Part shown: positions 1 through 51,253 of the stretch, one piece after another | How positions within the stretch are numbered: position 1 is the first letter of the stretch | Layout of the letters: the number at the start of each line of letters is the position of its first letter | NCBI GenBank assembly: GCA_021809895.1 | Contig: JAJZJU010000004.1 | Coordinates: 1 to 51,253 of the forward strand | DNA length: 51,253 nt | From: a bacterium | Lineage (GTDB): Bacteria > Chloroflexota > Dormibacteria > Aeolococcales > Bog-877 | Direction: 5' to 3' | The notes under the pieces: generated by a model | Told to the model about the DNA's origin: nothing | Seen by the model: only the letters and a program-made list of their open reading frames with translations | Database searches by the model: none | Program-made: the position numbers and the translations under genes

Positions 1-1054
1 GCGGTGGACCACTCCTCCCCCAAAGCCCAGAGCAGCGGGAAGGTCCCTGGGTCCGCGATCCTTGCCTCCGCCGTGACCTGGTCACTCACACTGCTTCAGT
101 CCTCCCAGAACACGAGTTTGGGGCGTCTGGGCTGAGCGCTGCCCATAGAGGCGCTCTGGGAAGCTGATCACCACCGATGGCATGCCGCGAACTAGATCGG
201 CCTCCCCGGAGCAAGAGCTGTCCTCGTCCTCACCGGTAACCTCACGCTGCGCCCACCTGCCCCTTGGCCGATACTGGCCAACCGCGCTCTCAACTGCTCA
301 CAACCCGTAGCGACTTTCGCAATCTGAGACCACCCTGGCACCAGCGCCCTGGAGATGGCGCTGGTGCGGGGCGGCCCCGGGCGGCATGGTCCTCCCGGTC
401 GGCCGCAAGTGCGGACGCTGGGTTCATGGTTGCGTTCTTCCCCCAAGGGGACTGCGAGTACGTCCGGCGGTGACGTGGATGGAACGCCCGACCGCAAGGC
501 TCAGGGCGGGGCTCCGGTCTCCACTCCTGGTGGTGAGTCCGTACCTTTAGGATCTGGCAGGTGTCAAGGCCTCAATTGGAGTCAAGGATGGGGTTGCGAA
601 CAGTTGCACGTATGGTGAGCTATAATGAGCGGAGATGAACTTCAGGGAGGGGTGGCCACTGTACAAAACCTCCGTGACTGGCCGGACATAGCCAGCCAAA
701 GCGGTGTAGTTGACGCCGCGGCCCTGTTCGTTCTCGGGCCGTCCTCGGACGGTACAGGCGACGGCTCGGATGCTCGGACTACCGGGCACCTGGGGAGTGG
801 ACGTAAGACCAGCGCTTCGGCGCGGGCGGTTCGCGGTGAGGCCAGAACCGAACCCACCAATGGGGGAGGAACCCCGCGAGGGGTGCCACAGCTGTGGGCT
901 TACTAAAGTTCACGCAGCGGCAACGGATTGCCCAAGCAGACAGACATGGCTCTCGGCGACTGCCACCTGCAGCGCAAGCCACACTTGGACCACGAATGTG
1001 GCCTGGGGCCTGGGGCCTGGGTGGAGCCAGGCCCGAAACCGACCGGAGCTGGTT
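1..1054. other. Non-coding leader upstream of the hut operon
   Basis: No open reading frame here has convincing codon use or a recognisable product. A perfect TATAAT lies at 621-626, but no well-spaced -35 box accompanies it (TTGCGA at 594-599 is 21 nt away). At 871-884 the sequence ACCCCGCGAGGGGT can fold into a 5-bp stem closed by a GCGA (GNRA) tetraloop, and it is followed at once by the perfect palindrome CCACAGCTGTGG at 886-897. These could form a structured 5' leader of hutH, but I could not match them to a known riboswitch. Confidence 0.5.
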
Positions 1055-2599
1055 GTGACCTCTGACCAAGAGGTTGTCATCGGAACTGCCGGGCTGACCA
1101 GGGAGGCCGTGGTCCGGGTTGCCCGGAGTGGTGCTCCCGCCCGGATCTCCGAGGAGGCGGAGACCGCCATGGCTGCCGCCCGCTCCCTGGTGGAGTCCGT
1201 GGGAACCGGCTCCACTCCTGTTTACGGGGTCTCCACCGGATTTGGCCTGCTGGCCAACACCTGGATCCCGGCGGACCGGCGTTCCGATCTCCAACACGCC
1301 CTGATCCGTTCTCACGCCGCGGGGATGGGAAGCCCGGTGGAGACCGAGGTGGTCCGCGCCATGATGCTGCTGCGAGCTCGCAGCCTCTGCCTGGGGTTCT
1401 CGGGAAGCCGCCCGGTCATAGCCTTGGCCCTGGTCGATCTGCTCAACGCGGGGATAACCCCGGTCGTGCCTGAGCACGGTTCCCTGGGTGCCAGCGGCGA
1501 CCTGGCCCCTCTGGCGCACATGTCACTGGTCCTGATGGGTGAGGGACGGGCGGAGCTGCCGGACGGCCGGGTGGTGGACGGAGAGGAGGCGCTGCGGGTG
1601 GCCGGACTGTCCGCCACCCAGCTGGAGGTGAAGGACGGCCTCAGCCTAATTAACGGCACCGACGGCATGCTCGGGATGCTGGTACTGGCACTGGCCGACC
1701 TCGACACCCTCTTGGTGACCGCGGACATCGCGGCCGCGCTCAGCACCGAGGCCCTGCTCGGCACCGACCGCCCCTTCCTGGAGGAGTTGCACGCGATCCG
1801 GCCCCATCCGGGCCAGGTGGCCAGCGCCGCCAACCTGCGCCGCCTGCTGGCCGGCTCCGAGGTGCGGGCGTCGCACGTCGAGTCAGCGCATCTGGTTCAG
1901 GACGCCTACTCGATCCGCTGCGCACCCCAGGTCACGGGGGCGGCCCGGGACACCTGGCGGTTCGCAACCGAGGTCGCGGATCGCGAGCTTCGATCCGCCG
2001 TCGACAACCCCGTCGTCCTGGCAGATGGCCGGGTCGAGTCCACCGGAAATTTCCACGGCGAGCCGCTGGCTTTCGCCTGCGACTTCCTGGCCATAGCCGC
2101 GGCCGAGGTGGGAGCCATCGCGGAACGCAGGGTGGATCGGATCCTGGACCCGGTTCGCTCCCAGGGACTGCCTCCATTTCTGGCGGTCGAACCGGGTGTC
2201 AACTCCGGCCTCATGATCGCCCAATACACGGCTGCCGCCATGGTGGCCGAGAACCGACGGCTGGCCCAGCCCGCCAGCGTCGACTCCATCCCCACCTCGG
2301 GGATGCAGGAGGATCACGTCTCGATGGGATGGGGGGCCGCCCGCAAGCTGCGTCGAGTGGTGGACAACCTCTCCCGGGTGCTGGCGGTGGAGTTGCTGGC
2401 CGCGTCGCGCGGGATCGAATACCGCAGGCCACTGGCGCCCGGCCCCGCCGGCCTCGCGGTCAGCCGCTTGGTCCTCGAGCTGGGAGGCTCCACCGGCCCG
2501 GATCGATTCCTCAGCCCGGAGCTGGAGGCGGTCGCCGCCGCGGTGCGCTCGGGCAAGATTAGGGAAGTGGCAGAGTCGGCAGTGGGAGATCTGGCATGA
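1055..2599 (+). CDS. hutH: Histidine ammonia-lyase
   Basis: HutH removes ammonia from L-histidine to give urocanate, the first step of histidine degradation, in the cytoplasm. The MIO cofactor tripeptide Ala-Ser-Gly lies within GSLGASGDL (about residues 146-148), and the family motif VYGVSTGFG is near residue 56. About 514 residues is normal for the family. I chose the GTG at 1055: a GGAG lies 7 nt upstream and the protein then opens with the usual strand ending VVIGTAGLT. The frame is open back to 710, but that extra stretch is Cys/Trp/Pro-rich and unlike HutH. The stop codon overlaps the hutU start (ATGA), so translation is probably coupled. Family assignment is secure; the start is probable. 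Confidence 0.96.
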
Positions 2600-4251
2600 G
2601 TGGCCCGCGGCCGGTCAGAGCCCCTAGGGGCACGGAGATCAGCTGCAAGGGCTGGCCTCAGGAGGCCGCCATGCGGATGCTGATGAACAACCTCGACCCC
2701 GAGGTTGCCGAGCATCCGGACCAGCTGGTCGTCTACGGAGGCTCGGGCCGGGCGGCCCGCTCATGGGACGCCTTCGATGCCATCGTCCGCACCCTGAAGT
2801 CACTGGAGGGAGACGAGACCCTGGTGGTGCAGTCGGGCAAGCCGGTGGGGGTCTTCCGCACCCACGAATGGGCCCCCCGGGTGCTCATCGCCAATGCCAA
2901 TCTGGTCCCCAACTGGGCGACCCCGGAGGAGTTCCGGCGCCTGGAGGCGGCCGGCCTGACCATGTACGGGCAGATGACGGCGGGCTCCTGGATATACATA
3001 GGCACCCAGGGAATCCTCCAGGGAACCTACGAGACCTTCGCGGCCGTCGCCGCCAAGCGTTTCCAGGGCTCGCTCGAAGGGACGGTGACCCTCACCGCCG
3101 GCCTCGGCGGGATGGGCGGAGCCCAGCCTCTGGCGGTGACCATGAACGGGGGGGTGGCCCTCTGTGTGGAGATCGACCCTGAGCGCATTCAGAGACGCCT
3201 GGATCACCGCTACCTCGACACCTGGGCCAGGGACCTCGACCAGGGGCTGGAGCTGGCGGAACGCGCCAGGACGGAGCGGCGCGCGCTCTCGATCGGGATC
3301 CTGGGCAACGCCGCCGAGATCGTCCCGGAGATAGTGGCGCGTGGCTTCCCCATTGAGGTGGCGACCGATCAGACGCCCGCCCACGACCCTCTCATGTACC
3401 TTCCCGCCGGGCTGACCCTGCCCGAGGCTACCGACCTGCGCCTGGAGGATCCCGACGACTACATCCGTCGCAGCCGCGAGAGCATGGCGCGGCACGTCGA
3501 GGCGCTGGTGCAGCTGATGGACAGGGGAGCCGAGGTCTTCGATTACGGCAACAGCCTGCGTGCGGAGGCGGAGCTGGGTGGCTATCAGCGTGCCTTCGAC
3601 TACCCCGGCTTCGTACCCGCCTACATCCGGCCCCTCTTCTGCGAGGGACGCGGGCCATTTCGATGGGCCGCCTTGAGTGGCGATCCCAACGACATCCTGG
3701 CCACCGACCGGGCGGTCCTGGAAGAGTTTCCCGAACACGAGGCGCTCGGAAGGTGGATCCGGATGGCCGAGGAGCGAGTCGCCTTCCAGGGCCTCCCCGC
3801 CAGGATCTGCTGGCTCGGGTACCGGGAGCGCGACCGGCTGGGCTTGCGCTTCAACGAGCTGGTCGCCAGGGGGGCTGTCGCCGCGCCGATCGTGATCGGT
3901 CGCGATCACCTCGACTCGGGGTCGGTCGCCTCGCCGTACCGGGAGACGGAGTCGATGCGCGACGGCAGCGACGCCATCGCGGACTGGCCCTTGCTGAACG
4001 CTTTGCTCAACTGCGCCAGCGGTGCGACCTGGGTCTCCATCCACCATGGCGGGGGGGTCGGGATCGGAAGGTCGATCCACGCCGGCCTGGTGGCGGTGGC
4101 GGACGGAACCGAGTTGGCGGCCGAGAAGCTCTCCCGCTGCCTCACCAACGACCCCGGGACCGGGGTGATGCGCCATGCGGATGCGGGCTATGAGATCGCT
4201 GTTGAGGTGGCCCGCGAGCGCGGCCTCCGGGTCCCCATGGCAGAGGCGTAG
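2596..4251 (+). CDS. hutU: Urocanate hydratase
   Basis: HutU hydrates urocanate to 4-imidazolone-5-propionate using tightly bound NAD+. The 551-residue length is typical. Visible signatures are the glycine-rich NAD-binding stretch [12 protein letters not shown] (about residues 166-177), a conserved region with a cysteine at RICWLGY (about 403), and the family signature [13 protein letters not shown] (about 433-445) followed by a Gly-rich [13 protein letters not shown] segment. It starts at an ATG that overlaps the hutH stop by 4 nt and ends in a TAG that overlaps the GTG of hutF, so the four hut genes form one coupled transcript. No anomaly seen. Confidence 0.97.
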
Positions 4252-5588
4252 TGCGCCTCTTCCTCCTGGAACTCGCCTGGACCCCCCACGGGCTGGAGCG
4301 CAGAGTCCTCCTCCAGGAGTCGGAGGGCCGGATCCGGGAGCTGACCCCCCTGGGTGAGCGAGCCGCACCGCAGGGGGCGGTTGTCTGCTCTGGACTCACG
4401 ATCCCCGGACTGGCCAACGCCCATTCCCACTGCTTCCATCGCGCCCTGCGGGGTAGGACGGAGGGTCGGCAGGCGCCCGACTTCTGGTCGTGGCGCGACC
4501 GGATGTACCAGCTGGCCGGCCGGCTCACCCCGGAGTCGTTCCACCGCCTGGCTCTAGCAACCTTCGGGGAGATGGCCCTGGCCGGCATCACCACCGTGGG
4601 AGAGTTCCATTACCTGCACCACGACCAGGACGGCACTCCCTACCCCCAGTTGGAGATGGAGGCCGCCCTCATCGCCGCCGCCGACGAGGCGGGGATAAGG
4701 CTGACCCTGCTAGACACCTGCTACCTTCGTCCCGGCTTCGAAGGGGGGCCGCTGGAGGGCTCGGCCACCCGATTCAGTGACGGCGACCCCACCGCCTGGG
4801 TGCGTCGGGTCGAGCGTCTCCCCGAGGGGCCCAACCTCAAGATTGGAGCCGCCGCCCACAGTGTGCGCGCCCTGGACGAGGGCGGGCTCCGGGTGGTCGC
4901 GGCCTGGGCCCGGGAGAGGGGGGCGCCTCTGCACCTGCATCTCTCGGAGCAGGTGGCCGAGAACGAGGCCTGCCTGCGCGCGACCGGGCGCACTCCGACC
5001 GCCCTGCTGGCTCAATTGGGGGTTCTGGGCCCGGCCACGACGGCGGTGCATGCGATTCACCTCAGCGACCAGGACATCCGCTCTCTGGGCGGCTCCGGGA
5101 CCGGCGTCTGCATCTGCCCCACCACCGAGCGCGACCTGGCGGACGGCGTCTGCCCGGCGCGGGCACTGGCGGACGCGGGTACCCCGCTCAGCCTGGGGAC
5201 GGACAGCAACTCTGTGGTCGACCTCTTCGAGGAGGCGCGGGCGGTTGAGCTCGACCAGCGCCTGGTCGCCCACCGGCGCGGCCTCCACTCCGCCGAGGAA
5301 CTGCTGGCGGCCGCCACCTCCGGCGGAGCCAGGGCGCTGGGCTGGGACGCCGGAGTGCTGGAGCCGGGGATGCTGGCGGACTTCGTGACTCTGGACCTGG
5401 AAACCCCGCGCCTGGCCGGGGCAGGGGAGCAGGCCCTGGTGCCGCGGGTGATCTATGGGGCCTCGCCCGCGGACGTGCGCTGGGTGGTGGTCGGCGGCGA
5501 CACGGTGGTCAAGGACGGCCGCCACATCCGCCTGGGCGCGGTGGGATCGCTGCTCTCCCAGGCGCTCTCGGAAGTGTCGGTCACGTGA
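4251..5588 (+). CDS. hutF: Formimidoylglutamate deiminase (HutF, amidohydrolase family)
   Basis: HutF hydrolyses N-formimino-L-glutamate to N-formyl-L-glutamate and ammonia. The 445-residue protein carries the amidohydrolase metal ligands: HSHCFH (about residues 57-62), the His of HLSEQ (about 229), the His in HAIHL (about 266) and the Asp of GTDSNS (about 317). The stretch HCFHRALRGRTEG is characteristic of HutF rather than guanine deaminase or atrazine-chlorohydrolase relatives. The GTG start overlaps the hutU stop by one base, and the TGA overlaps the hutI GTG. Using HutF implies the two-step branch to glutamate, which needs an N-formylglutamate deformylase (HutG). That gene is not in this window. 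Confidence 0.94.
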   Translation: MRLFLLELAWTPHGLERRVLLQESEGRIRELTPLGERAAPQGAVVCSGLTIPGLANAHSHCFHRALRGRTEGRQAPDFWSWRDRMYQLAGRLTPESFHRLALATFGEMALAGITTVGEFHYLHHDQDGTPYPQLEMEAALIAAADEAGIRLTLLDTCYLRPGFEGGPLEGSATRFSDGDPTAWVRRVERLPEGPNLKIGAAAHSVRALDEGGLRVVAAWARERGAPLHLHLSEQVAENEACLRATGRTPTALLAQLGVLGPATTAVHAIHLSDQDIRSLGGSGTGVCICPTTERDLADGVCPARALADAGTPLSLGTDSNSVVDLFEEARAVELDQRLVAHRRGLHSAEELLAAATSGGARALGWDAGVLEPGMLADFVTLDLETPRLAGAGEQALVPRVIYGASPADVRWVVVGGDTVVKDGRHIRLGAVGSLLSQALSEVSVT

Positions 5589-6766
5589 GGGCGCTGCTCA
5601 ACGTCGGCCGGCTGCTCAGCCCCCACCATCCGGTGCGCACGAAGGTGGACGTGCTCATCTCCGGTGACCGAATCGACTCGGTGGTGCCGGCCGGGACGAG
5701 CTCCGGCTACGAAGAGGAGTTCGACTGCGGTGGGCGCCTTCTCACCCCGGGCCTGATTGACGCCCACAGCCATCCGATATATCTCAGGCCTCGGCTCGAG
5801 GAGGTCGACCTGCGCTCGTCCGGCGCCAGCTACTCTGACATCGCCAAGGCGGGCGGAGGGATCAACGCCACCGTGCGAGAGACCAGGCGAGCGCCCTGGG
5901 GGGAGCTGGAGGCAGCCGCCAGGTACCGGTTTTCGAGATGGTTAGAGCAGGGGACCACCACCCTGGAGGCAAAGACCGGCTACTGGCTCGACAGGGATGG
6001 CGAACTCGGCGGGGTCGCCCTGCTCCAGCGGCTGTCCGAAGACGACAGCCTGCCGCATCTGGTGATCACATACCTGGCTGCCCACGAGGTGCCGTCCGAG
6101 TACCGCGGCAACCGTGAGGACTACCTCCGCGCCGTCGGGGACTGGTGCCCGGCCGCCGTCGCCGCCGGAGCCATTTTCGGCGACGTCTTCTGCGACCAGG
6201 GGGCCTTCACGGCGGAGGAGTCGGAGGCGATCCTGCGGGCAGAGCGCGCCGCCGGCCTCAAGCTGCGCCTGCACGCGGATGAGATCGGCCTGTCCGGTGG
6301 CTCCCGGCTCGCCGCCAGGCTCAAGGCGGTCTCGGCAGACCACCTGCTGCAAATCGGGGAAGAGGAGATCCAGGCGCTGGCCGCCGCGGGGACGGTGGCG
6401 ACCCTGTGCCCGGTCACCGCGCTGAACATGGGCAAGCTTCCTCCCGCGCGAGCGCTGCTGGACAGGGGGGTTACGGTGGCTCTCGGGACCGACCACAATC
6501 CCGGTACCTCGGGAACGACCCAGATGAGCCTCATCGTCTATCTCGCCATCACCGAGCTCCAAATGACGGTGGCGGAGGCTCTGGCCGCCGCCACCTCGGG
6601 GGGGGCGCGGTCACTGGATCTTGGCGACCGCGGAGCCATCCTCCCGGGCCAGCTGGCGGACCTGGCCCTTTGGGAGGCGGATCACGAGGGGGCGTTCGCA
6701 TGGGAGCCGGGGCTGCGAGCGAGTGCCGTCTGGCGAGCGGGGCGGCTGGTCGCTACCGCCGCCTGA
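5585..6766 (+). CDS. hutI: Imidazolonepropionase
   Basis: HutI opens the imidazolone ring of 4-imidazolone-5-propionate to give N-formimino-L-glutamate. The 393 residues are of normal length. Metal-site motifs are in order: DAHSHP (about residues 58-63), LHADEIG (about 228-234), ADHLL (about 251) and TDHNPGT (about 302-308). The substrate-loop stretch SYSDIAKAGGGIN near residue 80 is typical. It starts at a GTG overlapping the hutF stop (GTGA) and closes the operon. Its last 14 nt overlap the end of the convergent rsmG gene, so there is no room for a terminator between them. In the pathway it acts before HutF despite lying after it. Confidence 0.96.
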   Translation: MRALLNVGRLLSPHHPVRTKVDVLISGDRIDSVVPAGTSSGYEEEFDCGGRLLTPGLIDAHSHPIYLRPRLEEVDLRSSGASYSDIAKAGGGINATVRETRRAPWGELEAAARYRFSRWLEQGTTTLEAKTGYWLDRDGELGGVALLQRLSEDDSLPHLVITYLAAHEVPSEYRGNREDYLRAVGDWCPAAVAAGAIFGDVFCDQGAFTAEESEAILRAERAAGLKLRLHADEIGLSGGSRLAARLKAVSADHLLQIGEEEIQALAAAGTVATLCPVTALNMGKLPPARALLDRGVTVALGTDHNPGTSGTTQMSLIVYLAITELQMTVAEALAAATSGGARSLDLGDRGAILPGQLADLALWEADHEGAFAWEPGLRASAVWRAGRLVATAA

Positions 6767-7358
6767 CTCTCAGGACGCGGATCCGGCCTGGATCCACGAT
6801 CTTGGGGGTGCCCAGATGGGCTCGGGCACACGTGCTGGCCAGGTCGGCCGACCCATGAACCGACGACCCCACCACCAGGATGGCCTCGCCGCCCGGTCGC
6901 AGCAGGGGGCTGACCAGTGGAAGCAGGCGCGGCAGCGGCGCCGCCGCCCTGGAGACCACCACGTCCGCCCGAGGGTGGGCCGGGTCGCGGCCCAACTCGA
7001 GAGCCTCGCGAGCCTCAACCGTCACGGCCGACAGCCCCAGCTCGCTCACGCAGGAGCGCAGGAAGGCGGCCTTGGACTGGGTCCTCTCCACCAGCACGAA
7101 CCTGACCTGTGGCATCAGCAGGGCCAGGGGGATGCCGGGGACCCCGCCTCCGCTGCCCAGGTCCACCACCAGCTCGCCGGACCGCCAGGGGCGTAGCGGC
7201 ACCAGGCTCAACGACTCCTCGATGTGGCGCTCCCACGCCTTGTCCCGAGCGACCCTGGTCAGGTTCCGGGTGTCGCCGGCGAGGTAGAGGAGTTCGAGGT
7301 ATGTCTCCAGGCGCCGCCGGGTCTGCTGGTCCAGCTCCACCTCGCTCTTCCGCTCCAT
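6753..7358 (-). CDS. rsmG: 16S rRNA (guanine-527-N7) methyltransferase
   Basis: RsmG (GidB) transfers a methyl group from SAM to N7 of G527 in 16S rRNA. The 201-residue product has the SAM motif VDLGSGGGVPGIPLAL (about residues 61-76) and the family motif VVSRAAAPLPRLL further on. The frame stays open to 7610, but the extra N-terminal part would overlap bioY and lacks family similarity, so I start at ATG 7358 (MERKSEVEL). It is convergent with hutI and divergent from bioY. In many genomes rsmG lies beside parA/parB near the replication origin; here it does not. Confidence 0.93.
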   Translation of the reverse strand: MERKSEVELDQQTRRRLETYLELLYLAGDTRNLTRVARDKAWERHIEESLSLVPLRPWRSGELVVDLGSGGGVPGIPLALLMPQVRFVLVERTQSKAAFLRSCVSELGLSAVTVEAREALELGRDPAHPRADVVVSRAAAPLPRLLPLVSPLLRPGGEAILVVGSSVHGSADLASTCARAHLGTPKIVDPGRIRVLRVRRR

Positions 7359-7391
7359 CGTGGGGATCAGACTAATGGGCCTGGTCCGGGA

Positions 7392-7440
7392 GCAACCGCG
7401 GTTGCCCGTTTGACACAGCGGCGCTGGGATCGGTAGCGTC
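7392..7440 (+). promoter_or_regulatory. Candidate bioY promoter with palindromic operator
   Basis: GCAACCGCGGTTGC at 7392-7405 is a perfect 14-bp palindrome. It is followed by a consensus -35 TTGACA at 7410-7415 and, 18 nt later, a weak -10 TAGCGT at 7434-7439. The bioY ATG is at 7447 with no Shine-Dalgarno sequence, so the transcript would be leaderless or nearly so. A biotin repressor binding the palindrome is an inference; the sequence does not match the E. coli BirA operator. The same palindrome lies in the upstream region of the divergent rsmG. Confidence 0.5.
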
Positions 7441-7446
7441 AGCGCC

Positions 7447-8055
7447 ATGCTCAATGCCGCTTCCGGTTCGCGCGTCCAGGCGCCGGTGCTGTCCGACCTC
7501 ATCCCGGGGGAGCGGGTCAGGGACCTGCTCGTCGTCTTCGGGTTTGCGGCGGCGATCGGGGTGTGCGCCCAGGTTGCGATCCGCTTGCCGTTCACCCCGG
7601 TACCGATCACGGGTCAGACCTTCGCGGTCCTGCTGGGCGGCCTTGCGGTCGGCACCAGACGGGCCCTGGCGGGGACTGTGCTCTACCTGGCGCTCGGCCT
7701 GGTCGGAGTTCCCTGGTTCGCCGCCGGAGCCGGCGGATTCGCGGTCCTCACAACCCCTAGCTTCGGATACATCGTCGGCTTCGTGTTCGCCGCAGCCCTC
7801 CTGGGCTGGCTCGCCAGCCGCCGGCTGGACCGGCGTCCACTCACCGTCCTGGCGGCGATGGTGGCCGGCGATCTGGTCATCTACCTGTTCGGCGCCACCT
7901 GGCTAGCGGTTGACCTGCACCTCACAGCCGCCTCCGCGATCGCCCTGGGAGTCACCCCATTCCTCATCGGCGACGCCCTCAAGACCCTGGTGGCGATGGG
8001 CCTATTCCCCACGGCCTGGAAGCTGCTGGGCAGCCGCGACGCCTCCGCTCAGTAG
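7447..8055 (+). CDS. bioY: Biotin transporter BioY (ECF substrate-binding S component)
   Basis: BioY is the membrane S component that binds biotin and, with or without the EcfAAT energising module, imports it. The 202 residues contain about six hydrophobic segments and the family signatures RLPFTPVPITGQTFAVLL (about residues 47-64), TPSFGYIVGF and a final TPFLIGDALKTLVA. No ecfA or ecfT genes are adjacent, so the energy module must be shared or encoded elsewhere. The ATG is chosen because it directly follows a candidate -35/-10 pair and gives the normal N-terminus. The 3' end overlaps the end of the convergent sufT by 7 nt. Confidence 0.93.
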   Translation: MLNAASGSRVQAPVLSDLIPGERVRDLLVVFGFAAAIGVCAQVAIRLPFTPVPITGQTFAVLLGGLAVGTRRALAGTVLYLALGLVGVPWFAAGAGGFAVLTTPSFGYIVGFVFAAALLGWLASRRLDRRPLTVLAAMVAGDLVIYLFGATWLAVDLHLTAASAIALGVTPFLIGDALKTLVAMGLFPTAWKLLGSRDASAQ

Positions 8056-8414
8056 AGGCCCAGCTCCAGCTTCACCTCGTCGCTGGCCATCGTGTGGGGA
8101 TCCCACGGCGGGTCCCAGACAAGGTCCACCGTCACATCCTTGATGCCGGGCAGGAACTGAGTCACGGAGTGGACCTGGGATTCGATCATGGGACCGAGCG
8201 GACAGTAGGGGCTGGTCAGGGTGAGCCGGACAGTGGTGTCACCGTCCTCGGCCACATCCACTCCGTACACCAGGCCCAGGCTGACGATGTCCAGTCCGAG
8301 CTCGGGGTCGATCACCTCCCGCAGCGCGTCCTCGACATCCTCGGGCCGCAGCACGGGAGAGGTGGCACCAGCCGGACGCTCCGGCTCGGTGGTTGGACTC
8401 TGATCCTCAGCCAT
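8049..8414 (-). CDS. sufT: SufT-like iron-sulfur assembly protein (DUF59/MIP18 family)
   Basis: A small cytoplasmic DUF59-family protein of 121 residues that helps maturation of Fe-S proteins. The conserved core DPELGLDIVSLGLVYGV begins at residue 36, with the DPE motif at 36-38, and the family Cys sits in SPYCPLG (C71). A Pro/Thr-rich N-terminal tail of about 20 residues precedes the domain. Its start overlaps the end of sufU by 8 nt, and the pair is a common suf-operon arrangement in Gram-positive bacteria. The rest of the suf operon (sufBCDS) is not in the window. Confidence 0.9.
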   Translation of the reverse strand: MAEDQSPTTEPERPAGATSPVLRPEDVEDALREVIDPELGLDIVSLGLVYGVDVAEDGDTTVRLTLTSPYCPLGPMIESQVHSVTQFLPGIKDVTVDLVWDPPWDPHTMASDEVKLELGLY

Positions 8415-8856
8415 TGACCTTCTCCAATCCGGCTTCCAATGCCGTCCATGGCAGCATCGCGCACTTGATCCTGGCCACGTAGCGGCGAACGCCGGTCAGC
8501 GCCTCCAGATCCCCCATCTCCCCCAGCTCGCCGGGATCGCGGCCCTCGACGAGGAGGCCCCGAAACCTCTGGATGAGATCACGAACCTCCGCGAGGCTCT
8601 TCCCGTCTATCTCCTCAGCCATCATGGAGGCGGACGCCATCGAGATCGAGCAGCCCTGTCCCTCGAATCCCACCGCCTCCAGTCGGCCGTCGCGCAGCCG
8701 CAGGCTGATGTCCACCTCGTCGCCGCAGAGGGGGTTGTGGCCATGCTCCTTGGCGTCGGAGGGCGTCACCAGACCGTGATGTCTCGGATGTCGGTAATGG
8801 TCGAGAAGGATCTCCCGAAAGAGCTCATCATCGACGGCCGCATCTGGAGCAGACAT
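8407..8856 (-). CDS. sufU: Fe-S cluster assembly scaffold/sulfur-transfer protein SufU
   Basis: SufU accepts sulfur from the cysteine desulfurase SufS and serves Fe-S cluster assembly. All zinc/sulfur ligands are present in the 149 residues: C44 and D46 in NPLCGDEVD, C69 in GQGCSIS and C132 in KCAMLPW. An insert between GKSLAE and GVRRY is typical of SufU as opposed to IscU. It forms an overlapping pair with sufT. A strong hairpin with a T-run on this strand lies just 23-58 nt upstream of the ATG. A TAGGAT -10-like box at 8863-8868 would put transcription initiation near the start codon, so a leaderless mRNA is possible. Confidence 0.94.
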   Translation of the reverse strand: MSAPDAAVDDELFREILLDHYRHPRHHGLVTPSDAKEHGHNPLCGDEVDISLRLRDGRLEAVGFEGQGCSISMASASMMAEEIDGKSLAEVRDLIQRFRGLLVEGRDPGELGEMGDLEALTGVRRYVARIKCAMLPWTALEAGLEKVNG

Positions 8857-8878
8857 GCCTCCATCCTACGCCGTGAGC

Positions 8879-8914
8879 AAAAAGCAGCAGGGCCGGACTC
8901 AGTCCGGCCCTGCT
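8879..8914 (-). terminator. Rho-independent terminator upstream of sufU
   Basis: Reading the minus strand, AGCAGGGCCGGA (8914-8903) pairs perfectly with 8897-8886 around the 5-nt loop CTGAG. Two bases later a run of five T residues follows (8883-8879). This is a textbook intrinsic terminator for transcripts arriving from the 9.0-11.7 kb genes. Because it lies only 23 nt from the sufU start, attenuation of sufU is an alternative reading. Confidence 0.8.
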
Positions 8915-8983
8915 CATCGTTCGGGTGATCAAACAAGGACCTCGGGCTCTGGACCACAGGTGAGGGGCTGCGCTACGCGACAG

Positions 8984-9086
8984 TCAGTTCACCTGGTTGA
9001 CCAGCGCCTCCAAAGAGTTCAGGTCCCCGCCGAGATCCTCAGTCGGCACCCTCAAGGGTGAGAGTCGGCTGTATATCATCGGCCAT
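8984..9086 (-). pseudogene. Small acidic peptide gene, reading frame interrupted by TGA
   Basis: On the minus strand a strong Shine-Dalgarno (A-run followed by AGGAGGG, 9100-9094) stands 8 nt before ATG 9086. The first frame reads MADDIQPTLTLEGAD and then TGA (9041-9039). Skipping one base at that point continues as EDLGGDLNSLEALVNQVN to a TGA at 8986-8984. The two halves together would be a sensible 33-residue acidic peptide without Cys or aromatic residues. Either a one-base insertion has broken it, the sequence has an error, or a +1 frameshift at the stop codon (as in prfB) occurs. It lies between the C39/LDTR gene and a strong terminator. Function unknown. Confidence 0.4.
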
Positions 9087-9220
9087 GGGCATTCCCTCCT
9101 TTTTTTTGAGTGCCGCCGGTGGTCCGGCGGCCGGATGGCGCTGTCAGTGAGAATTCTGCCACACTCCGTCGGCGCCTGGGAACCACCTCCCGCGAGCGGG
9201 GAGAACGGGAGGGCCGAGAC

Positions 9221-11725
9221 CTAATTCAGCACCACAGCCATCTGGGCGTAGCTGGAGTAGGCACCCTCGAAGGTGGCAAGGGGAACCCACCGCAGCGGTC
9301 CCGTGTAGGGGGCCCCTGAGCTGGTCTGGTCCCAGGGGTTGTCGATGAGGATGGCGTTCACCCCGATGCCCACGACCATGACCGAGTGCTCGTGCGGGCC
9401 CGCCCAGGGCCAGGAGTCGTGGCCGTTGCTCAGAAAGGTCGGGGTGTAGTGCTGGAAGTTGAATGAGACCCAGGCCTGCACCGGGTGTCCCTCCTCCAGA
9501 TACAGCTCGAGTTGAGTCATGCTTATGCCCTCTCCGGCCGCCAAAACCTGGGCGCCGAAGGCTCGGGCCGCCTTCACCACCGCGCCGTAGTAGGCGCCGG
9601 GCTCGTATCCGGCCGCCTCCGGGCCATTGGGCGGGCCTATGAAGTTCTGCATGGGGTCCCCACTGGTGTAGCTGGGACCGATCCCGGGGACGGTCCGGTC
9701 GACTCCCTCAGCGCCAAGGATGTCGTTCTGGCTCTGAACGTTGTTGCCTTGGAGCAGGATCCCCTGGTGGGCGAGGGCCATCTCAAGGGCGGCCTCCTCG
9801 CAGTCCATGCCGTAGGCCTGAGGGGAATAGGGGACGTTCCCGACCACGATGCTGCCGCTGCTGCGCAGGCTGTCAACGGCGACGGCCTGCGCCTGCTCCG
9901 GGCCCCCGAGATAGCTGGCGATCTCAACTGTGAAGGTGTAGGTGGCAGCCGCCCAGCCCTGGGTCGAGACAGGCAGGCTGGCCTGGCTGGTCCAGCCCTG
10001 GCTCAGCTCTCGGGCCGCCGCCCCACCCGACTGCACAAAGTAGGCATATGCCGGCGAGTCGACGGCTGGGCACTGGGGGGCCGCGGTCACCACCACCGGA
10101 GCTGAGACCAGGCCCGGGTTGGGAGACACCGACACCGAAACGCCGGTGCAGGGCGGGGGGATGACCTGGGTGTCAGCCGCTCCCAGCTGCTGTTGGTAGA
10201 CGCCGCTCTCCGAGCCCACCCAGGCCAACAGCTGGTAGCCGCCGGCGGTCCAGTCGGCGGATGGGTAGGCGTAGCTGGAGTCGGTCGACCCGCTCACAGC
10301 CAGTGACCACGACAGCTGGCCGGGGGCCCGGTACCAGTAGCTGTAGTAGGGAGTGGCTCCGGAGGGGCAGTCGCTCTGAACGCTGACCGTGATCACCGAG
10401 CCCATCGCCGCCTGGGTTGGCGCCGAGAGCAGAGAGTCCGAACATGGCTGAACCTCCGGGCCGCCCGCCACCGCCACCGCCGGCTGGAAGTAACCGAACA
10501 CGTCGAGGATGGCAGCGGCCGAACCCTGGTTGTTGTACAGAGAGAGGTTGCCCAGCTGGTTCAAGGGCGAGATCGCGAGGTTCGCCACCGTCTCCCCCGG
10601 CTGCCAGTTCAGATCGGAGGTCGTGGGCGCGCCCCCGCTTGGGGACAGGGTGAAGAAGCTCGCCTGGGTGGTGTCGGTGGCGGTCAGGTTGGCCACCACC
10701 GCCGAAGCAGACGCGGCCACTGAGGACAGTCCGGCAACCTGTTCGGTGAGGGAGCCCTGAGGGCCGAGGGTCCCGGCGTTGACTCGGGTGTCGAGGATCC
10801 GGGTCGGCACGATCGGAACGAACAGCGATGCTCCCGCAACCGAGGTGGCGGAGGCTGTGAAGTATCCGTCGACGTCGACCACCAGGTTGGTGTTGCCGGC
10901 CCAGTTGTAGGCAGCTATAGCTCCGCCGGCTCCCAACGGCACCACCACCCTGTTGGCGACCGTGGATCCAGCCGTCCAGTTGAGGGTCGAGGTTTTGGGA
11001 TTGGCCTGACCCGCCGGGTAGATGGACAGAAAACTGTTGGCGGTGGTGCCAACCGCGGTCACGTTCAACACCACCGCGGCGGCTCCAGAGCTCGGGATTC
11101 CGCCTTGGCCCGCAACCGCGACGTCCAGGGTCTGCTGCGGGCCCAGGGTCGAACCGGAGTAGGGCTCGCCACTGCCGGCGCGGGTGTCCGCGATCCGGCT
11201 CGGGGCGACCGGCACGTACTCACCCGACCCGGAACCAGAGGGCGGCGCGAAATAGCCCTGAAGATCGACGACCACCTCGGTCGCCCCACTCTGGTTGTAG
11301 ATGGTCACGCCGCCATTGCCGAGGCTGACCAGCACCAGATTGGCCAGGGTTTCTCCCGCCGTCCAGTTGAGATTGGAGACCTCTGGACGGGCTGCCCCCT
11401 GCGGATACACGGAGAGGAAGCCTGCGGAGGTGGGGTCGGTCACGGTCACGTTGAGGACGACAGCTGAGGCGTCAGCCGGCACCGCGTCAGTTCCTGCTAT
11501 CTGCAGAGCCATGGTCTGGCCCGGCCCCAGCGCTCCGCCCTGGCTGCGGGTGTCGAGGAGTCGGCGCGGAGAGAGCGGGAAGTAGGCAGCTCCGGCGGAG
11601 CTGGCGGCACTGACGCCCGAGACAAGCCCAACTCGCACACCCAGGGCGGCCAGCGCAAAGGCGACTAGAAGGTAGGCCGAGAAAGTGAGGGTGGTGCGGA
11701 CAGGCTGGGGCCGGGAGGTGGTCAT
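9221..11725 (-). CDS. Secreted modular protein: three LDTR repeats plus C-terminal C39-like peptidase domain
   Basis: An 834-residue exported protein. Residues about 18-42 form a signal or anchor helix. Three copies of a repeat of about 120 residues follow (about 48-164, 170-292, 304-418), each beginning with a P.R..DTR motif and ending NLNW/TLNW...YN...VVVDVxGYF. About 430-610 hold two Cys-containing Ig-like segments. The C-terminal 205 residues resemble the C39-like family 2: catalytic-type Cys in YGMDCEEAALEMA (about 642), His in HEHSVMVVGIG and LIDNPWD near the end. It probably acts outside the membrane as a papain-fold hydrolase or binding module. Four relatives with other effector domains lie in the window. 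Repeat architecture is certain, enzyme activity inferred. Confidence 0.85.
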   Translation of the reverse strand: MTTSRPQPVRTTLTFSAYLLVAFALAALGVRVGLVSGVSAASSAGAAYFPLSPRRLLDTRSQGGALGPGQTMALQIAGTDAVPADASAVVLNVTVTDPTSAGFLSVYPQGAARPEVSNLNWTAGETLANLVLVSLGNGGVTIYNQSGATEVVVDLQGYFAPPSGSGSGEYVPVAPSRIADTRAGSGEPYSGSTLGPQQTLDVAVAGQGGIPSSGAAAVVLNVTAVGTTANSFLSIYPAGQANPKTSTLNWTAGSTVANRVVVPLGAGGAIAAYNWAGNTNLVVDVDGYFTASATSVAGASLFVPIVPTRILDTRVNAGTLGPQGSLTEQVAGLSSVAASASAVVANLTATDTTQASFFTLSPSGGAPTTSDLNWQPGETVANLAISPLNQLGNLSLYNNQGSAAAILDVFGYFQPAVAVAGGPEVQPCSDSLLSAPTQAAMGSVITVSVQSDCPSGATPYYSYWYRAPGQLSWSLAVSGSTDSSYAYPSADWTAGGYQLLAWVGSESGVYQQQLGAADTQVIPPPCTGVSVSVSPNPGLVSAPVVVTAAPQCPAVDSPAYAYFVQSGGAAARELSQGWTSQASLPVSTQGWAAATYTFTVEIASYLGGPEQAQAVAVDSLRSSGSIVVGNVPYSPQAYGMDCEEAALEMALAHQGILLQGNNVQSQNDILGAEGVDRTVPGIGPSYTSGDPMQNFIGPPNGPEAAGYEPGAYYGAVVKAARAFGAQVLAAGEGISMTQLELYLEEGHPVQAWVSFNFQHYTPTFLSNGHDSWPWAGPHEHSVMVVGIGVNAILIDNPWDQTSSGAPYTGPLRWVPLATFEGAYSSYAQMAVVLN
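10471..11584 (-). repeat. LDTR three-repeat cassette, copy A
   Basis: Three protein-level repeats of about 120 residues. Repeat 1 is the short form (LLDTRSQGGALGPG), repeat 2 the long form with a GSGxPYSG insert (ADTRAGSGEPYSG), and repeat 3 the short form again (ILDTRVNAGTLGP). The same short-long-short order occurs in copies B and E. Confidence 0.85.
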
Positions 11726-12226
11726 GCCACCTCAGCCGGACTCCGGGACCGGCCCGAGCACATCCAGGACCGGCGGGACGCAGGCATAGCGGAGGTTGGA
11801 GCTGAGCCCAGGGCGCCAAGAATCCCCCAGGGCGGTGGCAACTCAGTCGTGAGCGACGCCTGGGCGCCGGTCGACGGGCCAACTGGGACGATGGTGAGGA
11901 TGTCTCGCGGCTCCGCAAGCCGGGACGACCGTGCCTGCTCAGGGGTGCGTGCCCCCAGCCAGCGGCCCCATCGCGACTCGGTGGCGCAGTCTGCCGGAGC
12001 GGAAGCTCCGGGGTCGAAAAGCCAAGAGTGGAACGTAGGGGGAAGACCGATGGGGATACCTTACCGCGCGGGAGGCCCCTGTGCGCATCGTGGCTCGCTC
12101 GATCTCCAGGCGAAGAGACCGGTCCGGCTGGGTGTTTTGCCCAACCGAACCGGCCCCGGCCGAGAGCCACCTCCCGCTCGCCCTGCGGTCTGCGCTAAGC
12201 AACTCTGATTAGAAGCTCCTCGCCGC
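11726..12226. other. Intergenic region with two hairpins
   Basis: No credible coding sequence. CCGGAGC-GGAA-GCTCCGG at 11994-12011 is a perfect 7-bp stem with a GNRA-type loop on the plus strand. A second, longer inverted repeat at 12119-12153 is listed separately. The stretch precedes (minus strand) the gene for a secreted peptidase-like protein, so it is its leader/promoter region. It does not match the riboswitch consensus sequences I know (cobalamin, ydaO, GEMM). Confidence 0.45.
12119..12153 (-). terminator. Hairpin downstream of the DUF4331 gene
   Basis: In minus-strand RNA, 12153-12140 (CCGGTTCGGTTGGG) pairs along 14 bp, with two G-U wobbles, to 12132-12119 around a 7-nt loop. On the plus strand the same positions would be C-A mismatches, so the structure favours minus-strand transcripts. 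It lies 74 nt after the DUF4331 stop. There is no T-run, so it is only terminator-like. Confidence 0.45.
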
Positions 12227-13673
12227 TCAGCTGCCGGTGCCGTAGTCGGTCGTGGTCTTGGAGGGAGTGTCGAATCCGTCGTAAGGCGTCCCCAGGTAGG
12301 GGAAGGAGTTGAGGTAGGTGATGCCGATGCTGGAGAGCGAGGCCGGGTTGTTGCTGGCGGGATCTATCACCGGTAGATCTCGCTGGCCGCCTTGTCGGGC
12401 GTGTAGCTCTTGTCGACCAAAGCGTAGGTCAGCCCTGCCAGTGCGCGCAGCTCGATGGTGGTCACGTCGTCGAAGACCCGGCGCCCGTTGGGAAGCCGGC
12501 CACGTCACCGCCCAGCAGGCCGAGCAGGCTCGGGTTGCTGCTGGGAGCGTAGGCCACGTTGAGCCGGAGCAGGTCCGACTGAGTGGTGCCGGTGTAGTTC
12601 TGGAAGCCGCTGACCACACCCGCGGGTAGGCCGGTGAGCAGGATGGCCACGATGTCGGCCCTGGATGCCCCGGAATTGTTGAGGGTGGCCAGGTTCGGGA
12701 ACACCTTGGGGTAGAGGGTGGGGAGCAACGAGGCCAGGGCCGGGTGCTCGTAATCAGCCACGAAGCGGCTGTCTGCCTGCGGCATCGTGGAGTTCCATGA
12801 GTCCTTTAAGCCCATCCCGATCAGAACCTCGTTCACCAGCGGGTTGCCCAGCCGGGATATCTGCATGTAGGGGCCCACGGTCTCCGTGACTCCGCCGGAC
12901 TCGATCGTGGCCTTCTGCCGCAGCGACCGCGCCCAGACCCCGATCGTCGACCTGGGGTCGGTGGGGGAGCTGCCGTTGTAATTGCCCTGAAGCAGCTTGG
13001 TCTTGGGGACCTGGATCGCGATGGTGTGGACGTTCTTGCCCGCCCCGGAGTTGACCCCTGGAGTAGCGCTGCCGCCACCGAGCCAGAGCTCCTGGAAGGG
13101 CCGCAGGTCCCCGAGGTTGAAGATCGCGCCGAGGTCCACATAGAAGCCCTCGGCACGCTGACCGGCGAAGATCCTGGTGCCGGGCGCGGCCGCCGGCGCG
13201 TAGATGGCCGCGGAGGCCAGGCTGGGGTAGTTGGGAATCGAAGCCGGTCCGATGTTGCAGGGCGGGCAGGGGACGTGGGTGCCCAGAGTTGTCACCTGGG
13301 GCTCATTCCCGTTGCTGTAGTTCACCACCCGGCGGACGGTGTAGAACTGCGGACGATTCCAGTTGGCGCTGTCCAAGGAGCTGATCGGGCCGGTGTTGTA
13401 GAGGAAGATGTTGTCGTCTTTGATCTCGGTCTCGAAGAGGAACTGGTAGATGATGTTGGCGTTGCCAACACCGGTCTGGTCGACCACGATCTCGTAGAGG
13501 ACATCGTTGCCGAACTCGTAGAAGTTCGGCCCCCCTCCGGGCTCTTCCAGGGGGATGAAGTTGGCGATGATCGTCACCGTGCTCGGATCATCGGGGCTCA
13601 CAAAAGCGTAGACATCGGTGGTATCGGCCACCGGGTCCTTGGCGATACTCGGGGCTTCGCGGTGCGATGACAT
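12227..13673 (-). pseudogene. DUF4331 family protein, frameshifted near its 3' end
   Basis: The reading frame opens with MSSHREAPSIAKDPVADTTD, the hallmark start of DUF4331 proteins, behind an AGGAGG site 6 nt upstream of ATG 13673. It is collinear to GGDVAGFP at about 12493. There the frame shifts: the expected NGRRVFDDVTTIELRALAG follows in another frame, stops at 12367-12369, and the conserved end (YLNSFPYLGTPYDGFDTP) is in a third frame ending at 12227. The total of 1447 nt becomes a clean 483 codons if two single bases are restored, so two one-base deletions about 120 bp apart explain everything. Recent pseudogene or sequencing error. Known proteins of the family are uncharacterised; no enzyme motif is visible. 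It lies 41 nt downstream of a Tat-exported small protein gene, probably one operon. Confidence 0.85.
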
Positions 13674-13714
13674 GGTTACCTCCTGCTCAATTTCTGCACG
13701 GTGTCGCAAACGGC

Positions 13715-13990
13715 CTATTGGGCCGCCCGGAGCAACTCGCGCGCCAGCGCGGCGTTGTGATAGGTGACTTCCCTGGTGCCCGACATCAGGGTGATGTCGC
13801 CGGTGTTGGCATCGCTGATGTGCGCCACCACCGGGCCGGCCTGGGAGACCCGGCCCATGGGCACGGCCGGGGTCATCTGGCTGGGCTTGGCTCGATCGCG
13901 CATGAAGCTCGGTACGGTGGCGGCCACGCCGACCGCCGCTGCTCCGAGTCCCGCCCTCTTCAGGAAACTGCGTCGCGTTACGGGATCCAT
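13715..13990 (-). CDS. Small Tat-exported protein
   Basis: A 91-residue protein whose N-terminus VTRRSFLKRAGLGAAAVG is a consensus twin-arginine signal (TRRSFLK), so it is exported folded, probably with a cofactor or partner. The mature part is only about 60 residues and contains HISDANTGDITLMSG and a short helical end. I started at ATG 13990, preceded by GAGGAG at a spacing of about 8 nt. An in-frame ATG further upstream would bury the Tat signal. It is the first gene of a pair with the DUF4331 gene. I do not recognise the mature domain; the stretch resembles the short domain next to DUF4331 genes only by position. Confidence 0.75.
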   Translation of the reverse strand: MDPVTRRSFLKRAGLGAAAVGVAATVPSFMRDRAKPSQMTPAVPMGRVSQAGPVVAHISDANTGDITLMSGTREVTYHNAALARELLRAAQ

Positions 13991-14379
13991 CCTTGTCTCC
14001 TCTGCTCCGAATTGACCAGCGCGGTGAGCCGCGCTCTCCATGACCGAATAGGGACAGCGGCCAGCTCGCTCTCTGGGGAACCGCTGGCCGGGAGGGGCGT
14101 TTGCTCCACCAGAAAGTCGTCAGCTGGCGGGTCCTGTGGCGGTATACGAGCAGCCCTTGACATCGGATCAATCGGGATGGAGCCCGGCCCACCGGTCGCA
14201 CAACCGCGGGGCAGGTGTCCAAGCCGGAGATGGCGGGGCGAGCCGCCGTCTGGACCGCCGGCGGCCAAAGGAGCGGGACAGCTGGAGTCGCGGGCTGTTG
14301 CCTCGAACCGGACTGAGGCGGGACGCGCATACTGGGTCGCTCCGACCCGACGTGCCCGTTGCGTTTGCAGGAGCAGGAG
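13991..14379. other. Divergent intergenic region
   Basis: Separates the minus-strand Tat/DUF4331 pair from the plus-strand glycan cluster. Open frames here have no plausible product on either strand. Promoters for both directions should lie here, but I see no convincing -35/-10 pair. Confidence 0.4.
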
Positions 14380-15138
14380 ATGGATTCGCCGCTTATCCCA
14401 TTCACAGCCCACAACATCGAGCTGCCGGACGGAACCGTCACCCGTCCCGGCGCTTCGTTGACCGCCAAAGAGCCGGTGACCCAGGCGGTGTTGCGGACGC
14501 TGGACCTCTTCTTCCCACCGGCCGGACGGGCGCACACCACCGTGATCGATCTGGGATGTCTGGAGGGCGGGTACACGGTGGAGTTCGCCCGGGCCGGCTT
14601 CGACGCCACCGGCCTGGAGGCCCGTGAGGTCAACTTCTCCCGATGTCAGTTGGTGGCCTCGCAACTGCGCCTGCCGAACCTGCACTTCGTCCGCGACGAC
14701 GTCCGCAATCTGGCGCAATACCCCCTCTTCGACGTGGTCTTCTGCAGCGGGTTGCTGTACCACCTTGACCGGCCGGCCACCTTCCTGAAGCTGTTGGGTG
14801 AGCGCTCGAGGCGGCTGCTCATCCTCCAGACCCACTATTCGCTCGGCTCCGGAGTGCCGGCGCACTTCGACCTCTCCGAACTGGTGGAGCACGACGGACA
14901 CCTCGGCCGCTGGTATCGGGAGTTCGCCGAGGAACCTGACCCAGACGAGGTCGAGGCGTCCAACTGGAGCAGCTACGGTAACTCGAGGTCCTTCTGGCTC
15001 GAGCGCAGCCACCTGATCCAGGCGATCCGGGATGCTGGCTTCAGCACCGTCTACGAGCAGCCGGACTTTGTCGCCAACAACGTCACCGACCACTACATCG
15101 AGGAGCAGCAGCGAAGCCTGTTCGTGGCGGTGCGCTGA
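14380..15138 (+). CDS. Class I SAM-dependent methyltransferase
   Basis: A 252-residue Rossmann-fold methyltransferase. SAM motif I is VIDLGCLEGGYTVEFA (about residues 53-68), an acidic residue ending strand 2 follows in GLEAREVN, and motif IV-like FDVVFCSGLLYHLDRP lies near residue 120. ATG 14380 follows AGGAG at good spacing; an in-frame TTG at 14359 is less likely. It opens a plus-strand run with two glycosyltransferase genes and resembles methyltransferases that modify sugars or lipid-linked precursors in glycan clusters. The substrate cannot be read from the sequence. Confidence 0.85.
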   Translation: MDSPLIPFTAHNIELPDGTVTRPGASLTAKEPVTQAVLRTLDLFFPPAGRAHTTVIDLGCLEGGYTVEFARAGFDATGLEAREVNFSRCQLVASQLRLPNLHFVRDDVRNLAQYPLFDVVFCSGLLYHLDRPATFLKLLGERSRRLLILQTHYSLGSGVPAHFDLSELVEHDGHLGRWYREFAEEPDPDEVEASNWSSYGNSRSFWLERSHLIQAIRDAGFSTVYEQPDFVANNVTDHYIEEQQRSLFVAVR

Positions 15139-15301
15139 CCGGCGCTGAGCGTTCGGCGCGGCCCCTGGGTCTCTGGCCCACGGTGCGACCGCTGGCATCC
15201 GGAAGATCTCCAGGCCGCATCCCGCACGGCGCCGGCCCTGATCGGCAGACGGGGCCGGTGGTCGGGCATGAGCACCGTTCCGCAGATGCGCTACCTCTAT
15301 C

Positions 15302-16186
15302 ATGACCGCCGTGGAGGCCGTGGCCGGGAGTTCGGGAGTCGAGCCAGCCCGGGTGCAGATCCAAGTCGTGCTGTACCGGTCCGGCCGCTGGCTCCCCCGG
15401 CTGCTGACGGGACTGCGCCATCTCCTGCCCACCACCGGTGGGTTCACGGTTTCTTTCTGGGACAACAGCCCGGAGGCGGAGGCGGAGAGCGCAGTCGCCA
15501 ACTCGGGGCTCAACGCCACCTACCACCCCTCCCCCAGTGGCAACATCGGGTTCGGGGCCGCCCACAACCAGATGGCAGCTCGGGCTGCGGACCCCTGCGA
15601 GTACCTGCTCCTGCTCAATCCGGATGCGGTCCCTCACTACGACTGCTTGCGCGAGCTGGTGACGGTCGCCGAGCGCGAGCCCCGGGCGGCCCTGGTCGAG
15701 GCGGCGCAGTTCCCCATCGAGCACCCCAAGAGTTACGACCCGGCGACCCTGGAGACCGACTGGTGCTCAGCCGCCTGCCTCCTGGTCCGCCGGCCGCACT
15801 TCCTGGAGCTCGGAGGCTTTGACCCGGCGCTGTTCCTCTACTGTGAGGATGTCGATCTCAGCTGGCGGGCCTGGCTGGGGGGCTGGCGCTGCCTCTACGT
15901 GCCCAGTGCGCGCTGCCTGCACGTGACCGAGGGACAGGATCTGACCAAGGACCGTTCCGCTGAGGGATTCCATAGCCATCTCGGACACCTCTACCTGAGG
16001 CGCAAATACTTCGGAGAGGCGGCGGTCGAGGAGTACCGGGGAGCGCTCGAGGAGCGGCTGGCACCGACCTTGGTGGGGCGGATCCTGGAGGAGTTCGGCC
16101 GGCTGCCCCAGACCAAGTTGGAGCGCTCCGGCAACCCCCACATAATGCTGACCCCGGGAGAGATCTATGCCCAGCGACGCTGGTAA
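15302..16186 (+). CDS. Family 2 glycosyltransferase (rhamnosyltransferase-like)
   Basis: A 294-residue GT-A fold enzyme. The nucleotide-sugar motif appears as LLLLNPDAVPHYD (about residues 101-113), preceded by GNIGFGAAHNQ, and the acceptor-site acidic motif is FLYCEDVDLSWRA (about 178-190). This combination is typical of WbbL/RfbF-type transferases that add rhamnose or related sugars to surface glycans. No membrane helix is visible, so it should act at the inner face of the membrane. Its last 20 nt overlap the next gene, implying co-translation. Confidence 0.87.
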   Translation: MTAVEAVAGSSGVEPARVQIQVVLYRSGRWLPRLLTGLRHLLPTTGGFTVSFWDNSPEAEAESAVANSGLNATYHPSPSGNIGFGAAHNQMAARAADPCEYLLLLNPDAVPHYDCLRELVTVAEREPRAALVEAAQFPIEHPKSYDPATLETDWCSAACLLVRRPHFLELGGFDPALFLYCEDVDLSWRAWLGGWRCLYVPSARCLHVTEGQDLTKDRSAEGFHSHLGHLYLRRKYFGEAAVEEYRGALEERLAPTLVGRILEEFGRLPQTKLERSGNPHIMLTPGEIYAQRRW

Positions 16187-17900
16187 GTACGACTTCGAAG
16201 TCGATCCCCACAACCGCAATAGCACCTACGGCCTCATCTGCGAGCGGATCCCGGAGGGCTCGGCGGTCCTCGACATCGGCTGCTCGTCCGGCAACCTGGG
16301 AGTGGCGCTGGAGCGAGCGCGGGGCTGCCGGGTGGTGGGAATCGACGTCGATGAAGACGCGGTCGGGGTGGCTCGGTCTCGCGGGATCGAGGCCTATGTG
16401 GCGGACCTGACCCGGCAGCCGGCCGAGACGGTGGTCGGCGAGCGCCGCTTCGACGTGATCGTCCTGGCCGACGTCCTGGAGCACCTCAGCGCGCCGGCGA
16501 GCCTGCTGGCACCGGCGGCCGCCCTGCTCAACCCCGGCGGCAGGGTGCTGTGCTCTTTCCCCAACATCACCCACATCGACGTGCAGCTGATGCTCGCCCA
16601 GGACCAGTGGCGCATTCAGCCCACCGGCATCCTCGACGAGACCCATCTGCGCTTCTTCACCGAGGCCAACTTCACCGAGCTCGCCTTCCGGTGCGGGTAC
16701 GAAGTCGTAGCGGTGGAGCGGGTGGTGCTGCCACCACTCGGCACCGAGGTCTTGGAGTATGGCCGGGCCCTGAACCTCGACGGTGGCGAGCAGGAGACCC
16801 TGCAGACGATCTCCCAGCGCGCCAATCCCAACAGCCTGGTCTACCAGTACGTCTTCGAACTGCGGCCGGCCCCGGAGCGGGGTCAGGCCGTGGTGGAGGT
16901 CCTGAGCAGGGTCGGCTACACCCCTTCGGCCAAGACGCAGGACGGCCGCCTCGACGTGATCGTCCGCACCATCGAGGGGCGGCTCCACTACCTCCAAGAC
17001 GCTCTCTATTCACTGGCCGGCCTCACCTATCCCCGGGTGCGCGCCATCGTCTGCGTGGACAGCTCCCCGCAGACGTACGCCGACCAGGTCGAGGAGCTGG
17101 CGAGCCACCTTGACGGTCTTCTCGACGTGGCGGTGACCGTGGTGCCGCCCCACCAGTCGGAGCGGGGGCGTCCCCTCAACTGGGGGTTGGAGCAGGCGAG
17201 CGGTGAGTTCGTCTCCTTCCTGGACGACGATGACGTCTACTACCCCAGCTTCGGCGACACGCTGATCGGCTGCCTGCGCGAACGCCCGGAGGTGACCGTC
17301 GCCTACGGGGTGGGCCAGGTGGTCCGGGGGGAGGCGGCCCCGTGGGGCTTTCGGGCGCTCAGCCACGTGAAGCGATATGACGAGCCCTTTGATAGGGCCC
17401 ACCTGTTCGTCGAGAACTACATCCCCATCAACACCCTGGTGGTGCGTCGCGAGCCCGTGCGGCGAGCCGGGATCCACTTCGACGAGACGCTGCCCATCTA
17501 CGAGGACTGGGCATTCCTGCGCGAGCTCGCGGCGCGCTTCGAATTCTGCTTCGTCGACTCCCTGGTCTCCGAGTACCGCCTGCGCACGGACGGCTCCAAC
17601 GCCGTACCGGAGGGCTCCGAAGAGCGCTGGGAGCGCACCGGCGCGCAGGTCCGCCAGCGGTATTCGGGACAGGCGGTGCGGGTCCCCGCCCACGAGTTGG
17701 CCGATCTCTACGAGCGGGCCAGGGAGCTGGATAGGAGGGTCCGCGAGTTGGACCGTGCCAATGGCGAGGAGATCGCGGCCCTGCGCGCCGAGCTCGGCTC
17801 GGTGCGAGAGCTGAATCACCGCCTGCTCAACTCCCGGAGCTGGCGGCTCACCAGGCCGGTGCGCAGGATCACGGGCTCGAGCCTGCCCGAGGACGGCTGA
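16167..17900 (+). CDS. Methyltransferase-glycosyltransferase (GT2) fusion protein
   Basis: A 577-residue two-domain protein. Residues about 20-190 are a class I methyltransferase (SAM motif SAVLDIGCSSGNLGVAL near 33, then RRFDVIVLADVLEHL and GGRVLCSFPNI). Residues about 260-490 are a GT2 glycosyltransferase with RLDVIVRTIEGR at its start and the metal site FLDDDDVYYP (about 351-360), followed by YEDWAFL. The C-terminus is a charged helix ending LLNSRSWRLTRPVRRI, a tail seen on many polymer-forming glycosyltransferases. The fusion suggests that one protein both adds and methylates a sugar, for instance to cap a chain. It overlaps the upstream GT2 gene by 20 nt. Confidence 0.87.
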   Translation: MPSDAGKYDFEVDPHNRNSTYGLICERIPEGSAVLDIGCSSGNLGVALERARGCRVVGIDVDEDAVGVARSRGIEAYVADLTRQPAETVVGERRFDVIVLADVLEHLSAPASLLAPAAALLNPGGRVLCSFPNITHIDVQLMLAQDQWRIQPTGILDETHLRFFTEANFTELAFRCGYEVVAVERVVLPPLGTEVLEYGRALNLDGGEQETLQTISQRANPNSLVYQYVFELRPAPERGQAVVEVLSRVGYTPSAKTQDGRLDVIVRTIEGRLHYLQDALYSLAGLTYPRVRAIVCVDSSPQTYADQVEELASHLDGLLDVAVTVVPPHQSERGRPLNWGLEQASGEFVSFLDDDDVYYPSFGDTLIGCLRERPEVTVAYGVGQVVRGEAAPWGFRALSHVKRYDEPFDRAHLFVENYIPINTLVVRREPVRRAGIHFDETLPIYEDWAFLRELAARFEFCFVDSLVSEYRLRTDGSNAVPEGSEERWERTGAQVRQRYSGQAVRVPAHELADLYERARELDRRVRELDRANGEEIAALRAELGSVRELNHRLLNSRSWRLTRPVRRITGSSLPEDG

Positions 17901-17973
17901 CGGCGGCGGCCGCGGTCGGGTGTGCTGATCTCGATCCCTTCCACCACAAAGGACAGGGGACCGGGCTGTCGGG

Positions 17974-19167
17974 CTATGCCTGCCCCTGCTCCATCTGATC
18001 CAGCAGCCACCCCAGGGCGGGGCTGATCTCCATCCCTCCGCTGCGAACCATGGCCGCGATCCGCGCTTTGTCACGGCCCAGTCCGGTCGCCTCCGCTGAG
18101 GTGATCCGCAGCAGGGTTCGCTCCAGGGCCGGCTCCGGGCTGACCGCGTAAAGCCGGCTCAGCACGGCCATCAGAGCCGCCACGCTGGCTTCGGGCCGGT
18201 AGCTCTCGGCGTCGAAGAAGGTCGCCTCTCCCCGTCCTCCCAGGAACTCCGCGTCGCTACGCCTGCGGCGGCCCTGGACCTGGCGGCGGGAGCGGAGCAT
18301 CCCCGGCAACCCGGCCCAGGCATCGATGAGGGCGCGGGCGGAGGCGGTGGCGTGCTGCGGCCGTCTGAGCCGCCGGACATTGGCCGCGCTGCGGCGCAGC
18401 AGCACCCTGAGCGCGGCTCTGGTCTCGAGGTTCTTGACCGCGGTCCAGATCAGGTTGCGCTGGATGAGGCGGGTCTTGAAGCCGCTTCCCAGATGCCTGG
18501 TGCTGGCCGAGTGAAAGTGGAAGACCCTGGCCTGAGGTACCGTCCAGAAGGTCTCGCCGGTGACCTGGGCTCGAAATGACCAGTCCACATCCTCGTAGAA
18601 CATGAAGTAGCGGACATCCAGAGGGCCAACTCGCTGCCAGGCCTGACGGCGGATCAGGGCGGCCGCGAAGCAGAGCCCCGGCACCTGCTCCTCCAGGTCG
18701 TACTGGCCGGCATCCACCTGCCCCAGCCCCCGCTGAGACCCCTCGCTGCCAGGGTGGATGGCCACCCCCACCGAGTCGATCACGAACCCGGGGTCGGCGA
18801 GCAGCACCTTGGGGGCGAACCCCGCCGCCTGGGGACGGGCCGTGGCAGCCTCCACCAGCAGACGGATTGCATCCGGCTCCAGCCGGGCATCCGGATTCAG
18901 AAGCAGCATCAGCTCGCCGTGGCTGAGGCCGACCCCCACGTTGGTCGCCTCGGCATAACCCAGGTTCTTGAGCTGACCTGAGAAGGTCAAGGTGATCAGG
19001 GAGCTGCCCTGGATCGCAGCCTCCACCTCCTCTTCGACCCCGGCCCGGTGCGATCCGTTGTCCACCACCACGACCTCCAGCGGACGGTAGTCTGAGCTGA
19101 CCACCGACTGGAGGCAATCCGCCAGCAGCCGGGCATCCGGCTCGTAGGTGACGACCACAACACTCAC
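17974..19167 (-). CDS. Family 2 glycosyltransferase
   Basis: A protein of about 397 residues. The GT-A domain starts at once with SVVVVTYEPD, then LEVVVVDNGS (about residue 36), LMLLLNPDARLEPD (about 85) and the acidic acceptor motif FMFYEDVDWSFRAQ (about 190). About 150 C-terminal residues rich in Arg and Ala follow and have no obvious fold. The frame is open to 19401, but I chose GTG 19167 because AGGGG precedes it by 6 nt and it puts the first beta strand at the N-terminus. It faces the plus-strand glycan genes tail to tail. Likely adds a deoxyhexose in the same glycan. Confidence 0.85.
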   Translation of the reverse strand: MSVVVVTYEPDARLLADCLQSVVSSDYRPLEVVVVDNGSHRAGVEEEVEAAIQGSSLITLTFSGQLKNLGYAEATNVGVGLSHGELMLLLNPDARLEPDAIRLLVEAATARPQAAGFAPKVLLADPGFVIDSVGVAIHPGSEGSQRGLGQVDAGQYDLEEQVPGLCFAAALIRRQAWQRVGPLDVRYFMFYEDVDWSFRAQVTGETFWTVPQARVFHFHSASTRHLGSGFKTRLIQRNLIWTAVKNLETRAALRVLLRRSAANVRRLRRPQHATASARALIDAWAGLPGMLRSRRQVQGRRRRSDAEFLGGRGEATFFDAESYRPEASVAALMAVLSRLYAVSPEPALERTLLRITSAEATGLGRDKARIAAMVRSGGMEISPALGWLLDQMEQGQA

Positions 19168-19467
19168 CAGCGGCCCCTGAGGCCCCAGATCGGTGTCCCC
19201 GCTCAACTTGGCACCGGGTGGGTACGCCTCGTGCTCACCCCGGATTCGGGCGGCCGGGTGGGTACCGAGAGCGGGGGCGGGAGCCTGCCCGACTTCTCCC
19301 AAGAGACGGAGGTGCTGGCCACGGCCCTGGAGTCTAACAGGGGCCCAGTCGAACTCCGGTCCCAGAGGAGGGGCCCCGGCCCAGCGCCACGGTGGGGACA
19401 CCGGGCCTGCTCAGCGCCTCTCAGGCAGCCTCATGCGAGTCCTTTTGAGCTGATCCGGTGGACCTGG

Positions 19468-21000
19468 TCAGGGAACCATTTGCTTGGGGTCTGGCTCGGC
19501 GCCCTCACCCCCAGCCTGATGCACCGGGGTGGCCGGAGCCGCTTCCTCGCCGGTCTTCGTCGAGCCGCGGGGATCGCCCGGCCCAAGGTCACCCTCCGGC
19601 TGGTTGGCTGCCGCCAGCGAGGGGGAAGTGCCGCGAGCTCGCTTGCTCCACCAGCGTGCCGCCTTTTTGGTGGTGGCCAGAGGGCCACTGTGGCCGAGCT
19701 CGTAGACAGCCCGACGCAGCAACCGGGAGACCTCCTGGAGGCGCAGCTCAGTGGGGTTCGGCGGGCGCTGGTGGATCCAGTGGTGGCGGGGCTGGTCGGC
19801 TGCCAGGGCCGGGCTGGCGACAAAGCGAAGCAGGGGCTGGGCCACCTGCTCCCAGGTCATGTCGCGGGCGACCTCTTGCACCCGCTCCGAGATCAAGCGG
19901 CGCCGCTCGGGGTCCCGCGCCATCTCCAGGATCGCGTTGCTGAGCGCGTCCACGTCCTCAGCGGGGACTACCCAGCCCAGGTCCCGCTCTGCCACCAGCT
20001 GTGCAAAGCGGTCACCGTCGGTGCAGATTATGGGCAGGCCGCACCACAGGTAGTCGAGCATGCGAGTGCGGAAGGCGTACCTGGTCTCGGCATGGTCGAA
20101 GTGGGTGGAAACCCCACAGTCGGTGGCCAGCAACCAGCGGGAGCGGTCGCTGTAGGCGACCCACTCGTGGTTGAAGAAGACGTGGGCATCGGTCAGCCCC
20201 AGCTGGTCCGAGAGCTGGCGGGCGCGGGCTGGCATCCACATCCGCTCCGGAACAGAAGTGTTGGGATGGTCGGTGGACATGAAGATGAGCTTCAGCGAAG
20301 GCACCGTCTCGACCACCCTGCCCACGGCGCGGATGAGGGTCAAAGGGTCGAACCAGTTGTAGATCCCGCCTCCCCACAGCAGCACCACGTCGTCTTCACC
20401 CAGGTTTCCGACCGGGAGCCTCCTCTCCTCCCGGGACCCATGTGGGGGCTCTTTTGGCAGCCCGAAGGGGACCACGTCGATGAGCTGGCGAAGCGAGTTG
20501 TCCTGGGCCCAGATCCTGGGGGCAACCCGCCCCGCCTCCAGAAGCGCACCCGTCCAGAGGTCGCGCTGGACCTCGCTGGCACACAGGAAGAAGTCACCTC
20601 CTCTCAGCAGTTCGCGCAGGACCTTGCGGATCTCCGAGCTCTCGTGCTCCTGGACCGCCGGTGGCCGGTGCGCCTCCTGCTCCAGCAGGGCGAGCGGGAA
20701 GGGGTCGTAGAGATCGACGATGAGCGGCACCGGCACGCTGCGAAGTGAGGGGTAGCGCACCAGCGCGATCCCCTCCAGCAGGATCGCATCCTGCTGCCGG
20801 GCCAGCTCGTCCAGCTCGATGTGGCTCAGCTGCGGCACGATCCGCAGCGACTCCTGGGCCAGGTCGGTCGCGCCGACTCCCACCAGGGTGACCAGGTGGC
20901 CAGCCTGAGCCAGAACCCGGCCCAGCTCGAAACAGCGGATGCCCGGCCCTGCCATGCGCTTGGCCACCACGTCGTTGGCGACGATCAGCACTCGACCCAC
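19468..21000 (-). CDS. Family 4-like glycosyltransferase (GT-B fold)
   Basis: A 510-residue protein. The N-terminal GT-B half begins GRVLIVANDVVAKRMAGPGI, with the glycine-rich acceptor loop MAGPGIR. The donor half contains LLWGGGIYNWFDP (about residue 214) and the sugar-nucleotide site MLDYLWCGLPIICTDGD (about 330), the usual place of the E-x7-E type motif. A Pro/Ala/Glu-rich tail of roughly 70 residues closes the protein and is probably disordered. The GTG start at 21000 directly precedes strand 1. Divergent from the membrane protein gene at 21088. Probably builds the same surface glycan from the cytoplasmic side; sugar not predictable. Confidence 0.83.
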   Translation of the reverse strand: MGRVLIVANDVVAKRMAGPGIRCFELGRVLAQAGHLVTLVGVGATDLAQESLRIVPQLSHIELDELARQQDAILLEGIALVRYPSLRSVPVPLIVDLYDPFPLALLEQEAHRPPAVQEHESSEIRKVLRELLRGGDFFLCASEVQRDLWTGALLEAGRVAPRIWAQDNSLRQLIDVVPFGLPKEPPHGSREERRLPVGNLGEDDVVLLWGGGIYNWFDPLTLIRAVGRVVETVPSLKLIFMSTDHPNTSVPERMWMPARARQLSDQLGLTDAHVFFNHEWVAYSDRSRWLLATDCGVSTHFDHAETRYAFRTRMLDYLWCGLPIICTDGDRFAQLVAERDLGWVVPAEDVDALSNAILEMARDPERRRLISERVQEVARDMTWEQVAQPLLRFVASPALAADQPRHHWIHQRPPNPTELRLQEVSRLLRRAVYELGHSGPLATTKKAARWWSKRARGTSPSLAAANQPEGDLGPGDPRGSTKTGEEAAPATPVHQAGGEGAEPDPKQMVP

Positions 21001-21087
21001 GGCTGCACCTTAGCAGGCGCCGGAGCAGGGCCTGGGCCACCCGCTCGCTGCGGGCTCGACCCACCGTCCACCCCTCCACCGGCTACC

Positions 21088-22521
21088 ATGACTCCGCCTG
21101 CGGCCGATCGGGCCGGGCTCAAAGCCCTTCGTGTACGGATAGAGACCCTGCCTGCTCCCACTCCGCCTGCCGAGAACCCTTCCTTGGAGCCTCCCGCCTC
21201 GGAGGCGCAGAGGTCGCCGCGCCGCCACATCTGGAGCGCACTGGTGTGCCTGGTGATGGCGGTGCCGGTGGGGCTCGACTTCTGGTTCATCCACAGCTAC
21301 GCAGTCAACGTCCCCTTCGCCGACAGCTGGAACGGCACCCTGCCATCGATCCGGGCGATGGTCCAGGGGCGCCTGACCTTCTCCCTGCTCTGGCTGCCCC
21401 ACAACGAGAACCGGATGCTGGTCCCCAACCTGCTGCAGGCCTTCGTGGACAGCCACACCCGCGTCAACTCCGTGTACGACATGTACCTGAGCGCGGTCCT
21501 CATGACCATCACCCTGGCCCTGCTCATCTGGCTGGCCCTGCGCACCACCGAGATTCCCCTGATCTGGCTGGTCCCGATCCCGTTCTTGTACTTCAGCCTG
21601 GTGCAGGTGGGCAACCTGCTGTGGGCGTTCCAGCTGGCCTGGATGCTGATCCTTCTGTGCACCCTTGTCTGCCTGTGCGCACTGGAGGCAGGCGGCTCCG
21701 GCCCCGGGCTCTTCCTGCTGGCCTGCCTTGCGGCGGTGGTCGCCTCCTACTCTTCGCTGCAGGGCCTGCTGGTGTGGCCGGTCGGATTTGTTTACGCACT
21801 GATGCGAGCCCGGTCGCGCTTCCTGCTGGGCGCCTGGATCGTGCTCGGAGTTGCGGTCACCGCCTTCTACGAGTGGCACATCGGCAACATCTACACCGTC
21901 ACCAGCCCCACCTACGCTCTCAACCACCCGGTGCTGGCGGTGCGGTTTTTGCTCCAGCTCATGGGCAACATCGTCCCGGTGCACCACACCGATTTCGCCC
22001 TGATCCTGCTGGGCGCCAGTGCCCTGGTGCTCTGGGGCGTGCTGCAGCGCAAGGTCCCCGCCTCGCGACTGCGCCTTCCCCTGGCTCTGTGGCTGTCGGG
22101 ACTTCTGTTCGACATCATGGTCACGGTCGGCCGGCTCCAGCTGGACGCGCCCCTCAGCAGCCGCTACACCACCTACGGCCTGGTCTTCTTGATCGGGGTT
22201 TACCTGGGCGCGCTGACATTGCTGAACCCGCCCCACCAGCTTCGCTCTCTGCCCGGCTTCCTGATGGGAAGGCCGTGGCGGTCGGCCCTGACCGGGCTGG
22301 TGCTGGCAGCGGTGGTGGCGCAGGTGGTCTGGTCCATCCCCAACGGCATCGAGCAGGGCCGCGCCACCCTGGCCAGCCGGGACCAGGCGGCGCTGGTGTT
22401 GCGCGACTTTCGAGGTGAGCCCAACGCGGTCCTGGCCCACGACCTTTACCCGCCATCGGGCGCCTACGTGCGCGGCTGGGCCAGCTGGCTGCAGGCGCGC
22501 CACTGGTCGGTCTTTGCCTGA
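21088..22521 (+). CDS. Polytopic membrane protein, candidate GT-C glycosyltransferase (paralogue 1)
   Basis: A 477-residue protein with a Pro/Ala-rich cytoplasmic N-terminus of about 45 residues and roughly ten or more hydrophobic helices. After the first helix comes NVPFADSWNG (about residues 72-81), then WLPHNENRMLVPNLL (about 101-115). An Asp pair in the first external loop is the general signature of GT-C enzymes that use polyprenyl-phosphate sugars. That functional reading is inference; I do not recognise a named family. The gene at 22798 encodes a clear paralogue with the same motifs, 276 nt downstream in the same direction. Start is the ATG with the most family-like N-terminus. Confidence 0.75.
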   Translation: MTPPAADRAGLKALRVRIETLPAPTPPAENPSLEPPASEAQRSPRRHIWSALVCLVMAVPVGLDFWFIHSYAVNVPFADSWNGTLPSIRAMVQGRLTFSLLWLPHNENRMLVPNLLQAFVDSHTRVNSVYDMYLSAVLMTITLALLIWLALRTTEIPLIWLVPIPFLYFSLVQVGNLLWAFQLAWMLILLCTLVCLCALEAGGSGPGLFLLACLAAVVASYSSLQGLLVWPVGFVYALMRARSRFLLGAWIVLGVAVTAFYEWHIGNIYTVTSPTYALNHPVLAVRFLLQLMGNIVPVHHTDFALILLGASALVLWGVLQRKVPASRLRLPLALWLSGLLFDIMVTVGRLQLDAPLSSRYTTYGLVFLIGVYLGALTLLNPPHQLRSLPGFLMGRPWRSALTGLVLAAVVAQVVWSIPNGIEQGRATLASRDQAALVLRDFRGEPNAVLAHDLYPPSGAYVRGWASWLQARHWSVFA

Positions 22522-22797
22522 GCGAGGCACGACCCTGGATGCGGTGGGGCCGGGTCCCCGTCAGCGGATGGACCCTGCTTCAGCACTCGCTATCAACCAC
22601 CGCACCTCCGGCCCGGCAGCCGGTTCGGCGAGCCGGCGCAGGCCAGAGACCGGAGGCCTCCCTTCTGCCCCATCGGAGCGTGTGCCTCAGCTGCTTTCTT
22701 GCGTCGGAGACCCCGCCTCAACCAAGCCGAAGGCCGGCCCCGCCGCCCCCTCCCGGGGATGGGTCCCGCTCGGGCCACTCCTTACAATCGGACATCC

Positions 22798-24123
22798 ATG
22801 AGCATGACGCGGCCGCGCCTTTTGAGCGAGGCGCGCACCACCGGTCCGGCGGTGGTGCTGCTGGCGGCGGCGGCCGCCGCCTACACAGCCTACGTCTACA
22901 TCTTCAGCGTCAACGTCCCCTACCAGGACGAATGGGCGATGGTGATCCTCTACCGCCTGACCGTGCATGGTCAGCTCACCCTGACCGCTTTGTGGACCCA
23001 GCACAACGAGAACCGGATGCTCTTCCCCAACCTGCTGATGCTGGTGCTGGACCATCTCGACCACCTCAACACCAGGGTGGAGATGTTCGCCAGCTGCGCC
23101 CTCCTGCTCCTCACCGTGGCGGGGCTGGCAGCGGTCTACCGTTGGACCACCAAGGCCGCCCTGCTGTGGTTCGTGCCGGCGGCGTTTGTGATCTTCAGCT
23201 GGCTGCAGTGGGCGGTCGCCCTGCAGGGGTTCGCGATCGCCCTGTACATGATCCTGTTCTGCCTGGTGGTGAGCCTGATCGCGCTGACCCTGGCCGAGCG
23301 TCGTCCATGGTTCCTACTCCTGGCGATCGCGGCCGCCACGGTGGCGTCCTACTCATCCACTCAGGGACTGGCGATCTGGCTGGCGGGTTTGGTGTTCATC
23401 CTGGCCCGGCAGCGGCGGCGGCGGCAGCTGGTGCCCTGGATCGCCAGCGCCTGCGTCATCTCCGCCATCTACTGGATCGGGTTCATCTGGGTCGACACAG
23501 GTGGGGGGGTGCGCTGGGCAGTGGCCCATCCTGGAGTTTCACTTCATTACTTCTCCCTGCTGGTGGGAGGGACCGTCCCGGTCTCCCGGCTGCTCCACCT
23601 GGGCACGACCCAGCAGGAGGTGATCGGCTTTGGCATCCTGGTGTTGGGAGCGGCTGCCTTCGGCTACTGGGTCTGGCGGCCGGCGTCCGGGGAGTGGCTC
23701 GCGGTGCCACTGGCCCTGATCGGGTTCGGGGTCCTGATCGACTTCCTTATCACCATCGGGCGGGCCCACCTGGGCCTGCAGCTGGCAACCAGCTCACGCT
23801 ACACCCTGTTCAACCTCTGGCTGGTGGCCGGGGTGTGGCTGGCTTGGGCCGCGATCGCGAGCCGCACCCGCCTGCCGGCGGCCCGAGGGTTGGCCGCGAT
23901 CCTGGTCCTGTTCTACCTGCTGGACGTGGTAGGCAGCTACCACTCCGGTCTCATCGAGGGAAGGATCACCCGGGTCCAGCGGGAGCAGGCGGTCTCCCTG
24001 GTGCGCCACTACCAGACCGCACCCGAATCACAGGTGGTGCCGCTGGTCTACCAGGTCTATCCCGGCTTCAAGCCGCTGGCGGAGTTCCTGGCCGCCCACC
24101 ACCTGAGCGTCTTCTACCACTGA
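22798..24123 (+). CDS. Polytopic membrane protein, candidate GT-C glycosyltransferase (paralogue 2)
   Basis: A 441-residue multi-helix protein that repeats the plan of its upstream neighbour: first helix, then NVPYQDEWAM (about residues 38-47), WTQHNENRMLFPNLL (about 65-79), VASYSSTQGLAIW matching VASYSSLQGLLVW in paralogue 1, and a TIGRAHLGLQLATSSRYT region matching TVGRLQLDAPLSSRYT. The shared motifs across the whole length point to tandem duplication followed by divergence. The DE pair after helix 1 fits the catalytic acid of GT-C enzymes (inference). It lacks the Pro-rich N-terminal extension. Lies among glycosyltransferases, so it may transfer a lipid-linked sugar outside the membrane. 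Confidence 0.75.
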   Translation: MSMTRPRLLSEARTTGPAVVLLAAAAAAYTAYVYIFSVNVPYQDEWAMVILYRLTVHGQLTLTALWTQHNENRMLFPNLLMLVLDHLDHLNTRVEMFASCALLLLTVAGLAAVYRWTTKAALLWFVPAAFVIFSWLQWAVALQGFAIALYMILFCLVVSLIALTLAERRPWFLLLAIAAATVASYSSTQGLAIWLAGLVFILARQRRRRQLVPWIASACVISAIYWIGFIWVDTGGGVRWAVAHPGVSLHYFSLLVGGTVPVSRLLHLGTTQQEVIGFGILVLGAAAFGYWVWRPASGEWLAVPLALIGFGVLIDFLITIGRAHLGLQLATSSRYTLFNLWLVAGVWLAWAAIASRTRLPAARGLAAILVLFYLLDVVGSYHSGLIEGRITRVQREQAVSLVRHYQTAPESQVVPLVYQVYPGFKPLAEFLAAHHLSVFYH

Positions 24124-24238
24124 GCCGGCGGTGGCCGGGGCAGGTTCCTGGCCGAGCCGGACACCGCCATCGGCCCATCCCGTCGGTGGCTCCGCCACGA
24201 CCGGGGGGCGGTGGTGGCCGAGCCGTGGCCAGCGGAGG

Positions 24239-25264
24239 TCAGATCCGACCGCCGCGGATCGCCTCCTGGATCCAGGGGATGACCTCGTCCAGCATCTGGC
24301 TGAGGCTGGTGGTGGCCTCGAAACCCAGTACCCGCCGGGCCTTCTCGGTGGAGGGCACCCTTCTTTGCACGTCGTGCTCGAAGGGGGTGTCGCAGACGTG
24401 GCGGAAGGGAGTCTCCGCCCCCTTGATCTTGGCCCAGATCAGCTGGGCCAGCTCCAGCACGGTGGTGGACTCCTGGGTGGAGAGGTTGAAGTCCTCGTTC
24501 AGGGCGGCGGGGTGCTCCATCGCCAGCACGATGCCCTGAGCCAGGTCGCCGCCGTAGGTGTAGTGGCGGATCTGGGAGCCATCCCCCAGGATGTGCAGGG
24601 GGTCCTGCCCCTTCAGCACCTTCTGCACCAGGTCGGGGACGACATGGCTCATGGCCAGCTTGACGTTGCCGCTCTCGATCTCCACATCGCCCAGCGCCCG
24701 CTCCTCTCCGATCCCCACGCAGTTGAAGGGCCGGATGATGGTGTAGGGAAGGCCGTACTGCTGGTGTGCGGCCCGGGCGAAGTACTCCACCGCCAGCTTC
24801 TGGAAGCCGTAGGAAGACATCGGCGGCGGAACCTCTTGCTCCTGGCCCTCGTAGGACGGCCAGCGGTCGGTGCCCTCGAAGACCATGGACGAGCTGAGGT
24901 AGGTGACCTTCTCCAAGCCGCCGTCGCGGTGGGCTCGGATGGCGGCATCGCAGGAGGAGGCGATGATCCTCTCGTTGGTCGCCAAGAGGTCGTAGGCGTA
25001 GGTGTGGAAATACGAGATCCCGCCGATCATGGCGGCCCCGGCGATGAAGTGCTGGCAGCCGTCCAGCAGGGAGTACACCAGCTCGCTGTCGCGGGCGTCG
25101 CCTTCGACCAGGCGGTAGTTGGGGTGGCCGTCGTAGGAACGCGCCACCGGCCCGTACTTGGAGTGGTCGTCTAGCCCCACCACCTGGTGGCCCTGCTGCA
25201 GCAGCGCCTCCACCACATACCCACCGATGAAACCCGCCGAGCCCGAGACCAAGACCTTCGCCAT
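24239..25264 (-). CDS. NAD-dependent sugar-nucleotide epimerase/dehydratase
   Basis: A 341-residue extended short-chain dehydrogenase. The NAD-binding motif GSAGFIGGYVVEAL is at residues 8-21, the catalytic Ser/Thr region is LSSSMVFEGTD (about 124), and the active-site YxxxK is YGFQKLAVEYF (about 151). Late motifs such as RPFNCVGIGE fit the UDP-glucose/GDP-mannose epimerase group. It is the last gene of a three-gene minus-strand operon, 5 nt after the GT2 gene. It probably converts the uronic or hexose nucleotide made by the upstream dehydrogenase. Exact substrate not determinable. Confidence 0.88.
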   Translation of the reverse strand: MAKVLVSGSAGFIGGYVVEALLQQGHQVVGLDDHSKYGPVARSYDGHPNYRLVEGDARDSELVYSLLDGCQHFIAGAAMIGGISYFHTYAYDLLATNERIIASSCDAAIRAHRDGGLEKVTYLSSSMVFEGTDRWPSYEGQEQEVPPPMSSYGFQKLAVEYFARAAHQQYGLPYTIIRPFNCVGIGEERALGDVEIESGNVKLAMSHVVPDLVQKVLKGQDPLHILGDGSQIRHYTYGGDLAQGIVLAMEHPAALNEDFNLSTQESTTVLELAQLIWAKIKGAETPFRHVCDTPFEHDVQRRVPSTEKARRVLGFEATTSLSQMLDEVIPWIQEAIRGGRI

Positions 25265-25269
25265 TCAGA

Positions 25270-25998
25270 TCACCCCTTGTAGGGGCGCCGGCTGCCGTAA
25301 CCGGGCAGGAGCGCCACCAGATACCAATGCAGATAGCGCGGAATCCACTCTCGCACCTTGAAGTTGGACTGCCCCTGGGTGCGATCCCGCCAGGTGGTGG
25401 GGACCTCGACCACCCGCAGGCCCAGCCGGTGCGCCTTGGCGACCATCTCGATTCCGATCTCGAACCCGGCATCGGACTCGATCCCAACCTCGTCGAGGAA
25501 CGCTTTGGAATAGGCCTTGAAGGAGTTGGTGGCGTCGTGGGTGCCCACCCTGGTAAGGGCGTGCAGGGAGAGGCCTGCGGCACGCGAGACCAGGCCCTTC
25601 AGGGGAGGTCCGCCCAGCTGGCGGCCACCGCGCATGTAGCGGGAGGCGGCCGCCACCGCAGCCCCCTGCTCCACCATGGTGGTCAACTGCTCTATCTGGG
25701 CCGGGTCGTCGCTGCCGTCCGCCATCGTCACCACCACCACCGGTGAGCGGGCGGAGGCGATGCCGCTCCTGATGGCACCGGCCGGGCCCGGGCCCACGTC
25801 GTTGAGCAGAGGGCGAACCCGGCGGTCCCTTCGCGCATACTCCGCGGCCGGCTCCGCCGTGGAGTCGCTGGGACGGTCGTAGACCACCAGCAGCTCGCAG
25901 GGGATGCTGACCCGGTCCAGGATCCGGTCCAGGCACGCAACGATCTCATCCCCCTCGTTGTAGGCCGGGATGACCACCGAGACCCTCGGCCCGGTCAA
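25270..25998 (-). CDS. Family 2 glycosyltransferase, dolichol-phosphate-mannose-synthase-like
   Basis: A 242-residue GT2 enzyme. It shows VSVVIPAYNEGDEIV (residues 6-20), the metal motif TMADGSDDPAQI (about 90) and a C-terminal region NFKVREWIPRYLHWYL that should sit on the membrane. Proteins of this size and motif set usually charge polyprenyl phosphate with a sugar, which would provide the donor for GT-C enzymes such as the two membrane proteins nearby (inference). The start is TTG 25998, overlapping the TGA of the dehydrogenase gene (TTGA), which indicates translational coupling. Confidence 0.85.
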   Translation of the reverse strand: MTGPRVSVVIPAYNEGDEIVACLDRILDRVSIPCELLVVYDRPSDSTAEPAAEYARRDRRVRPLLNDVGPGPAGAIRSGIASARSPVVVVTMADGSDDPAQIEQLTTMVEQGAAVAAASRYMRGGRQLGGPPLKGLVSRAAGLSLHALTRVGTHDATNSFKAYSKAFLDEVGIESDAGFEIGIEMVAKAHRLGLRVVEVPTTWRDRTQGQSNFKVREWIPRYLHWYLVALLPGYGSRRPYKG

Positions 25999-27185
25999 AC
26001 TCCGCTTCCCTGGCCCCGCAGGTTGGTCAGGTCCACCACCGGCACCGAAACCTGCAACTCACGGTACTGATGATGGGGAGCTCCGATCACCAGCAGCTCC
26101 GACTCCGCCAGCACCTCCTCCAGGGGAACCAGATTGGGGTCGATGGTGACGTAGGGGTCGGTGCAGAGCACCCGCTTGGACTTGAACTGCAGGATCCTCT
26201 TCAGCCGGTAGCTCAAGCTGGAGCGGATGTCGTCGGACTCGCCCTTGAAGGCCATCCCCAGGATTCCAACGGTCATCGAGGCCAGGTCGAAGCGCCGCTC
26301 CAGCCGAGCCACCGTGTAGAGTGGCAGCCCCTCGTTGATGAGCATCGCCGAGTGGCCCAGGGTGAACTGGTTGTTGTTGAAGGCGGCCAGCTGCATGGTG
26401 TCCTTGAGCAGGCACGGGCCCGCCGCCAGCCCCGCCCCGGGCAGGTCCTGGGCCCGAGGGTAGTTGTGGGCCAAAGCGCCCCGGATGCGATCGTAGTCCA
26501 GCCCGAAGTCGTTGGCGATCATGTAGAGCTGGTTGGCGGTGGCGAACTTGATGTAGCGCCAGGTGTTGGTGAAGAGCTTGGCCAGCTCGGCCTCCTCCGG
26601 CTCCAGCTCGACTATCTCCTTGGTGAGCTGGGAGAAGAGGGCTGCCGCCCGAGCCCGGATCTCCGGGGTCCTGCCCGACACCAGCTGGGGGAGGGAGTGG
26701 AGCTCGGTCATCGCGTGACCCTCGGCGATCCGCTCCGGGCAGAAGGCGACGTCGACTTGGAGACCCTGCTCCTGGAAGAGCCGCTCCACCATCCTGGTCA
26801 CCCCGGGGTAGAGGGTGCTGCGCAGCACCAGCAGCTGGCCCGGGACCAGGTGCGGGCTCAGCTTCTCGATCTCCTCGGGGACTCCCAGCGCCTCCGGGTT
26901 CAGGTGCTTGTCGATGGGGGTGCCGATCACGACCACCACGTTGGCGGCTTGCCTCAGCACCGCCGGGTCGGTGCCGGCTGTGAACTGACCGCCGGCCAGG
27001 GCGGAGGCCAAGGCCTCCTGCGCCCCCGGCTCCTGGAACGGCATGCGCCCGGAGTTGACCATCTCCACCGCGCGCTGGCTGGTGTCGTAGACCGCAACCC
27101 TCAGCCCCCGGCCAGCGAAGGCCAGGGCCAGCGGCAACCCCACATGGCCGCAGCCGCCCACGACCGCGACATCGACCCTTCCCAT
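25995..27185 (-). CDS. UDP-sugar 6-dehydrogenase (UDP-glucose/UDP-ManNAc dehydrogenase family)
   Basis: A 396-residue nucleotide-sugar dehydrogenase that oxidises the C6 alcohol to a uronate in two NAD+-dependent steps. The NAD site is VAVVGGCGHVGLPLALAF (residues 4-21). The catalytic Cys lies in GPCLLKDTMQ (about 260), a variant of the usual GGxCxxKD. Strand motif AFCPERIAEGHAM points to the UDP-N-acetylmannosaminuronate/WecC-like branch more than to UDP-glucose dehydrogenase. ATG 27185 gives the normal N-terminus; the frame is open to 27287 but without similarity. First gene of the operon with the DPM1-like GT2 and the epimerase. Confidence 0.88.
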   Translation of the reverse strand: MGRVDVAVVGGCGHVGLPLALAFAGRGLRVAVYDTSQRAVEMVNSGRMPFQEPGAQEALASALAGGQFTAGTDPAVLRQAANVVVVIGTPIDKHLNPEALGVPEEIEKLSPHLVPGQLLVLRSTLYPGVTRMVERLFQEQGLQVDVAFCPERIAEGHAMTELHSLPQLVSGRTPEIRARAAALFSQLTKEIVELEPEEAELAKLFTNTWRYIKFATANQLYMIANDFGLDYDRIRGALAHNYPRAQDLPGAGLAAGPCLLKDTMQLAAFNNNQFTLGHSAMLINEGLPLYTVARLERRFDLASMTVGILGMAFKGESDDIRSSLSYRLKRILQFKSKRVLCTDPYVTIDPNLVPLEEVLAESELLVIGAPHHQYRELQVSVPVVDLTNLRGQGSGV

Positions 27186-27366
27186 TCTGAGAGCAGATGT
27201 TAAGGGATGCTGGGTCCGGCTCCCGCCGTGAATGGAGTCCGAGCCCAGAGACCTCCCGGACGCAGGGATCCCGAGCCCCTCCGCCAAACGAGGAGCTGAC
27301 TGGTGACCGCGCCCGGCACTACATTTCGTCCGTGGCGGCCGCCGGGGGACGTCCGTGGATCCGGTC

Positions 27367-29763
27367 TCAGGGAGAGGGTGGCGGGGTGGGCCCGTAGGCC
27401 ACCTCGAAGCCGGCGGTGGAGAGCGCGGAGGGGGTGGACACCTGCTGCCCGTTCTGCACCATCAGGCTCTCCACCTCCGAGGAGTAGGGGCCGGTCAGAC
27501 CCAGCTGGGTAAAGGTGGTGGTGGTGTAGTCCGCCATCTGGCTTATCGCGCCGTTCACCTCGGGCGCCTCCACGATCCACTCGGCAGACGAGAGCGGCCC
27601 CGTGTAGCTCTGGTCGGTGGTGAAGCTGGCACCGCTGGTGGTGTCGACCAGGGAGATCGACCACTGGCCGGCGCTCTGCTGGGTGATGGTGACCTGCAGC
27701 TGGTCCCCGGGGGCGACCTGCATGGTGGTGATCGTGGTCTCCGTGCTGGGCAGGATCTCCCACCAGGGAATGATGTAGAAGCTGCCGGGATTGTTGGGGT
27801 CCTCCGTCTCCAGGATCCCGGCCTGGATGAGGCTGGAGTTGGTGGCCCCGTCGATCCCCACCCACTCCGCCATGTAGGTGTTGGTCTGGCCCTGATAGAG
27901 GCTGGGCACGGTGAAGGTGCCGGTCACCCCGGTGTAGGGCCCGGTTCCGAAGTAGTAGCCCGACCAGTTTGGTGACTGGACGGTCCCGGTGGTGGGCGGG
28001 GTCACCGTCAGCGAGAGCTGGGCGATTGCCGTCTGCGGGGTCGGAGAGGAGGAGTCCGTCACCCTCACCTCGAAGCTGAACGTCCCCGACTGCTCGGTCC
28101 CCCCCGAGATGAGCCCCTGCGGGCTCAGGGTCAAGCCCGAAGGAAGAGAACCGGAGGCCAGCTGCCAGCTGTAGGGAGCGACCCCGCCCGTCGCCTCCAG
28201 CCCGTCCGAGATCGCGGTGCCGGCGGCACCCTGGGGAAGGGTTGTGGTGGTCACCGCCAGCGGGGCCTGCGTGCTGGGGTCGCCGACGAAGTACCCGAAG
28301 GCATCCATGACCGCGTCGGCCGACCCGGCGTGGTTGTAGATGGTGGTGGCGCCACCGGAGCCCAGGGTGGCGATGGTGAGGTTGGGGACGGTCTGACCGG
28401 CCGCCCAGTTGACATCGGACGCGAGCGGCCGTGAGCCGCCCGGGTAGACGGTGAAGTAGCTGGCCTGGGTGGTGTCGGTCGCGGTCACGTTGCTGACCAC
28501 GGCGGTCGCTGCGGCCGCGATCCCGTCCTGACCGGCGACCACCTGGGTCAGGGTCTGCCCCGCTCCTAGCGGAGAGCCGCTGATGCGGGTGTCGAGCAGA
28601 CGGACCGGGGTGATGGGGATGAACATGCTGGCGTTGCTGGGGGCCGCCTGGCCCTGGGTGAAGTAGCCGCTGACGTCCACCACCAGCTGGGCCGTGCCGG
28701 TGTGGTTGTACACGGTCACCTGCCCGGTGGGCCCGACCGGAACCACTACCCGGTTGGCGACGGTCTCCCCGGCCGTCCAGTTGAGGTCGGAGCTGGTGGG
28801 AACGCTGCCTCCCTGGGGGTAGACGCTGAGGTATCCCGCCTGGGTGGTGTCGGTCACGGTCACGTTGAGGAGCACCGCCGCCACCCCGGCCGCGGGCACA
28901 TCGCCGGCTCCGGCCGCATCCACGTTCAGGGTCGCCCCCGGCTCCAGGGTGTCGCCGCTGTAGGGCAAGCCGCTGCCCGGCCTGGTGTCGACGATCCGGT
29001 CGGGTGGAAGCGGCACGTAGCTGCCCGCCACCACGCCGCTGGCGGCGGGCGCGAAGTAGCCCTGCAGATCCGCCAGCACCTGGGTGGAGCCGGCGTGGTT
29101 GTATATCGTCACCTGGCCACCCTGCCCGACGGGCACGATCACCAGGTTGGGGACCGTCTCACCCGCCGCCCAGTTGAGGTTGGAGACCACAGGCCGCGCG
29201 CCCGCAGCCGGGTAAAGGGTGAGGAAGCTGGCCTCGGTCGTGTTCGTCACGGTGACGTTGAGCGCGACCGCGACCGCGGTGCTGGGCACGCTGCCACCGA
29301 CCACGGTGAGGTTCAGCGTCTGCCCGGGGCCCAGGGGACCGGGGCCCGACCTGGTGTCGAGGATGCGGGTCGGAGCCAGCGCCGTGTAGACACTGCCGGT
29401 GGCGGCGGTTGAGGTGGCCAGGGAACCGGCTTTGATCTGGAGGCCGGCCCTCGCGTCGGGCCAGGGGTGGAGCTTGGCCAGGGTCCCGGCACCGATCCGC
29501 AGCGAGGTCCCCTGGACCAAGGCTGGAACGTGCGTCCCCAAGGCTGGGGGTGGAGCTTCGGTGAGGCGGGCGGCCATGGACACCCCCGATGGGCCCACCG
29601 CCTGGGCGGCTGCGCCGCCGCCAATGCCGGCAACCAGCGCCGCCCCGGTCAGAACCCAGAGCATGGGCGCCAGCGACCCTCTTGGGCGATGGCTTGCGCC
29701 GACCCGATGACGGGAGCGGAGCCCTCCTTCCGCCCAGGCCCGGACGCCTTGGTTATCAGTCAC
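27367..29763 (-). CDS. Secreted modular protein: three LDTR repeats, Ig-like domain, G1 (eqolisin) peptidase domain
   Basis: A 798-residue exported protein. A signal helix lies at about residues 34-53 (LWVLTGAALVAGIGGGAAA). Three LDTR repeats follow at about 123-240, 250-370 and 380-493, then a putative Ig domain (about 500-590). The C-terminal 200 residues match the G1 glutamic-peptidase family: NWSGYYFGTG, AEWVGIDGATNSSLIQAG with the candidate catalytic Gln (about 646), and AEWIVEAPE with the candidate Glu (about 728). Members are usually acid-active secreted endopeptidases, so an acidic habitat is possible. GTG 29763 is the start; the upstream gene ends 8 nt earlier, so the two are co-transcribed. 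Confidence 0.87.
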   Translation of the reverse strand: MTDNQGVRAWAEGGLRSRHRVGASHRPRGSLAPMLWVLTGAALVAGIGGGAAAQAVGPSGVSMAARLTEAPPPALGTHVPALVQGTSLRIGAGTLAKLHPWPDARAGLQIKAGSLATSTAATGSVYTALAPTRILDTRSGPGPLGPGQTLNLTVVGGSVPSTAVAVALNVTVTNTTEASFLTLYPAAGARPVVSNLNWAAGETVPNLVIVPVGQGGQVTIYNHAGSTQVLADLQGYFAPAASGVVAGSYVPLPPDRIVDTRPGSGLPYSGDTLEPGATLNVDAAGAGDVPAAGVAAVLLNVTVTDTTQAGYLSVYPQGGSVPTSSDLNWTAGETVANRVVVPVGPTGQVTVYNHTGTAQLVVDVSGYFTQGQAAPSNASMFIPITPVRLLDTRISGSPLGAGQTLTQVVAGQDGIAAAATAVVSNVTATDTTQASYFTVYPGGSRPLASDVNWAAGQTVPNLTIATLGSGGATTIYNHAGSADAVMDAFGYFVGDPSTQAPLAVTTTTLPQGAAGTAISDGLEATGGVAPYSWQLASGSLPSGLTLSPQGLISGGTEQSGTFSFEVRVTDSSSPTPQTAIAQLSLTVTPPTTGTVQSPNWSGYYFGTGPYTGVTGTFTVPSLYQGQTNTYMAEWVGIDGATNSSLIQAGILETEDPNNPGSFYIIPWWEILPSTETTITTMQVAPGDQLQVTITQQSAGQWSISLVDTTSGASFTTDQSYTGPLSSAEWIVEAPEVNGAISQMADYTTTTFTQLGLTGPYSSEVESLMVQNGQQVSTPSALSTAGFEVAYGPTPPPSP
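28285..29395 (-). repeat. LDTR three-repeat cassette, copy B
   Basis: Repeats begin ILDTRSGPGPLGPG (short), IVDTRPGSGLPYSG (long insert) and LLDTRISGSPLGAG (short), the same short-long-short order as in copies A and E. Repeat 1 here is closer to repeat 1 of the protein at 47724 (LNLTV.GGSVP...VALNVTVTNTT) than to repeats 2 or 3 of its own protein. Confidence 0.85.
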
Positions 29764-29771
29764 GCTGTCGG

Positions 29772-30915
29772 CTATCCGTACCAGCCGTAGACGTCGACCA
29801 CCAGGTCGGTGCTTCCCAGCGAGCGGTTGATAAAGGTGATCGAGCCTGCGCTCCCGACCGCCATGATCACCAGGTTCTCGGCGGTCTGGCCCTTGCTCCA
29901 GTTGACCTCGGAGGTCTGTGGCACCGGCTGGCCGCCCGGGCCCACCATCAGGGCCCCGGCCCCGGCGGTGTTGGTGACGGTGACGTTGATGGCCACCGAG
30001 GTGATGCCGCTGACGGGCAGCCCCGCCAGCCCTCCCAGGTCGACCGTCAGCTGCTGGTCGGGCCCCAGGGTCTGGCCCGCGTAGGCCTGGCCGCTGCCGG
30101 TTCTGGTGTCGACCGCGCGGGCGGGCACCACCGTCTGCAGGGGGGTGCCGCTGGCGCCGTACCAGCCGGCGACGTCGAGGATGACGTCGACTGTCCCGGA
30201 GTGGTTGTAGATGGTCACCTCACCGCTCTGGCCCAGCTCCATCACCACCTGATTAGCGGCGGTCTGGCCGGCCAGGAAGTTGATGTTGGACGCCTGCGGC
30301 TGGACCGCGCCGGCGGGAAAGACGGTGAGGAAGCTGGAAGCGGTCGCCTCGGTCTCGGTCAGATTCATCACCACCGCCATGGCGCCGCTGGAGGGGATGC
30401 CGCCGACCCCGGCCACCTGCACCGTCAGCGACTGTCCCGGGCCCAGGGCCTGGCCGGCGTAGGGGTGCCCGCTCTTGGGCCTGGTGTCCACTATCCGTTG
30501 AGGATATACCGAGTTGAGCAGCCCGCCAGCGGGACTCGAGGTGGACGAGTACCAGCCCTCCACGTCCACCACCACCTGGGTCGTGCCGTAGGCGTTGAAG
30601 AGGGAGATGGCACCACCGCGACCGAGCGTGACCAGGGCCAGGTTCGCCTTGGTCACCCCCGCCTGAAAGTCGACGGTCGATGCCAGCGGCACCGGGACCC
30701 CGGTGGGATATGCCGTCACGTATCCGGCCGAGGTGGGGTCGATCACGGTGATGTTGACCAGGGCGGCCTGGGCGCCGGTGGCGGGCACCCCTCCCTCACC
30801 CGCCACCTGCACCGTGATGGTGCCGCCCGGACCGGGAGGCTGGCCGCTGCCGGGGAGCCCGGAGCCGGTCCTGGTGTCCTCGATGCGAGCGGGCACCAGG
30901 GGCGTGTAGCTGGCG
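29772..30915 (-). repeat. LDTR three-repeat cassette, copy C
   Basis: Repeats begin RIEDTRTGSGLPGSG, RIVDTRPKSGHPYAG and RAVDTRTGSGQAYAG. All three have the long insert, unlike the short-long-short order of copies A, B and E, and the last two end in GWY instead of GYF. Confidence 0.8.
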
Positions 30916-32660
30916 GCCGCCGAATAGATGAAGCTGTCCAGGCCCTGGGCCGGGCTCGCCCCCAGCGTGGTCTCCACCGAGACGTTGACGAATCCCGGCG
31001 GCCCGGCCGGCGCGGTCGCCGTGATCTGGGTGGCGGAGTTCACCGTGAAGTTGGGGGAAGGGTTGGGTCCGAAGTAGACCGCCTGGGCGCCCAGCAGGTT
31101 GGCACCGGTGACGACAACCTGGGTGCCCCCCGCCGCCGGGCCCTGGTTGGGGCTCACCGTGAGGACCTGCGGGGGCTGACCCTGGAGGGTGGTCCCGATG
31201 TTGGTGAGCGTGGGGGGGGACTGCCCGGTGGCCAGCTGCAGCTGGTCCCAACCCTGGGTCGGGCTGTAGGAGCCCGACACCGATTCGGTCATGACGCCGG
31301 TGAAGATGATCGGGCCAAGGCTGGTGTTCTGGGCGCCCCACTGGCTGAGGGCCTCCCACTCGCTGGCCATCCCGGTGTAGTAGATCTCCGGCACCGAGCA
31401 GGTGGCGGGAATCCCCCAGGCGACCTGGTAGACCTGCGAGACCGTCCAGCTGTCGGCGCTGCCGCTGCCACCCAGGACGTCATCGCCGTAGTCCGCCAGG
31501 AAGCCGACCTGGCTCAGAGAGCAGCTGTACTTGGCCGGCGAGGCCGTCGAGTAGCCCTGGACCCAGTCCACGGTGGGGGTTCCGGCATACCAGTTGCCGC
31601 TGCTGGACTGCTCCATGTCGCTGGCGCCCCACATCGTGATCGGCGCCGCCAGGTTCGCGGTCGGGGTGGCGGCGACCACCTGCTGGTACCAGGCCTGTCC
31701 GGAAGCCTGCATCTGCGTGTCGCTGAGCGAATACCCGGGATCCACCCCGTTGAGGGAGTTGCTGGTGCCGGCGGCCAGGGTGATGGAGGGGGTGCCAGGG
31801 CCGTGGTCGGACTCGTAGCCCGCGATCCAGTCCGACATCAGGGTGGAGATGGTGGCGTCCGGCACGCAGACCGAGCCGCCGAATATCTGCGCCCCGTATT
31901 CGGTGGTCGCCGTGGGCACAAAGCAGGGGGCGCCGAAATCTAGGATCACGAGACCCGGGGGGGAGGGGGGATAGGTTGCCTGGCCTTGCTGGAAGAGAGG
32001 ACAGGAGGTGGCGGGCCCGGTGGCGCACTGGCTGACGTAGGACTGGTACTCGTAATAGGAAGGAGACGCCTGGGGAGGAAGGACGGCCGCCTGGTTGGTG
32101 ACGGTGGCGCCGGAGTTGAGGCTGTCCGCCAGCAGGTTGGCGCTGGTGCTGGAGGCCGCCCCGGCCATCCCCACCCCCTCCTGGCATCCGCTCTTGGATT
32201 GCGTCCCCAGCTTGCCGGTCGCCAGATCGAGGGAGCGGTAGGAGGAGGAAGCGTCTCTGGTGCAGGCCACCTGGGAGTTGGCGGCCAGGATCGTGAGCGG
32301 CCCCGAGCCCGGCAGGAGATGGAGGCTCTGGGACTGCCCGGAGATCTCGGCCACCGCCCCGGTGCCGGGGTGGCCGGGCCTGGTCCCCGCCAGCACCAAT
32401 TGGGTGGGTCCCACCTGCCAGCAGCTGGTGGGAAGGATGAGTGCTGAGCTGATCGGCAGGTTGAGACAGGGGACGGAGTGGGGTCTGAAGGTGGGAGCGG
32501 CCACGGTCGAGGCACTGAGGGGAGCCAGGGGACCATGCGGACTGGGACCCTGCGCTGCGGGAGCCGAGGGAGCGCCCAGGGCGATGACGGGCACAGTGAC
32601 CAGCCCGAGCAGGACCGCGGTCAGCCGACTCCGGGAGATGGCTCTTGGGGCGAGGTGCAT
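29772..32660 (-). CDS. Secreted modular protein: TIM-barrel-like N-terminal domain, IPT/TIG domain, three LDTR repeats
   Basis: About 962 residues from ATG 32660, which opens a signal peptide (LTAVLLGLVTVPVIALGAP). Residues about 180-480 contain spaced beta strands each ending in polar residues (LVILDFGAPCF, ITLAAGTSN, ITMWGASDMEQ, VGFLADYGDD, IIFTGVMTE). This suggests a TIM barrel, with an Asp-x-Glu pair (SDME) where GH25-type lysozymes have theirs; activity is speculative. An IPT/TIG domain (VLTVSPNQGPAAGGTQVVV) is at about 497-580 and three LDTR repeats run to the C-terminus, the last ending DVYGWYG. No good ribosome site precedes the ATG, so the start is uncertain. Co-directional with its neighbours, 8 nt before the G1 peptidase gene. 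Confidence 0.78.
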   Translation of the reverse strand: MHLAPRAISRSRLTAVLLGLVTVPVIALGAPSAPAAQGPSPHGPLAPLSASTVAAPTFRPHSVPCLNLPISSALILPTSCWQVGPTQLVLAGTRPGHPGTGAVAEISGQSQSLHLLPGSGPLTILAANSQVACTRDASSSYRSLDLATGKLGTQSKSGCQEGVGMAGAASSTSANLLADSLNSGATVTNQAAVLPPQASPSYYEYQSYVSQCATGPATSCPLFQQGQATYPPSPPGLVILDFGAPCFVPTATTEYGAQIFGGSVCVPDATISTLMSDWIAGYESDHGPGTPSITLAAGTSNSLNGVDPGYSLSDTQMQASGQAWYQQVVAATPTANLAAPITMWGASDMEQSSSGNWYAGTPTVDWVQGYSTASPAKYSCSLSQVGFLADYGDDVLGGSGSADSWTVSQVYQVAWGIPATCSVPEIYYTGMASEWEALSQWGAQNTSLGPIIFTGVMTESVSGSYSPTQGWDQLQLATGQSPPTLTNIGTTLQGQPPQVLTVSPNQGPAAGGTQVVVTGANLLGAQAVYFGPNPSPNFTVNSATQITATAPAGPPGFVNVSVETTLGASPAQGLDSFIYSAAASYTPLVPARIEDTRTGSGLPGSGQPPGPGGTITVQVAGEGGVPATGAQAALVNITVIDPTSAGYVTAYPTGVPVPLASTVDFQAGVTKANLALVTLGRGGAISLFNAYGTTQVVVDVEGWYSSTSSPAGGLLNSVYPQRIVDTRPKSGHPYAGQALGPGQSLTVQVAGVGGIPSSGAMAVVMNLTETEATASSFLTVFPAGAVQPQASNINFLAGQTAANQVVMELGQSGEVTIYNHSGTVDVILDVAGWYGASGTPLQTVVPARAVDTRTGSGQAYAGQTLGPDQQLTVDLGGLAGLPVSGITSVAINVTVTNTAGAGALMVGPGGQPVPQTSEVNWSKGQTAENLVIMAVGSAGSITFINRSLGSTDLVVDVYGWYG

Positions 32661-32871
32661 GGAGATGGAGCCGGGAACCTCAAGGAGACGGACGATGAGG
32701 CGGAGGCCGGCGCCGTGGCGCCTCTTCACCTCCACCGCTGCCAGGGTAGACGACAGGGGCAGTCCAGGGGGACGTTCGGCTGTGACCTTGTGGTAACGAT
32801 GCGCAGGGTCCAGGATGGCCACGGCCGGGAGCGCCAGGGCTCGCCGGCTCCGCCTCGGCTGATGGCTGATC
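32661..32871. other. Short intergenic gap inside the secreted-protein run
   Basis: 211 nt between the stop of the C39-LDTR gene and the start of the TIM-barrel-like gene. The minus-strand frame of the latter remains open across it but shows no family-like sequence. It may carry an internal promoter; none is clear. Confidence 0.35.
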
Positions 32872-34030
32872 TCAGCTGTACCAGCCGAGCACATCCACCA
32901 CCACATCGGTGGAGCCGGCATTGTTGTAGATGCTGAGTCCGCCGCTGGAGTTGAGGGTGGCGATGACCAGGTTGGGCACGGTCACCCCCCGGGCCCAGTT
33001 GAGGTTGGAGGCGAGCGGGACCGCGCCGGAGGGGAAGACCGTCAGGTATCCAGCCGAGGTGGTGTCGGTCGCGGTGACGTTGATCACCACCGACGTGGCG
33101 GTGGTGGGGACTCCACCAAGGCCGGCCACGCCCAGGGTCAGGGTCTGGCCCGCGCCGAGAGTCTTGCCGGTGCACTGGTTGGCGGGCTGGTTCGGCCTGG
33201 TGTCGCAGATCCGGGCCGGGCTCGAAGCCGCGGTGAAGTGGCTTCCCAGCTGGGTCCCTCCCGCGTAGTAACCGAGCACGTCCACCACCACCTGGGTTGT
33301 GCCGGCGTCGTTGTAGACGGTGAAGCCACCGGCCGAGTTGAGGGTCGCCACCACCAGGTTGGCGACCGTCGACCCCTGGGACCAGTTGAGGTTCGAGGCC
33401 GTGGGGACGGTTCCCGACGGATAGACGGTGAGATAGCCCGCCGCCGAGGTGCCGGTCACGGTCACGTTGACCACCGCCGCCGCGGCCCCGCTCGGGACCC
33501 CGCTCAGGCCCGCCACATTCACCGCCAGAGTGCCCTTGGGCCCCAGGGTCTTGCCGGTGCACTGGTTGGCCGGCTGGTTCGACCTGGTGTCGCAGACCCG
33601 GGCCGGAACCAGGCCGTTGTAGAGGCCGGAGCCCGAGGTGGTGGTGAAGTACCCCTCCACGTCGATGATCACGTCAGCCTGGGAGGCGTTGGTCACCACC
33701 GCCACCTGCCCCTGCTGGCTCGTCCCCACCTCCACCAGGTTGGCCACGGTCTGGCCGCCCACGAAGTTGAGGTTGGAGCTGGTGGGAGGGGTCTGTCCGG
33801 CGGGATACACGGTGAGGTAGCCGCTGCCGACCGGGTTGGTCACGGTGACGTTCAGGGCCACCCCGGTCACCCCGGTGGCGGGTATCCCGTCGAGCCCGGT
33901 CACCTGCACCGTGAGCGGGGCCCCGGAGGCCAGGGTGTGGCCGTCGCACTGGGCGGCCGTGCCGCTGAGGTTGGAGGGATTGCCGGCCCTGGTGTCGCAG
34001 ACCCGGGCGGGGGAGATGGGGACCATCGCC
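32872..34030 (-). repeat. LDTR three-repeat cassette, copy D (cysteine variant)
   Basis: Repeats begin RVCDTRAGNPSNLSG, RVCDTRSNQPANQCTG and RICDTRPNQPANQCTG. Copies 2 and 3 are nearly identical around the motif, indicating recent duplication or conversion. A second Cys (AAQC in copy 1, NQC in copies 2 and 3) accompanies each CDTR. Confidence 0.85.
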
Positions 34031-35253
34031 CCCGAGGCCCCCGTCAGGGTGTAGGAGTAGGTGACGGCCTGGGCGGTCGGGCTGGTCCCCATCCAGTCGC
34101 TGACCTGGACCGGCTGCGAGCCGCTGCCGGTGGGCGCGGTGACCGTGAGCTCGGTGGGACTCACAAGCGTCACCGAGCTGGCCTGGGCGGTGCCGAAGGT
34201 GACCTCCGCCGGGAGCTGGAAACCCGTCCCGGTGACGGTCACCGACGAGCCCCCTGAGCCGGTGGTCGGGCTGATCGCGCTGACGGAGGCGACGGTCGTC
34301 CCCGCCACCGTGAAGGGGAACCAGAAGTTCGGGTTGCCGGTCTGGGTCTCCACCACCATGAACCCGGCGGTGAGCTGGGCGGGGGCGGTGAAGGCGATCT
34401 GCTGGGAGCTCCAGCTGCTGGTGGCGACCGGGGTCCCGTTGAACCACTGGTCGGTGGGATCGGTGTAGGGGAGGTACAGCAGCTGGGCCCCTGTGCCGGC
34501 CGTGCCCAGTACCGCTGAGGGGGCGGTGATGGTCTCTGTGCCGCCGGCGCTCATCGAGCTCAGCTGGGAGGAGGGGGCGGCTGGTCCGCTGTAGAGACGG
34601 ATCGACTGGATCCCGGTCAGGGGGTTGCCGTAGCGGGACTGAAAGGTGGTGTGGTCGCCGAACCAGGGGTCGTTGATCCAGAGGGTCCCATCGGGCCCGA
34701 GCCCGGTGATGAGGACGAAGTGCATGCTGCCGTCCAGGGTCACCTGGGCGATGACCGGGTAGCCCAGCGCCAGCGAGTTGTCGATGGCGGAAAGGCTGGT
34801 CGACTCCCAGCCGGTGTAGGAGACCGACACCCCCTGGGACTGGGCGAACTGGGCGACGGCGCCCCACACCAGCAGGTCCTGGTCCACGTAGCCGCTGTGA
34901 TTGATGAGCCACTGGTTGAGCGCGCCCGGGTTGGTGCTCACCCCGTAGCTCTCCAGGAGCATGGTGGCGGCGGTCAGGGCGCAGCCCTGGCTGGCCACCG
35001 TGGAGGTGCTGGTGCCCAGGTCGGTGGGGCCCCAGGGCTGCCATTGCTGCCCATACAGAGGAACGGTCGGGCCCTGAGGTCCGGGCGAGGTGGTCGTGGT
35101 CGCCGCCCTGACCCCGCTTCCCAGGGTCACGGTCACCCCGGCCACCAGGGCCGCCAGCACCAGGCAGACGCCGGCAAGCAGAAGGGCTCTGGGCCGGGAG
35201 CGCAAGTCAGAATGCGCCTCCGCGCGAGCCGGGGTCGAGCTGAGGGCCGACAT
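32872..35253 (-). CDS. Secreted modular protein: N-terminal C39-like peptidase domain, TIG domain, three Cys-containing (CDTR) repeats
   Basis: A 793-residue protein. A membrane helix at about residues 26-48 (LLLAGVCLVLAALVAGVTV) is followed by a C39-like domain (about 62-205): Cys in SQGCALTAATMLLESYG (about 91), His in MHFVLITGLG (about 177) and WINDPWFGD. A TIG-type domain (ISPTTGSGGSSVTVTG) is at about 325-398. The three repeats read VCDTR...QC in each copy, so Cys replaces the residue before DTR and pairs with a second Cys about 15-20 residues on, probably as a disulfide. It starts at ATG 35253, sharing one base with the stop of the upstream anchored-protein gene (TGATG). Confidence 0.85.
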   Translation of the reverse strand: MSALSSTPARAEAHSDLRSRPRALLLAGVCLVLAALVAGVTVTLGSGVRAATTTTSPGPQGPTVPLYGQQWQPWGPTDLGTSTSTVASQGCALTAATMLLESYGVSTNPGALNQWLINHSGYVDQDLLVWGAVAQFAQSQGVSVSYTGWESTSLSAIDNSLALGYPVIAQVTLDGSMHFVLITGLGPDGTLWINDPWFGDHTTFQSRYGNPLTGIQSIRLYSGPAAPSSQLSSMSAGGTETITAPSAVLGTAGTGAQLLYLPYTDPTDQWFNGTPVATSSWSSQQIAFTAPAQLTAGFMVVETQTGNPNFWFPFTVAGTTVASVSAISPTTGSGGSSVTVTGTGFQLPAEVTFGTAQASSVTLVSPTELTVTAPTGSGSQPVQVSDWMGTSPTAQAVTYSYTLTGASGAMVPISPARVCDTRAGNPSNLSGTAAQCDGHTLASGAPLTVQVTGLDGIPATGVTGVALNVTVTNPVGSGYLTVYPAGQTPPTSSNLNFVGGQTVANLVEVGTSQQGQVAVVTNASQADVIIDVEGYFTTTSGSGLYNGLVPARVCDTRSNQPANQCTGKTLGPKGTLAVNVAGLSGVPSGAAAAVVNVTVTGTSAAGYLTVYPSGTVPTASNLNWSQGSTVANLVVATLNSAGGFTVYNDAGTTQVVVDVLGYYAGGTQLGSHFTAASSPARICDTRPNQPANQCTGKTLGAGQTLTLGVAGLGGVPTTATSVVINVTATDTTSAGYLTVFPSGAVPLASNLNWARGVTVPNLVIATLNSSGGLSIYNNAGSTDVVVDVLGWYS

Positions 35254-35843
35254 CAGCCGACCCTCAAGGTGGCGGTGCCGTAGCCTGCGATGGGCGCCGC
35301 GGGGTTGTTGTTGGGGAACTGGAACCCGCTGACCACCACCCCGGCCGAACCGACCGAGCCGGCGGGAACCGTGAGCTGGCCGCTCGACCCCGGGCCGGGG
35401 ATGGTCAGCTCATACTCCTGGCCGAGATACACGAAGATCTCCTGCCCGGCCAGCCAGCCGCCCTGACCCGCCGTCACCGTGACCTTGGAGGTGGACCCGG
35501 CGGCCACCTGGGTGGGGCTGAGGCTCAGGGGTCCCGTGACCACGCTGCCCCCTGCGTCCAAGGGATATGGGTACTTGCCGCTGGAGGAGGGCGGTGGACT
35601 GGGCGGCGCGCTCTTGCCCACGCCGGAGGAGGCGCTCGGGCTCGGGGAAGGGGTGGACGATGGGGTGGGAGAGGGGACCGAGAGCGCAGCCGCGTGTCCG
35701 CCGCTCGACTGGTGCTGCCCCGCCCCAGTCGACAGGCGCTGCGAATTGCGGGCGGTGATGTGGAACGCGGCCAGCCCGACGATCCCGATGGCGGCGACCG
35801 CGGCGACTGCGACGACGACGGTGCGGAACGAATGCTGCGACAT
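35253..35843 (-). CDS. Membrane-anchored Ser/Pro-rich extracellular protein
   Basis: A 196-residue protein from ATG 35843. One transmembrane helix near the N-terminus (VVVAVAAVAAIGIVGLAAF, about residues 8-26) is followed by a Ser/Pro/Thr-rich linker (about 45-95, SPTPSSTPSPSPSASS) typical of wall-spanning regions. A C-terminal beta-rich domain of about 95 residues begins LSLSPTQVAAGSTSKVTVTAG and looks like a small Ig-like fold. No enzyme motif. It is the first gene of the run and overlaps the C39-LDTR gene by one base, so it may anchor or help export of those proteins (inference). A longer upstream frame to 35942 has no hydrophobic logic and was not used. Confidence 0.75.
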   Translation of the reverse strand: MSQHSFRTVVVAVAAVAAIGIVGLAAFHITARNSQRLSTGAGQHQSSGGHAAALSVPSPTPSSTPSPSPSASSGVGKSAPPSPPPSSSGKYPYPLDAGGSVVTGPLSLSPTQVAAGSTSKVTVTAGQGGWLAGQEIFVYLGQEYELTIPGPGSSGQLTVPAGSVGSAGVVVSGFQFPNNNPAAPIAGYGTATLRVG

Positions 35844-36419
35844 TGCTGGTACCAAGAACACGGCCGGGCAGGACACGAACGGACTTCCGGGCCAAACCCC
35901 CGGGAGCCAGAGCAGCATGACGTCCCGAGGGCGCGAGGGCAACTGCCGTTACAGGATCGCTTCAGGGGCCGTCGCCCAGCACCCGCGCCGGAGGAGCGGT
36001 CGCCAGCTCTCCGAGGCCGCGCTACCAGCAACCCGTCCGCGTGGATGCCGACTCGAGCCGGGCGCTCACGCTCCCCCGGGGCGCTCATGGGCCAGGACAA
36101 GGAGGCGCCGGCTGCTGATCCGGTAGTGGCGGGGATGTCCAAGACGGCGCGTGATCGATATGGGACTACTCCTCAGCCGCGGTCTAGATGGCAAAGCATC
36201 CCACCGCTGCGAGCCGGGACCACCACAGGACAGCGCCGCGAAGGCCCTCTCGGTCGACTCGCAGTGGCAGGAGCGCGGCGGCATCGGTAAGGGGAATGGC
36301 ATCTCCCCGGGTACCACACCGGGCCAATGCCGATCCACCAACCCTGACACTGGTCACCAAGAGCAAAGCCTTCACGGCAGTCCTGGTGCGGCGGCGCGAC
36401 GCCGAGCAAGCGATGCCGC
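35844..36419. other. Intergenic region upstream of the secreted-protein run
   Basis: No recognisable gene on either strand. It should contain the minus-strand promoter for the genes starting at 35843, but no convincing -35/-10 pair stands out. Confidence 0.35.
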
Positions 36420-36593
36420 AAGCCCAGGCAGGCTGCTGTGGCGATTGGGCGAAGACAGATTCAAGGCGATAGCCAAGCCCGACGTGCCCGCCGGTAAGTC
36501 TCTCCAGGAGGCGGTGCGCCGCACGGCCGACCCTCCCACCGGCGATTACGCAAGGTACATGAGTGAGCTCAGGGAGGAATGGGCGCCCTGGTG
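36420..36593 (+). pseudogene. VapB-type antitoxin remnant
   Basis: One plus-strand frame reads AIAKPDVPAGKSLQEAVRR and ends YMSELREEW, which looks like the C-terminal half of an antitoxin ending next to the start of the toxin frame at 36579. The N-terminal DNA-binding part and a start codon are not recognisable. Seen together with the broken PIN gene it is best read as a decayed vapBC. Weak on its own. Confidence 0.35.
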
Positions 36594-36951
36594 GCGCTGG
36601 ACGCCAGCGTCCTCATCGCCCACTTCGACTCAGGCGATACGGATCACAAGCGCGCTTCGACTGTCATCGCGGGGCTCAGCCGGGAGCCGCTCAGGGCCGG
36701 CCCGACAACCTCACGGAGGTGCTGGCCAGGGTCGGCTCCGCACGGTCGGCTGGAGCAGGCTGCGCCCGCAACGCGTCCTCGTCGTGGTCGCCATTCAACA
36801 CCCGCCCCACCCAGCGGCGCTGGCTCATTGCGCTGCCGGTCCAAGCGGTCCACGCCTCCCGGCAAGGGCGCATGCGCTCCCCGTGGGCTGGCGCCGCTCC
36901 GACACCTTCACCACTACCTATGACCGGCTGCGCCTGCCCTCAGTCCCCTGA
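36579..36951 (+). pseudogene. Degenerate PIN-domain (VapC-like) toxin
   Basis: ATG 36579 opens ALVALDASVLIAHFDSGD, the first strand and catalytic Asp of a PIN-domain RNase. The frame then loses similarity, and pieces reappear in the other two frames: NLTEVLARVGSA around 36703-36738, then a final LPARAHALPVGWRRSDTF and TTTYDRLR around 36855-36940. At least two frameshifts are needed to restore it, so it should be inactive. It sits downstream of an antitoxin-like fragment at the border of a region with four intact toxin-antitoxin pairs. Confidence 0.5.
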
Positions 36952-37302
36952 AAAGCTCCACCCACTCGCCTGTCGCTTCGCCCGTCCTTGCGTCCCGATC
37001 TGCAGCGGGCTCTGGCCCGCCTTCATGTCCGCTGCTGACAACCCTTCGTGGCCACCCGCGGCCAGGTTCTCACGCCCTTCGCCCCCAGCCCTGGTCGCAC
37101 TCCAGGGCAGTTTCCCGTCCCCCACCCAAGGCGCATCCGAACACCCCCAACACCGGACCGCCAGCCGCCCTCGCTCCTTACTCACTCATCCGTCCAGCGC
37201 CGACCTGGAACTGGACGCCGTTGGCCGGCCCCAGACAACCAAGCACGGAGTGTGCTAGGCTCCACCTACCTGTAATGCGGTGAACGCTTGTGGAGTTGAC
37301 AT
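36952..37302. other. Non-coding stretch upstream of the GH25-like gene
   Basis: No credible gene. TGTAAT at 37271-37276 is a possible -10 box for the gene at 37303, but the -35 position is poor. GTGGAG at 37289-37294 is a usable ribosome site for that gene. Confidence 0.35.
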
Positions 37303-38181
37303 ATGGCCGGAGCTTACAGCGTGGGCGTTCTTGGGCGGCATCGGTGGTTGCGGCCAGGTGCGGCCAGCGTCCTAGCGCTAGCGGCAATGGTCGCCTTCGG
37401 GCTGATGCCGGTGTCAGCGACTACCACAAACCCGTTCCCTAGCTCTAGCACGGGGATCGACGTCTCTTACCCCAATTGCGGCAAGCCTTTGCCATCGTCG
37501 TCGTCGACCTTCGCCATCGTCGGAGTCACCGATGGCCGCCCCTTCACCACCTACAAGTGCCTGTCCGGGCTGTGGAAGAGCGCTCCGCTTACGGTTATAG
37601 GTCCTGAGTCATACCAACCTTCAGCCTACTTCAACACTGGGTACTCCGGTGCCTACGGCAGAGACATCAATGTGCAAGCTTGCGGGAACCCCGGGGGTTC
37701 GGGGTTCAATCCGGGTCTGACCGGTCACGCGCAGAAGCAGGCGGATCAAGCCTGGGAGATCGGCTGCAGCGAGGCGTCCTACGCGTACGCCACCCTTGCC
37801 AAGGCAGCCACCACACAGCCGTTCATGTTGTTCGCGGACATTGAAACCGGGAACAGCTGGTCGAGCAATGTGACACTTAATCAGTACGCCATCGATGGCA
37901 TCAGCTGGGGGATGGCCCACACGGGCTCCACCACCAGCAATAGCTGGGGTATCTACTCCTCCCGGTCCATGTGGACGACGATCACTGGGTCCGCGAAGTG
38001 GTCGCCAACCACGACAACCAAATCAACCACGCCAGCCGTTACGGCGAACTGGGTTACCGGCTTGGAAGGTGGCTGCCCGAACTCCTCAACAGGCTCAGTG
38101 TTCGACACAGCTGTCTCCACTTGGCTGTCGCAGGTGACTACTGGTTCGATCGACACGGACAAACTCTGCAACGTGAGCTGA
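37303..38181 (+). CDS. Secreted GH25-like (DUF1906-type) TIM-barrel protein
   Basis: A 292-residue exported protein. The signal peptide (ASVLALAAMVAFGLMPVSA, about residues 23-41) is followed by a glycoside-hydrolase-25-like fold: GIDVSYPNCG (about 49), FAIVGVTDGRPF (about 67), FADIETGNSWSS (about 184) with the Asp-x-Glu pair, and SWGIYSSRSMW. Several Cys should form disulfides outside the cell. Relatives in actinobacteria are annotated as lysozyme-like or hypothetical; muramidase activity is an inference. Base composition is visibly lower in G+C than the flanking envelope genes, in keeping with the accessory setting. A strong hairpin follows 15 nt after the stop. Confidence 0.78.
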   Translation: MAGAYSVGVLGRHRWLRPGAASVLALAAMVAFGLMPVSATTTNPFPSSSTGIDVSYPNCGKPLPSSSSTFAIVGVTDGRPFTTYKCLSGLWKSAPLTVIGPESYQPSAYFNTGYSGAYGRDINVQACGNPGGSGFNPGLTGHAQKQADQAWEIGCSEASYAYATLAKAATTQPFMLFADIETGNSWSSNVTLNQYAIDGISWGMAHTGSTTSNSWGIYSSRSMWTTITGSAKWSPTTTTKSTTPAVTANWVTGLEGGCPNSSTGSVFDTAVSTWLSQVTTGSIDTDKLCNVS

Positions 38182-38195
38182 CTGGGAGTATCCCG

Positions 38196-38233
38196 CAACC
38201 CCTGGCCGTCGCGGCCTCGCTGGCCAGGGGTTG
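38196..38233 (+). terminator. Terminator-like hairpin after the GH25-like gene
   Basis: CAACCCCTGGCC (38196-38207) pairs perfectly with GGCCAGGGGTTG (38222-38233) around a 14-nt loop, starting 15 nt after the stop codon. No T-run follows, so termination would rely on the strong 12-bp stem alone. Confidence 0.6.
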
Positions 38234-38693
38234 TGCTGCTGCCGCAAGGCGGGTGAATCGGAATGGCGCTTGGGTTCGACCTTTTCCGCCCCGGAGGGAC
38301 ACCTCTACGTACGAGCCGCTACACGGGTGCGCAACTGGTTGAGTCGGCGACGTCTGGCCCGGAGAGGAGGGCGCCCCGAGGAAGCTAAGTGCCTTCGTGG
38401 CTGAGGGATGGGGCTCAAACAGCCCCGCCCTCAGTTCGCGGGTCCTTTCCTGGTAGGGTACGTACCTGCCGAGCTGTCCCTATCTACGTCCGTGCCGATG
38501 ATGGGCTCACCCGTGGGGCAGGGCCGCAGCTCAAGGGCGGCCTGATTCGCCGCCTGGAGCCGGGGACTTACGGCAGCCATCCCAGCATCGACCCACAGTC
38601 CAGGCCCGTCAGCGCCTCTGTCTCGCCGCCGCACCCGGGAGCCGTTGCCAAGCCGGAGACGCGCGGCCGGGTGGCTCGGAGCCATTTCCAGGG
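38234..38693. other. Intergenic region with a second hairpin
   Basis: No coding sequence recognised. CTGAGGG-AT-GGGGCT (38401-38415) pairs with AGCCCC-G-CCCTCAG (38421-38434) around CAAAC, a 13-bp stem with a small internal bulge. GGTACGTACC at 38457-38466 is a perfect palindrome. The hairpin could end minus-strand transcripts from the vapBC pair or belong to a small RNA. Confidence 0.4.
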
Positions 38694-39110
38694 TTAGATC
38701 GCAACGGCCCAGTCGGTCCAAGCGAGGCCGTCAACTCTGGCGAACTCGCGCGCGTTAGCGGTGACCACGGTCGCACCGCGGTTAACTGCCTGGCCCGCAA
38801 TCAAGACGTCGTACGCTCCTATCGGTGTTCCCGCGGACTCCAGGACAGCGCGGACCTCGCCAGCCGCGCGCGCGTCGCCATCGTCGAATGGCAGCACCTC
38901 GACCGGGCCAGCCAGGAAGACCGCAATCCGATAAGCATTGGCCTCTTGACGCAAGCTCTTGGCGACCCCGTACTGGAGCTCGAAGGTGACGATTGACGAC
39001 ACGGCTAGTCGGTCACCTCCGACAACCGCCTCCTGAAAGCGGCTGCGGACCGAAAGCGGGTGGCCGTTGATGAGTGCTATGCAAACGTTCGTGTCGAGCA
39101 GGTACTGCAC
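38694..39110 (-). CDS. vapC: VapC-type PIN-domain ribonuclease toxin
   Basis: A 138-residue PIN-domain endoribonuclease. Catalytic acids are visible in YLLDTNVCIALI (Asp near residue 6), VTFELQYGVAKS (Glu near 44) and IGAYDVLIAGQAV (Asp near 100), followed by VTANAREFARVDGL. It belongs to the group resembling VapC of enteric MvpA/VapBC systems that cut initiator tRNA; the target here is unknown. The GTG start lies immediately after the TGA of the antitoxin gene (TGAGTG), so toxin translation depends on antitoxin translation. Confidence 0.9.
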   Translation of the reverse strand: MQYLLDTNVCIALINGHPLSVRSRFQEAVVGGDRLAVSSIVTFELQYGVAKSLRQEANAYRIAVFLAGPVEVLPFDDGDARAAGEVRAVLESAGTPIGAYDVLIAGQAVNRGATVVTANAREFARVDGLAWTDWAVAI

Positions 39111-39353
39111 TCAGAGAGCATCCCGCACCGGCGTCACCGGCTGGGAGCGCCCCTCGACCATGAACGGCTCAGGCGCAGCCGCGTCCATCTCGTCAAACCA
39201 CTCGAGAGCACTGGCCATGACCGGAAGGAGCAGGACCCCTCGCCCCACCCGCCGAATCTCTACGCGGTCCCCATCGAACCGATACTCCTGAGGCAGCCGT
39301 ACCGCCTGGCTGCGTCCGTTCCAGAACAATTTGGCGACAGTGACCTTGGCCAT
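39111..39353 (-). CDS. vapB: VapB-type antitoxin (AbrB/SpoVT fold)
   Basis: An 80-residue antitoxin. The N-terminal swapped-hairpin DNA-binding domain is recognisable from KLFWNGRSQAVRLPQEYRF (about residues 8-26), the hallmark of this VapB group. The C-terminal half (EWFDEMDAAAPEPFM) is acidic and should wrap the PIN toxin. AAGGAG stands 8 nt before ATG 39353. A -10-like TATACT on this strand at 39386-39391 fits a promoter about 35 nt upstream, and a GTATATAC palindrome overlaps it. Confidence 0.9.
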   Translation of the reverse strand: MAKVTVAKLFWNGRSQAVRLPQEYRFDGDRVEIRRVGRGVLLLPVMASALEWFDEMDAAAPEPFMVEGRSQPVTPVRDAL

Positions 39354-39385
39354 GGCTGGTCTCCTTCGAGCTCGTATCGATCAAC

Positions 39386-39394
39386 AGTATATAC
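39386..39394 (-). promoter_or_regulatory. Candidate -10 box and palindrome of vapBC
   Basis: On the minus strand TATACT matches the sigma-70 -10 consensus in five of six positions, 33 nt before the vapB start. It overlaps the 8-bp palindrome GTATATAC (39387-39394), where the VapBC complex might bind. The -35 region is not clear. Confidence 0.45.
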
Positions 39395-39399
39395 CGCCC

Positions 39400-39923
39400 C
39401 ATGACCGTCCGATCACACTGGCCTGGCGGGACTCTGGATCAGACCGCGGTCTGGGGTCGCCACCGAACTCTCGGGGTCGAGGCGTTCCGTTGGGAGCAGA
39501 GTGCCTTCTCAGGCACGACCCACCGTGATCCCAGGTGGAACGAGGTCTTCCCATCGCCTCCAGCCGCCCGAGGGAGTCGATCCCGGATTCCGCAACAGGG
39601 ATGACGGCTTGAAACAGAAAGCGCCCACGGGATGCGGAAAAGAGGCAGGACGCCAGGCGCAGGCGTAGTGCCTAGGCCGAGCTTCGGTCGGTCGGGTAGC
39701 TCGGCAAAGTTGGCCTCCCGGGCGAGCAACCACAGGCTCCGAGGGCAATAGATTGCCCGACCGGGGCTACCGGCTCATGTCCCTGACGACCCCGGTCGTG
39801 GGCCCGGCGGGACTTCCATCATGCAAGAGGGGGTGGGTCCGCAGCCCAAAGGGACGAACTGGACGGCTCTGAAGCGGATAAAGGGTGGGGCCCAGGCCGC
39901 ACCAAGGAGGGACGAAGACCGCG
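39400..39923. other. Intergenic region before the integrase
   Basis: No gene supported on either strand. AAGGAGGG at about 39904-39911 provides the ribosome site of the integrase. No direct repeats marking an attachment site could be picked out by eye. Confidence 0.35.
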
Positions 39924-41408
39924 GTGCCCGAGGGGAGCGACCTGACCACCCCACTGTCGACCCCACTGCGCCGAGCCCGCTATGCCAACGGTCCTCCGGT
40001 TCGCCGCCTCGGCGGACGTCGACAGGCGGATGAAGCGTTCGAGCTCCTGATCGGCCGCTTCACGGAGCACCTCACAGAGAATGAATACCGCTCGGCCGCC
40101 ACCGGCCACACCTACGCCAAGTGGGCCCGGAACTACCATCAGTGGCTGCAGTCGGCATATCCGAACCTCCCCATCGAGGCCGCATCCTCCGACCAGCTGC
40201 GAGAGTTCCTCGCCTTCAAGCGACGCCAGATGGTGAAGGCGAGCACGCTGACCACGATCCTGCATTCGCTCCGCAGCTTCTATTCGTTCACTCTCGCCGG
40301 AGATGCCGACCATCCCAATCCAACTCTGGGGGTCAGGCCACCCAGGGTGATCGCCCCTGCGATCGATCCCTACTCAGAGCAGGAGGTCCGCCACATCCTC
40401 GCCCTCGCGCAGAGGTACGAGCACTCCCCTGATCTGCGCCGCTGGGTGGGCTACGTGGCGCTCACCCTTCTGGCCGGCACGGGCATCCGCAACGGTGAAC
40501 TGCTGGGTCTGCAAACCGCCGATGTGGATCTGGTGCGCCACCGACTCAGGGTGGTCGGCAAGGGCTCCAAGCCGCGCACCGTCCCCTTCGGCCCGGCCAC
40601 AGCTATGGTGCTCGCCACATATCTGGAGGACCTCCGTCCCCGCCTGCCCAAGTCCCCCTACTTCATGGCGAATCCACGCTCCCTGCGCCAGGGACCGTTC
40701 TGGGGCCGGCTGGAACCCAACGCGCTGGTCAGCCTGGTGCGCGACCTGCTGGCCGAGTCCGGGATCCCGGGACGGCACTTCCCGCACCGCTTCCGCCACA
40801 GCTTCGCCAGCAACGCCCTCCGCGAGGCGGGCAACATCGAGGTCGTGCGGGAACTCCTCGGGCACACCAACATCACGACCACCGGACGCTACCTGCACGC
40901 GACGATGGCGGACAAGCACCAAACCGCCGACGGAATCGACTTCGCCGCCGTCTCCGATCCGATGTCGCCCCCGCCTGCGACCCAGCCCGAAGCGGCCCCG
41001 GAGCGCGGCCCGGCACCCGCGTCGAGTCCGAGGGTGCCCGCCCCACGCCAGGAGGGCCCCGCCTCCCTCTCAGTTCCCTTGCTCTCCAATCTGGGGGAGG
41101 AGGCCGTGGCCAGAGCACTCCAGTGCGCCCGGCTGCTGCCCGCAGGAACCCTCTCCCGGCTTACCTCGCACCAGCTTGCGGAGGCCGCCGTCGGGACGCT
41201 GAAGGCCGCCTCCATCGACAGCGATTTGCTCGAGGCGGCCGCAGCGCTGGTCCTCTCCAGGGCCAACCACGTCCCGGTACCGCTGGCGCCCCTGCTGAAG
41301 GTTCACGGGCCAGAGGCGCTGACGGCAATCGACCGGGCCGGCGCCACCTTGGAACTCCTCGCCGGCGGCGAGGACGCAGCCGGCCGGCCAGCCACGCTGC
41401 AGCCGTGA
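39924..41408 (+). CDS. Tyrosine recombinase/integrase with C-terminal extension
   Basis: A 494-residue XerC/D-type recombinase. The SAM-like core-binding domain spans about residues 35-130. The catalytic domain carries Arg in AGTGIRNGELLGL (about 190), Lys in VVGKGSKPRT (about 213), the His-x-x-Arg box PHRFRHSFASNAL (about 288), His in LLGHTNITTTGRYLHAT (about 312) and the nucleophile Tyr in GRYLH. All catalytic residues are present. Beyond the usual end at about 340 lies a Pro/Ala-rich linker and an Ala/Leu-rich helical domain of roughly 100 residues that XerC/D lack. GTG 39924 is preceded by AAGGAGGG. Probably moves the surrounding toxin-antitoxin-rich island; it could also be a chromosomal recombinase. 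Confidence 0.88.
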   Translation: MPEGSDLTTPLSTPLRRARYANGPPVRRLGGRRQADEAFELLIGRFTEHLTENEYRSAATGHTYAKWARNYHQWLQSAYPNLPIEAASSDQLREFLAFKRRQMVKASTLTTILHSLRSFYSFTLAGDADHPNPTLGVRPPRVIAPAIDPYSEQEVRHILALAQRYEHSPDLRRWVGYVALTLLAGTGIRNGELLGLQTADVDLVRHRLRVVGKGSKPRTVPFGPATAMVLATYLEDLRPRLPKSPYFMANPRSLRQGPFWGRLEPNALVSLVRDLLAESGIPGRHFPHRFRHSFASNALREAGNIEVVRELLGHTNITTTGRYLHATMADKHQTADGIDFAAVSDPMSPPPATQPEAAPERGPAPASSPRVPAPRQEGPASLSVPLLSNLGEEAVARALQCARLLPAGTLSRLTSHQLAEAAVGTLKAASIDSDLLEAAAALVLSRANHVPVPLAPLLKVHGPEALTAIDRAGATLELLAGGEDAAGRPATLQP

Positions 41409-41640
41409 CTCTGCCCGATCTCAAGGGTGGCCGAGGGCAGATGCCGGACCGGGAGCGCACCTGCGCATTCCGGTGAGAACGACCGGCTGTTCCGGCTGAA
41501 AGCGGCCAGCTGAGCGGGTAGCCGCCCGGGCGCGGGCGCGGGCGGGGGCGGTGCCTCCAAGAAAAAGAGAGGCACGAAGCTTTCCTGTCAGGTGTCGAAA
41601 CCAAGACAGGAGGAGCCCCGTGTCCAGGAGGAGATTACCC
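41409..41640. other. Gap between integrase and IS21 fragment
   Basis: Very G+C-rich, with a simple GGGCGCGGGC-type stretch around 41527-41552. TGTCAGGTGTCGAAACC at 41586-41602 could be an insertion-sequence end next to the istA fragment, but the matching end was not found. Confidence 0.3.
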
Positions 41641-41850
41641 ATGCGGAAGATCGGTGAGGCGTGGCGGCTTCAGTCCCGGAGTCTGAGCCGGCGGGAGATC
41701 AGTCAGAGCACCGGAGTGAGCAAGACCACGGTTGGGGAGTACCTGGCCCATGCCCAGGCGGCTGGCATCGGCTGGCCGCTTCCGAAGGGGATGGATGACA
41801 GCGCCCTGGAGGTGAAGCTGTTCCTCACGCCGAACTCGCCGCTGCGGTGA
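41641..41850 (+). pseudogene. istA: IS21-family transposase istA, N-terminal fragment
   Basis: Seventy residues from ATG 41641 (AGGAGG 8 nt upstream) match the start of IstA: MRKIGEAWRLQSRSLSRREI is the helix-turn-helix, continuing STGVSKTTVGEYLAHAQAAG and GIGWPLPKGMDDSALEVKLF. The frame stops at 41850, whereas IstA is normally about 400-500 residues long. No DDE catalytic core or istB helper ATPase follows, so the element was truncated by deletion and cannot transpose. Confidence 0.75.
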
Positions 41851-42171
41851 AGCAGGCCCAGTGCCGCTTCACATAGACCATGCGCCAGCACCATGTAACT
41901 GTCTATAGGCCCCCGTCTTATCGACAGGTAAGTGCCCATGAGCCATCCTCATTTGTCGGCCAGACGCCGTACCGTCCCGATGCGAGAGGACGAGAAGATC
42001 GACCGGCGATTCCCCGCAGCATGATCCGGGGGCGCGGTTAGCCGGTCATCCGGAAGACGAACTCGAAATCACCGTCTTGGTGGAGGACCACTACGTCGCG
42101 GCTCTTGGTGAGCACCGCTACGAGCGCGTCGCTCAACCAGAGCGCAAGGGACAGGCATCGGGCGACCGTGG
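41851..42171. other. Non-coding stretch after the istA fragment
   Basis: No gene supported and no continuation of the IS21 element in any frame. Probably the deletion scar of the element. Confidence 0.35.
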
Positions 42172-42645
42172 TTAGGCACGGCGAGTCGAGCGGGGTGCGC
42201 GTCCAGGTTTGAAATCGGTCCTGCCGAAGGGATTGACCACCTGCACGGTGCCGTAGAGGCGCCCGTGCTGGAAATCCTCGGAGAGTAGTTCTGCAAGCCC
42301 GAAGCGCTCCGCGTAAGCCCACATGTGCGCGTCGAACCACGAGAGCTGGTACGCCGCAGCCCCTCGGAGTGCTACCCGCAGAAGCTCCTCGTCAGGGAAG
42401 AGCACGTCGAACTGGCTCAGCAGCTCCTCGGCCTCTCGCCGGGCATCGTGAGGATCCATGAGCGACCCCGCACCACCGATTGGTCGAGTGACCGCAGCAA
42501 CGAACTCCACGATGGCCTGGTGGGGCAGGTAGATAGTTCCCTCAGCCGCCCCCGCCCGCAACAGCTCCGTGGCTACCCGCTGCTTCTCAGGAAAGCGTCC
42601 GTCGAAGCGGTAGACGAGCACGTTGGTGTCAACCAGCGACGCCAC
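42172..42645 (-). CDS. vapC: PIN-domain ribonuclease toxin (VapC-like)
   Basis: A 157-residue PIN-domain protein. Catalytic acids appear in SLVDTNVLVYRFDG (Asp near residue 6), HQAIVEFVAAV (Glu near 48) and LSWFDAHMWAYAERFG (Asp near 108), with LLSEDFQHG near the end. The C-terminal 20 residues are basic. The GTG start at 42645 lies inside the end of the antitoxin gene (17-nt overlap), so translation is coupled. Target RNA unknown. Confidence 0.87.
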   Translation of the reverse strand: MASLVDTNVLVYRFDGRFPEKQRVATELLRAGAAEGTIYLPHQAIVEFVAAVTRPIGGAGSLMDPHDARREAEELLSQFDVLFPDEELLRVALRGAAAYQLSWFDAHMWAYAERFGLAELLSEDFQHGRLYGTVQVVNPFGRTDFKPGRAPRSTRRA

Positions 42646-42916
42646 GGTCGTAGAGCTCCTCGCGCTGCCACCCCCTGTCCAAGGCCACCCTGCCCTCCTG
42701 CCTTAAGGAGTCGCGGGCACGTTGGCGTTCGGTGGCACGATCGAACAGATCGACGCGGTACCTCCGATCCGGGACGCGCCCGCTCTTCCCCTGAGGCACG
42801 ACTCGGATCGCCTCTCCGGCGGGGAGCCAGTCGATCACCCCTCCGGGCTCGATCCCATAGCGCTGCGCTATCGCCTTGGGGACTGTCACCTGCAGCTTGC
42901 TGGTCACCCTTGTCAC
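42629..42916 (-). CDS. AbrB/MazE-fold antitoxin
   Basis: About 95 residues. The N-terminal DNA-binding hairpin RVTSKLQVTVPKAIAQRYGI (about residues 3-22) is a clear AbrB-type domain, followed by GGVIDWLPAGEAIRVVP. The C-terminal half is strongly charged (DRATERQRARDSLRQEGR) and should neutralise the PIN toxin. Two in-frame GTG codons, 42916 and 42907, are possible starts; the second has AAGG at better spacing. The frame extends to 43087 but without similarity. The start region overlaps an inverted repeat that is probably its own operator. Confidence 0.85.
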   Translation of the reverse strand: MTRVTSKLQVTVPKAIAQRYGIEPGGVIDWLPAGEAIRVVPQGKSGRVPDRRYRVDLFDRATERQRARDSLRQEGRVALDRGWQREELYDRGVAG

Positions 42917-42949
42917 ATCCTTACTGTAACAAGGATGTCTCTCGAGAGA
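42915..42949. promoter_or_regulatory. Two adjacent palindromes, candidate operator of the divergent toxin-antitoxin pairs
   Basis: ACATCCTT (42915-42922) and AAGGATGT (42931-42938) are perfect inverted arms around 8 nt, and TTACTGTAA (42921-42929) is an inner palindrome. Directly next to it lies the perfect 12-bp palindrome TCTCTCGAGAGA (42938-42949). TACAGT on the minus strand (42928-42923) is a possible -10 box. The position at the antitoxin start fits autorepression by the antitoxin-toxin complex. Confidence 0.55.
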
Positions 42950-43107
42950 ACTCGGACCGGTCCCACCACACCAGCGGTGAGGGTGCGGCCCAGGCTGGAG
43001 CGGCCTGGGGGGCCCGTCAATCCACAACTGAGCACATCGATGCAGAGGGCCTTGGCACCGGCGACCGAGGTACAGAAAGGTGACCATAGGATGGTAGACT
43101 TCTGCCG

Positions 43108-43371
43108 GTGAGCTTGAACATCAAGAACCCCGAAGCGGCCGCCCTGGCGCGGCAGCTGGCCGCCGCGACCGGCGAGAGTCTGACCCGTGCCGTGACCGTG
43201 GCCGTCCGCGACCGCCTGATGCGGGTGCGTGCGGAGAAGGAGGTCGTAGCGGCCGAACGAGCCGACCGCATGCGCGCAATCGCCAGCGACGCTGCCGGGC
43301 GATGGGTCGAGCCTTGGCGCAGTGCCGACCACGGTGACGTGCTCTACGATGAGGCCGGGCTGCCGCGTTGA
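43108..43371 (+). CDS. vapB: VapB-type antitoxin (Rv0623-like family)
   Basis: An 87-residue antitoxin opening SLNIKNPEAAALARQLAAAT, then GESLTRAVTVAVRDRL, the ribbon-helix-helix type signature of the Rv0623-like antitoxins of mycobacteria and related bacteria. The C-terminal end WRSADHGDVLYDEAGLPR is the conserved toxin-binding tail. GTG 43108 is the start; a short inverted repeat ACCAT-AGG-ATGGT (43083-43095) lies just before it. The stop overlaps the toxin start. It is divergent from the AbrB-type pair at 42629. Confidence 0.92.
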   Translation: MSLNIKNPEAAALARQLAAATGESLTRAVTVAVRDRLMRVRAEKEVVAAERADRMRAIASDAAGRWVEPWRSADHGDVLYDEAGLPR

Positions 43372-43784
43372 TCGTCGACACGTCGGCGATCGTCGCCATA
43401 TTGCGCGGCGAGTCGGATGCCGATCGCTACATCGAAGCCATCAGCCTGGTGGCCGAGCCGCTGATGTCGGCGGGAACCTACCTCGAGACGGCCATCGTGG
43501 TGGACGCGAACGGCGACCCCGTGCTCAGCCGGCGGCTCGACGATCTGCTGGCCACGGCACGGGTCCAGGTCGAGCCGGTCACCAAGATGCACGCAGAGAT
43601 CGCTCGCCAGGCCTACCGTGACTTCGGTAAGGGGAGCGGTCACCCGGCTGGGCTCAACCTTGGGGACTGCTTCGCCTATGCGCTGGCCCGTGCCTCCGGC
43701 CAGCCGTTGCTGTTCAAGGGCGACGACTTCAGGAAGACGGACATCGCGTCCGTTCTCGATGGCAGCACTGCGCGCCCGGACTGA
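43368..43784 (+). CDS. vapC: VapC-type PIN-domain ribonuclease toxin
   Basis: A 138-residue PIN-domain RNase. Catalytic acids: MIVDTSAIVAILRGE (Asp near residue 4), AGTYLETAIVVDA (Glu near 40), LNLGDCFAYALA (Asp near 99), and KGDDFRKTDI near the end, the usual layout of the mycobacterial-type VapC group. Translation starts at TTG 43368, overlapping the antitoxin TGA by 4 nt. All acidic residues are intact, so it should be active. A short G+C hairpin follows the stop. Confidence 0.92.
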   Translation: MIVDTSAIVAILRGESDADRYIEAISLVAEPLMSAGTYLETAIVVDANGDPVLSRRLDDLLATARVQVEPVTKMHAEIARQAYRDFGKGSGHPAGLNLGDCFAYALARASGQPLLFKGDDFRKTDIASVLDGSTARPD

Positions 43785-43785
43785 A

Positions 43786-43802
43786 GGGGCCCGGTCGGCC
43801 CC
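43786..43802 (+). terminator. Short hairpin after vapC
   Basis: GGGGCC (43786-43791) pairs with GGCCCC (43797-43802) around CGGTC, immediately after the vapC stop. The stem is only 6 bp and no T-run follows, so it is a weak terminator candidate. Confidence 0.35.
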
Positions 43803-44004
43803 GCGTTAACCAACGCTGATCACGGACCGAGCCCGCTCGACCGTGCTCCTGCCTGGCCAAGCGCTCGCCAGCTTCCAGTCGATTCCCGTCCTTCGTCGCC
43901 CGCGCCGACGCGTTACCATCTCCGGCTGCAACGCCGAAGTGTCTTGGGCGACACTCCACCCACCCGACGATCTGCTCCATAGCCCTGCAAGTGAGGGAGG
44001 TCTC

Positions 44005-44817
44005 ATGAGCGGTGCCGACCCATACGAAGCAGCGGAGGACGCGATCCAATCTCGGTTGGATGAATCGCTCCACCCCCGTGGTCCCGAGATGCTCTACCAG
44101 CATGTGGCCTCTGCCGACCTTGGACCCGAGTCCACTCTCCTCGATCTCGGCTGCAACATGGGAAAGCATTCGTTTGAACTCCACCGCCGGTTCGGTTGCC
44201 ACGTTGTCGGTGTGGATATCGACGCTTACTACATCGAACGAGCGGTGGCTCTTTTGGCTTCGCACCCACGCTTTCAAGATGCGGTGGTGTTCCGCGTCGG
44301 ATCCGCGGACGCGATCCCTGCTGATGACAATTCTTTCGACCTCGTATGGTGCCGAGACGTTCTCGAACTGGTGGACAATCTGGCGAGCACGTATCGGGAG
44401 ATCAATAGAGTGTTAAAGCCCAGTGGTCGCGCGGTGATTTATACGATGTGCGCAACTGTGCTGATGGAGCCTCAAGAGGCTGGCCGGCTGTACGCTGGGC
44501 TGAGCGGTATCACAGCCACCAGCATGCTCTGCGCGAACCACCAAGAGGCAATCGCTGGAGCGGGGCTCAAGGTCGTGGAGACCGACATGTTAGGGCCCGA
44601 GTGGGGTGAGTTCGACCAGGAACACACGGGCAAGCCTGCCAAGTGCCTTTTGCAGGTGGCACGGCTACTCCGGAGTCGAGCAGCGTTCGTAAGGGAATTC
44701 GGGGAAGCCAACTATGAAGTTGCCATCGCTGATCGACTGTGGCACGTCTATCGAATGATCGGGAAGCTGGCGGGCCACATGTACGTCTTGGAGAAGTTGG
44801 CGGACCCATCCACATGA
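44005..44817 (+). CDS. Class I SAM-dependent methyltransferase
   Basis: A 270-residue methyltransferase. SAM motif I is STLLDLGCNMGKHSFEL (about residues 43-59), motif II ends VVGVDIDAYY, and motif IV-like FDLVWCRDVLELVDNL is near residue 112, followed by LKPSGRAVIYTMC. ATG 44005 has GGGAGG 4 nt upstream; the open frame back to 43843 shows no similarity. Codon use is less G+C-biased than in the envelope genes, which suggests later acquisition. It stands alone between a toxin-antitoxin pair and a TPR gene. Small molecule or sugar substrate unknown. Confidence 0.82.
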   Translation: MSGADPYEAAEDAIQSRLDESLHPRGPEMLYQHVASADLGPESTLLDLGCNMGKHSFELHRRFGCHVVGVDIDAYYIERAVALLASHPRFQDAVVFRVGSADAIPADDNSFDLVWCRDVLELVDNLASTYREINRVLKPSGRAVIYTMCATVLMEPQEAGRLYAGLSGITATSMLCANHQEAIAGAGLKVVETDMLGPEWGEFDQEHTGKPAKCLLQVARLLRSRAAFVREFGEANYEVAIADRLWHVYRMIGKLAGHMYVLEKLADPST

Positions 44818-44913
44818 TTCCCGGTGTCGGGCTGGTACGCGTCCGTCATGAGCGTGCTGGGCAGCCGCGCGAGTCCCGCCTCCTGGGGCCGGAGGGCTCC
44901 ACGACCGCCCTGA

Positions 44914-45963
44914 TCAGCGATCTCGCTCCCAGGCAAGCCCGTCGCGCACGCATTGAAGATTGAACCTCTCTCCCTGCGCATCCGACGGGTTCAGCCAAAG
45001 CATGGTGGAGAAGACGGCCTGTGCCTCCTTCGCTCGCCCCAGGCGCCAGAGGCAGAGCCCCATCCCATGAAGCGATCTCAGGAATGGGCGGTTGTCGAGC
45101 AGGCTCCAGGGGAGCAAACCGGTGTATCGCGGGGGCAGCGCTTGCTCACCGATCGCCACCCCGGTCTGGTAGTGCACCAGCGCCGCCGCCGCGTTGGCGG
45201 CAAAGACCAGGTTCCCCAGGTGAGCGTGGGCGTCGATGCAGCGCTGGTCGTGGACCAGGAGCTTTCGCAGCATTTCGCGAGCCTCGCGGCGAAGGCCGAG
45301 GCGCGCAAGGTCGGCGGACAGAGTGATCGCGTCGTCGAGATCGGCGGCGTCTGAACCCGGAATCACCTGCTCCATCTCGCACTGCGGGCGCGCCCCGGCT
45401 TCGATGATCTCCTCGAAGTCCGGCTCCAACTCGTCGCCAGGCTCGCCCCAGTATTCGTCCTCGGGCTTCCACATGCCGATGAACTGGAGCCGGAGCGGCC
45501 GCGCGCGCAGCCGCTCTACCAGGCGGACGGCTCGTGCACTCTCCGGCACCGTCTTCAGTGGATAGGCCCACTCCTTCCTCGCCTTGCCACCGCGCTCCCC
45601 AATCTGCTGGGGCATTCCCTTCGCTCCCGCCCATCGCCGGTACGCCTCCAACACGTCGCCGATGTCCGAACCCGGCGACGCCTCCACTGACAGCAGCGAC
45701 GCCTGCAGCTTCCTTCCACCCTGGCGGTAGGTGACGACGGGATGGGCCGGCCAGCCATCGGTGGTGACGTCGACCAGGATGGCCGGGCGGCCGCCGACGC
45801 GCACCCCTCCCCGAACCGGCAAGAGGTCGGCGACGGCGCTCACCAGAGCGTCGATTTGCTCCTCATCCCCATAGGCATCCGTGAGGATCTGCTCGATCAG
45901 CCGGTCGATCCGATCCGGGTGCTCTGCCACTGCCTTCGAAACCTCTGTCAGACTGGTGAGCAA
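44914..45963 (-). CDS. TPR-containing protein of unknown function
   Basis: About 349 residues. The N-terminal 200 residues (helical start, then VRVGGRPAILVDVTTDGWPA and an acidic stretch near GEPGDELEPDFEEII) are not recognised. The C-terminal part has tetratricopeptide-like helices: AHAHLGNLVFAANAAAALVH, LPWSLLDNRPFLRSLHGMGL and RAKEAQAVFSTMLWLNPSD. This end resembles TPR proteins with an NRPFLR-LHG signature. It probably serves as a cytoplasmic interaction scaffold. TTG 45963 is my best start and GTG 45930 the alternative; neither has a good ribosome site. The frame continues to 46281 without similarity. Confidence 0.65.
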   Translation of the reverse strand: MLTSLTEVSKAVAEHPDRIDRLIEQILTDAYGDEEQIDALVSAVADLLPVRGGVRVGGRPAILVDVTTDGWPAHPVVTYRQGGRKLQASLLSVEASPGSDIGDVLEAYRRWAGAKGMPQQIGERGGKARKEWAYPLKTVPESARAVRLVERLRARPLRLQFIGMWKPEDEYWGEPGDELEPDFEEIIEAGARPQCEMEQVIPGSDAADLDDAITLSADLARLGLRREAREMLRKLLVHDQRCIDAHAHLGNLVFAANAAAALVHYQTGVAIGEQALPPRYTGLLPWSLLDNRPFLRSLHGMGLCLWRLGRAKEAQAVFSTMLWLNPSDAQGERFNLQCVRDGLAWERDR

Positions 45964-46346
45964 GCCACGCGAGCCGCCAGGCCCTCGTGGGGAACACCGC
46001 GTGCCAAGTCGAGGCCGTGGGGTGAGGCGGCCGCGCCATCCTCGTCGAGGCCTACCCGGGCGAAGCGCAGCCGTAGGCTCGCAGGAAGCACCGGCTCGAC
46101 AGCGACCAGACGGGAGCACGGACGGTCCATTCCGGGTCCCATGGTACATAGTGGCGGAATTGGGACGAGCCGCTGTCGGCCGTCCCGTCTTCGCGTTCAC
46201 GTCGGCCGCTCGGTAAAGCGAGAGGCCCGAAGGACTCCCCGCATTGTTGATTGCCAGGGCCTTCAATGGATGTAGGGCCATCGCGGGAGCACGAGGTGGT
46301 ACTCCGAGCCGGATCGGCTCCCGCCTTGGGGAGCGTCGCCGGGACG
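45964..46346. other. Intergenic region upstream of the TPR gene
   Basis: No supported gene. The minus-strand frame of the TPR gene remains open through most of it, but its Arg/Pro-rich translation looks like out-of-frame G+C-rich DNA. Confidence 0.35.
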
Positions 46347-46832
46347 TTAGGTGGCTGCGTCCTCCGCCCCTGCCGGACCCGCGGACTTCGAGGATCCCTT
46401 CGGTTGGTCGTCCCGGAGCACCACGTTCACGACTGCGAGGCCGGCGATGCCGCGGAAGTCATCCGGGTTGCAGGTGTACAGCGGAAGCCCGCACGAGATG
46501 GCCGTCGCAGCGATGAGGGCGTCATAGGCACGAGCCGCGGGTTTGCGGCCGGACCGGCGCAGTGACGAGGCCACCTGGCCGAAGCTGTGAGCAGCAGCGC
46601 GATCGAACGGCAGGGGATCGAATGCGGCCTCAGCCTGCTGCAGATGTGCCTGCCGCGCGGCACGCTCCTCGTCCGTGGGCGCCACCAGCGGGCCGATCGT
46701 GAGCTCGGCGAGGGTGACGGCGGTGATCAAGGGCTCCTCAGGGAGGTCATGGGCCTCTGCGACCCGGCCCAGTAGGATCAAGGTGGAGGTGTCCAGTACC
46801 CCCCGCCGTGGTGGAACGGGCTCATCCATCAC
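46347..46832 (-). CDS. vapC: PIN-domain ribonuclease toxin (VapC-like, Phd-paired)
   Basis: A 161-residue PIN-domain protein. Acidic sites: GVLDTSTLILLGRV (Asp near residue 14), TAVTLAELTIGPL (Glu near 43), ARAYDALIAATAI (Asp near 103) and TCNPDDFRGIAGL. The final residues KGSSKSAGPAGAEDAAT form a flexible tail. GTG 46832 overlaps the antitoxin stop by 4 nt; ATG 46829 is an alternative. Proteins of this type pair with Phd/YefM antitoxins, as here. Probably a tRNA or mRNA-cleaving RNase; target unknown. Confidence 0.9.
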   Translation of the reverse strand: MMDEPVPPRRGVLDTSTLILLGRVAEAHDLPEEPLITAVTLAELTIGPLVAPTDEERAARQAHLQQAEAAFDPLPFDRAAAHSFGQVASSLRRSGRKPAARAYDALIAATAISCGLPLYTCNPDDFRGIAGLAVVNVVLRDDQPKGSSKSAGPAGAEDAAT

Positions 46833-47065
46833 AGTCGGGGGTCGAGGACTTGGTCGATGTCAGAGCGCAGGACCCTCGGATCTATCTCGGGGAGGCGGCT
46901 CCAGCGCTCAACTAGCACGCTCGCCGCCTGGGGGGGCCTCGAAACCGGGCGGAGCTCGGCCACATCCCGGCCGGCCCGCGTGATGATCACGGGCTCCCCT
47001 CTCTCAACCCTATCCACCACGTCACCGCCGTGGTTGCGCAGCTCGCGGATGCTCACCCTCGCCAT
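46829..47065 (-). CDS. Phd/YefM-family antitoxin
   Basis: A 78-residue antitoxin with the typical Phd start MARVSIRELRNHGGDVVDRV, then GEPVIITRAGRDVAELRPV. The C-terminal region (LPEIDPRVLRSDIDQVLDP) is acidic and likely to be unstructured until it binds the PIN toxin. ATG 47065 lies only 8 nt after a perfect 18-bp palindrome and has no Shine-Dalgarno sequence, so a leaderless transcript is possible. Confidence 0.92.
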   Translation of the reverse strand: MARVSIRELRNHGGDVVDRVERGEPVIITRAGRDVAELRPVSRPPQAASVLVERWSRLPEIDPRVLRSDIDQVLDPRL

Positions 47066-47073
47066 GGATCGAT

Positions 47074-47091
47074 GGTATCACATGTGATACC
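47074..47091. promoter_or_regulatory. Perfect palindrome, candidate Phd operator
   Basis: GGTATCACATGTGATACC is an uninterrupted 18-bp palindrome ending 8 nt before the antitoxin start. Phd/YefM proteins bind palindromes at their own promoters, so this is very likely the autoregulatory operator. Confidence 0.75.
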
Positions 47092-47723
47092 TGGTGCAAC
47101 CCGGCCGCGCCCACCAACCGAGCGGAATGCGACACGAGGGTGCGGACGGTCTCTTCCGGGCACCCTGCTACGCAGAGGCGGGATCGGGACGAGCGACTGC
47201 GGGTCGGCTCTCGGCGCGCGACCAGCTGGAGCGAGCTCCTCTTGGTGCTGGGCGGCCCACCCGAGGACCAGCCGAGCTGCCGCCGTGGGAGCGTGCCGCG
47301 CAGCACGCTCCCACGGCGACGATGCCCAGCCCCGCCTCCTTCTGCTTGGAGTCGACCCCGGATTGTCAAGAGTAAGAACCGTTCCCCGTGACTCTTGCCA
47401 CGGGCCTCCAAGCGCCGGCGGCGGCGATGGAGAAGGGGGTCCGCCCTTGCCATGAATCGGAGGCCACCTTGCCACTGGGACAGAGCCTCGTGAGCCTGCC
47501 CCAACCTTGGGCTGGCGCCGCCAGACGGTGGCGATCAGGCGATCAAGTGAACGGAGCACCCGGCCGCCTCAGGACCGCGACGCGCCTACCAAGAGACTTA
47601 GAACCATTGGGCACGGGCTGAACGGCGAGAGAGCGCCAGAGCAGTCCCCACTGAGAATCCCTACACACCATGGGACGAGCGAGCAGCCGGGGCCGACCCC
47701 GGCTGCTCGCTCGCCGCCTGACT
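47092..47723. other. Intergenic region with strong hairpins
   Basis: No gene supported. CGCCGTGGGAGCGTGC (47281-47296) pairs perfectly over 16 bp with 47303-47318 around the loop CGCGCA. It has no T-run on either side and no gene ends beside it. It may be a REP-like element, a remnant of an IS end, or part of a small RNA. Confidence 0.45.
47675..47712 (-). terminator. Terminator-like hairpin after the beta-helix gene
   Basis: CGAGCGAGCAGCCGGGG (47675-47691) and 47696-47712 form a perfect 17-bp stem with a 4-nt loop, 12 nt beyond the stop codon at 47724. No long T-run follows on the minus strand. The stem strength and position support transcription termination of the upstream gene. Confidence 0.65.
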
Positions 47724-48840
47724 TCAGCCTGGGATGAAGTACCCGAAGGCGTCCACGATGACGTCAGCACTCCCGGCGTGGTTGTAGATGTCGGTCGACC
47801 CCACGCTGCTCAGGGTCGCCAGGGTCAGGTTCGGAACGATCTCTCCGGCAGTCCAGTTGACGTCCGAGGCTGTCGGTCGGGTGCCTCCGGGATAGACCGT
47901 GAAGAAGCTCGCCGCGGTCGTGTTCGCAGCCGTGACATTGGTCACAACGGCCGTGGCGTTGGATGCGATCCCACCTACGCCGGCCATCGGCACTGACAGA
48001 ACCGAACCCCCGCTCAGCGGGGTCCCCGTCTGGCGTGTGTCCAGGACCCGAACCGGGGTGATGGGTTCGAAGAGGCTGGCGTTGGCTGGGGTCGAGCTGC
48101 CGTTGGTGAAGTAGCCGCTCACGTCGACCACCACGTCAGTACTGCCTGTGTAGTTGTACAGCGTCACCATCCCGGTCGTACTGACCGGCACCACCACCCG
48201 GTTGGCGACCGTCTCACCAGCCGTCCAGTTCAGATTCGAGGCCAGAGGTCGCGAGGTCCCCGCAGGATAGGCGGTGAGGTATCCAGCTGCTGTGGTGTTG
48301 GTGGCGGTCACGTTGAGAACAGCCCCGGTGACACCCGAGGTGGGCACGCCACCCGCGCCGGTCACTTGGATGTTCAGGGTTCCACTGGAGGCGAGGGTCT
48401 GGCCCGCATTGGGATAGCCGCTTCCGGACCGTGTGTCGGTGATGCGAGCTGGTGTCAGCGGTACGTAGCTTCCCGCTGTACTCCCCACCGCTTCAGGCGC
48501 AAAGTAGCCCTCGAGGTCCACAACCACGTCAGTCGAGCCGGTGTAGTTGTAGATGGTGACCTCGCCGCTCGCCCCTACCGGAACTATCACCAGGTTGGGA
48601 ACCGTCTTGCCCTGGGTCCAGTTGAGATTGGAGACGACTGGCCTCGAGGCGCCGGCAGGATATACCGACAGGTAGCTCGCCGCCGTCGTGTTGGTGACGG
48701 TGACATTCAACGCCACCGCGGTCGCGTTCGTTGGGACACTTCCGCCGGTAACTGTCAGGTTCAAAGAGGCATTCGCGCCGAGAGGCGTCCTGCTGGTTCG
48801 GGTGTCAAGCAAGCGCTTGGGCGTCAATGCCGTGTACGCG
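47724..48840 (-). repeat. LDTR three-repeat cassette, copy E
   Basis: Repeats begin RLLDTRTSRTPLGAN (short), RITDTRSGSGYPNAG (long insert) and RVLDTRQTGTPLSGG (short). Order and detail match copy B: repeat 1 of both contains LDTR then VALNVTVTNTT and PVVSNLNW, and repeat 3 of both contains a short-form DTR and ends DAFGYF. Confidence 0.85.
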
Positions 48841-50924
48841 CTGCCAGTGGTCGACACCCCGAAGACCGTTCCGGTCAATTCGGCCAACGTCGGGCTGGTC
48901 GAACTCGTGAGCGTCACCGACACGCACGCCGGCGGACCGGCCGTGTAGGTGGGCACCGGCGCGACTGCCTCCCAGGCTCCGGCCCCGGCGCTGGCCAGCG
49001 GGTTCCACCATTGCAGAGAGCCACCCCCATTCAAGTTGCAGTCTGTGATCGTCAGGGCCGTAAAGGAGCTGCCGGCCGCAACCTGCACATCGAAGTACTC
49101 GCCTGCGGAGGCGAACGTCGGCGGACCGACTGGGTCCGAGGCGTACTGCCCCACCGTGAACGACCCTTGCCCGCTGGCCGTGACCGTCGTCCCATCATTG
49201 GTCGCCGTGGCTGTCCCAGTCGGGCTGGTCGAGGTACCACTAGCTGAGCTAACCGTCCCGGGTGCCCCGGGAGGGGGAGGGGTGCAGGTGGAGTTCACGC
49301 ACCACGACGAGTAGTTGACGTGGGCGGACACCGGGCTGCCGGATCCCGGTCCGACCGGGCCCGGACCGGACGCGGCCCCCCACCAGTTGCCGGTGGCGTC
49401 CAGCGGAGAGGCGGTGCAGTCGCCGTTGCTGTTCAGGCAAGCTACCCCGTAACTTGAAACTCCGCTGCTTGATGATGCTGCCGCCGGAGTGTCGAGTTGA
49501 TTGGCATGCACGGTGGCCCCTGTCGCGTAGCTGGGCGGCGTGGTCGTCCCCCAACTCGCCGTGTTGTTGAGGTACACCGGGTCTTCCCCGACATAGACAT
49601 CGGCCACGAACCCGCTGATCGTGTTGTTCGTGATCGTGTTGCCCGTGCCGTCCCAAACCAGCACGCCGTCGACAGGCACACCCGCCACGGCGGCAGCACC
49701 GCTGTAGACGTAGGTCGTAGCTTCGGTCGTAGTGCCCGTGATGCTGTTGTCGGCAACCAGGATATTCTTGCTTGCAAGCCCAGAGCTATAGCCAGGCCCG
49801 ATCTCTACGCCCGCCGATCCGGCAGTGATCGTATTGCCGGTGATCGTGCAGCCCGCGGCCCCGTGGACATCGACACCGTTGTCGTTGGCCGTGAGCGTAT
49901 TACCCGTCACGCTACACGTGGCGCTCGAGGCCTGACTGTCAAGCCAGACCGCGCCTACGCTCCACGGTGACTGGAAGTCGCTGATCGTATTGGCCGAGAT
50001 GCTCAGATCGGTGAGGCCGCCAGCGATGATGCCGAACTGGGCCGCCGGTGCGGTCAAGGCGGTCGGGTCACCGGTCAAGGTGTTGCCGGTTACGCTGGCG
50101 CTGAGAACCCCAGGCGATAGTGCCATGAGGTTGATTGCGTGGGCCCCGCCGTAGTTCTGGACGGTATTGCCAGTCACTCTGACGGTCGCCGATACGTGAG
50201 TGCTCTTCACGGCGATCCCCAGCACGCTTGAGTCGCCACTGGCAACGCCGGAGTTCTGGATGTGCTCCACGGTGTTGTCCATGACGGTGCCGCTGGTGTC
50301 GATGAGGGCAATCCCCTCCCACGGTGCAGCGAAGGGGTTCGAGGTGGATGTGCTCGTCGGGGTTGACGTTGGGCTCGTGCCGGTGATCTGACTGCCGTTC
50401 ACGGTCAGGTTCGCCACGGTAACCGAAGCACCGTTACCTGCTGGTGTCGAGGTCAAGGCGCTGTCCGTCGACCCGGTTTGAGCACCGATAATGGCGTCAG
50501 TGTTGCCGGTGTTGTTGTCCGCGAAGTGGCCGGTATTGCCCTCGGTCACGTTGGCGATCAGCGAAGTTGGCTCGACGACGGCCGCTATCCCAGAGGTCGG
50601 ACCCTGTAGGGTGAGTGAGGTCATTGGTGACGAGGACGGTGGGGCAATCGTCACCTGCTCAGCGTACGGGGTGGTACTCCCAGCGATCTGGATGACGACG
50701 GGACCGGCGATCGACTCAGCTTGGTCGACCGCGTACTGGATCGTGACACATGGGCTCGTGGGAGTCTTGCAGTTGTTGGAGCTGGAGTTGGATCCATTGG
50801 TCGCTACGTAGAGCGTGGTGGCAGTGGTAGTCGTGGCCGCAACCGGTGCCGCCCCGACTGCGGCCATACCCGCGAGCACTATCACCCCTGCGATTGCTAA
50901 ACGCGCCAGATGACGTAGATTCAC
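47724..50924 (-). CDS. Secreted right-handed beta-helix protein with three LDTR repeats
   Basis: About 1066 residues. GTG 50924 is preceded by GGAGAG 7 nt upstream and opens a signal peptide (LARLAIAGVIVLAGMAAVG, about residues 6-24). Residues about 45-560 carry a pectate-lyase-like parallel beta-helix, seen from many spaced turns such as VTGNTVQNYG, ISANTISDFQ, VTGNTLTAND and ITNNTISGF, plus a GNWWG turn. A linking beta domain (about 580-690) leads to three LDTR repeats reaching the C-terminus. Such helices often bind or cleave polysaccharides, but no catalytic set is identifiable. The frame is open upstream to 51023 without a signal-like sequence. The last repeat ends DAFGYFIPG. Confidence 0.85.
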   Translation of the reverse strand: MNLRHLARLAIAGVIVLAGMAAVGAAPVAATTTTATTLYVATNGSNSSSNNCKTPTSPCVTIQYAVDQAESIAGPVVIQIAGSTTPYAEQVTIAPPSSSPMTSLTLQGPTSGIAAVVEPTSLIANVTEGNTGHFADNNTGNTDAIIGAQTGSTDSALTSTPAGNGASVTVANLTVNGSQITGTSPTSTPTSTSTSNPFAAPWEGIALIDTSGTVMDNTVEHIQNSGVASGDSSVLGIAVKSTHVSATVRVTGNTVQNYGGAHAINLMALSPGVLSASVTGNTLTGDPTALTAPAAQFGIIAGGLTDLSISANTISDFQSPWSVGAVWLDSQASSATCSVTGNTLTANDNGVDVHGAAGCTITGNTITAGSAGVEIGPGYSSGLASKNILVADNSITGTTTEATTYVYSGAAAVAGVPVDGVLVWDGTGNTITNNTISGFVADVYVGEDPVYLNNTASWGTTTPPSYATGATVHANQLDTPAAASSSSGVSSYGVACLNSNGDCTASPLDATGNWWGAASGPGPVGPGSGSPVSAHVNYSSWCVNSTCTPPPPGAPGTVSSASGTSTSPTGTATATNDGTTVTASGQGSFTVGQYASDPVGPPTFASAGEYFDVQVAAGSSFTALTITDCNLNGGGSLQWWNPLASAGAGAWEAVAPVPTYTAGPPACVSVTLTSSTSPTLAELTGTVFGVSTTGSAYTALTPKRLLDTRTSRTPLGANASLNLTVTGGSVPTNATAVALNVTVTNTTAASYLSVYPAGASRPVVSNLNWTQGKTVPNLVIVPVGASGEVTIYNYTGSTDVVVDLEGYFAPEAVGSTAGSYVPLTPARITDTRSGSGYPNAGQTLASSGTLNIQVTGAGGVPTSGVTGAVLNVTATNTTAAGYLTAYPAGTSRPLASNLNWTAGETVANRVVVPVSTTGMVTLYNYTGSTDVVVDVSGYFTNGSSTPANASLFEPITPVRVLDTRQTGTPLSGGSVLSVPMAGVGGIASNATAVVTNVTAANTTAASFFTVYPGGTRPTASDVNWTAGEIVPNLTLATLSSVGSTDIYNHAGSADVIVDAFGYFIPG

Positions 50925-51024
50925 GATGGACTCTCCTTCCTGACGGAACGGCGCTCCTATGGCCGCTTCCAGTCTGCCGTCATACAACAGATGGACCCGG
51001 AACGCAGGGCTGATCTTCTTCAAC

Positions 51025-51242
51025 TAGACCCCGAACACAGGGCCACCCTTCTTCGTGGGCATGCTAGGAGGAGCCTCGTGAGTTCAGCCCACGCCGTCAG
51101 GCCTGAGGGTCTCCTGCTCTGACCTGAATGAGTGGGTAAGGTCAGGGGGGAGCGTGTGGGGCAGGTAGCAAAGGTGCCTCGCTGACTTGGAAAATGGGGG
51201 TTGTACAACGACCGCCCGTTCCAAGTAGGAGGCACCCAGCAA
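51025..51242. other. Non-coding edge region
   Basis: No gene supported. GTTGTACAAC, a perfect 10-bp palindrome, lies at about 51201-51210. The region separates the divergent beta-helix gene from a possible gene starting at the window edge and should hold promoters for both. Confidence 0.35.
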
Positions 51243-51253
51243 GTGAAGCGTAG
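51243..51253 (+). CDS. Possible start of a gene cut by the window edge
   Basis: AGTAGGAGGCACCC supplies a strong AGGAGG ribosome site about 10 nt before GTG 51243, which then reads Val/Met-Lys-Arg before the window ends. Only three codons are visible, so the product cannot be named. Confidence 0.25.

Follow-up and report, generated by a model that had tools for sequence, protein, structure and literature searches.

Two adjacent genes inside the glycan cluster of a bacterial contig encode polytopic membrane proteins, and the question raised by this locus is to which family such paired proteins belong and what they may do beside their neighbours. The window, i.e., the whole analysed stretch of 51,253 nucleotides (contig C143 of genome G000, 2.5 Mb in 159 contigs), carries them on the forward strand as ORF A (21088–22521, 477 aa from the ATG at 21088) and ORF B (22798–24123, 441 aa from the ATG at 22798). 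Both are real coding genes by their codon-position composition, with a GC3 of 0.89 and a strong codon-position bias. Note that the two ATG starts are provisional, as the open frames reach further 5′, to GTG 20821 for ORF A and to TTG 22699 for ORF B.

The ORF A and ORF B pair and its conserved residues

ORF A and ORF B are 34% identical over 424 aligned residues (E 2e-53), and three motifs can be read directly in each of them in identical order, as the initial annotation had described: NVPFADSW in ORF A and NVPYQDEW in ORF B, then the HNENR region (HNENRMLVPNLL in ORF A and HNENRMLFPNLL in ORF B), and finally SSRYT. The pair had also been called tandem paralogous. Adjacency and paralogy hold, but the two proteins fall in separate well-supported lineages, which argues against a recent tandem duplication. 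Indeed, in a 33-row tree (rows of 250 aa or less, i.e., L047, L052 and L054, being omitted), ORF A clusters with proteins of another genus that are linked to the gene triad described below (support 100/99), and ORF B falls in a different clade (support 100/98). On these sequence relationships, ORF A and ORF B are old paralogues that have come to lie side by side, and the A-then-B order is also kept at a second locus, in genome G002.

Counting both ORFs, the window's genome holds four members of what we call the HNENR family. With this genome included, a family match was obtained in 15 of the 61 genomes of the relatives search and in 15 of the 301 genomes of the phylum search, and members were found in genomes labelled Dormiibacterota, Chloroflexi, Actinobacteria/Actinomycetes, Bacillota and Elusimicrobia. 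Two members also lie about 3.6 kb apart in a distant genome of the phylum, G072 (L186:4321–5679 and 9311–10690), with no triad in the stretch examined.

The conserved residues can be placed in each protein. In ORF A, Asp79 (21322–21324, + strand) occupies an invariant column and starts the first helix after TM1 (DSSP helix 79–92), HNENR (residues 105–109; 21400–21414, +) corresponds to the conserved columns H105 to R109, and SSRYT (residues 357–361; 22156–22170, +) contains R359, conserved in at least 90% of the rows. In ORF B, Asp44 (22927–22929, +) lies directly before helix 45–56, which follows TM1, HNENR (residues 69–73; 23002–23016, +) is in the first external loop, Arg322 (23761–23763, +), placed at the external end and ahead of the SSRYT loop, is invariant (100%), and SSRYT itself (residues 332–336; 23791–23805, +) shows R334 in 93% and Y335 in 97%. 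The invariant positions of the 29-row alignment are D, W and LW, together with two residues of HNENR, its second N and its R; more distant members carry DEW...HNEHR instead. D44 is 100% conserved over the 42-row alignment and is the sole acid invariant across these members, with no second invariant acid. The acidic residues first noticed must be separated within the DxW motif: the Asp is invariant, whereas the following Glu is variable and is Ser in ORF A.

Lys and Arg density reaches 0.185 at the predicted cytoplasmic ends vs 0.052 in the external loops, and it is higher inside in 41 of 41 members (those with enough countable residues, of 42). Since these charges are concentrated on the opposite side in all 41 members, the D motif is predicted to be external, and the cytoplasmic placement that would have spoken against a GT-C reading is not what the charge distribution indicates. 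Mean conservation is 1.99 bits in the external loops without the C-terminal tail (1.80 with it) vs 1.09 bits at the cytoplasmic ends. PMC12041525 places the catalytic Asp58 of PimE at the JM1 apex and equates it with the Asp of ALG6, ArnT and PglB; the position of D44 parallels it, making D44 a candidate catalytic residue. The initial proposal that acids just after the first helix sit at the GT-C catalytic place agrees with this as regards the Asp, D44 being invariant in 42 rows and predicted external, but the two-acid form of the GT-C motif shortly after TM1 (DxD or similar, in which D may be E and x may be missing) is not carried by every member, as no second acid is invariant. In addition, R322 and R334 lie, in the ORF B model, at the external end and loop between helices 295–325 and 333–357, a predicted placement that agrees with the C-terminal TM cluster of GT-C enzymes, whose external loop carries a conserved R/K according to PMC6801728.

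Fold and relation to named families

The GT-C-like reading gains most from the predicted structures. AlphaFold models, built from sequences of the window and of related loci, were confident for both proteins (pLDDT 94.2 and pTM 0.93 for ORF B; pLDDT 89.6 and pTM 0.87 for ORF A), and both show the transmembrane module of the GT-C fold, including helices within the first external loop; their helix lists contain no large C-terminal external domain. In the structure comparisons, all 50 matches listed for each model were GT-C-fold proteins, the best listed reaching Z 16.8 (rmsd 5.1, 349 residues) for ORF B and Z 16.7 (rmsd 5.1, 353 residues) for ORF A. The matches listed include STT3, Pmt4, ALG12, EmbB, AftB, ArnT, PglB and PimE, aligned over about 250–375 residues, and no transporter, the kind of match that had been named as contrary evidence, is found among them for either model. 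Nearly all chains that reach Z 5 are also at Z 8 or more (Z ≥8 for 57 of 996 and 58 of 992 chains; Z ≥5 for 59 of 996 and 60 of 992, i.e., just two more each), which sets the GT-C block clearly off from the rest. By itself, Foldseek was weaker, its best E-value (1.9e-3) being above 0.001, and its first eight rows were GT-C enzymes. The predicted models therefore support membership of ORF A and ORF B in the GT-C superfamily by fold.

At the sequence level, no Pfam or NCBIfam model matched ORF A or ORF B, no Pfam model matched the family as a whole, and neither PMT_2 (PF13231) nor GT87 (PF09594) was found over the ORFs and 22 members; the family is thus unnamed in these collections, as had been suspected. 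PF13231 itself has two matches in the window's genome, on contigs C130 and C14. Using hhalign with a 42-row profile (fragment L065 left out), the PMT_2 proteins of the same genomes gave a score of 50.6, a probability of 74% and a P of 2.9e-5, and the match was collinear over 184 columns from TM1 onward. The reversed PMT_2 control scored 22–24, one unrelated reversed control (the Wzy set) reached 37.5, and a 29-row profile vs PMT_2 gave a score of 37 and a probability of 21%. This sequence link to PMT_2 is suggestive. The GT87 set stayed at noise (score 21–26) in a test of little power, as the positive control of GT87 vs PMT_2 failed too, and GT87 membership by profile was not retained. In the HMM–HMM comparison with GT-C families proposed at the outset, the PMT_2 set was thus best, at a moderate probability, and the GT87 set was at noise. 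Because the PMT_2 link is moderate, the reversed Wzy control reached 37.5 and the GT87–PMT_2 control failed, it is the fold that carries the GT-C argument.

Other candidates were set aside. The Wzy_C set from the same genomes was at noise against the family (hhalign score 18–21), which discards a Wzy-type polymerase, and weak Pfam matches such as ORMDL, none of them seen in more than one member (E 8e-4 to 1), were attributed to chance; the lowest E-value among them belonged to DUF6251, in one distant member. A PDB sequence search with a 22-row profile returned two chance matches and no GT-C sequence match. Literature searches by motif, RgtE, GT87 clusters and Dormibacterota glycosyltransferases, covering few subscription papers, found nothing on the HNENR family. 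As judged from the predicted models, the HNENR proteins are a new family inside the known GT-C superfamily, without a name in Pfam or NCBIfam.

Genes linked to the family

Downstream of ORF B, on the strand opposite to the ORF A–ORF B pair, the window carries three genes, referred to as the triad: an SDR epimerase/dehydratase (24239–25264, −; Pfam Epimerase E 1.3e-40) that recurs beside the family, a DPM1-like GT2 predicted to be a polyprenyl-phosphate-sugar synthase (25270–25998, −; Glycos_transf_2 E 2.7e-22), and a UGDH-like nucleotide-sugar dehydrogenase (25995–27287, −; NCBIfam TIGR03026, 250.7 bits with a cut-off of 189.8). The DPM1-like enzyme of the initial annotation was confirmed, its best solved relative being a dolichol-monophosphate mannose synthase (E 2.5e-17). 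As to which sugar the triad would make, the dehydrogenase passes the general nucleotide-sugar dehydrogenase model alone and the SDR is below every cut-off; epimerases and UDP-glucuronate decarboxylases are among the solved SDRs closest to it. On the other side of the pair, oriented divergently, lies a GT4-like glycosyltransferase gene (19468–21000, −), a neighbour that family genes also have in L029, L030 and L043. Elsewhere in the window, a single ORF (16167–17900) fuses a methyltransferase domain to a GT2 domain, two regions (27370–35253 and 9224–11725) encode large, probably secreted proteins with Peptidase_A4, IPT/TIG and Peptidase_C39-like domains, and a phage-type integrase gene (39885–41408) is found about 12 kb past the glycan cluster.

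The linkage was followed over 30 loci from a genome scan, which include L029, a near-copy of the window (MAG DS3.bin64). A complete triad accompanied a family gene in 13 of the 30 loci, and for the SDR the count was 14; a stop-to-stop ORF search was used for these counts because ordinary gene calling missed part of the triad genes where the DNA is GC-rich. The 16 others had no triad gene in the stretch examined, where several contigs end. Order and strand vary, with co-directional runs in L036, L039 and L052. As an example, L036 shows dehydrogenase, SDR, GT2 and family gene on one strand, and L039 shows family gene, ArnE-like SMR gene, dehydrogenase, SDR and GT2. No triad genes were found near the other two copies in the window's genome (C81 and C147). 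On the 33-row tree, in which L050 is marked as having the triad though the SDR alone was found there, triad linkage changed at least three times on well-supported branches.

Within the window's own family of genomes (18 genomes, G000–G017), with SDR presence counted at E 1e-60 or better, all 9 SDR-positive genomes have an HNENR member vs 3 of the 9 SDR-negative ones (Fisher p 0.009, relatedness ignored), and at 9 of the 10 places where the SDR occurs a family gene lies on the same contig, less than 7 kb away. Outside this family of genomes, the SDR occurs in 27 of 43 genomes and just 1 of these 27 has an HNENR member, on another contig; thus, the triad does not need the HNENR family.

What then adjoins the triad elsewhere? 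Among the 28 SDR places outside the window's family of genomes, 20 were examined for neighbours; GT2 was present in 20/20 and the dehydrogenase in 19/20, the remaining contig ending first. Near the triad, GT87 was found in 5 of these loci, a second unnamed polytopic family (FWAEDG...YNGYLQ..SRL, hereafter FWAEDG) in 5, and nothing recognised by the models used in 10. FWAEDG members, which stand beside the same dehydrogenase–GT2–SDR set, are L165:3659–5005, L166:3301–4851, L167:1745–3028, L176:7844–9181 and L180:3050–4384, the model having been built from four of the five loci that it then matched; L167 additionally has two matches to the HNENR profile. No Pfam match was obtained in the FWAEDG members searched, and FWAEDG vs the HNENR family gave an hhalign probability of 94.6% over 323 columns, i.e., a remote profile match. 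Since GT87, FWAEDG or HNENR genes adjoin the triad, it is read as a donor set for different GT-C enzymes: the triad seems to serve several of them, HNENR proteins being one kind. As a tentative extension, on which we would not insist, HNENR and FWAEDG might form a separate GT-C clan swapped with GT87 beside a conserved donor set in several lineages, the donor chemistry remaining constant and the outer transferase (linkage or acceptor) changing.

Within the genes and models covered, the window showed no flippase gene. The one locus with a linked flippase candidate is L039, whose ArnE-like SMR gene (L039:9586–9933) lies between the family member and the triad; searching the loci with this protein returned itself and a weak match in L038 only, and no PF00893 match turned up in any of 21 genomes from the window's relatives. 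GtrA genes are present on other contigs of the window's genome.

Possible function and comparison with known systems

Taking fold, conserved residues and gene linkage together, ORF A and ORF B are probably GT-C-fold glycosyltransferases of an unnamed family, putative enzymes that would use a triad-made polyprenyl-phosphate sugar outside the membrane. Their likely, predicted activity is to transfer a sugar carried by a polyprenyl monophosphate, on the outer face of the membrane. The inverting transfer from a polyprenyl-linked sugar donor that characterises GT-C enzymes would agree with the gene linkage to a DPM1-like synthase. The dehydrogenase and the SDR enzyme would convert an NDP-sugar into an activated sugar, the DPM1-like GT2 would load this onto polyprenyl phosphate inside, a flippase would turn the lipid-linked sugar to the outside, and ORF A or ORF B would then transfer it. 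In such a scheme, the invariant Asp starting the first helix after TM1 would act as catalytic base, the lipid phosphate would be held by the conserved arginines close to the C-terminal TM cluster, and HNENR would give the pocket of external loop 1 its shape; that ORF A and ORF B give two products from one donor is a guess. By analogy, the proposed pathway fits the multi-component scheme of GT-A synthase, flippase and GT-C transferase set out in PMC11127046 and PMC8035078.

A GT-C fold does not necessarily imply catalysis. PIG-U, a subunit of GPI transamidase, is thought to be a non-enzymatic structural or acceptor-binding partner, and GPI transamidase U chains are among the matches listed (7wld_U, Z 13.4 for ORF B and 12.8 for ORF A). 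With the activity of ORF A and ORF B only predicted, a comparable structural or acceptor-binding role can be imagined, but we regard it as unlikely: non-catalytic relatives would be expected to lose both the Asp and the Arg, whereas all 42 rows keep the Asp at the catalytic position and the Arg residues are retained, and the family gene adjoins the triad where other genomes carry GT87.

The nature of the donor deserves the same attention, as STT3 chains rank at the top among the matches listed for both models, which would suit an STT3/PglB-like transferase with a lipid-diphosphate oligosaccharide donor rather than a polyprenyl-monophosphate sugar. However, the Z differences are below 1 and amount to ties, with Pmt4, ALG12 and EmbB about as high; the linked DPM1-like gene makes, by homology, monophosphate donors, and both models are without the large C-terminal external domain, so that this donor appears slightly less probable still than a non-enzymatic role. 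The least credible possibility, to which we give hardly any weight, is that ORF A and ORF B are transporters, flippases or Wzx/Wzy-type polymerases: polytopic proteins inside a glycan cluster could be expected to include such functions, but no transporter is among the matches listed in either structure comparison, the Wzy_C profile comparison is at noise and Pfam gives no match. We therefore retain the reading of ORF A and ORF B as putative GT-C transferases using a polyprenyl-monophosphate sugar.

Under this reading, a membrane-protein family without a Pfam or NCBIfam name receives a predicted fold, a hypothesis on its active site and a likely pathway for its donor, the linked triad being a testable route to the sugar donor; it is an addition to a known superfamily and brings no new principle. 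Moreover, the exchange of transferases next to a single donor set hints at a way in which these poorly known bacteria might diversify the glycans on their surface.

Among known systems, STT3/PglB, Pmt4, EmbB and AftB resemble the HNENR models at Z of about 13–17 but show only about 6–15% identity in the structural alignments, and the HNENR models are without their large external C-terminal domain. PimE, which we take to be a GT87 member, shares the GT-C fold (Z 13.1), and GT87 genes occur near the triad in 5/20 loci outside the window's family of genomes; the HNENR family differs by other conserved motifs and by a profile match to the GT87 set that does not exceed noise. In PMC12041525, the first helix after TM1 likewise carries the catalytic Asp of PimE at its tip. 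In the GtrA/GtrB/Gtr, CsbB–GtcA–YfhO and GT136 systems, as PMC11127046 and PMC8035078 present them, a polyprenyl-phosphate-sugar synthase also works with a GT-C transferase, with a flippase between. A linked synthase and GT-C gene, as in these three-component systems, is seen in 13/30 HNENR loci, which differ in their additional link to a dehydrogenase and an SDR and, in the window, in that no linked flippase was found.

The Arn pathway comprises Ugd, ArnA, ArnC, ArnE/F and ArnT. ArnT and PMT_2 resemble the HNENR proteins by their GT-C fold (5ezm, Z 14.3) and PMT_2 is the best profile match among the sets tried, but the HNENR family has no PMT_2 hmmscan match and carries its own HNENR signature. 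The triad SDR is single-domain, without a formyltransferase part, and no aminotransferase or deformylase was identified in the triad; in contrast, the linked dehydrogenase, SDR and ArnC/DPM1-like GT2, to which L039 adds an ArnE-like SMR gene, resemble the Arn set, and the comparison may be taken as one of logic.

Follow-up and report, generated by a model that had tools for sequence, protein, structure and literature searches.

Five ORFs in the window (the whole stretch of DNA analysed, 51,253 nucleotides from a Dormibacteria-type MAG) carry the same three-repeat cassette, and we think it fairly likely that this cassette forms, from jelly-roll repeats in a single chain, a natural pseudo-trimer that resembles heads of the BclA/C1q/TNF kind and serves as a plug-in extracellular module for binding or holding. 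The first-pass annotation, made from the sequence alone, had recorded 'exactly three' repeats but missed what is most likely the meaning of that number, a closed pseudo-threefold unit.

The repeat and its partners in the window

An HMM built from the repeats found three copies, no more and no fewer, in every one of the five ORFs, as had been claimed, 15 in total (per-domain E 1e-34 to 1e-55), and in a six-frame search with the same HMM no further copy was present in the window outside them. Repeat length, given earlier as about 120 residues, is 113–128 aa, and the residues P, R, DTR, G, N, T, P, P, S, G, N, G, D and G are invariant across the 15 aligned repeats. All five ORFs lie on the minus strand and have, by inspection, a signal-peptide-like N-terminus.

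9221–11725, minus: exported protein with signal-like N-terminus, three-repeat cassette and C-terminal Peptidase_C39_2
10484–11587, minus: its cassette (r1 11246–11587, r2 10856–11221, r3 10484–10825)
9335–9838, minus: its Peptidase_C39_2 domain (Pfam, 5.9e-8)
27367–29763, minus: exported protein with signal-like N-terminus, cassette and C-terminal Peptidase_A4/G1
28285–29391, minus: its cassette (r1 29050–29391, r2 28657–29022, r3 28285–28626)
27481–27972, minus: its Peptidase_A4 (G1 eqolisin) domain (Pfam, 1.5e-29)
29772–32921, minus: exported protein, start likely near 32660, with N-terminal unassigned domain, TIG and C-terminal cassette
29775–30911, minus: its cassette (r1 30546–30911, r2 30156–30518, r3 29775–30140)
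30963–31172, minus: its TIG, directly ahead of the cassette (Pfam, 3.1e-11)
32872–35253, minus: exported protein with N-terminal Peptidase_C39_2 and TIG, and C-terminal cassette
32875–34029, minus: its cassette (r1 33643–34029, r2 33262–33624, r3 32875–33237)
34663–35064, minus: its Peptidase_C39_2 domain (Pfam, 1.4e-11)
34051–34287, minus: its TIG, directly ahead of the cassette (Pfam, 8.3e-8)
47724–51023, minus: exported protein, likely GTG start at 50924, with N-terminal beta-helix and C-terminal cassette
47733–48839, minus: its cassette, used as AlphaFold input (r1 48498–48839, r2 48105–48470, r3 47733–48074)
49788–50315, minus: its right-handed beta-helix region (Pfam Beta_helix, 9.1e-11)

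The partners assigned by Pfam (Peptidase_C39_2 twice, Peptidase_A4/G1 and a right-handed beta-helix) bear out the C39-like, G1 eqolisin-like and beta-helix parts that had been read at these ends of the four proteins. The label 'TIM-barrel-like' for the fifth is unconfirmed, since the N-terminal domain of 29772–32921 has no Pfam match, TIG being the only one in that ORF. An NCBIfam match to CoaZ in 32872–35253 was rejected, scoring 22.7 bits where the cut-off is 30; it falls on the TIG region, not on the repeat.

Distribution, partners and copy number

In keeping with the earlier view of the repeat as uncharacterized, no curated family in Pfam 2025 or NCBIfam 2026 matched it, PDB sequence searches gave nothing significant, whether the query was one repeat or the profile, and a literature search of open-licence papers found none that describes it; DUF6054 was rejected as its identity, the matches being sporadic and under the cut-off. 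With five repeats as the query for the collection scan (the 15-repeat alignment was too diverse), homologues were found in other Chloroflexota and in Actinomycetota, and more than 100 proteins beyond the window share the three-repeat block. There was no match in phages, and of 40 pattern matches in viral contigs none was confirmed. An extracellular, widespread and uncurated module of Chloroflexota/Dormibacteria and Actinomycetota is hereby named and delimited.

The many different partners that had been predicted amount to at least 12 kinds among the homologues, and include proteases, amidases, L,D-transpeptidases, CAP domains, propellers and fibres. The earlier picture of a constant exported module with interchangeable hydrolase-like heads therefore holds for interchange and export but not for the nature of the heads, many of which are beta-propellers, Ig-like, PKD or invasin-type domains; reading the family as a secretion system is unsupported, and display at the surface is putative. 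Such diversity of partners, together with the TIG, Ig-like or PKD spacers that often adjoin the cassette, would also suit a passive stabilizer or spacer that has no specific ligand but shields exported enzymes and holds them out from the cell. We regard this as rather improbable, given that a very C-terminal placement would be odd for a spacer and that polar residues are strongly conserved across phyla, though possibly for structural reasons.

Among 136 complete ORFs, 111 have three repeats, 22 have one, three have two and none has four or more, so that the predicted habit of occurring in threes is general; of the three two-repeat ORFs, two stand for the same locus and the third is an exact duplication. 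Neither has the repeat proved to be a known domain with an assigned role, nor do copy number and partners vary so freely as to dissolve the cassette, the two outcomes against which the first-pass annotation had staked its claim.

Export and position of the cassette

Signal-like segments, expected if the family is exported, are present in 76 of 98 three-repeat ORFs compared with 33 of 210 control ORFs. This enrichment, and the fact that in most proteins the cassette ends only 0–8 residues ahead of the stop, could be taken to indicate a sorting or anchoring signal that directs its fusion partner to the cell surface in the style of C-terminal secretion domains. We hold this to be very unlikely. 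A member of the known classes (T9SS CTD, choice-of-anchor, LPXTG) would always be C-terminal, whereas in 25 of 132 cases the cassette comes first and its partner follows downstream; no sorting or anchor domain model exceeded its NCBIfam cut-off, and neither LPXTG nor a C-terminal membrane segment occurs in any of 119 ORFs. On the N-terminal cassettes and the lack of a profile match we rejected a known sorting domain. Moreover, related genomes also have A4 peptidases in ORFs of 275–371 aa, in which the cassette cannot sit beside the enzyme because they are too short for both it (~370 aa) and the enzyme. On the tree the cassette switched between N- and C-terminal positions 13 times, at least seven of them forced by well-supported branches.

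Predicted structure and coupling between repeats

AlphaFold predicts the 369-aa cassette (from an alignment of 81 cassettes) as one rigid, compact unit with pLDDT 96.8 and pTM 0.93, and the relative placement of its domains is therefore confident; the single repeat is predicted as all-beta (pLDDT 98.5). Probably, then, the three similar domains jointly make up one closed head of three parts, which soil bacteria fuse to many kinds of enzyme and binding domain. In a coupling analysis of 137 cassettes (Meff 120), the pair 89-to-77 ranks first of 14,400 from repeat 2 to 3, third from repeat 3 to 1 and 227th from repeat 1 to 2, as against 670–2320 in the reverse direction. Arg at r2:89 is always accompanied by Asp/Glu at r3:77 (69/69). 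For r3:89/r1:77, the pair that would close the ring, 123 of 137 cassettes are concordant, as are about 3.6 of 4 phylogenetically independent pairs, and on average none is opposed. Since the Arg/Asp pair is coupled in the same direction from repeat 3 to 1 as from 2 to 3, it matches the prediction of a closed ring. Coupling over the whole block, an underpowered comparison, has no preference for the ring direction (r 0.05–0.07 versus 0.08–0.10 in reverse), only the top pairs favouring the ring; closure of the three repeats is supported but not proven.

Secreted hydrolases commonly bear CBMs in tandem, the number of which usually drifts. A linear rigid array of three independent CBM-like jelly rolls, each binding glycan, with no ring and with a copy number of three that is an accident of history, would account for the secreted hydrolases of the family and for the CBM6/35/36-type folds, jelly rolls likewise borne by secreted enzymes, that are among the best single-repeat matches and nearly as good as any (TM 0.42–0.51). 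We nevertheless consider it unlikely: the cassette is fixed at three with four or more repeats absent, its pTM is high, and repeats 3 and 1 are coupled yet would make no contact in a line. CBM profiles were also absent among the 25 Pfam families listed when 130 repeats were scanned.

We therefore favour the closed head, in which three jelly-roll beta-sandwich repeats (~120 aa each) would pack into a rigid three-bladed unit with the conserved S-x-LNW motif at the predicted repeat–repeat interface. The head is exported with its partner, at the very C-terminus or right behind the signal peptide, and has moved as a whole among unrelated partners. We infer that its function is binding: extracellular and three-sided, it would probably bind glycan or envelope and so keep secreted hydrolases or stalks at their target. 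If the single-chain trimer is right, it would also offer a way to learn how soil bacteria that are poorly cultured hold exoenzymes close to a target.

Comparison with known systems

Among the matches listed for the single repeat against PDB, the top TM belongs to the BclA C-terminal domain (3twi, 0.54/0.50); with that as the best TM and no structural match at E < 1e-3, the assignment of the predicted fold to a family is suggestive. Among the viral models listed (BFVD), one alone matches over the whole chain, a 'BclA C-terminal domain' protein of Bodo saltans virus (TM 0.58; others ≤0.25). BclA/C1q/TNF-like heads (3twi, 1wck) resemble the repeat in being all-beta sandwiches of ~120–136 aa, in forming what is proposed here, a threefold unit, and in standing as terminal heads of exported proteins, and we infer kinship. 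They differ in being assembled from three separate chains, whereas the cassette has three copies within one chain, and in sequence: C1q, TNF and BclA_C profiles were absent among the 25 families listed in the same scan, and TM values of 0.43–0.54 come with no significant E-value.

C1q-scGR, a single-chain C1q head, was engineered with 3-residue linkers because both chain ends exit at the trimer base (PMC4774423); it is therefore physically possible to fuse a head of this kind in tandem. Like the proposed cassette it has three trimer-forming jelly rolls in tandem in one polypeptide; it is man-made, whereas the natural repeats lie mostly 6–13 residues apart between HMM matches. If the single-chain trimer is true, nature reached the same construct as engineers' C1q and adiponectin heads. 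A bacterial structural match to the single repeat is the N-terminal domain of BC2L-C (6zzw, TM 0.41), a TNF-like lectin that binds fucose (PMC3164656) and has one copy per chain, as opposed to three copies and putative binding in the cassette. For the whole cassette the top PDB matches by E-value are STIV structures; the STIV turret (4ind) also has three jelly rolls per chain, but whole-chain TM is 0.18–0.21 and the arrangement therefore differs.

Origin of the three-repeat form

A coiled coil is found in 14 of 21 single-repeat homologues and in 3 of 98 three-repeat proteins; the single-repeat coiled-coil proteins form one related group and therefore amount essentially to one evolutionary case. 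We tentatively suggest, as a possibility somewhat short of even, that triplication turned a one-copy homotrimeric fibre head, assembled by a coiled coil, into a single-chain trimer that then spread as a closed plug-in module on secreted enzymes, geometry limiting the copy number to one in the homotrimer or three in the single chain. If the single-chain trimer is right, the family would provide a ready plug-in trimeric scaffold in which one-copy and three-copy forms are directly comparable. Triplication may have occurred more than once, because in one Chloroflexota class the three-repeat families cluster separately from their counterparts in Dormibacteria and Actinomycetota.

Three repeats as a cassette

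The five ORFs named in the first-pass annotation are genuine long ORFs of the minus strand, and a profile HMM matches each of them exactly three times, confirming the repeat number given there; searching the window with the profile HMM in six frames revealed no further copy. The 15 window repeats can be aligned across about 120 columns, of which P7, R9 and D12-T13-R14, then G, N, T, P, P, S, G, N, G, D and G, are invariant. The repeat has no model in Pfam or NCBIfam, and a PDB sequence search returned no relative. Pfam also matched the partner domains that had been guessed, with the exception of the ‘TIM-barrel’ part of 29772–32921, which has no Pfam match. The cassette ORFs and the neighbours discussed below are:

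9221–11725, minus, cassette ORF
25995–27287, minus, UDP-glucose/GDP-mannose dehydrogenase
27367–29763, minus, cassette ORF
29772–32921, minus, cassette ORF
32872–35253, minus, cassette ORF
35253–35942, minus, small exported protein
47724–51023, minus, cassette ORF (beta-helix protein)

Three repeats is a rule: among complete ORFs of all fetched loci (counts that contain duplicates, some loci overlapping), 111 have three repeats, 22 one, 3 two and none four or more, and deduplication leaves 98 ORFs with three repeats and 21 with one. Of the two-repeat entries, two represent the same locus (L007 = L011), and the third, L144, carries two near-identical copies. Fragments or a probable frameshift account for several of the one-repeat ORFs (L013, L050, L056), and the remainder fall mostly into one group from a single Chloroflexota class. 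Neighbouring HMM matches are mostly separated by 6–13 residues.

On sequence comparison, the three repeats behave as a cassette. Of the best matches in other loci, 87 % fall at the corresponding repeat position (57 % of those below 55 % identity), and the repeat tree requires 41 position changes versus 136 in shuffles, a far tighter clustering by position. Across a 132-cassette tree, the location within the protein, N- or C-terminal, switched 13 times, at least seven of these being forced by well-supported branches; there the window beta-helix protein, with its C-terminal cassette, adjoins a protein of the A4 cluster whose cassette is N-terminal. The partners (a few assignments fall below the curated cut-off) comprise A4/G1, C39_2, pro-kumamolisin, YkuD, CHAP, CAP, Amidase_2 and phosphoesterase, propellers (PQQ, FG-GAP, Kelch, BNR), and domains of the TIG, He_PIG, PKD, FlgD_ig, Big_1/Invasin_D3, lectin-like and beta-helix kinds. 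In the source genome, the two A4 and the two C39_2 domains all sit in cassette proteins; in relatives, A4 peptidases are also found in ORFs of 275–371 aa, a length that leaves no room for a full cassette beside the enzyme, and the module therefore appears, from ORF length, to be optional.

A simple signal-peptide heuristic was positive for 76 of the 98 three-repeat ORFs versus 33 of the 210 control ORFs taken from those loci, and no protein ended in LPXTG or a membrane segment. The source MAG (2.5 Mb, 86 % complete) has about 32 repeats, and close public records bear labels such as Candidatus Dormiibacterota or Chloroflexi. The repeat was present in 26 of 41 near relatives, 41 of 400 genomes sampled across the phylum and 33 of 151 genomes of another class, as well as in Streptomyces, Kitasatospora, Micromonospora, Saccharothrix and Acidimicrobiales records; none was found in phage or viral collections.

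Predicted structure and proposed ring closure

AlphaFold folded the 369-residue cassette of the beta-helix protein (47733–48839), with 81 cassettes, at pLDDT 96.8 and pTM 0.93, which indicates a confident fixed arrangement of the three repeats; the single repeat reached pLDDT 98.5. The PDB matches listed for the cassette held no whole-chain relative (TM to query ≤0.21), and the one whole-chain match among the viral models listed was to a BclA C-terminal-domain protein of Bodo saltans virus (TM 0.58, rmsd 8.0). For the single repeat, no PDB structure matched below E 1e-3; the highest TM among the matches listed was to BclA (3twi; 0.54/0.50), followed by CBM-type folds (about 0.5) and a trimeric phage cement protein (0.48), with 0.41 for BC2L-C, a TNF-like lectin (PMC3164656). 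From this TM ranking, the repeat is likely a jelly-roll-type beta sandwich, for which a ‘BclA/C1q/TNF-like’ fold is the best lead, not proof. An engineered single-chain C1q head with 3-residue linkers folds like the natural trimer (PMC4774423), and such a tandem fusion can thus fold as a trimer.

Residue covariation offers, on balance, moderate support for a ring in which the third repeat would touch the first. In a mean-field coupling analysis (137 cassettes, Meff 120) of 14,400 pairs, the directed pair from column 89 (after TVAN) to column 77 (x within S-x-LN-W) ranks 1st for repeats 2–3, 3rd for 3–1 and 227th for 1–2, and 670–2320 in the reverse direction. The 2–3 pair sets Asp/Glu opposite Arg in 69 of 69 Arg-bearing cassettes; elsewhere the residues are Leu-Asn or Gly-Thr. 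On a tree built without columns 77 and 89, about 3.6 of 4 phylogenetically independent pairs were concordant at the closing contact (column 89 of repeat 3, column 77 of repeat 1) and on average none opposed (P=0.125, the pairs being too few for significance); the same test found no association between these columns within repeat 3. A global comparison of block couplings did not favour the ring.

We infer, from the parallel with BclA, C1q and TNF-like lectins, that the cassette may act outside the cell as a three-faced head for binding or holding.

One-repeat proteins and triplication

By a simple heptad rule, 14 of 21 one-repeat ORFs versus 3 of 98 three-repeat ORFs carry a coiled-coil-like segment. 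The one-repeat group combines a coiled coil, a Tat-type signal, glycine-rich GVYG repeats and a weakly tail-fibre-like segment, all ahead of the C-terminal repeat, an architecture that would fit chains assembling as homotrimers; being mutually related, these proteins are nearly a single case. In L137, L166–L181 and L039 the coiled-coil-like segment precedes the Tat-type signal, and about 12 such proteins occur within one Chloroflexota genome. Three-repeat families from the other class group, with support, separately from those of the window, suggesting that triplication may have occurred twice, the alternative to a second triplication being concerted evolution. A conserved ‘GHGNGFP’ domain, not recognized by Pfam, occurs in exported proteins L158 (one repeat) and L144.

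Neighbourhood in the window

From 25995 to 35942 on the minus strand, the small exported protein, three cassette genes and dehydrogenase have gene ends that overlap or nearly touch, and hence probably form one operon; locus L063 holds a second, paralogous cassette-gene set of similar sizes and order. The gene for a DUF4331 protein (12462–14633; Pfam E 2.9e-112) lies between cassette genes and shares their strand, and genes for histidine degradation, encoding an aromatic amino acid lyase, a urocanase and an amidohydrolase, occupy 710–6766. By eye, the exported product of 37303–38181 (plus), which has IDVSYPNCG close to its N terminus and lacks a Pfam match, could be taken for a secreted enzyme of the glycoside-hydrolase type. 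The ORF at 39885–41408 resembles, again by eye, a tyrosine recombinase/integrase, and the region around it may therefore be mobile.
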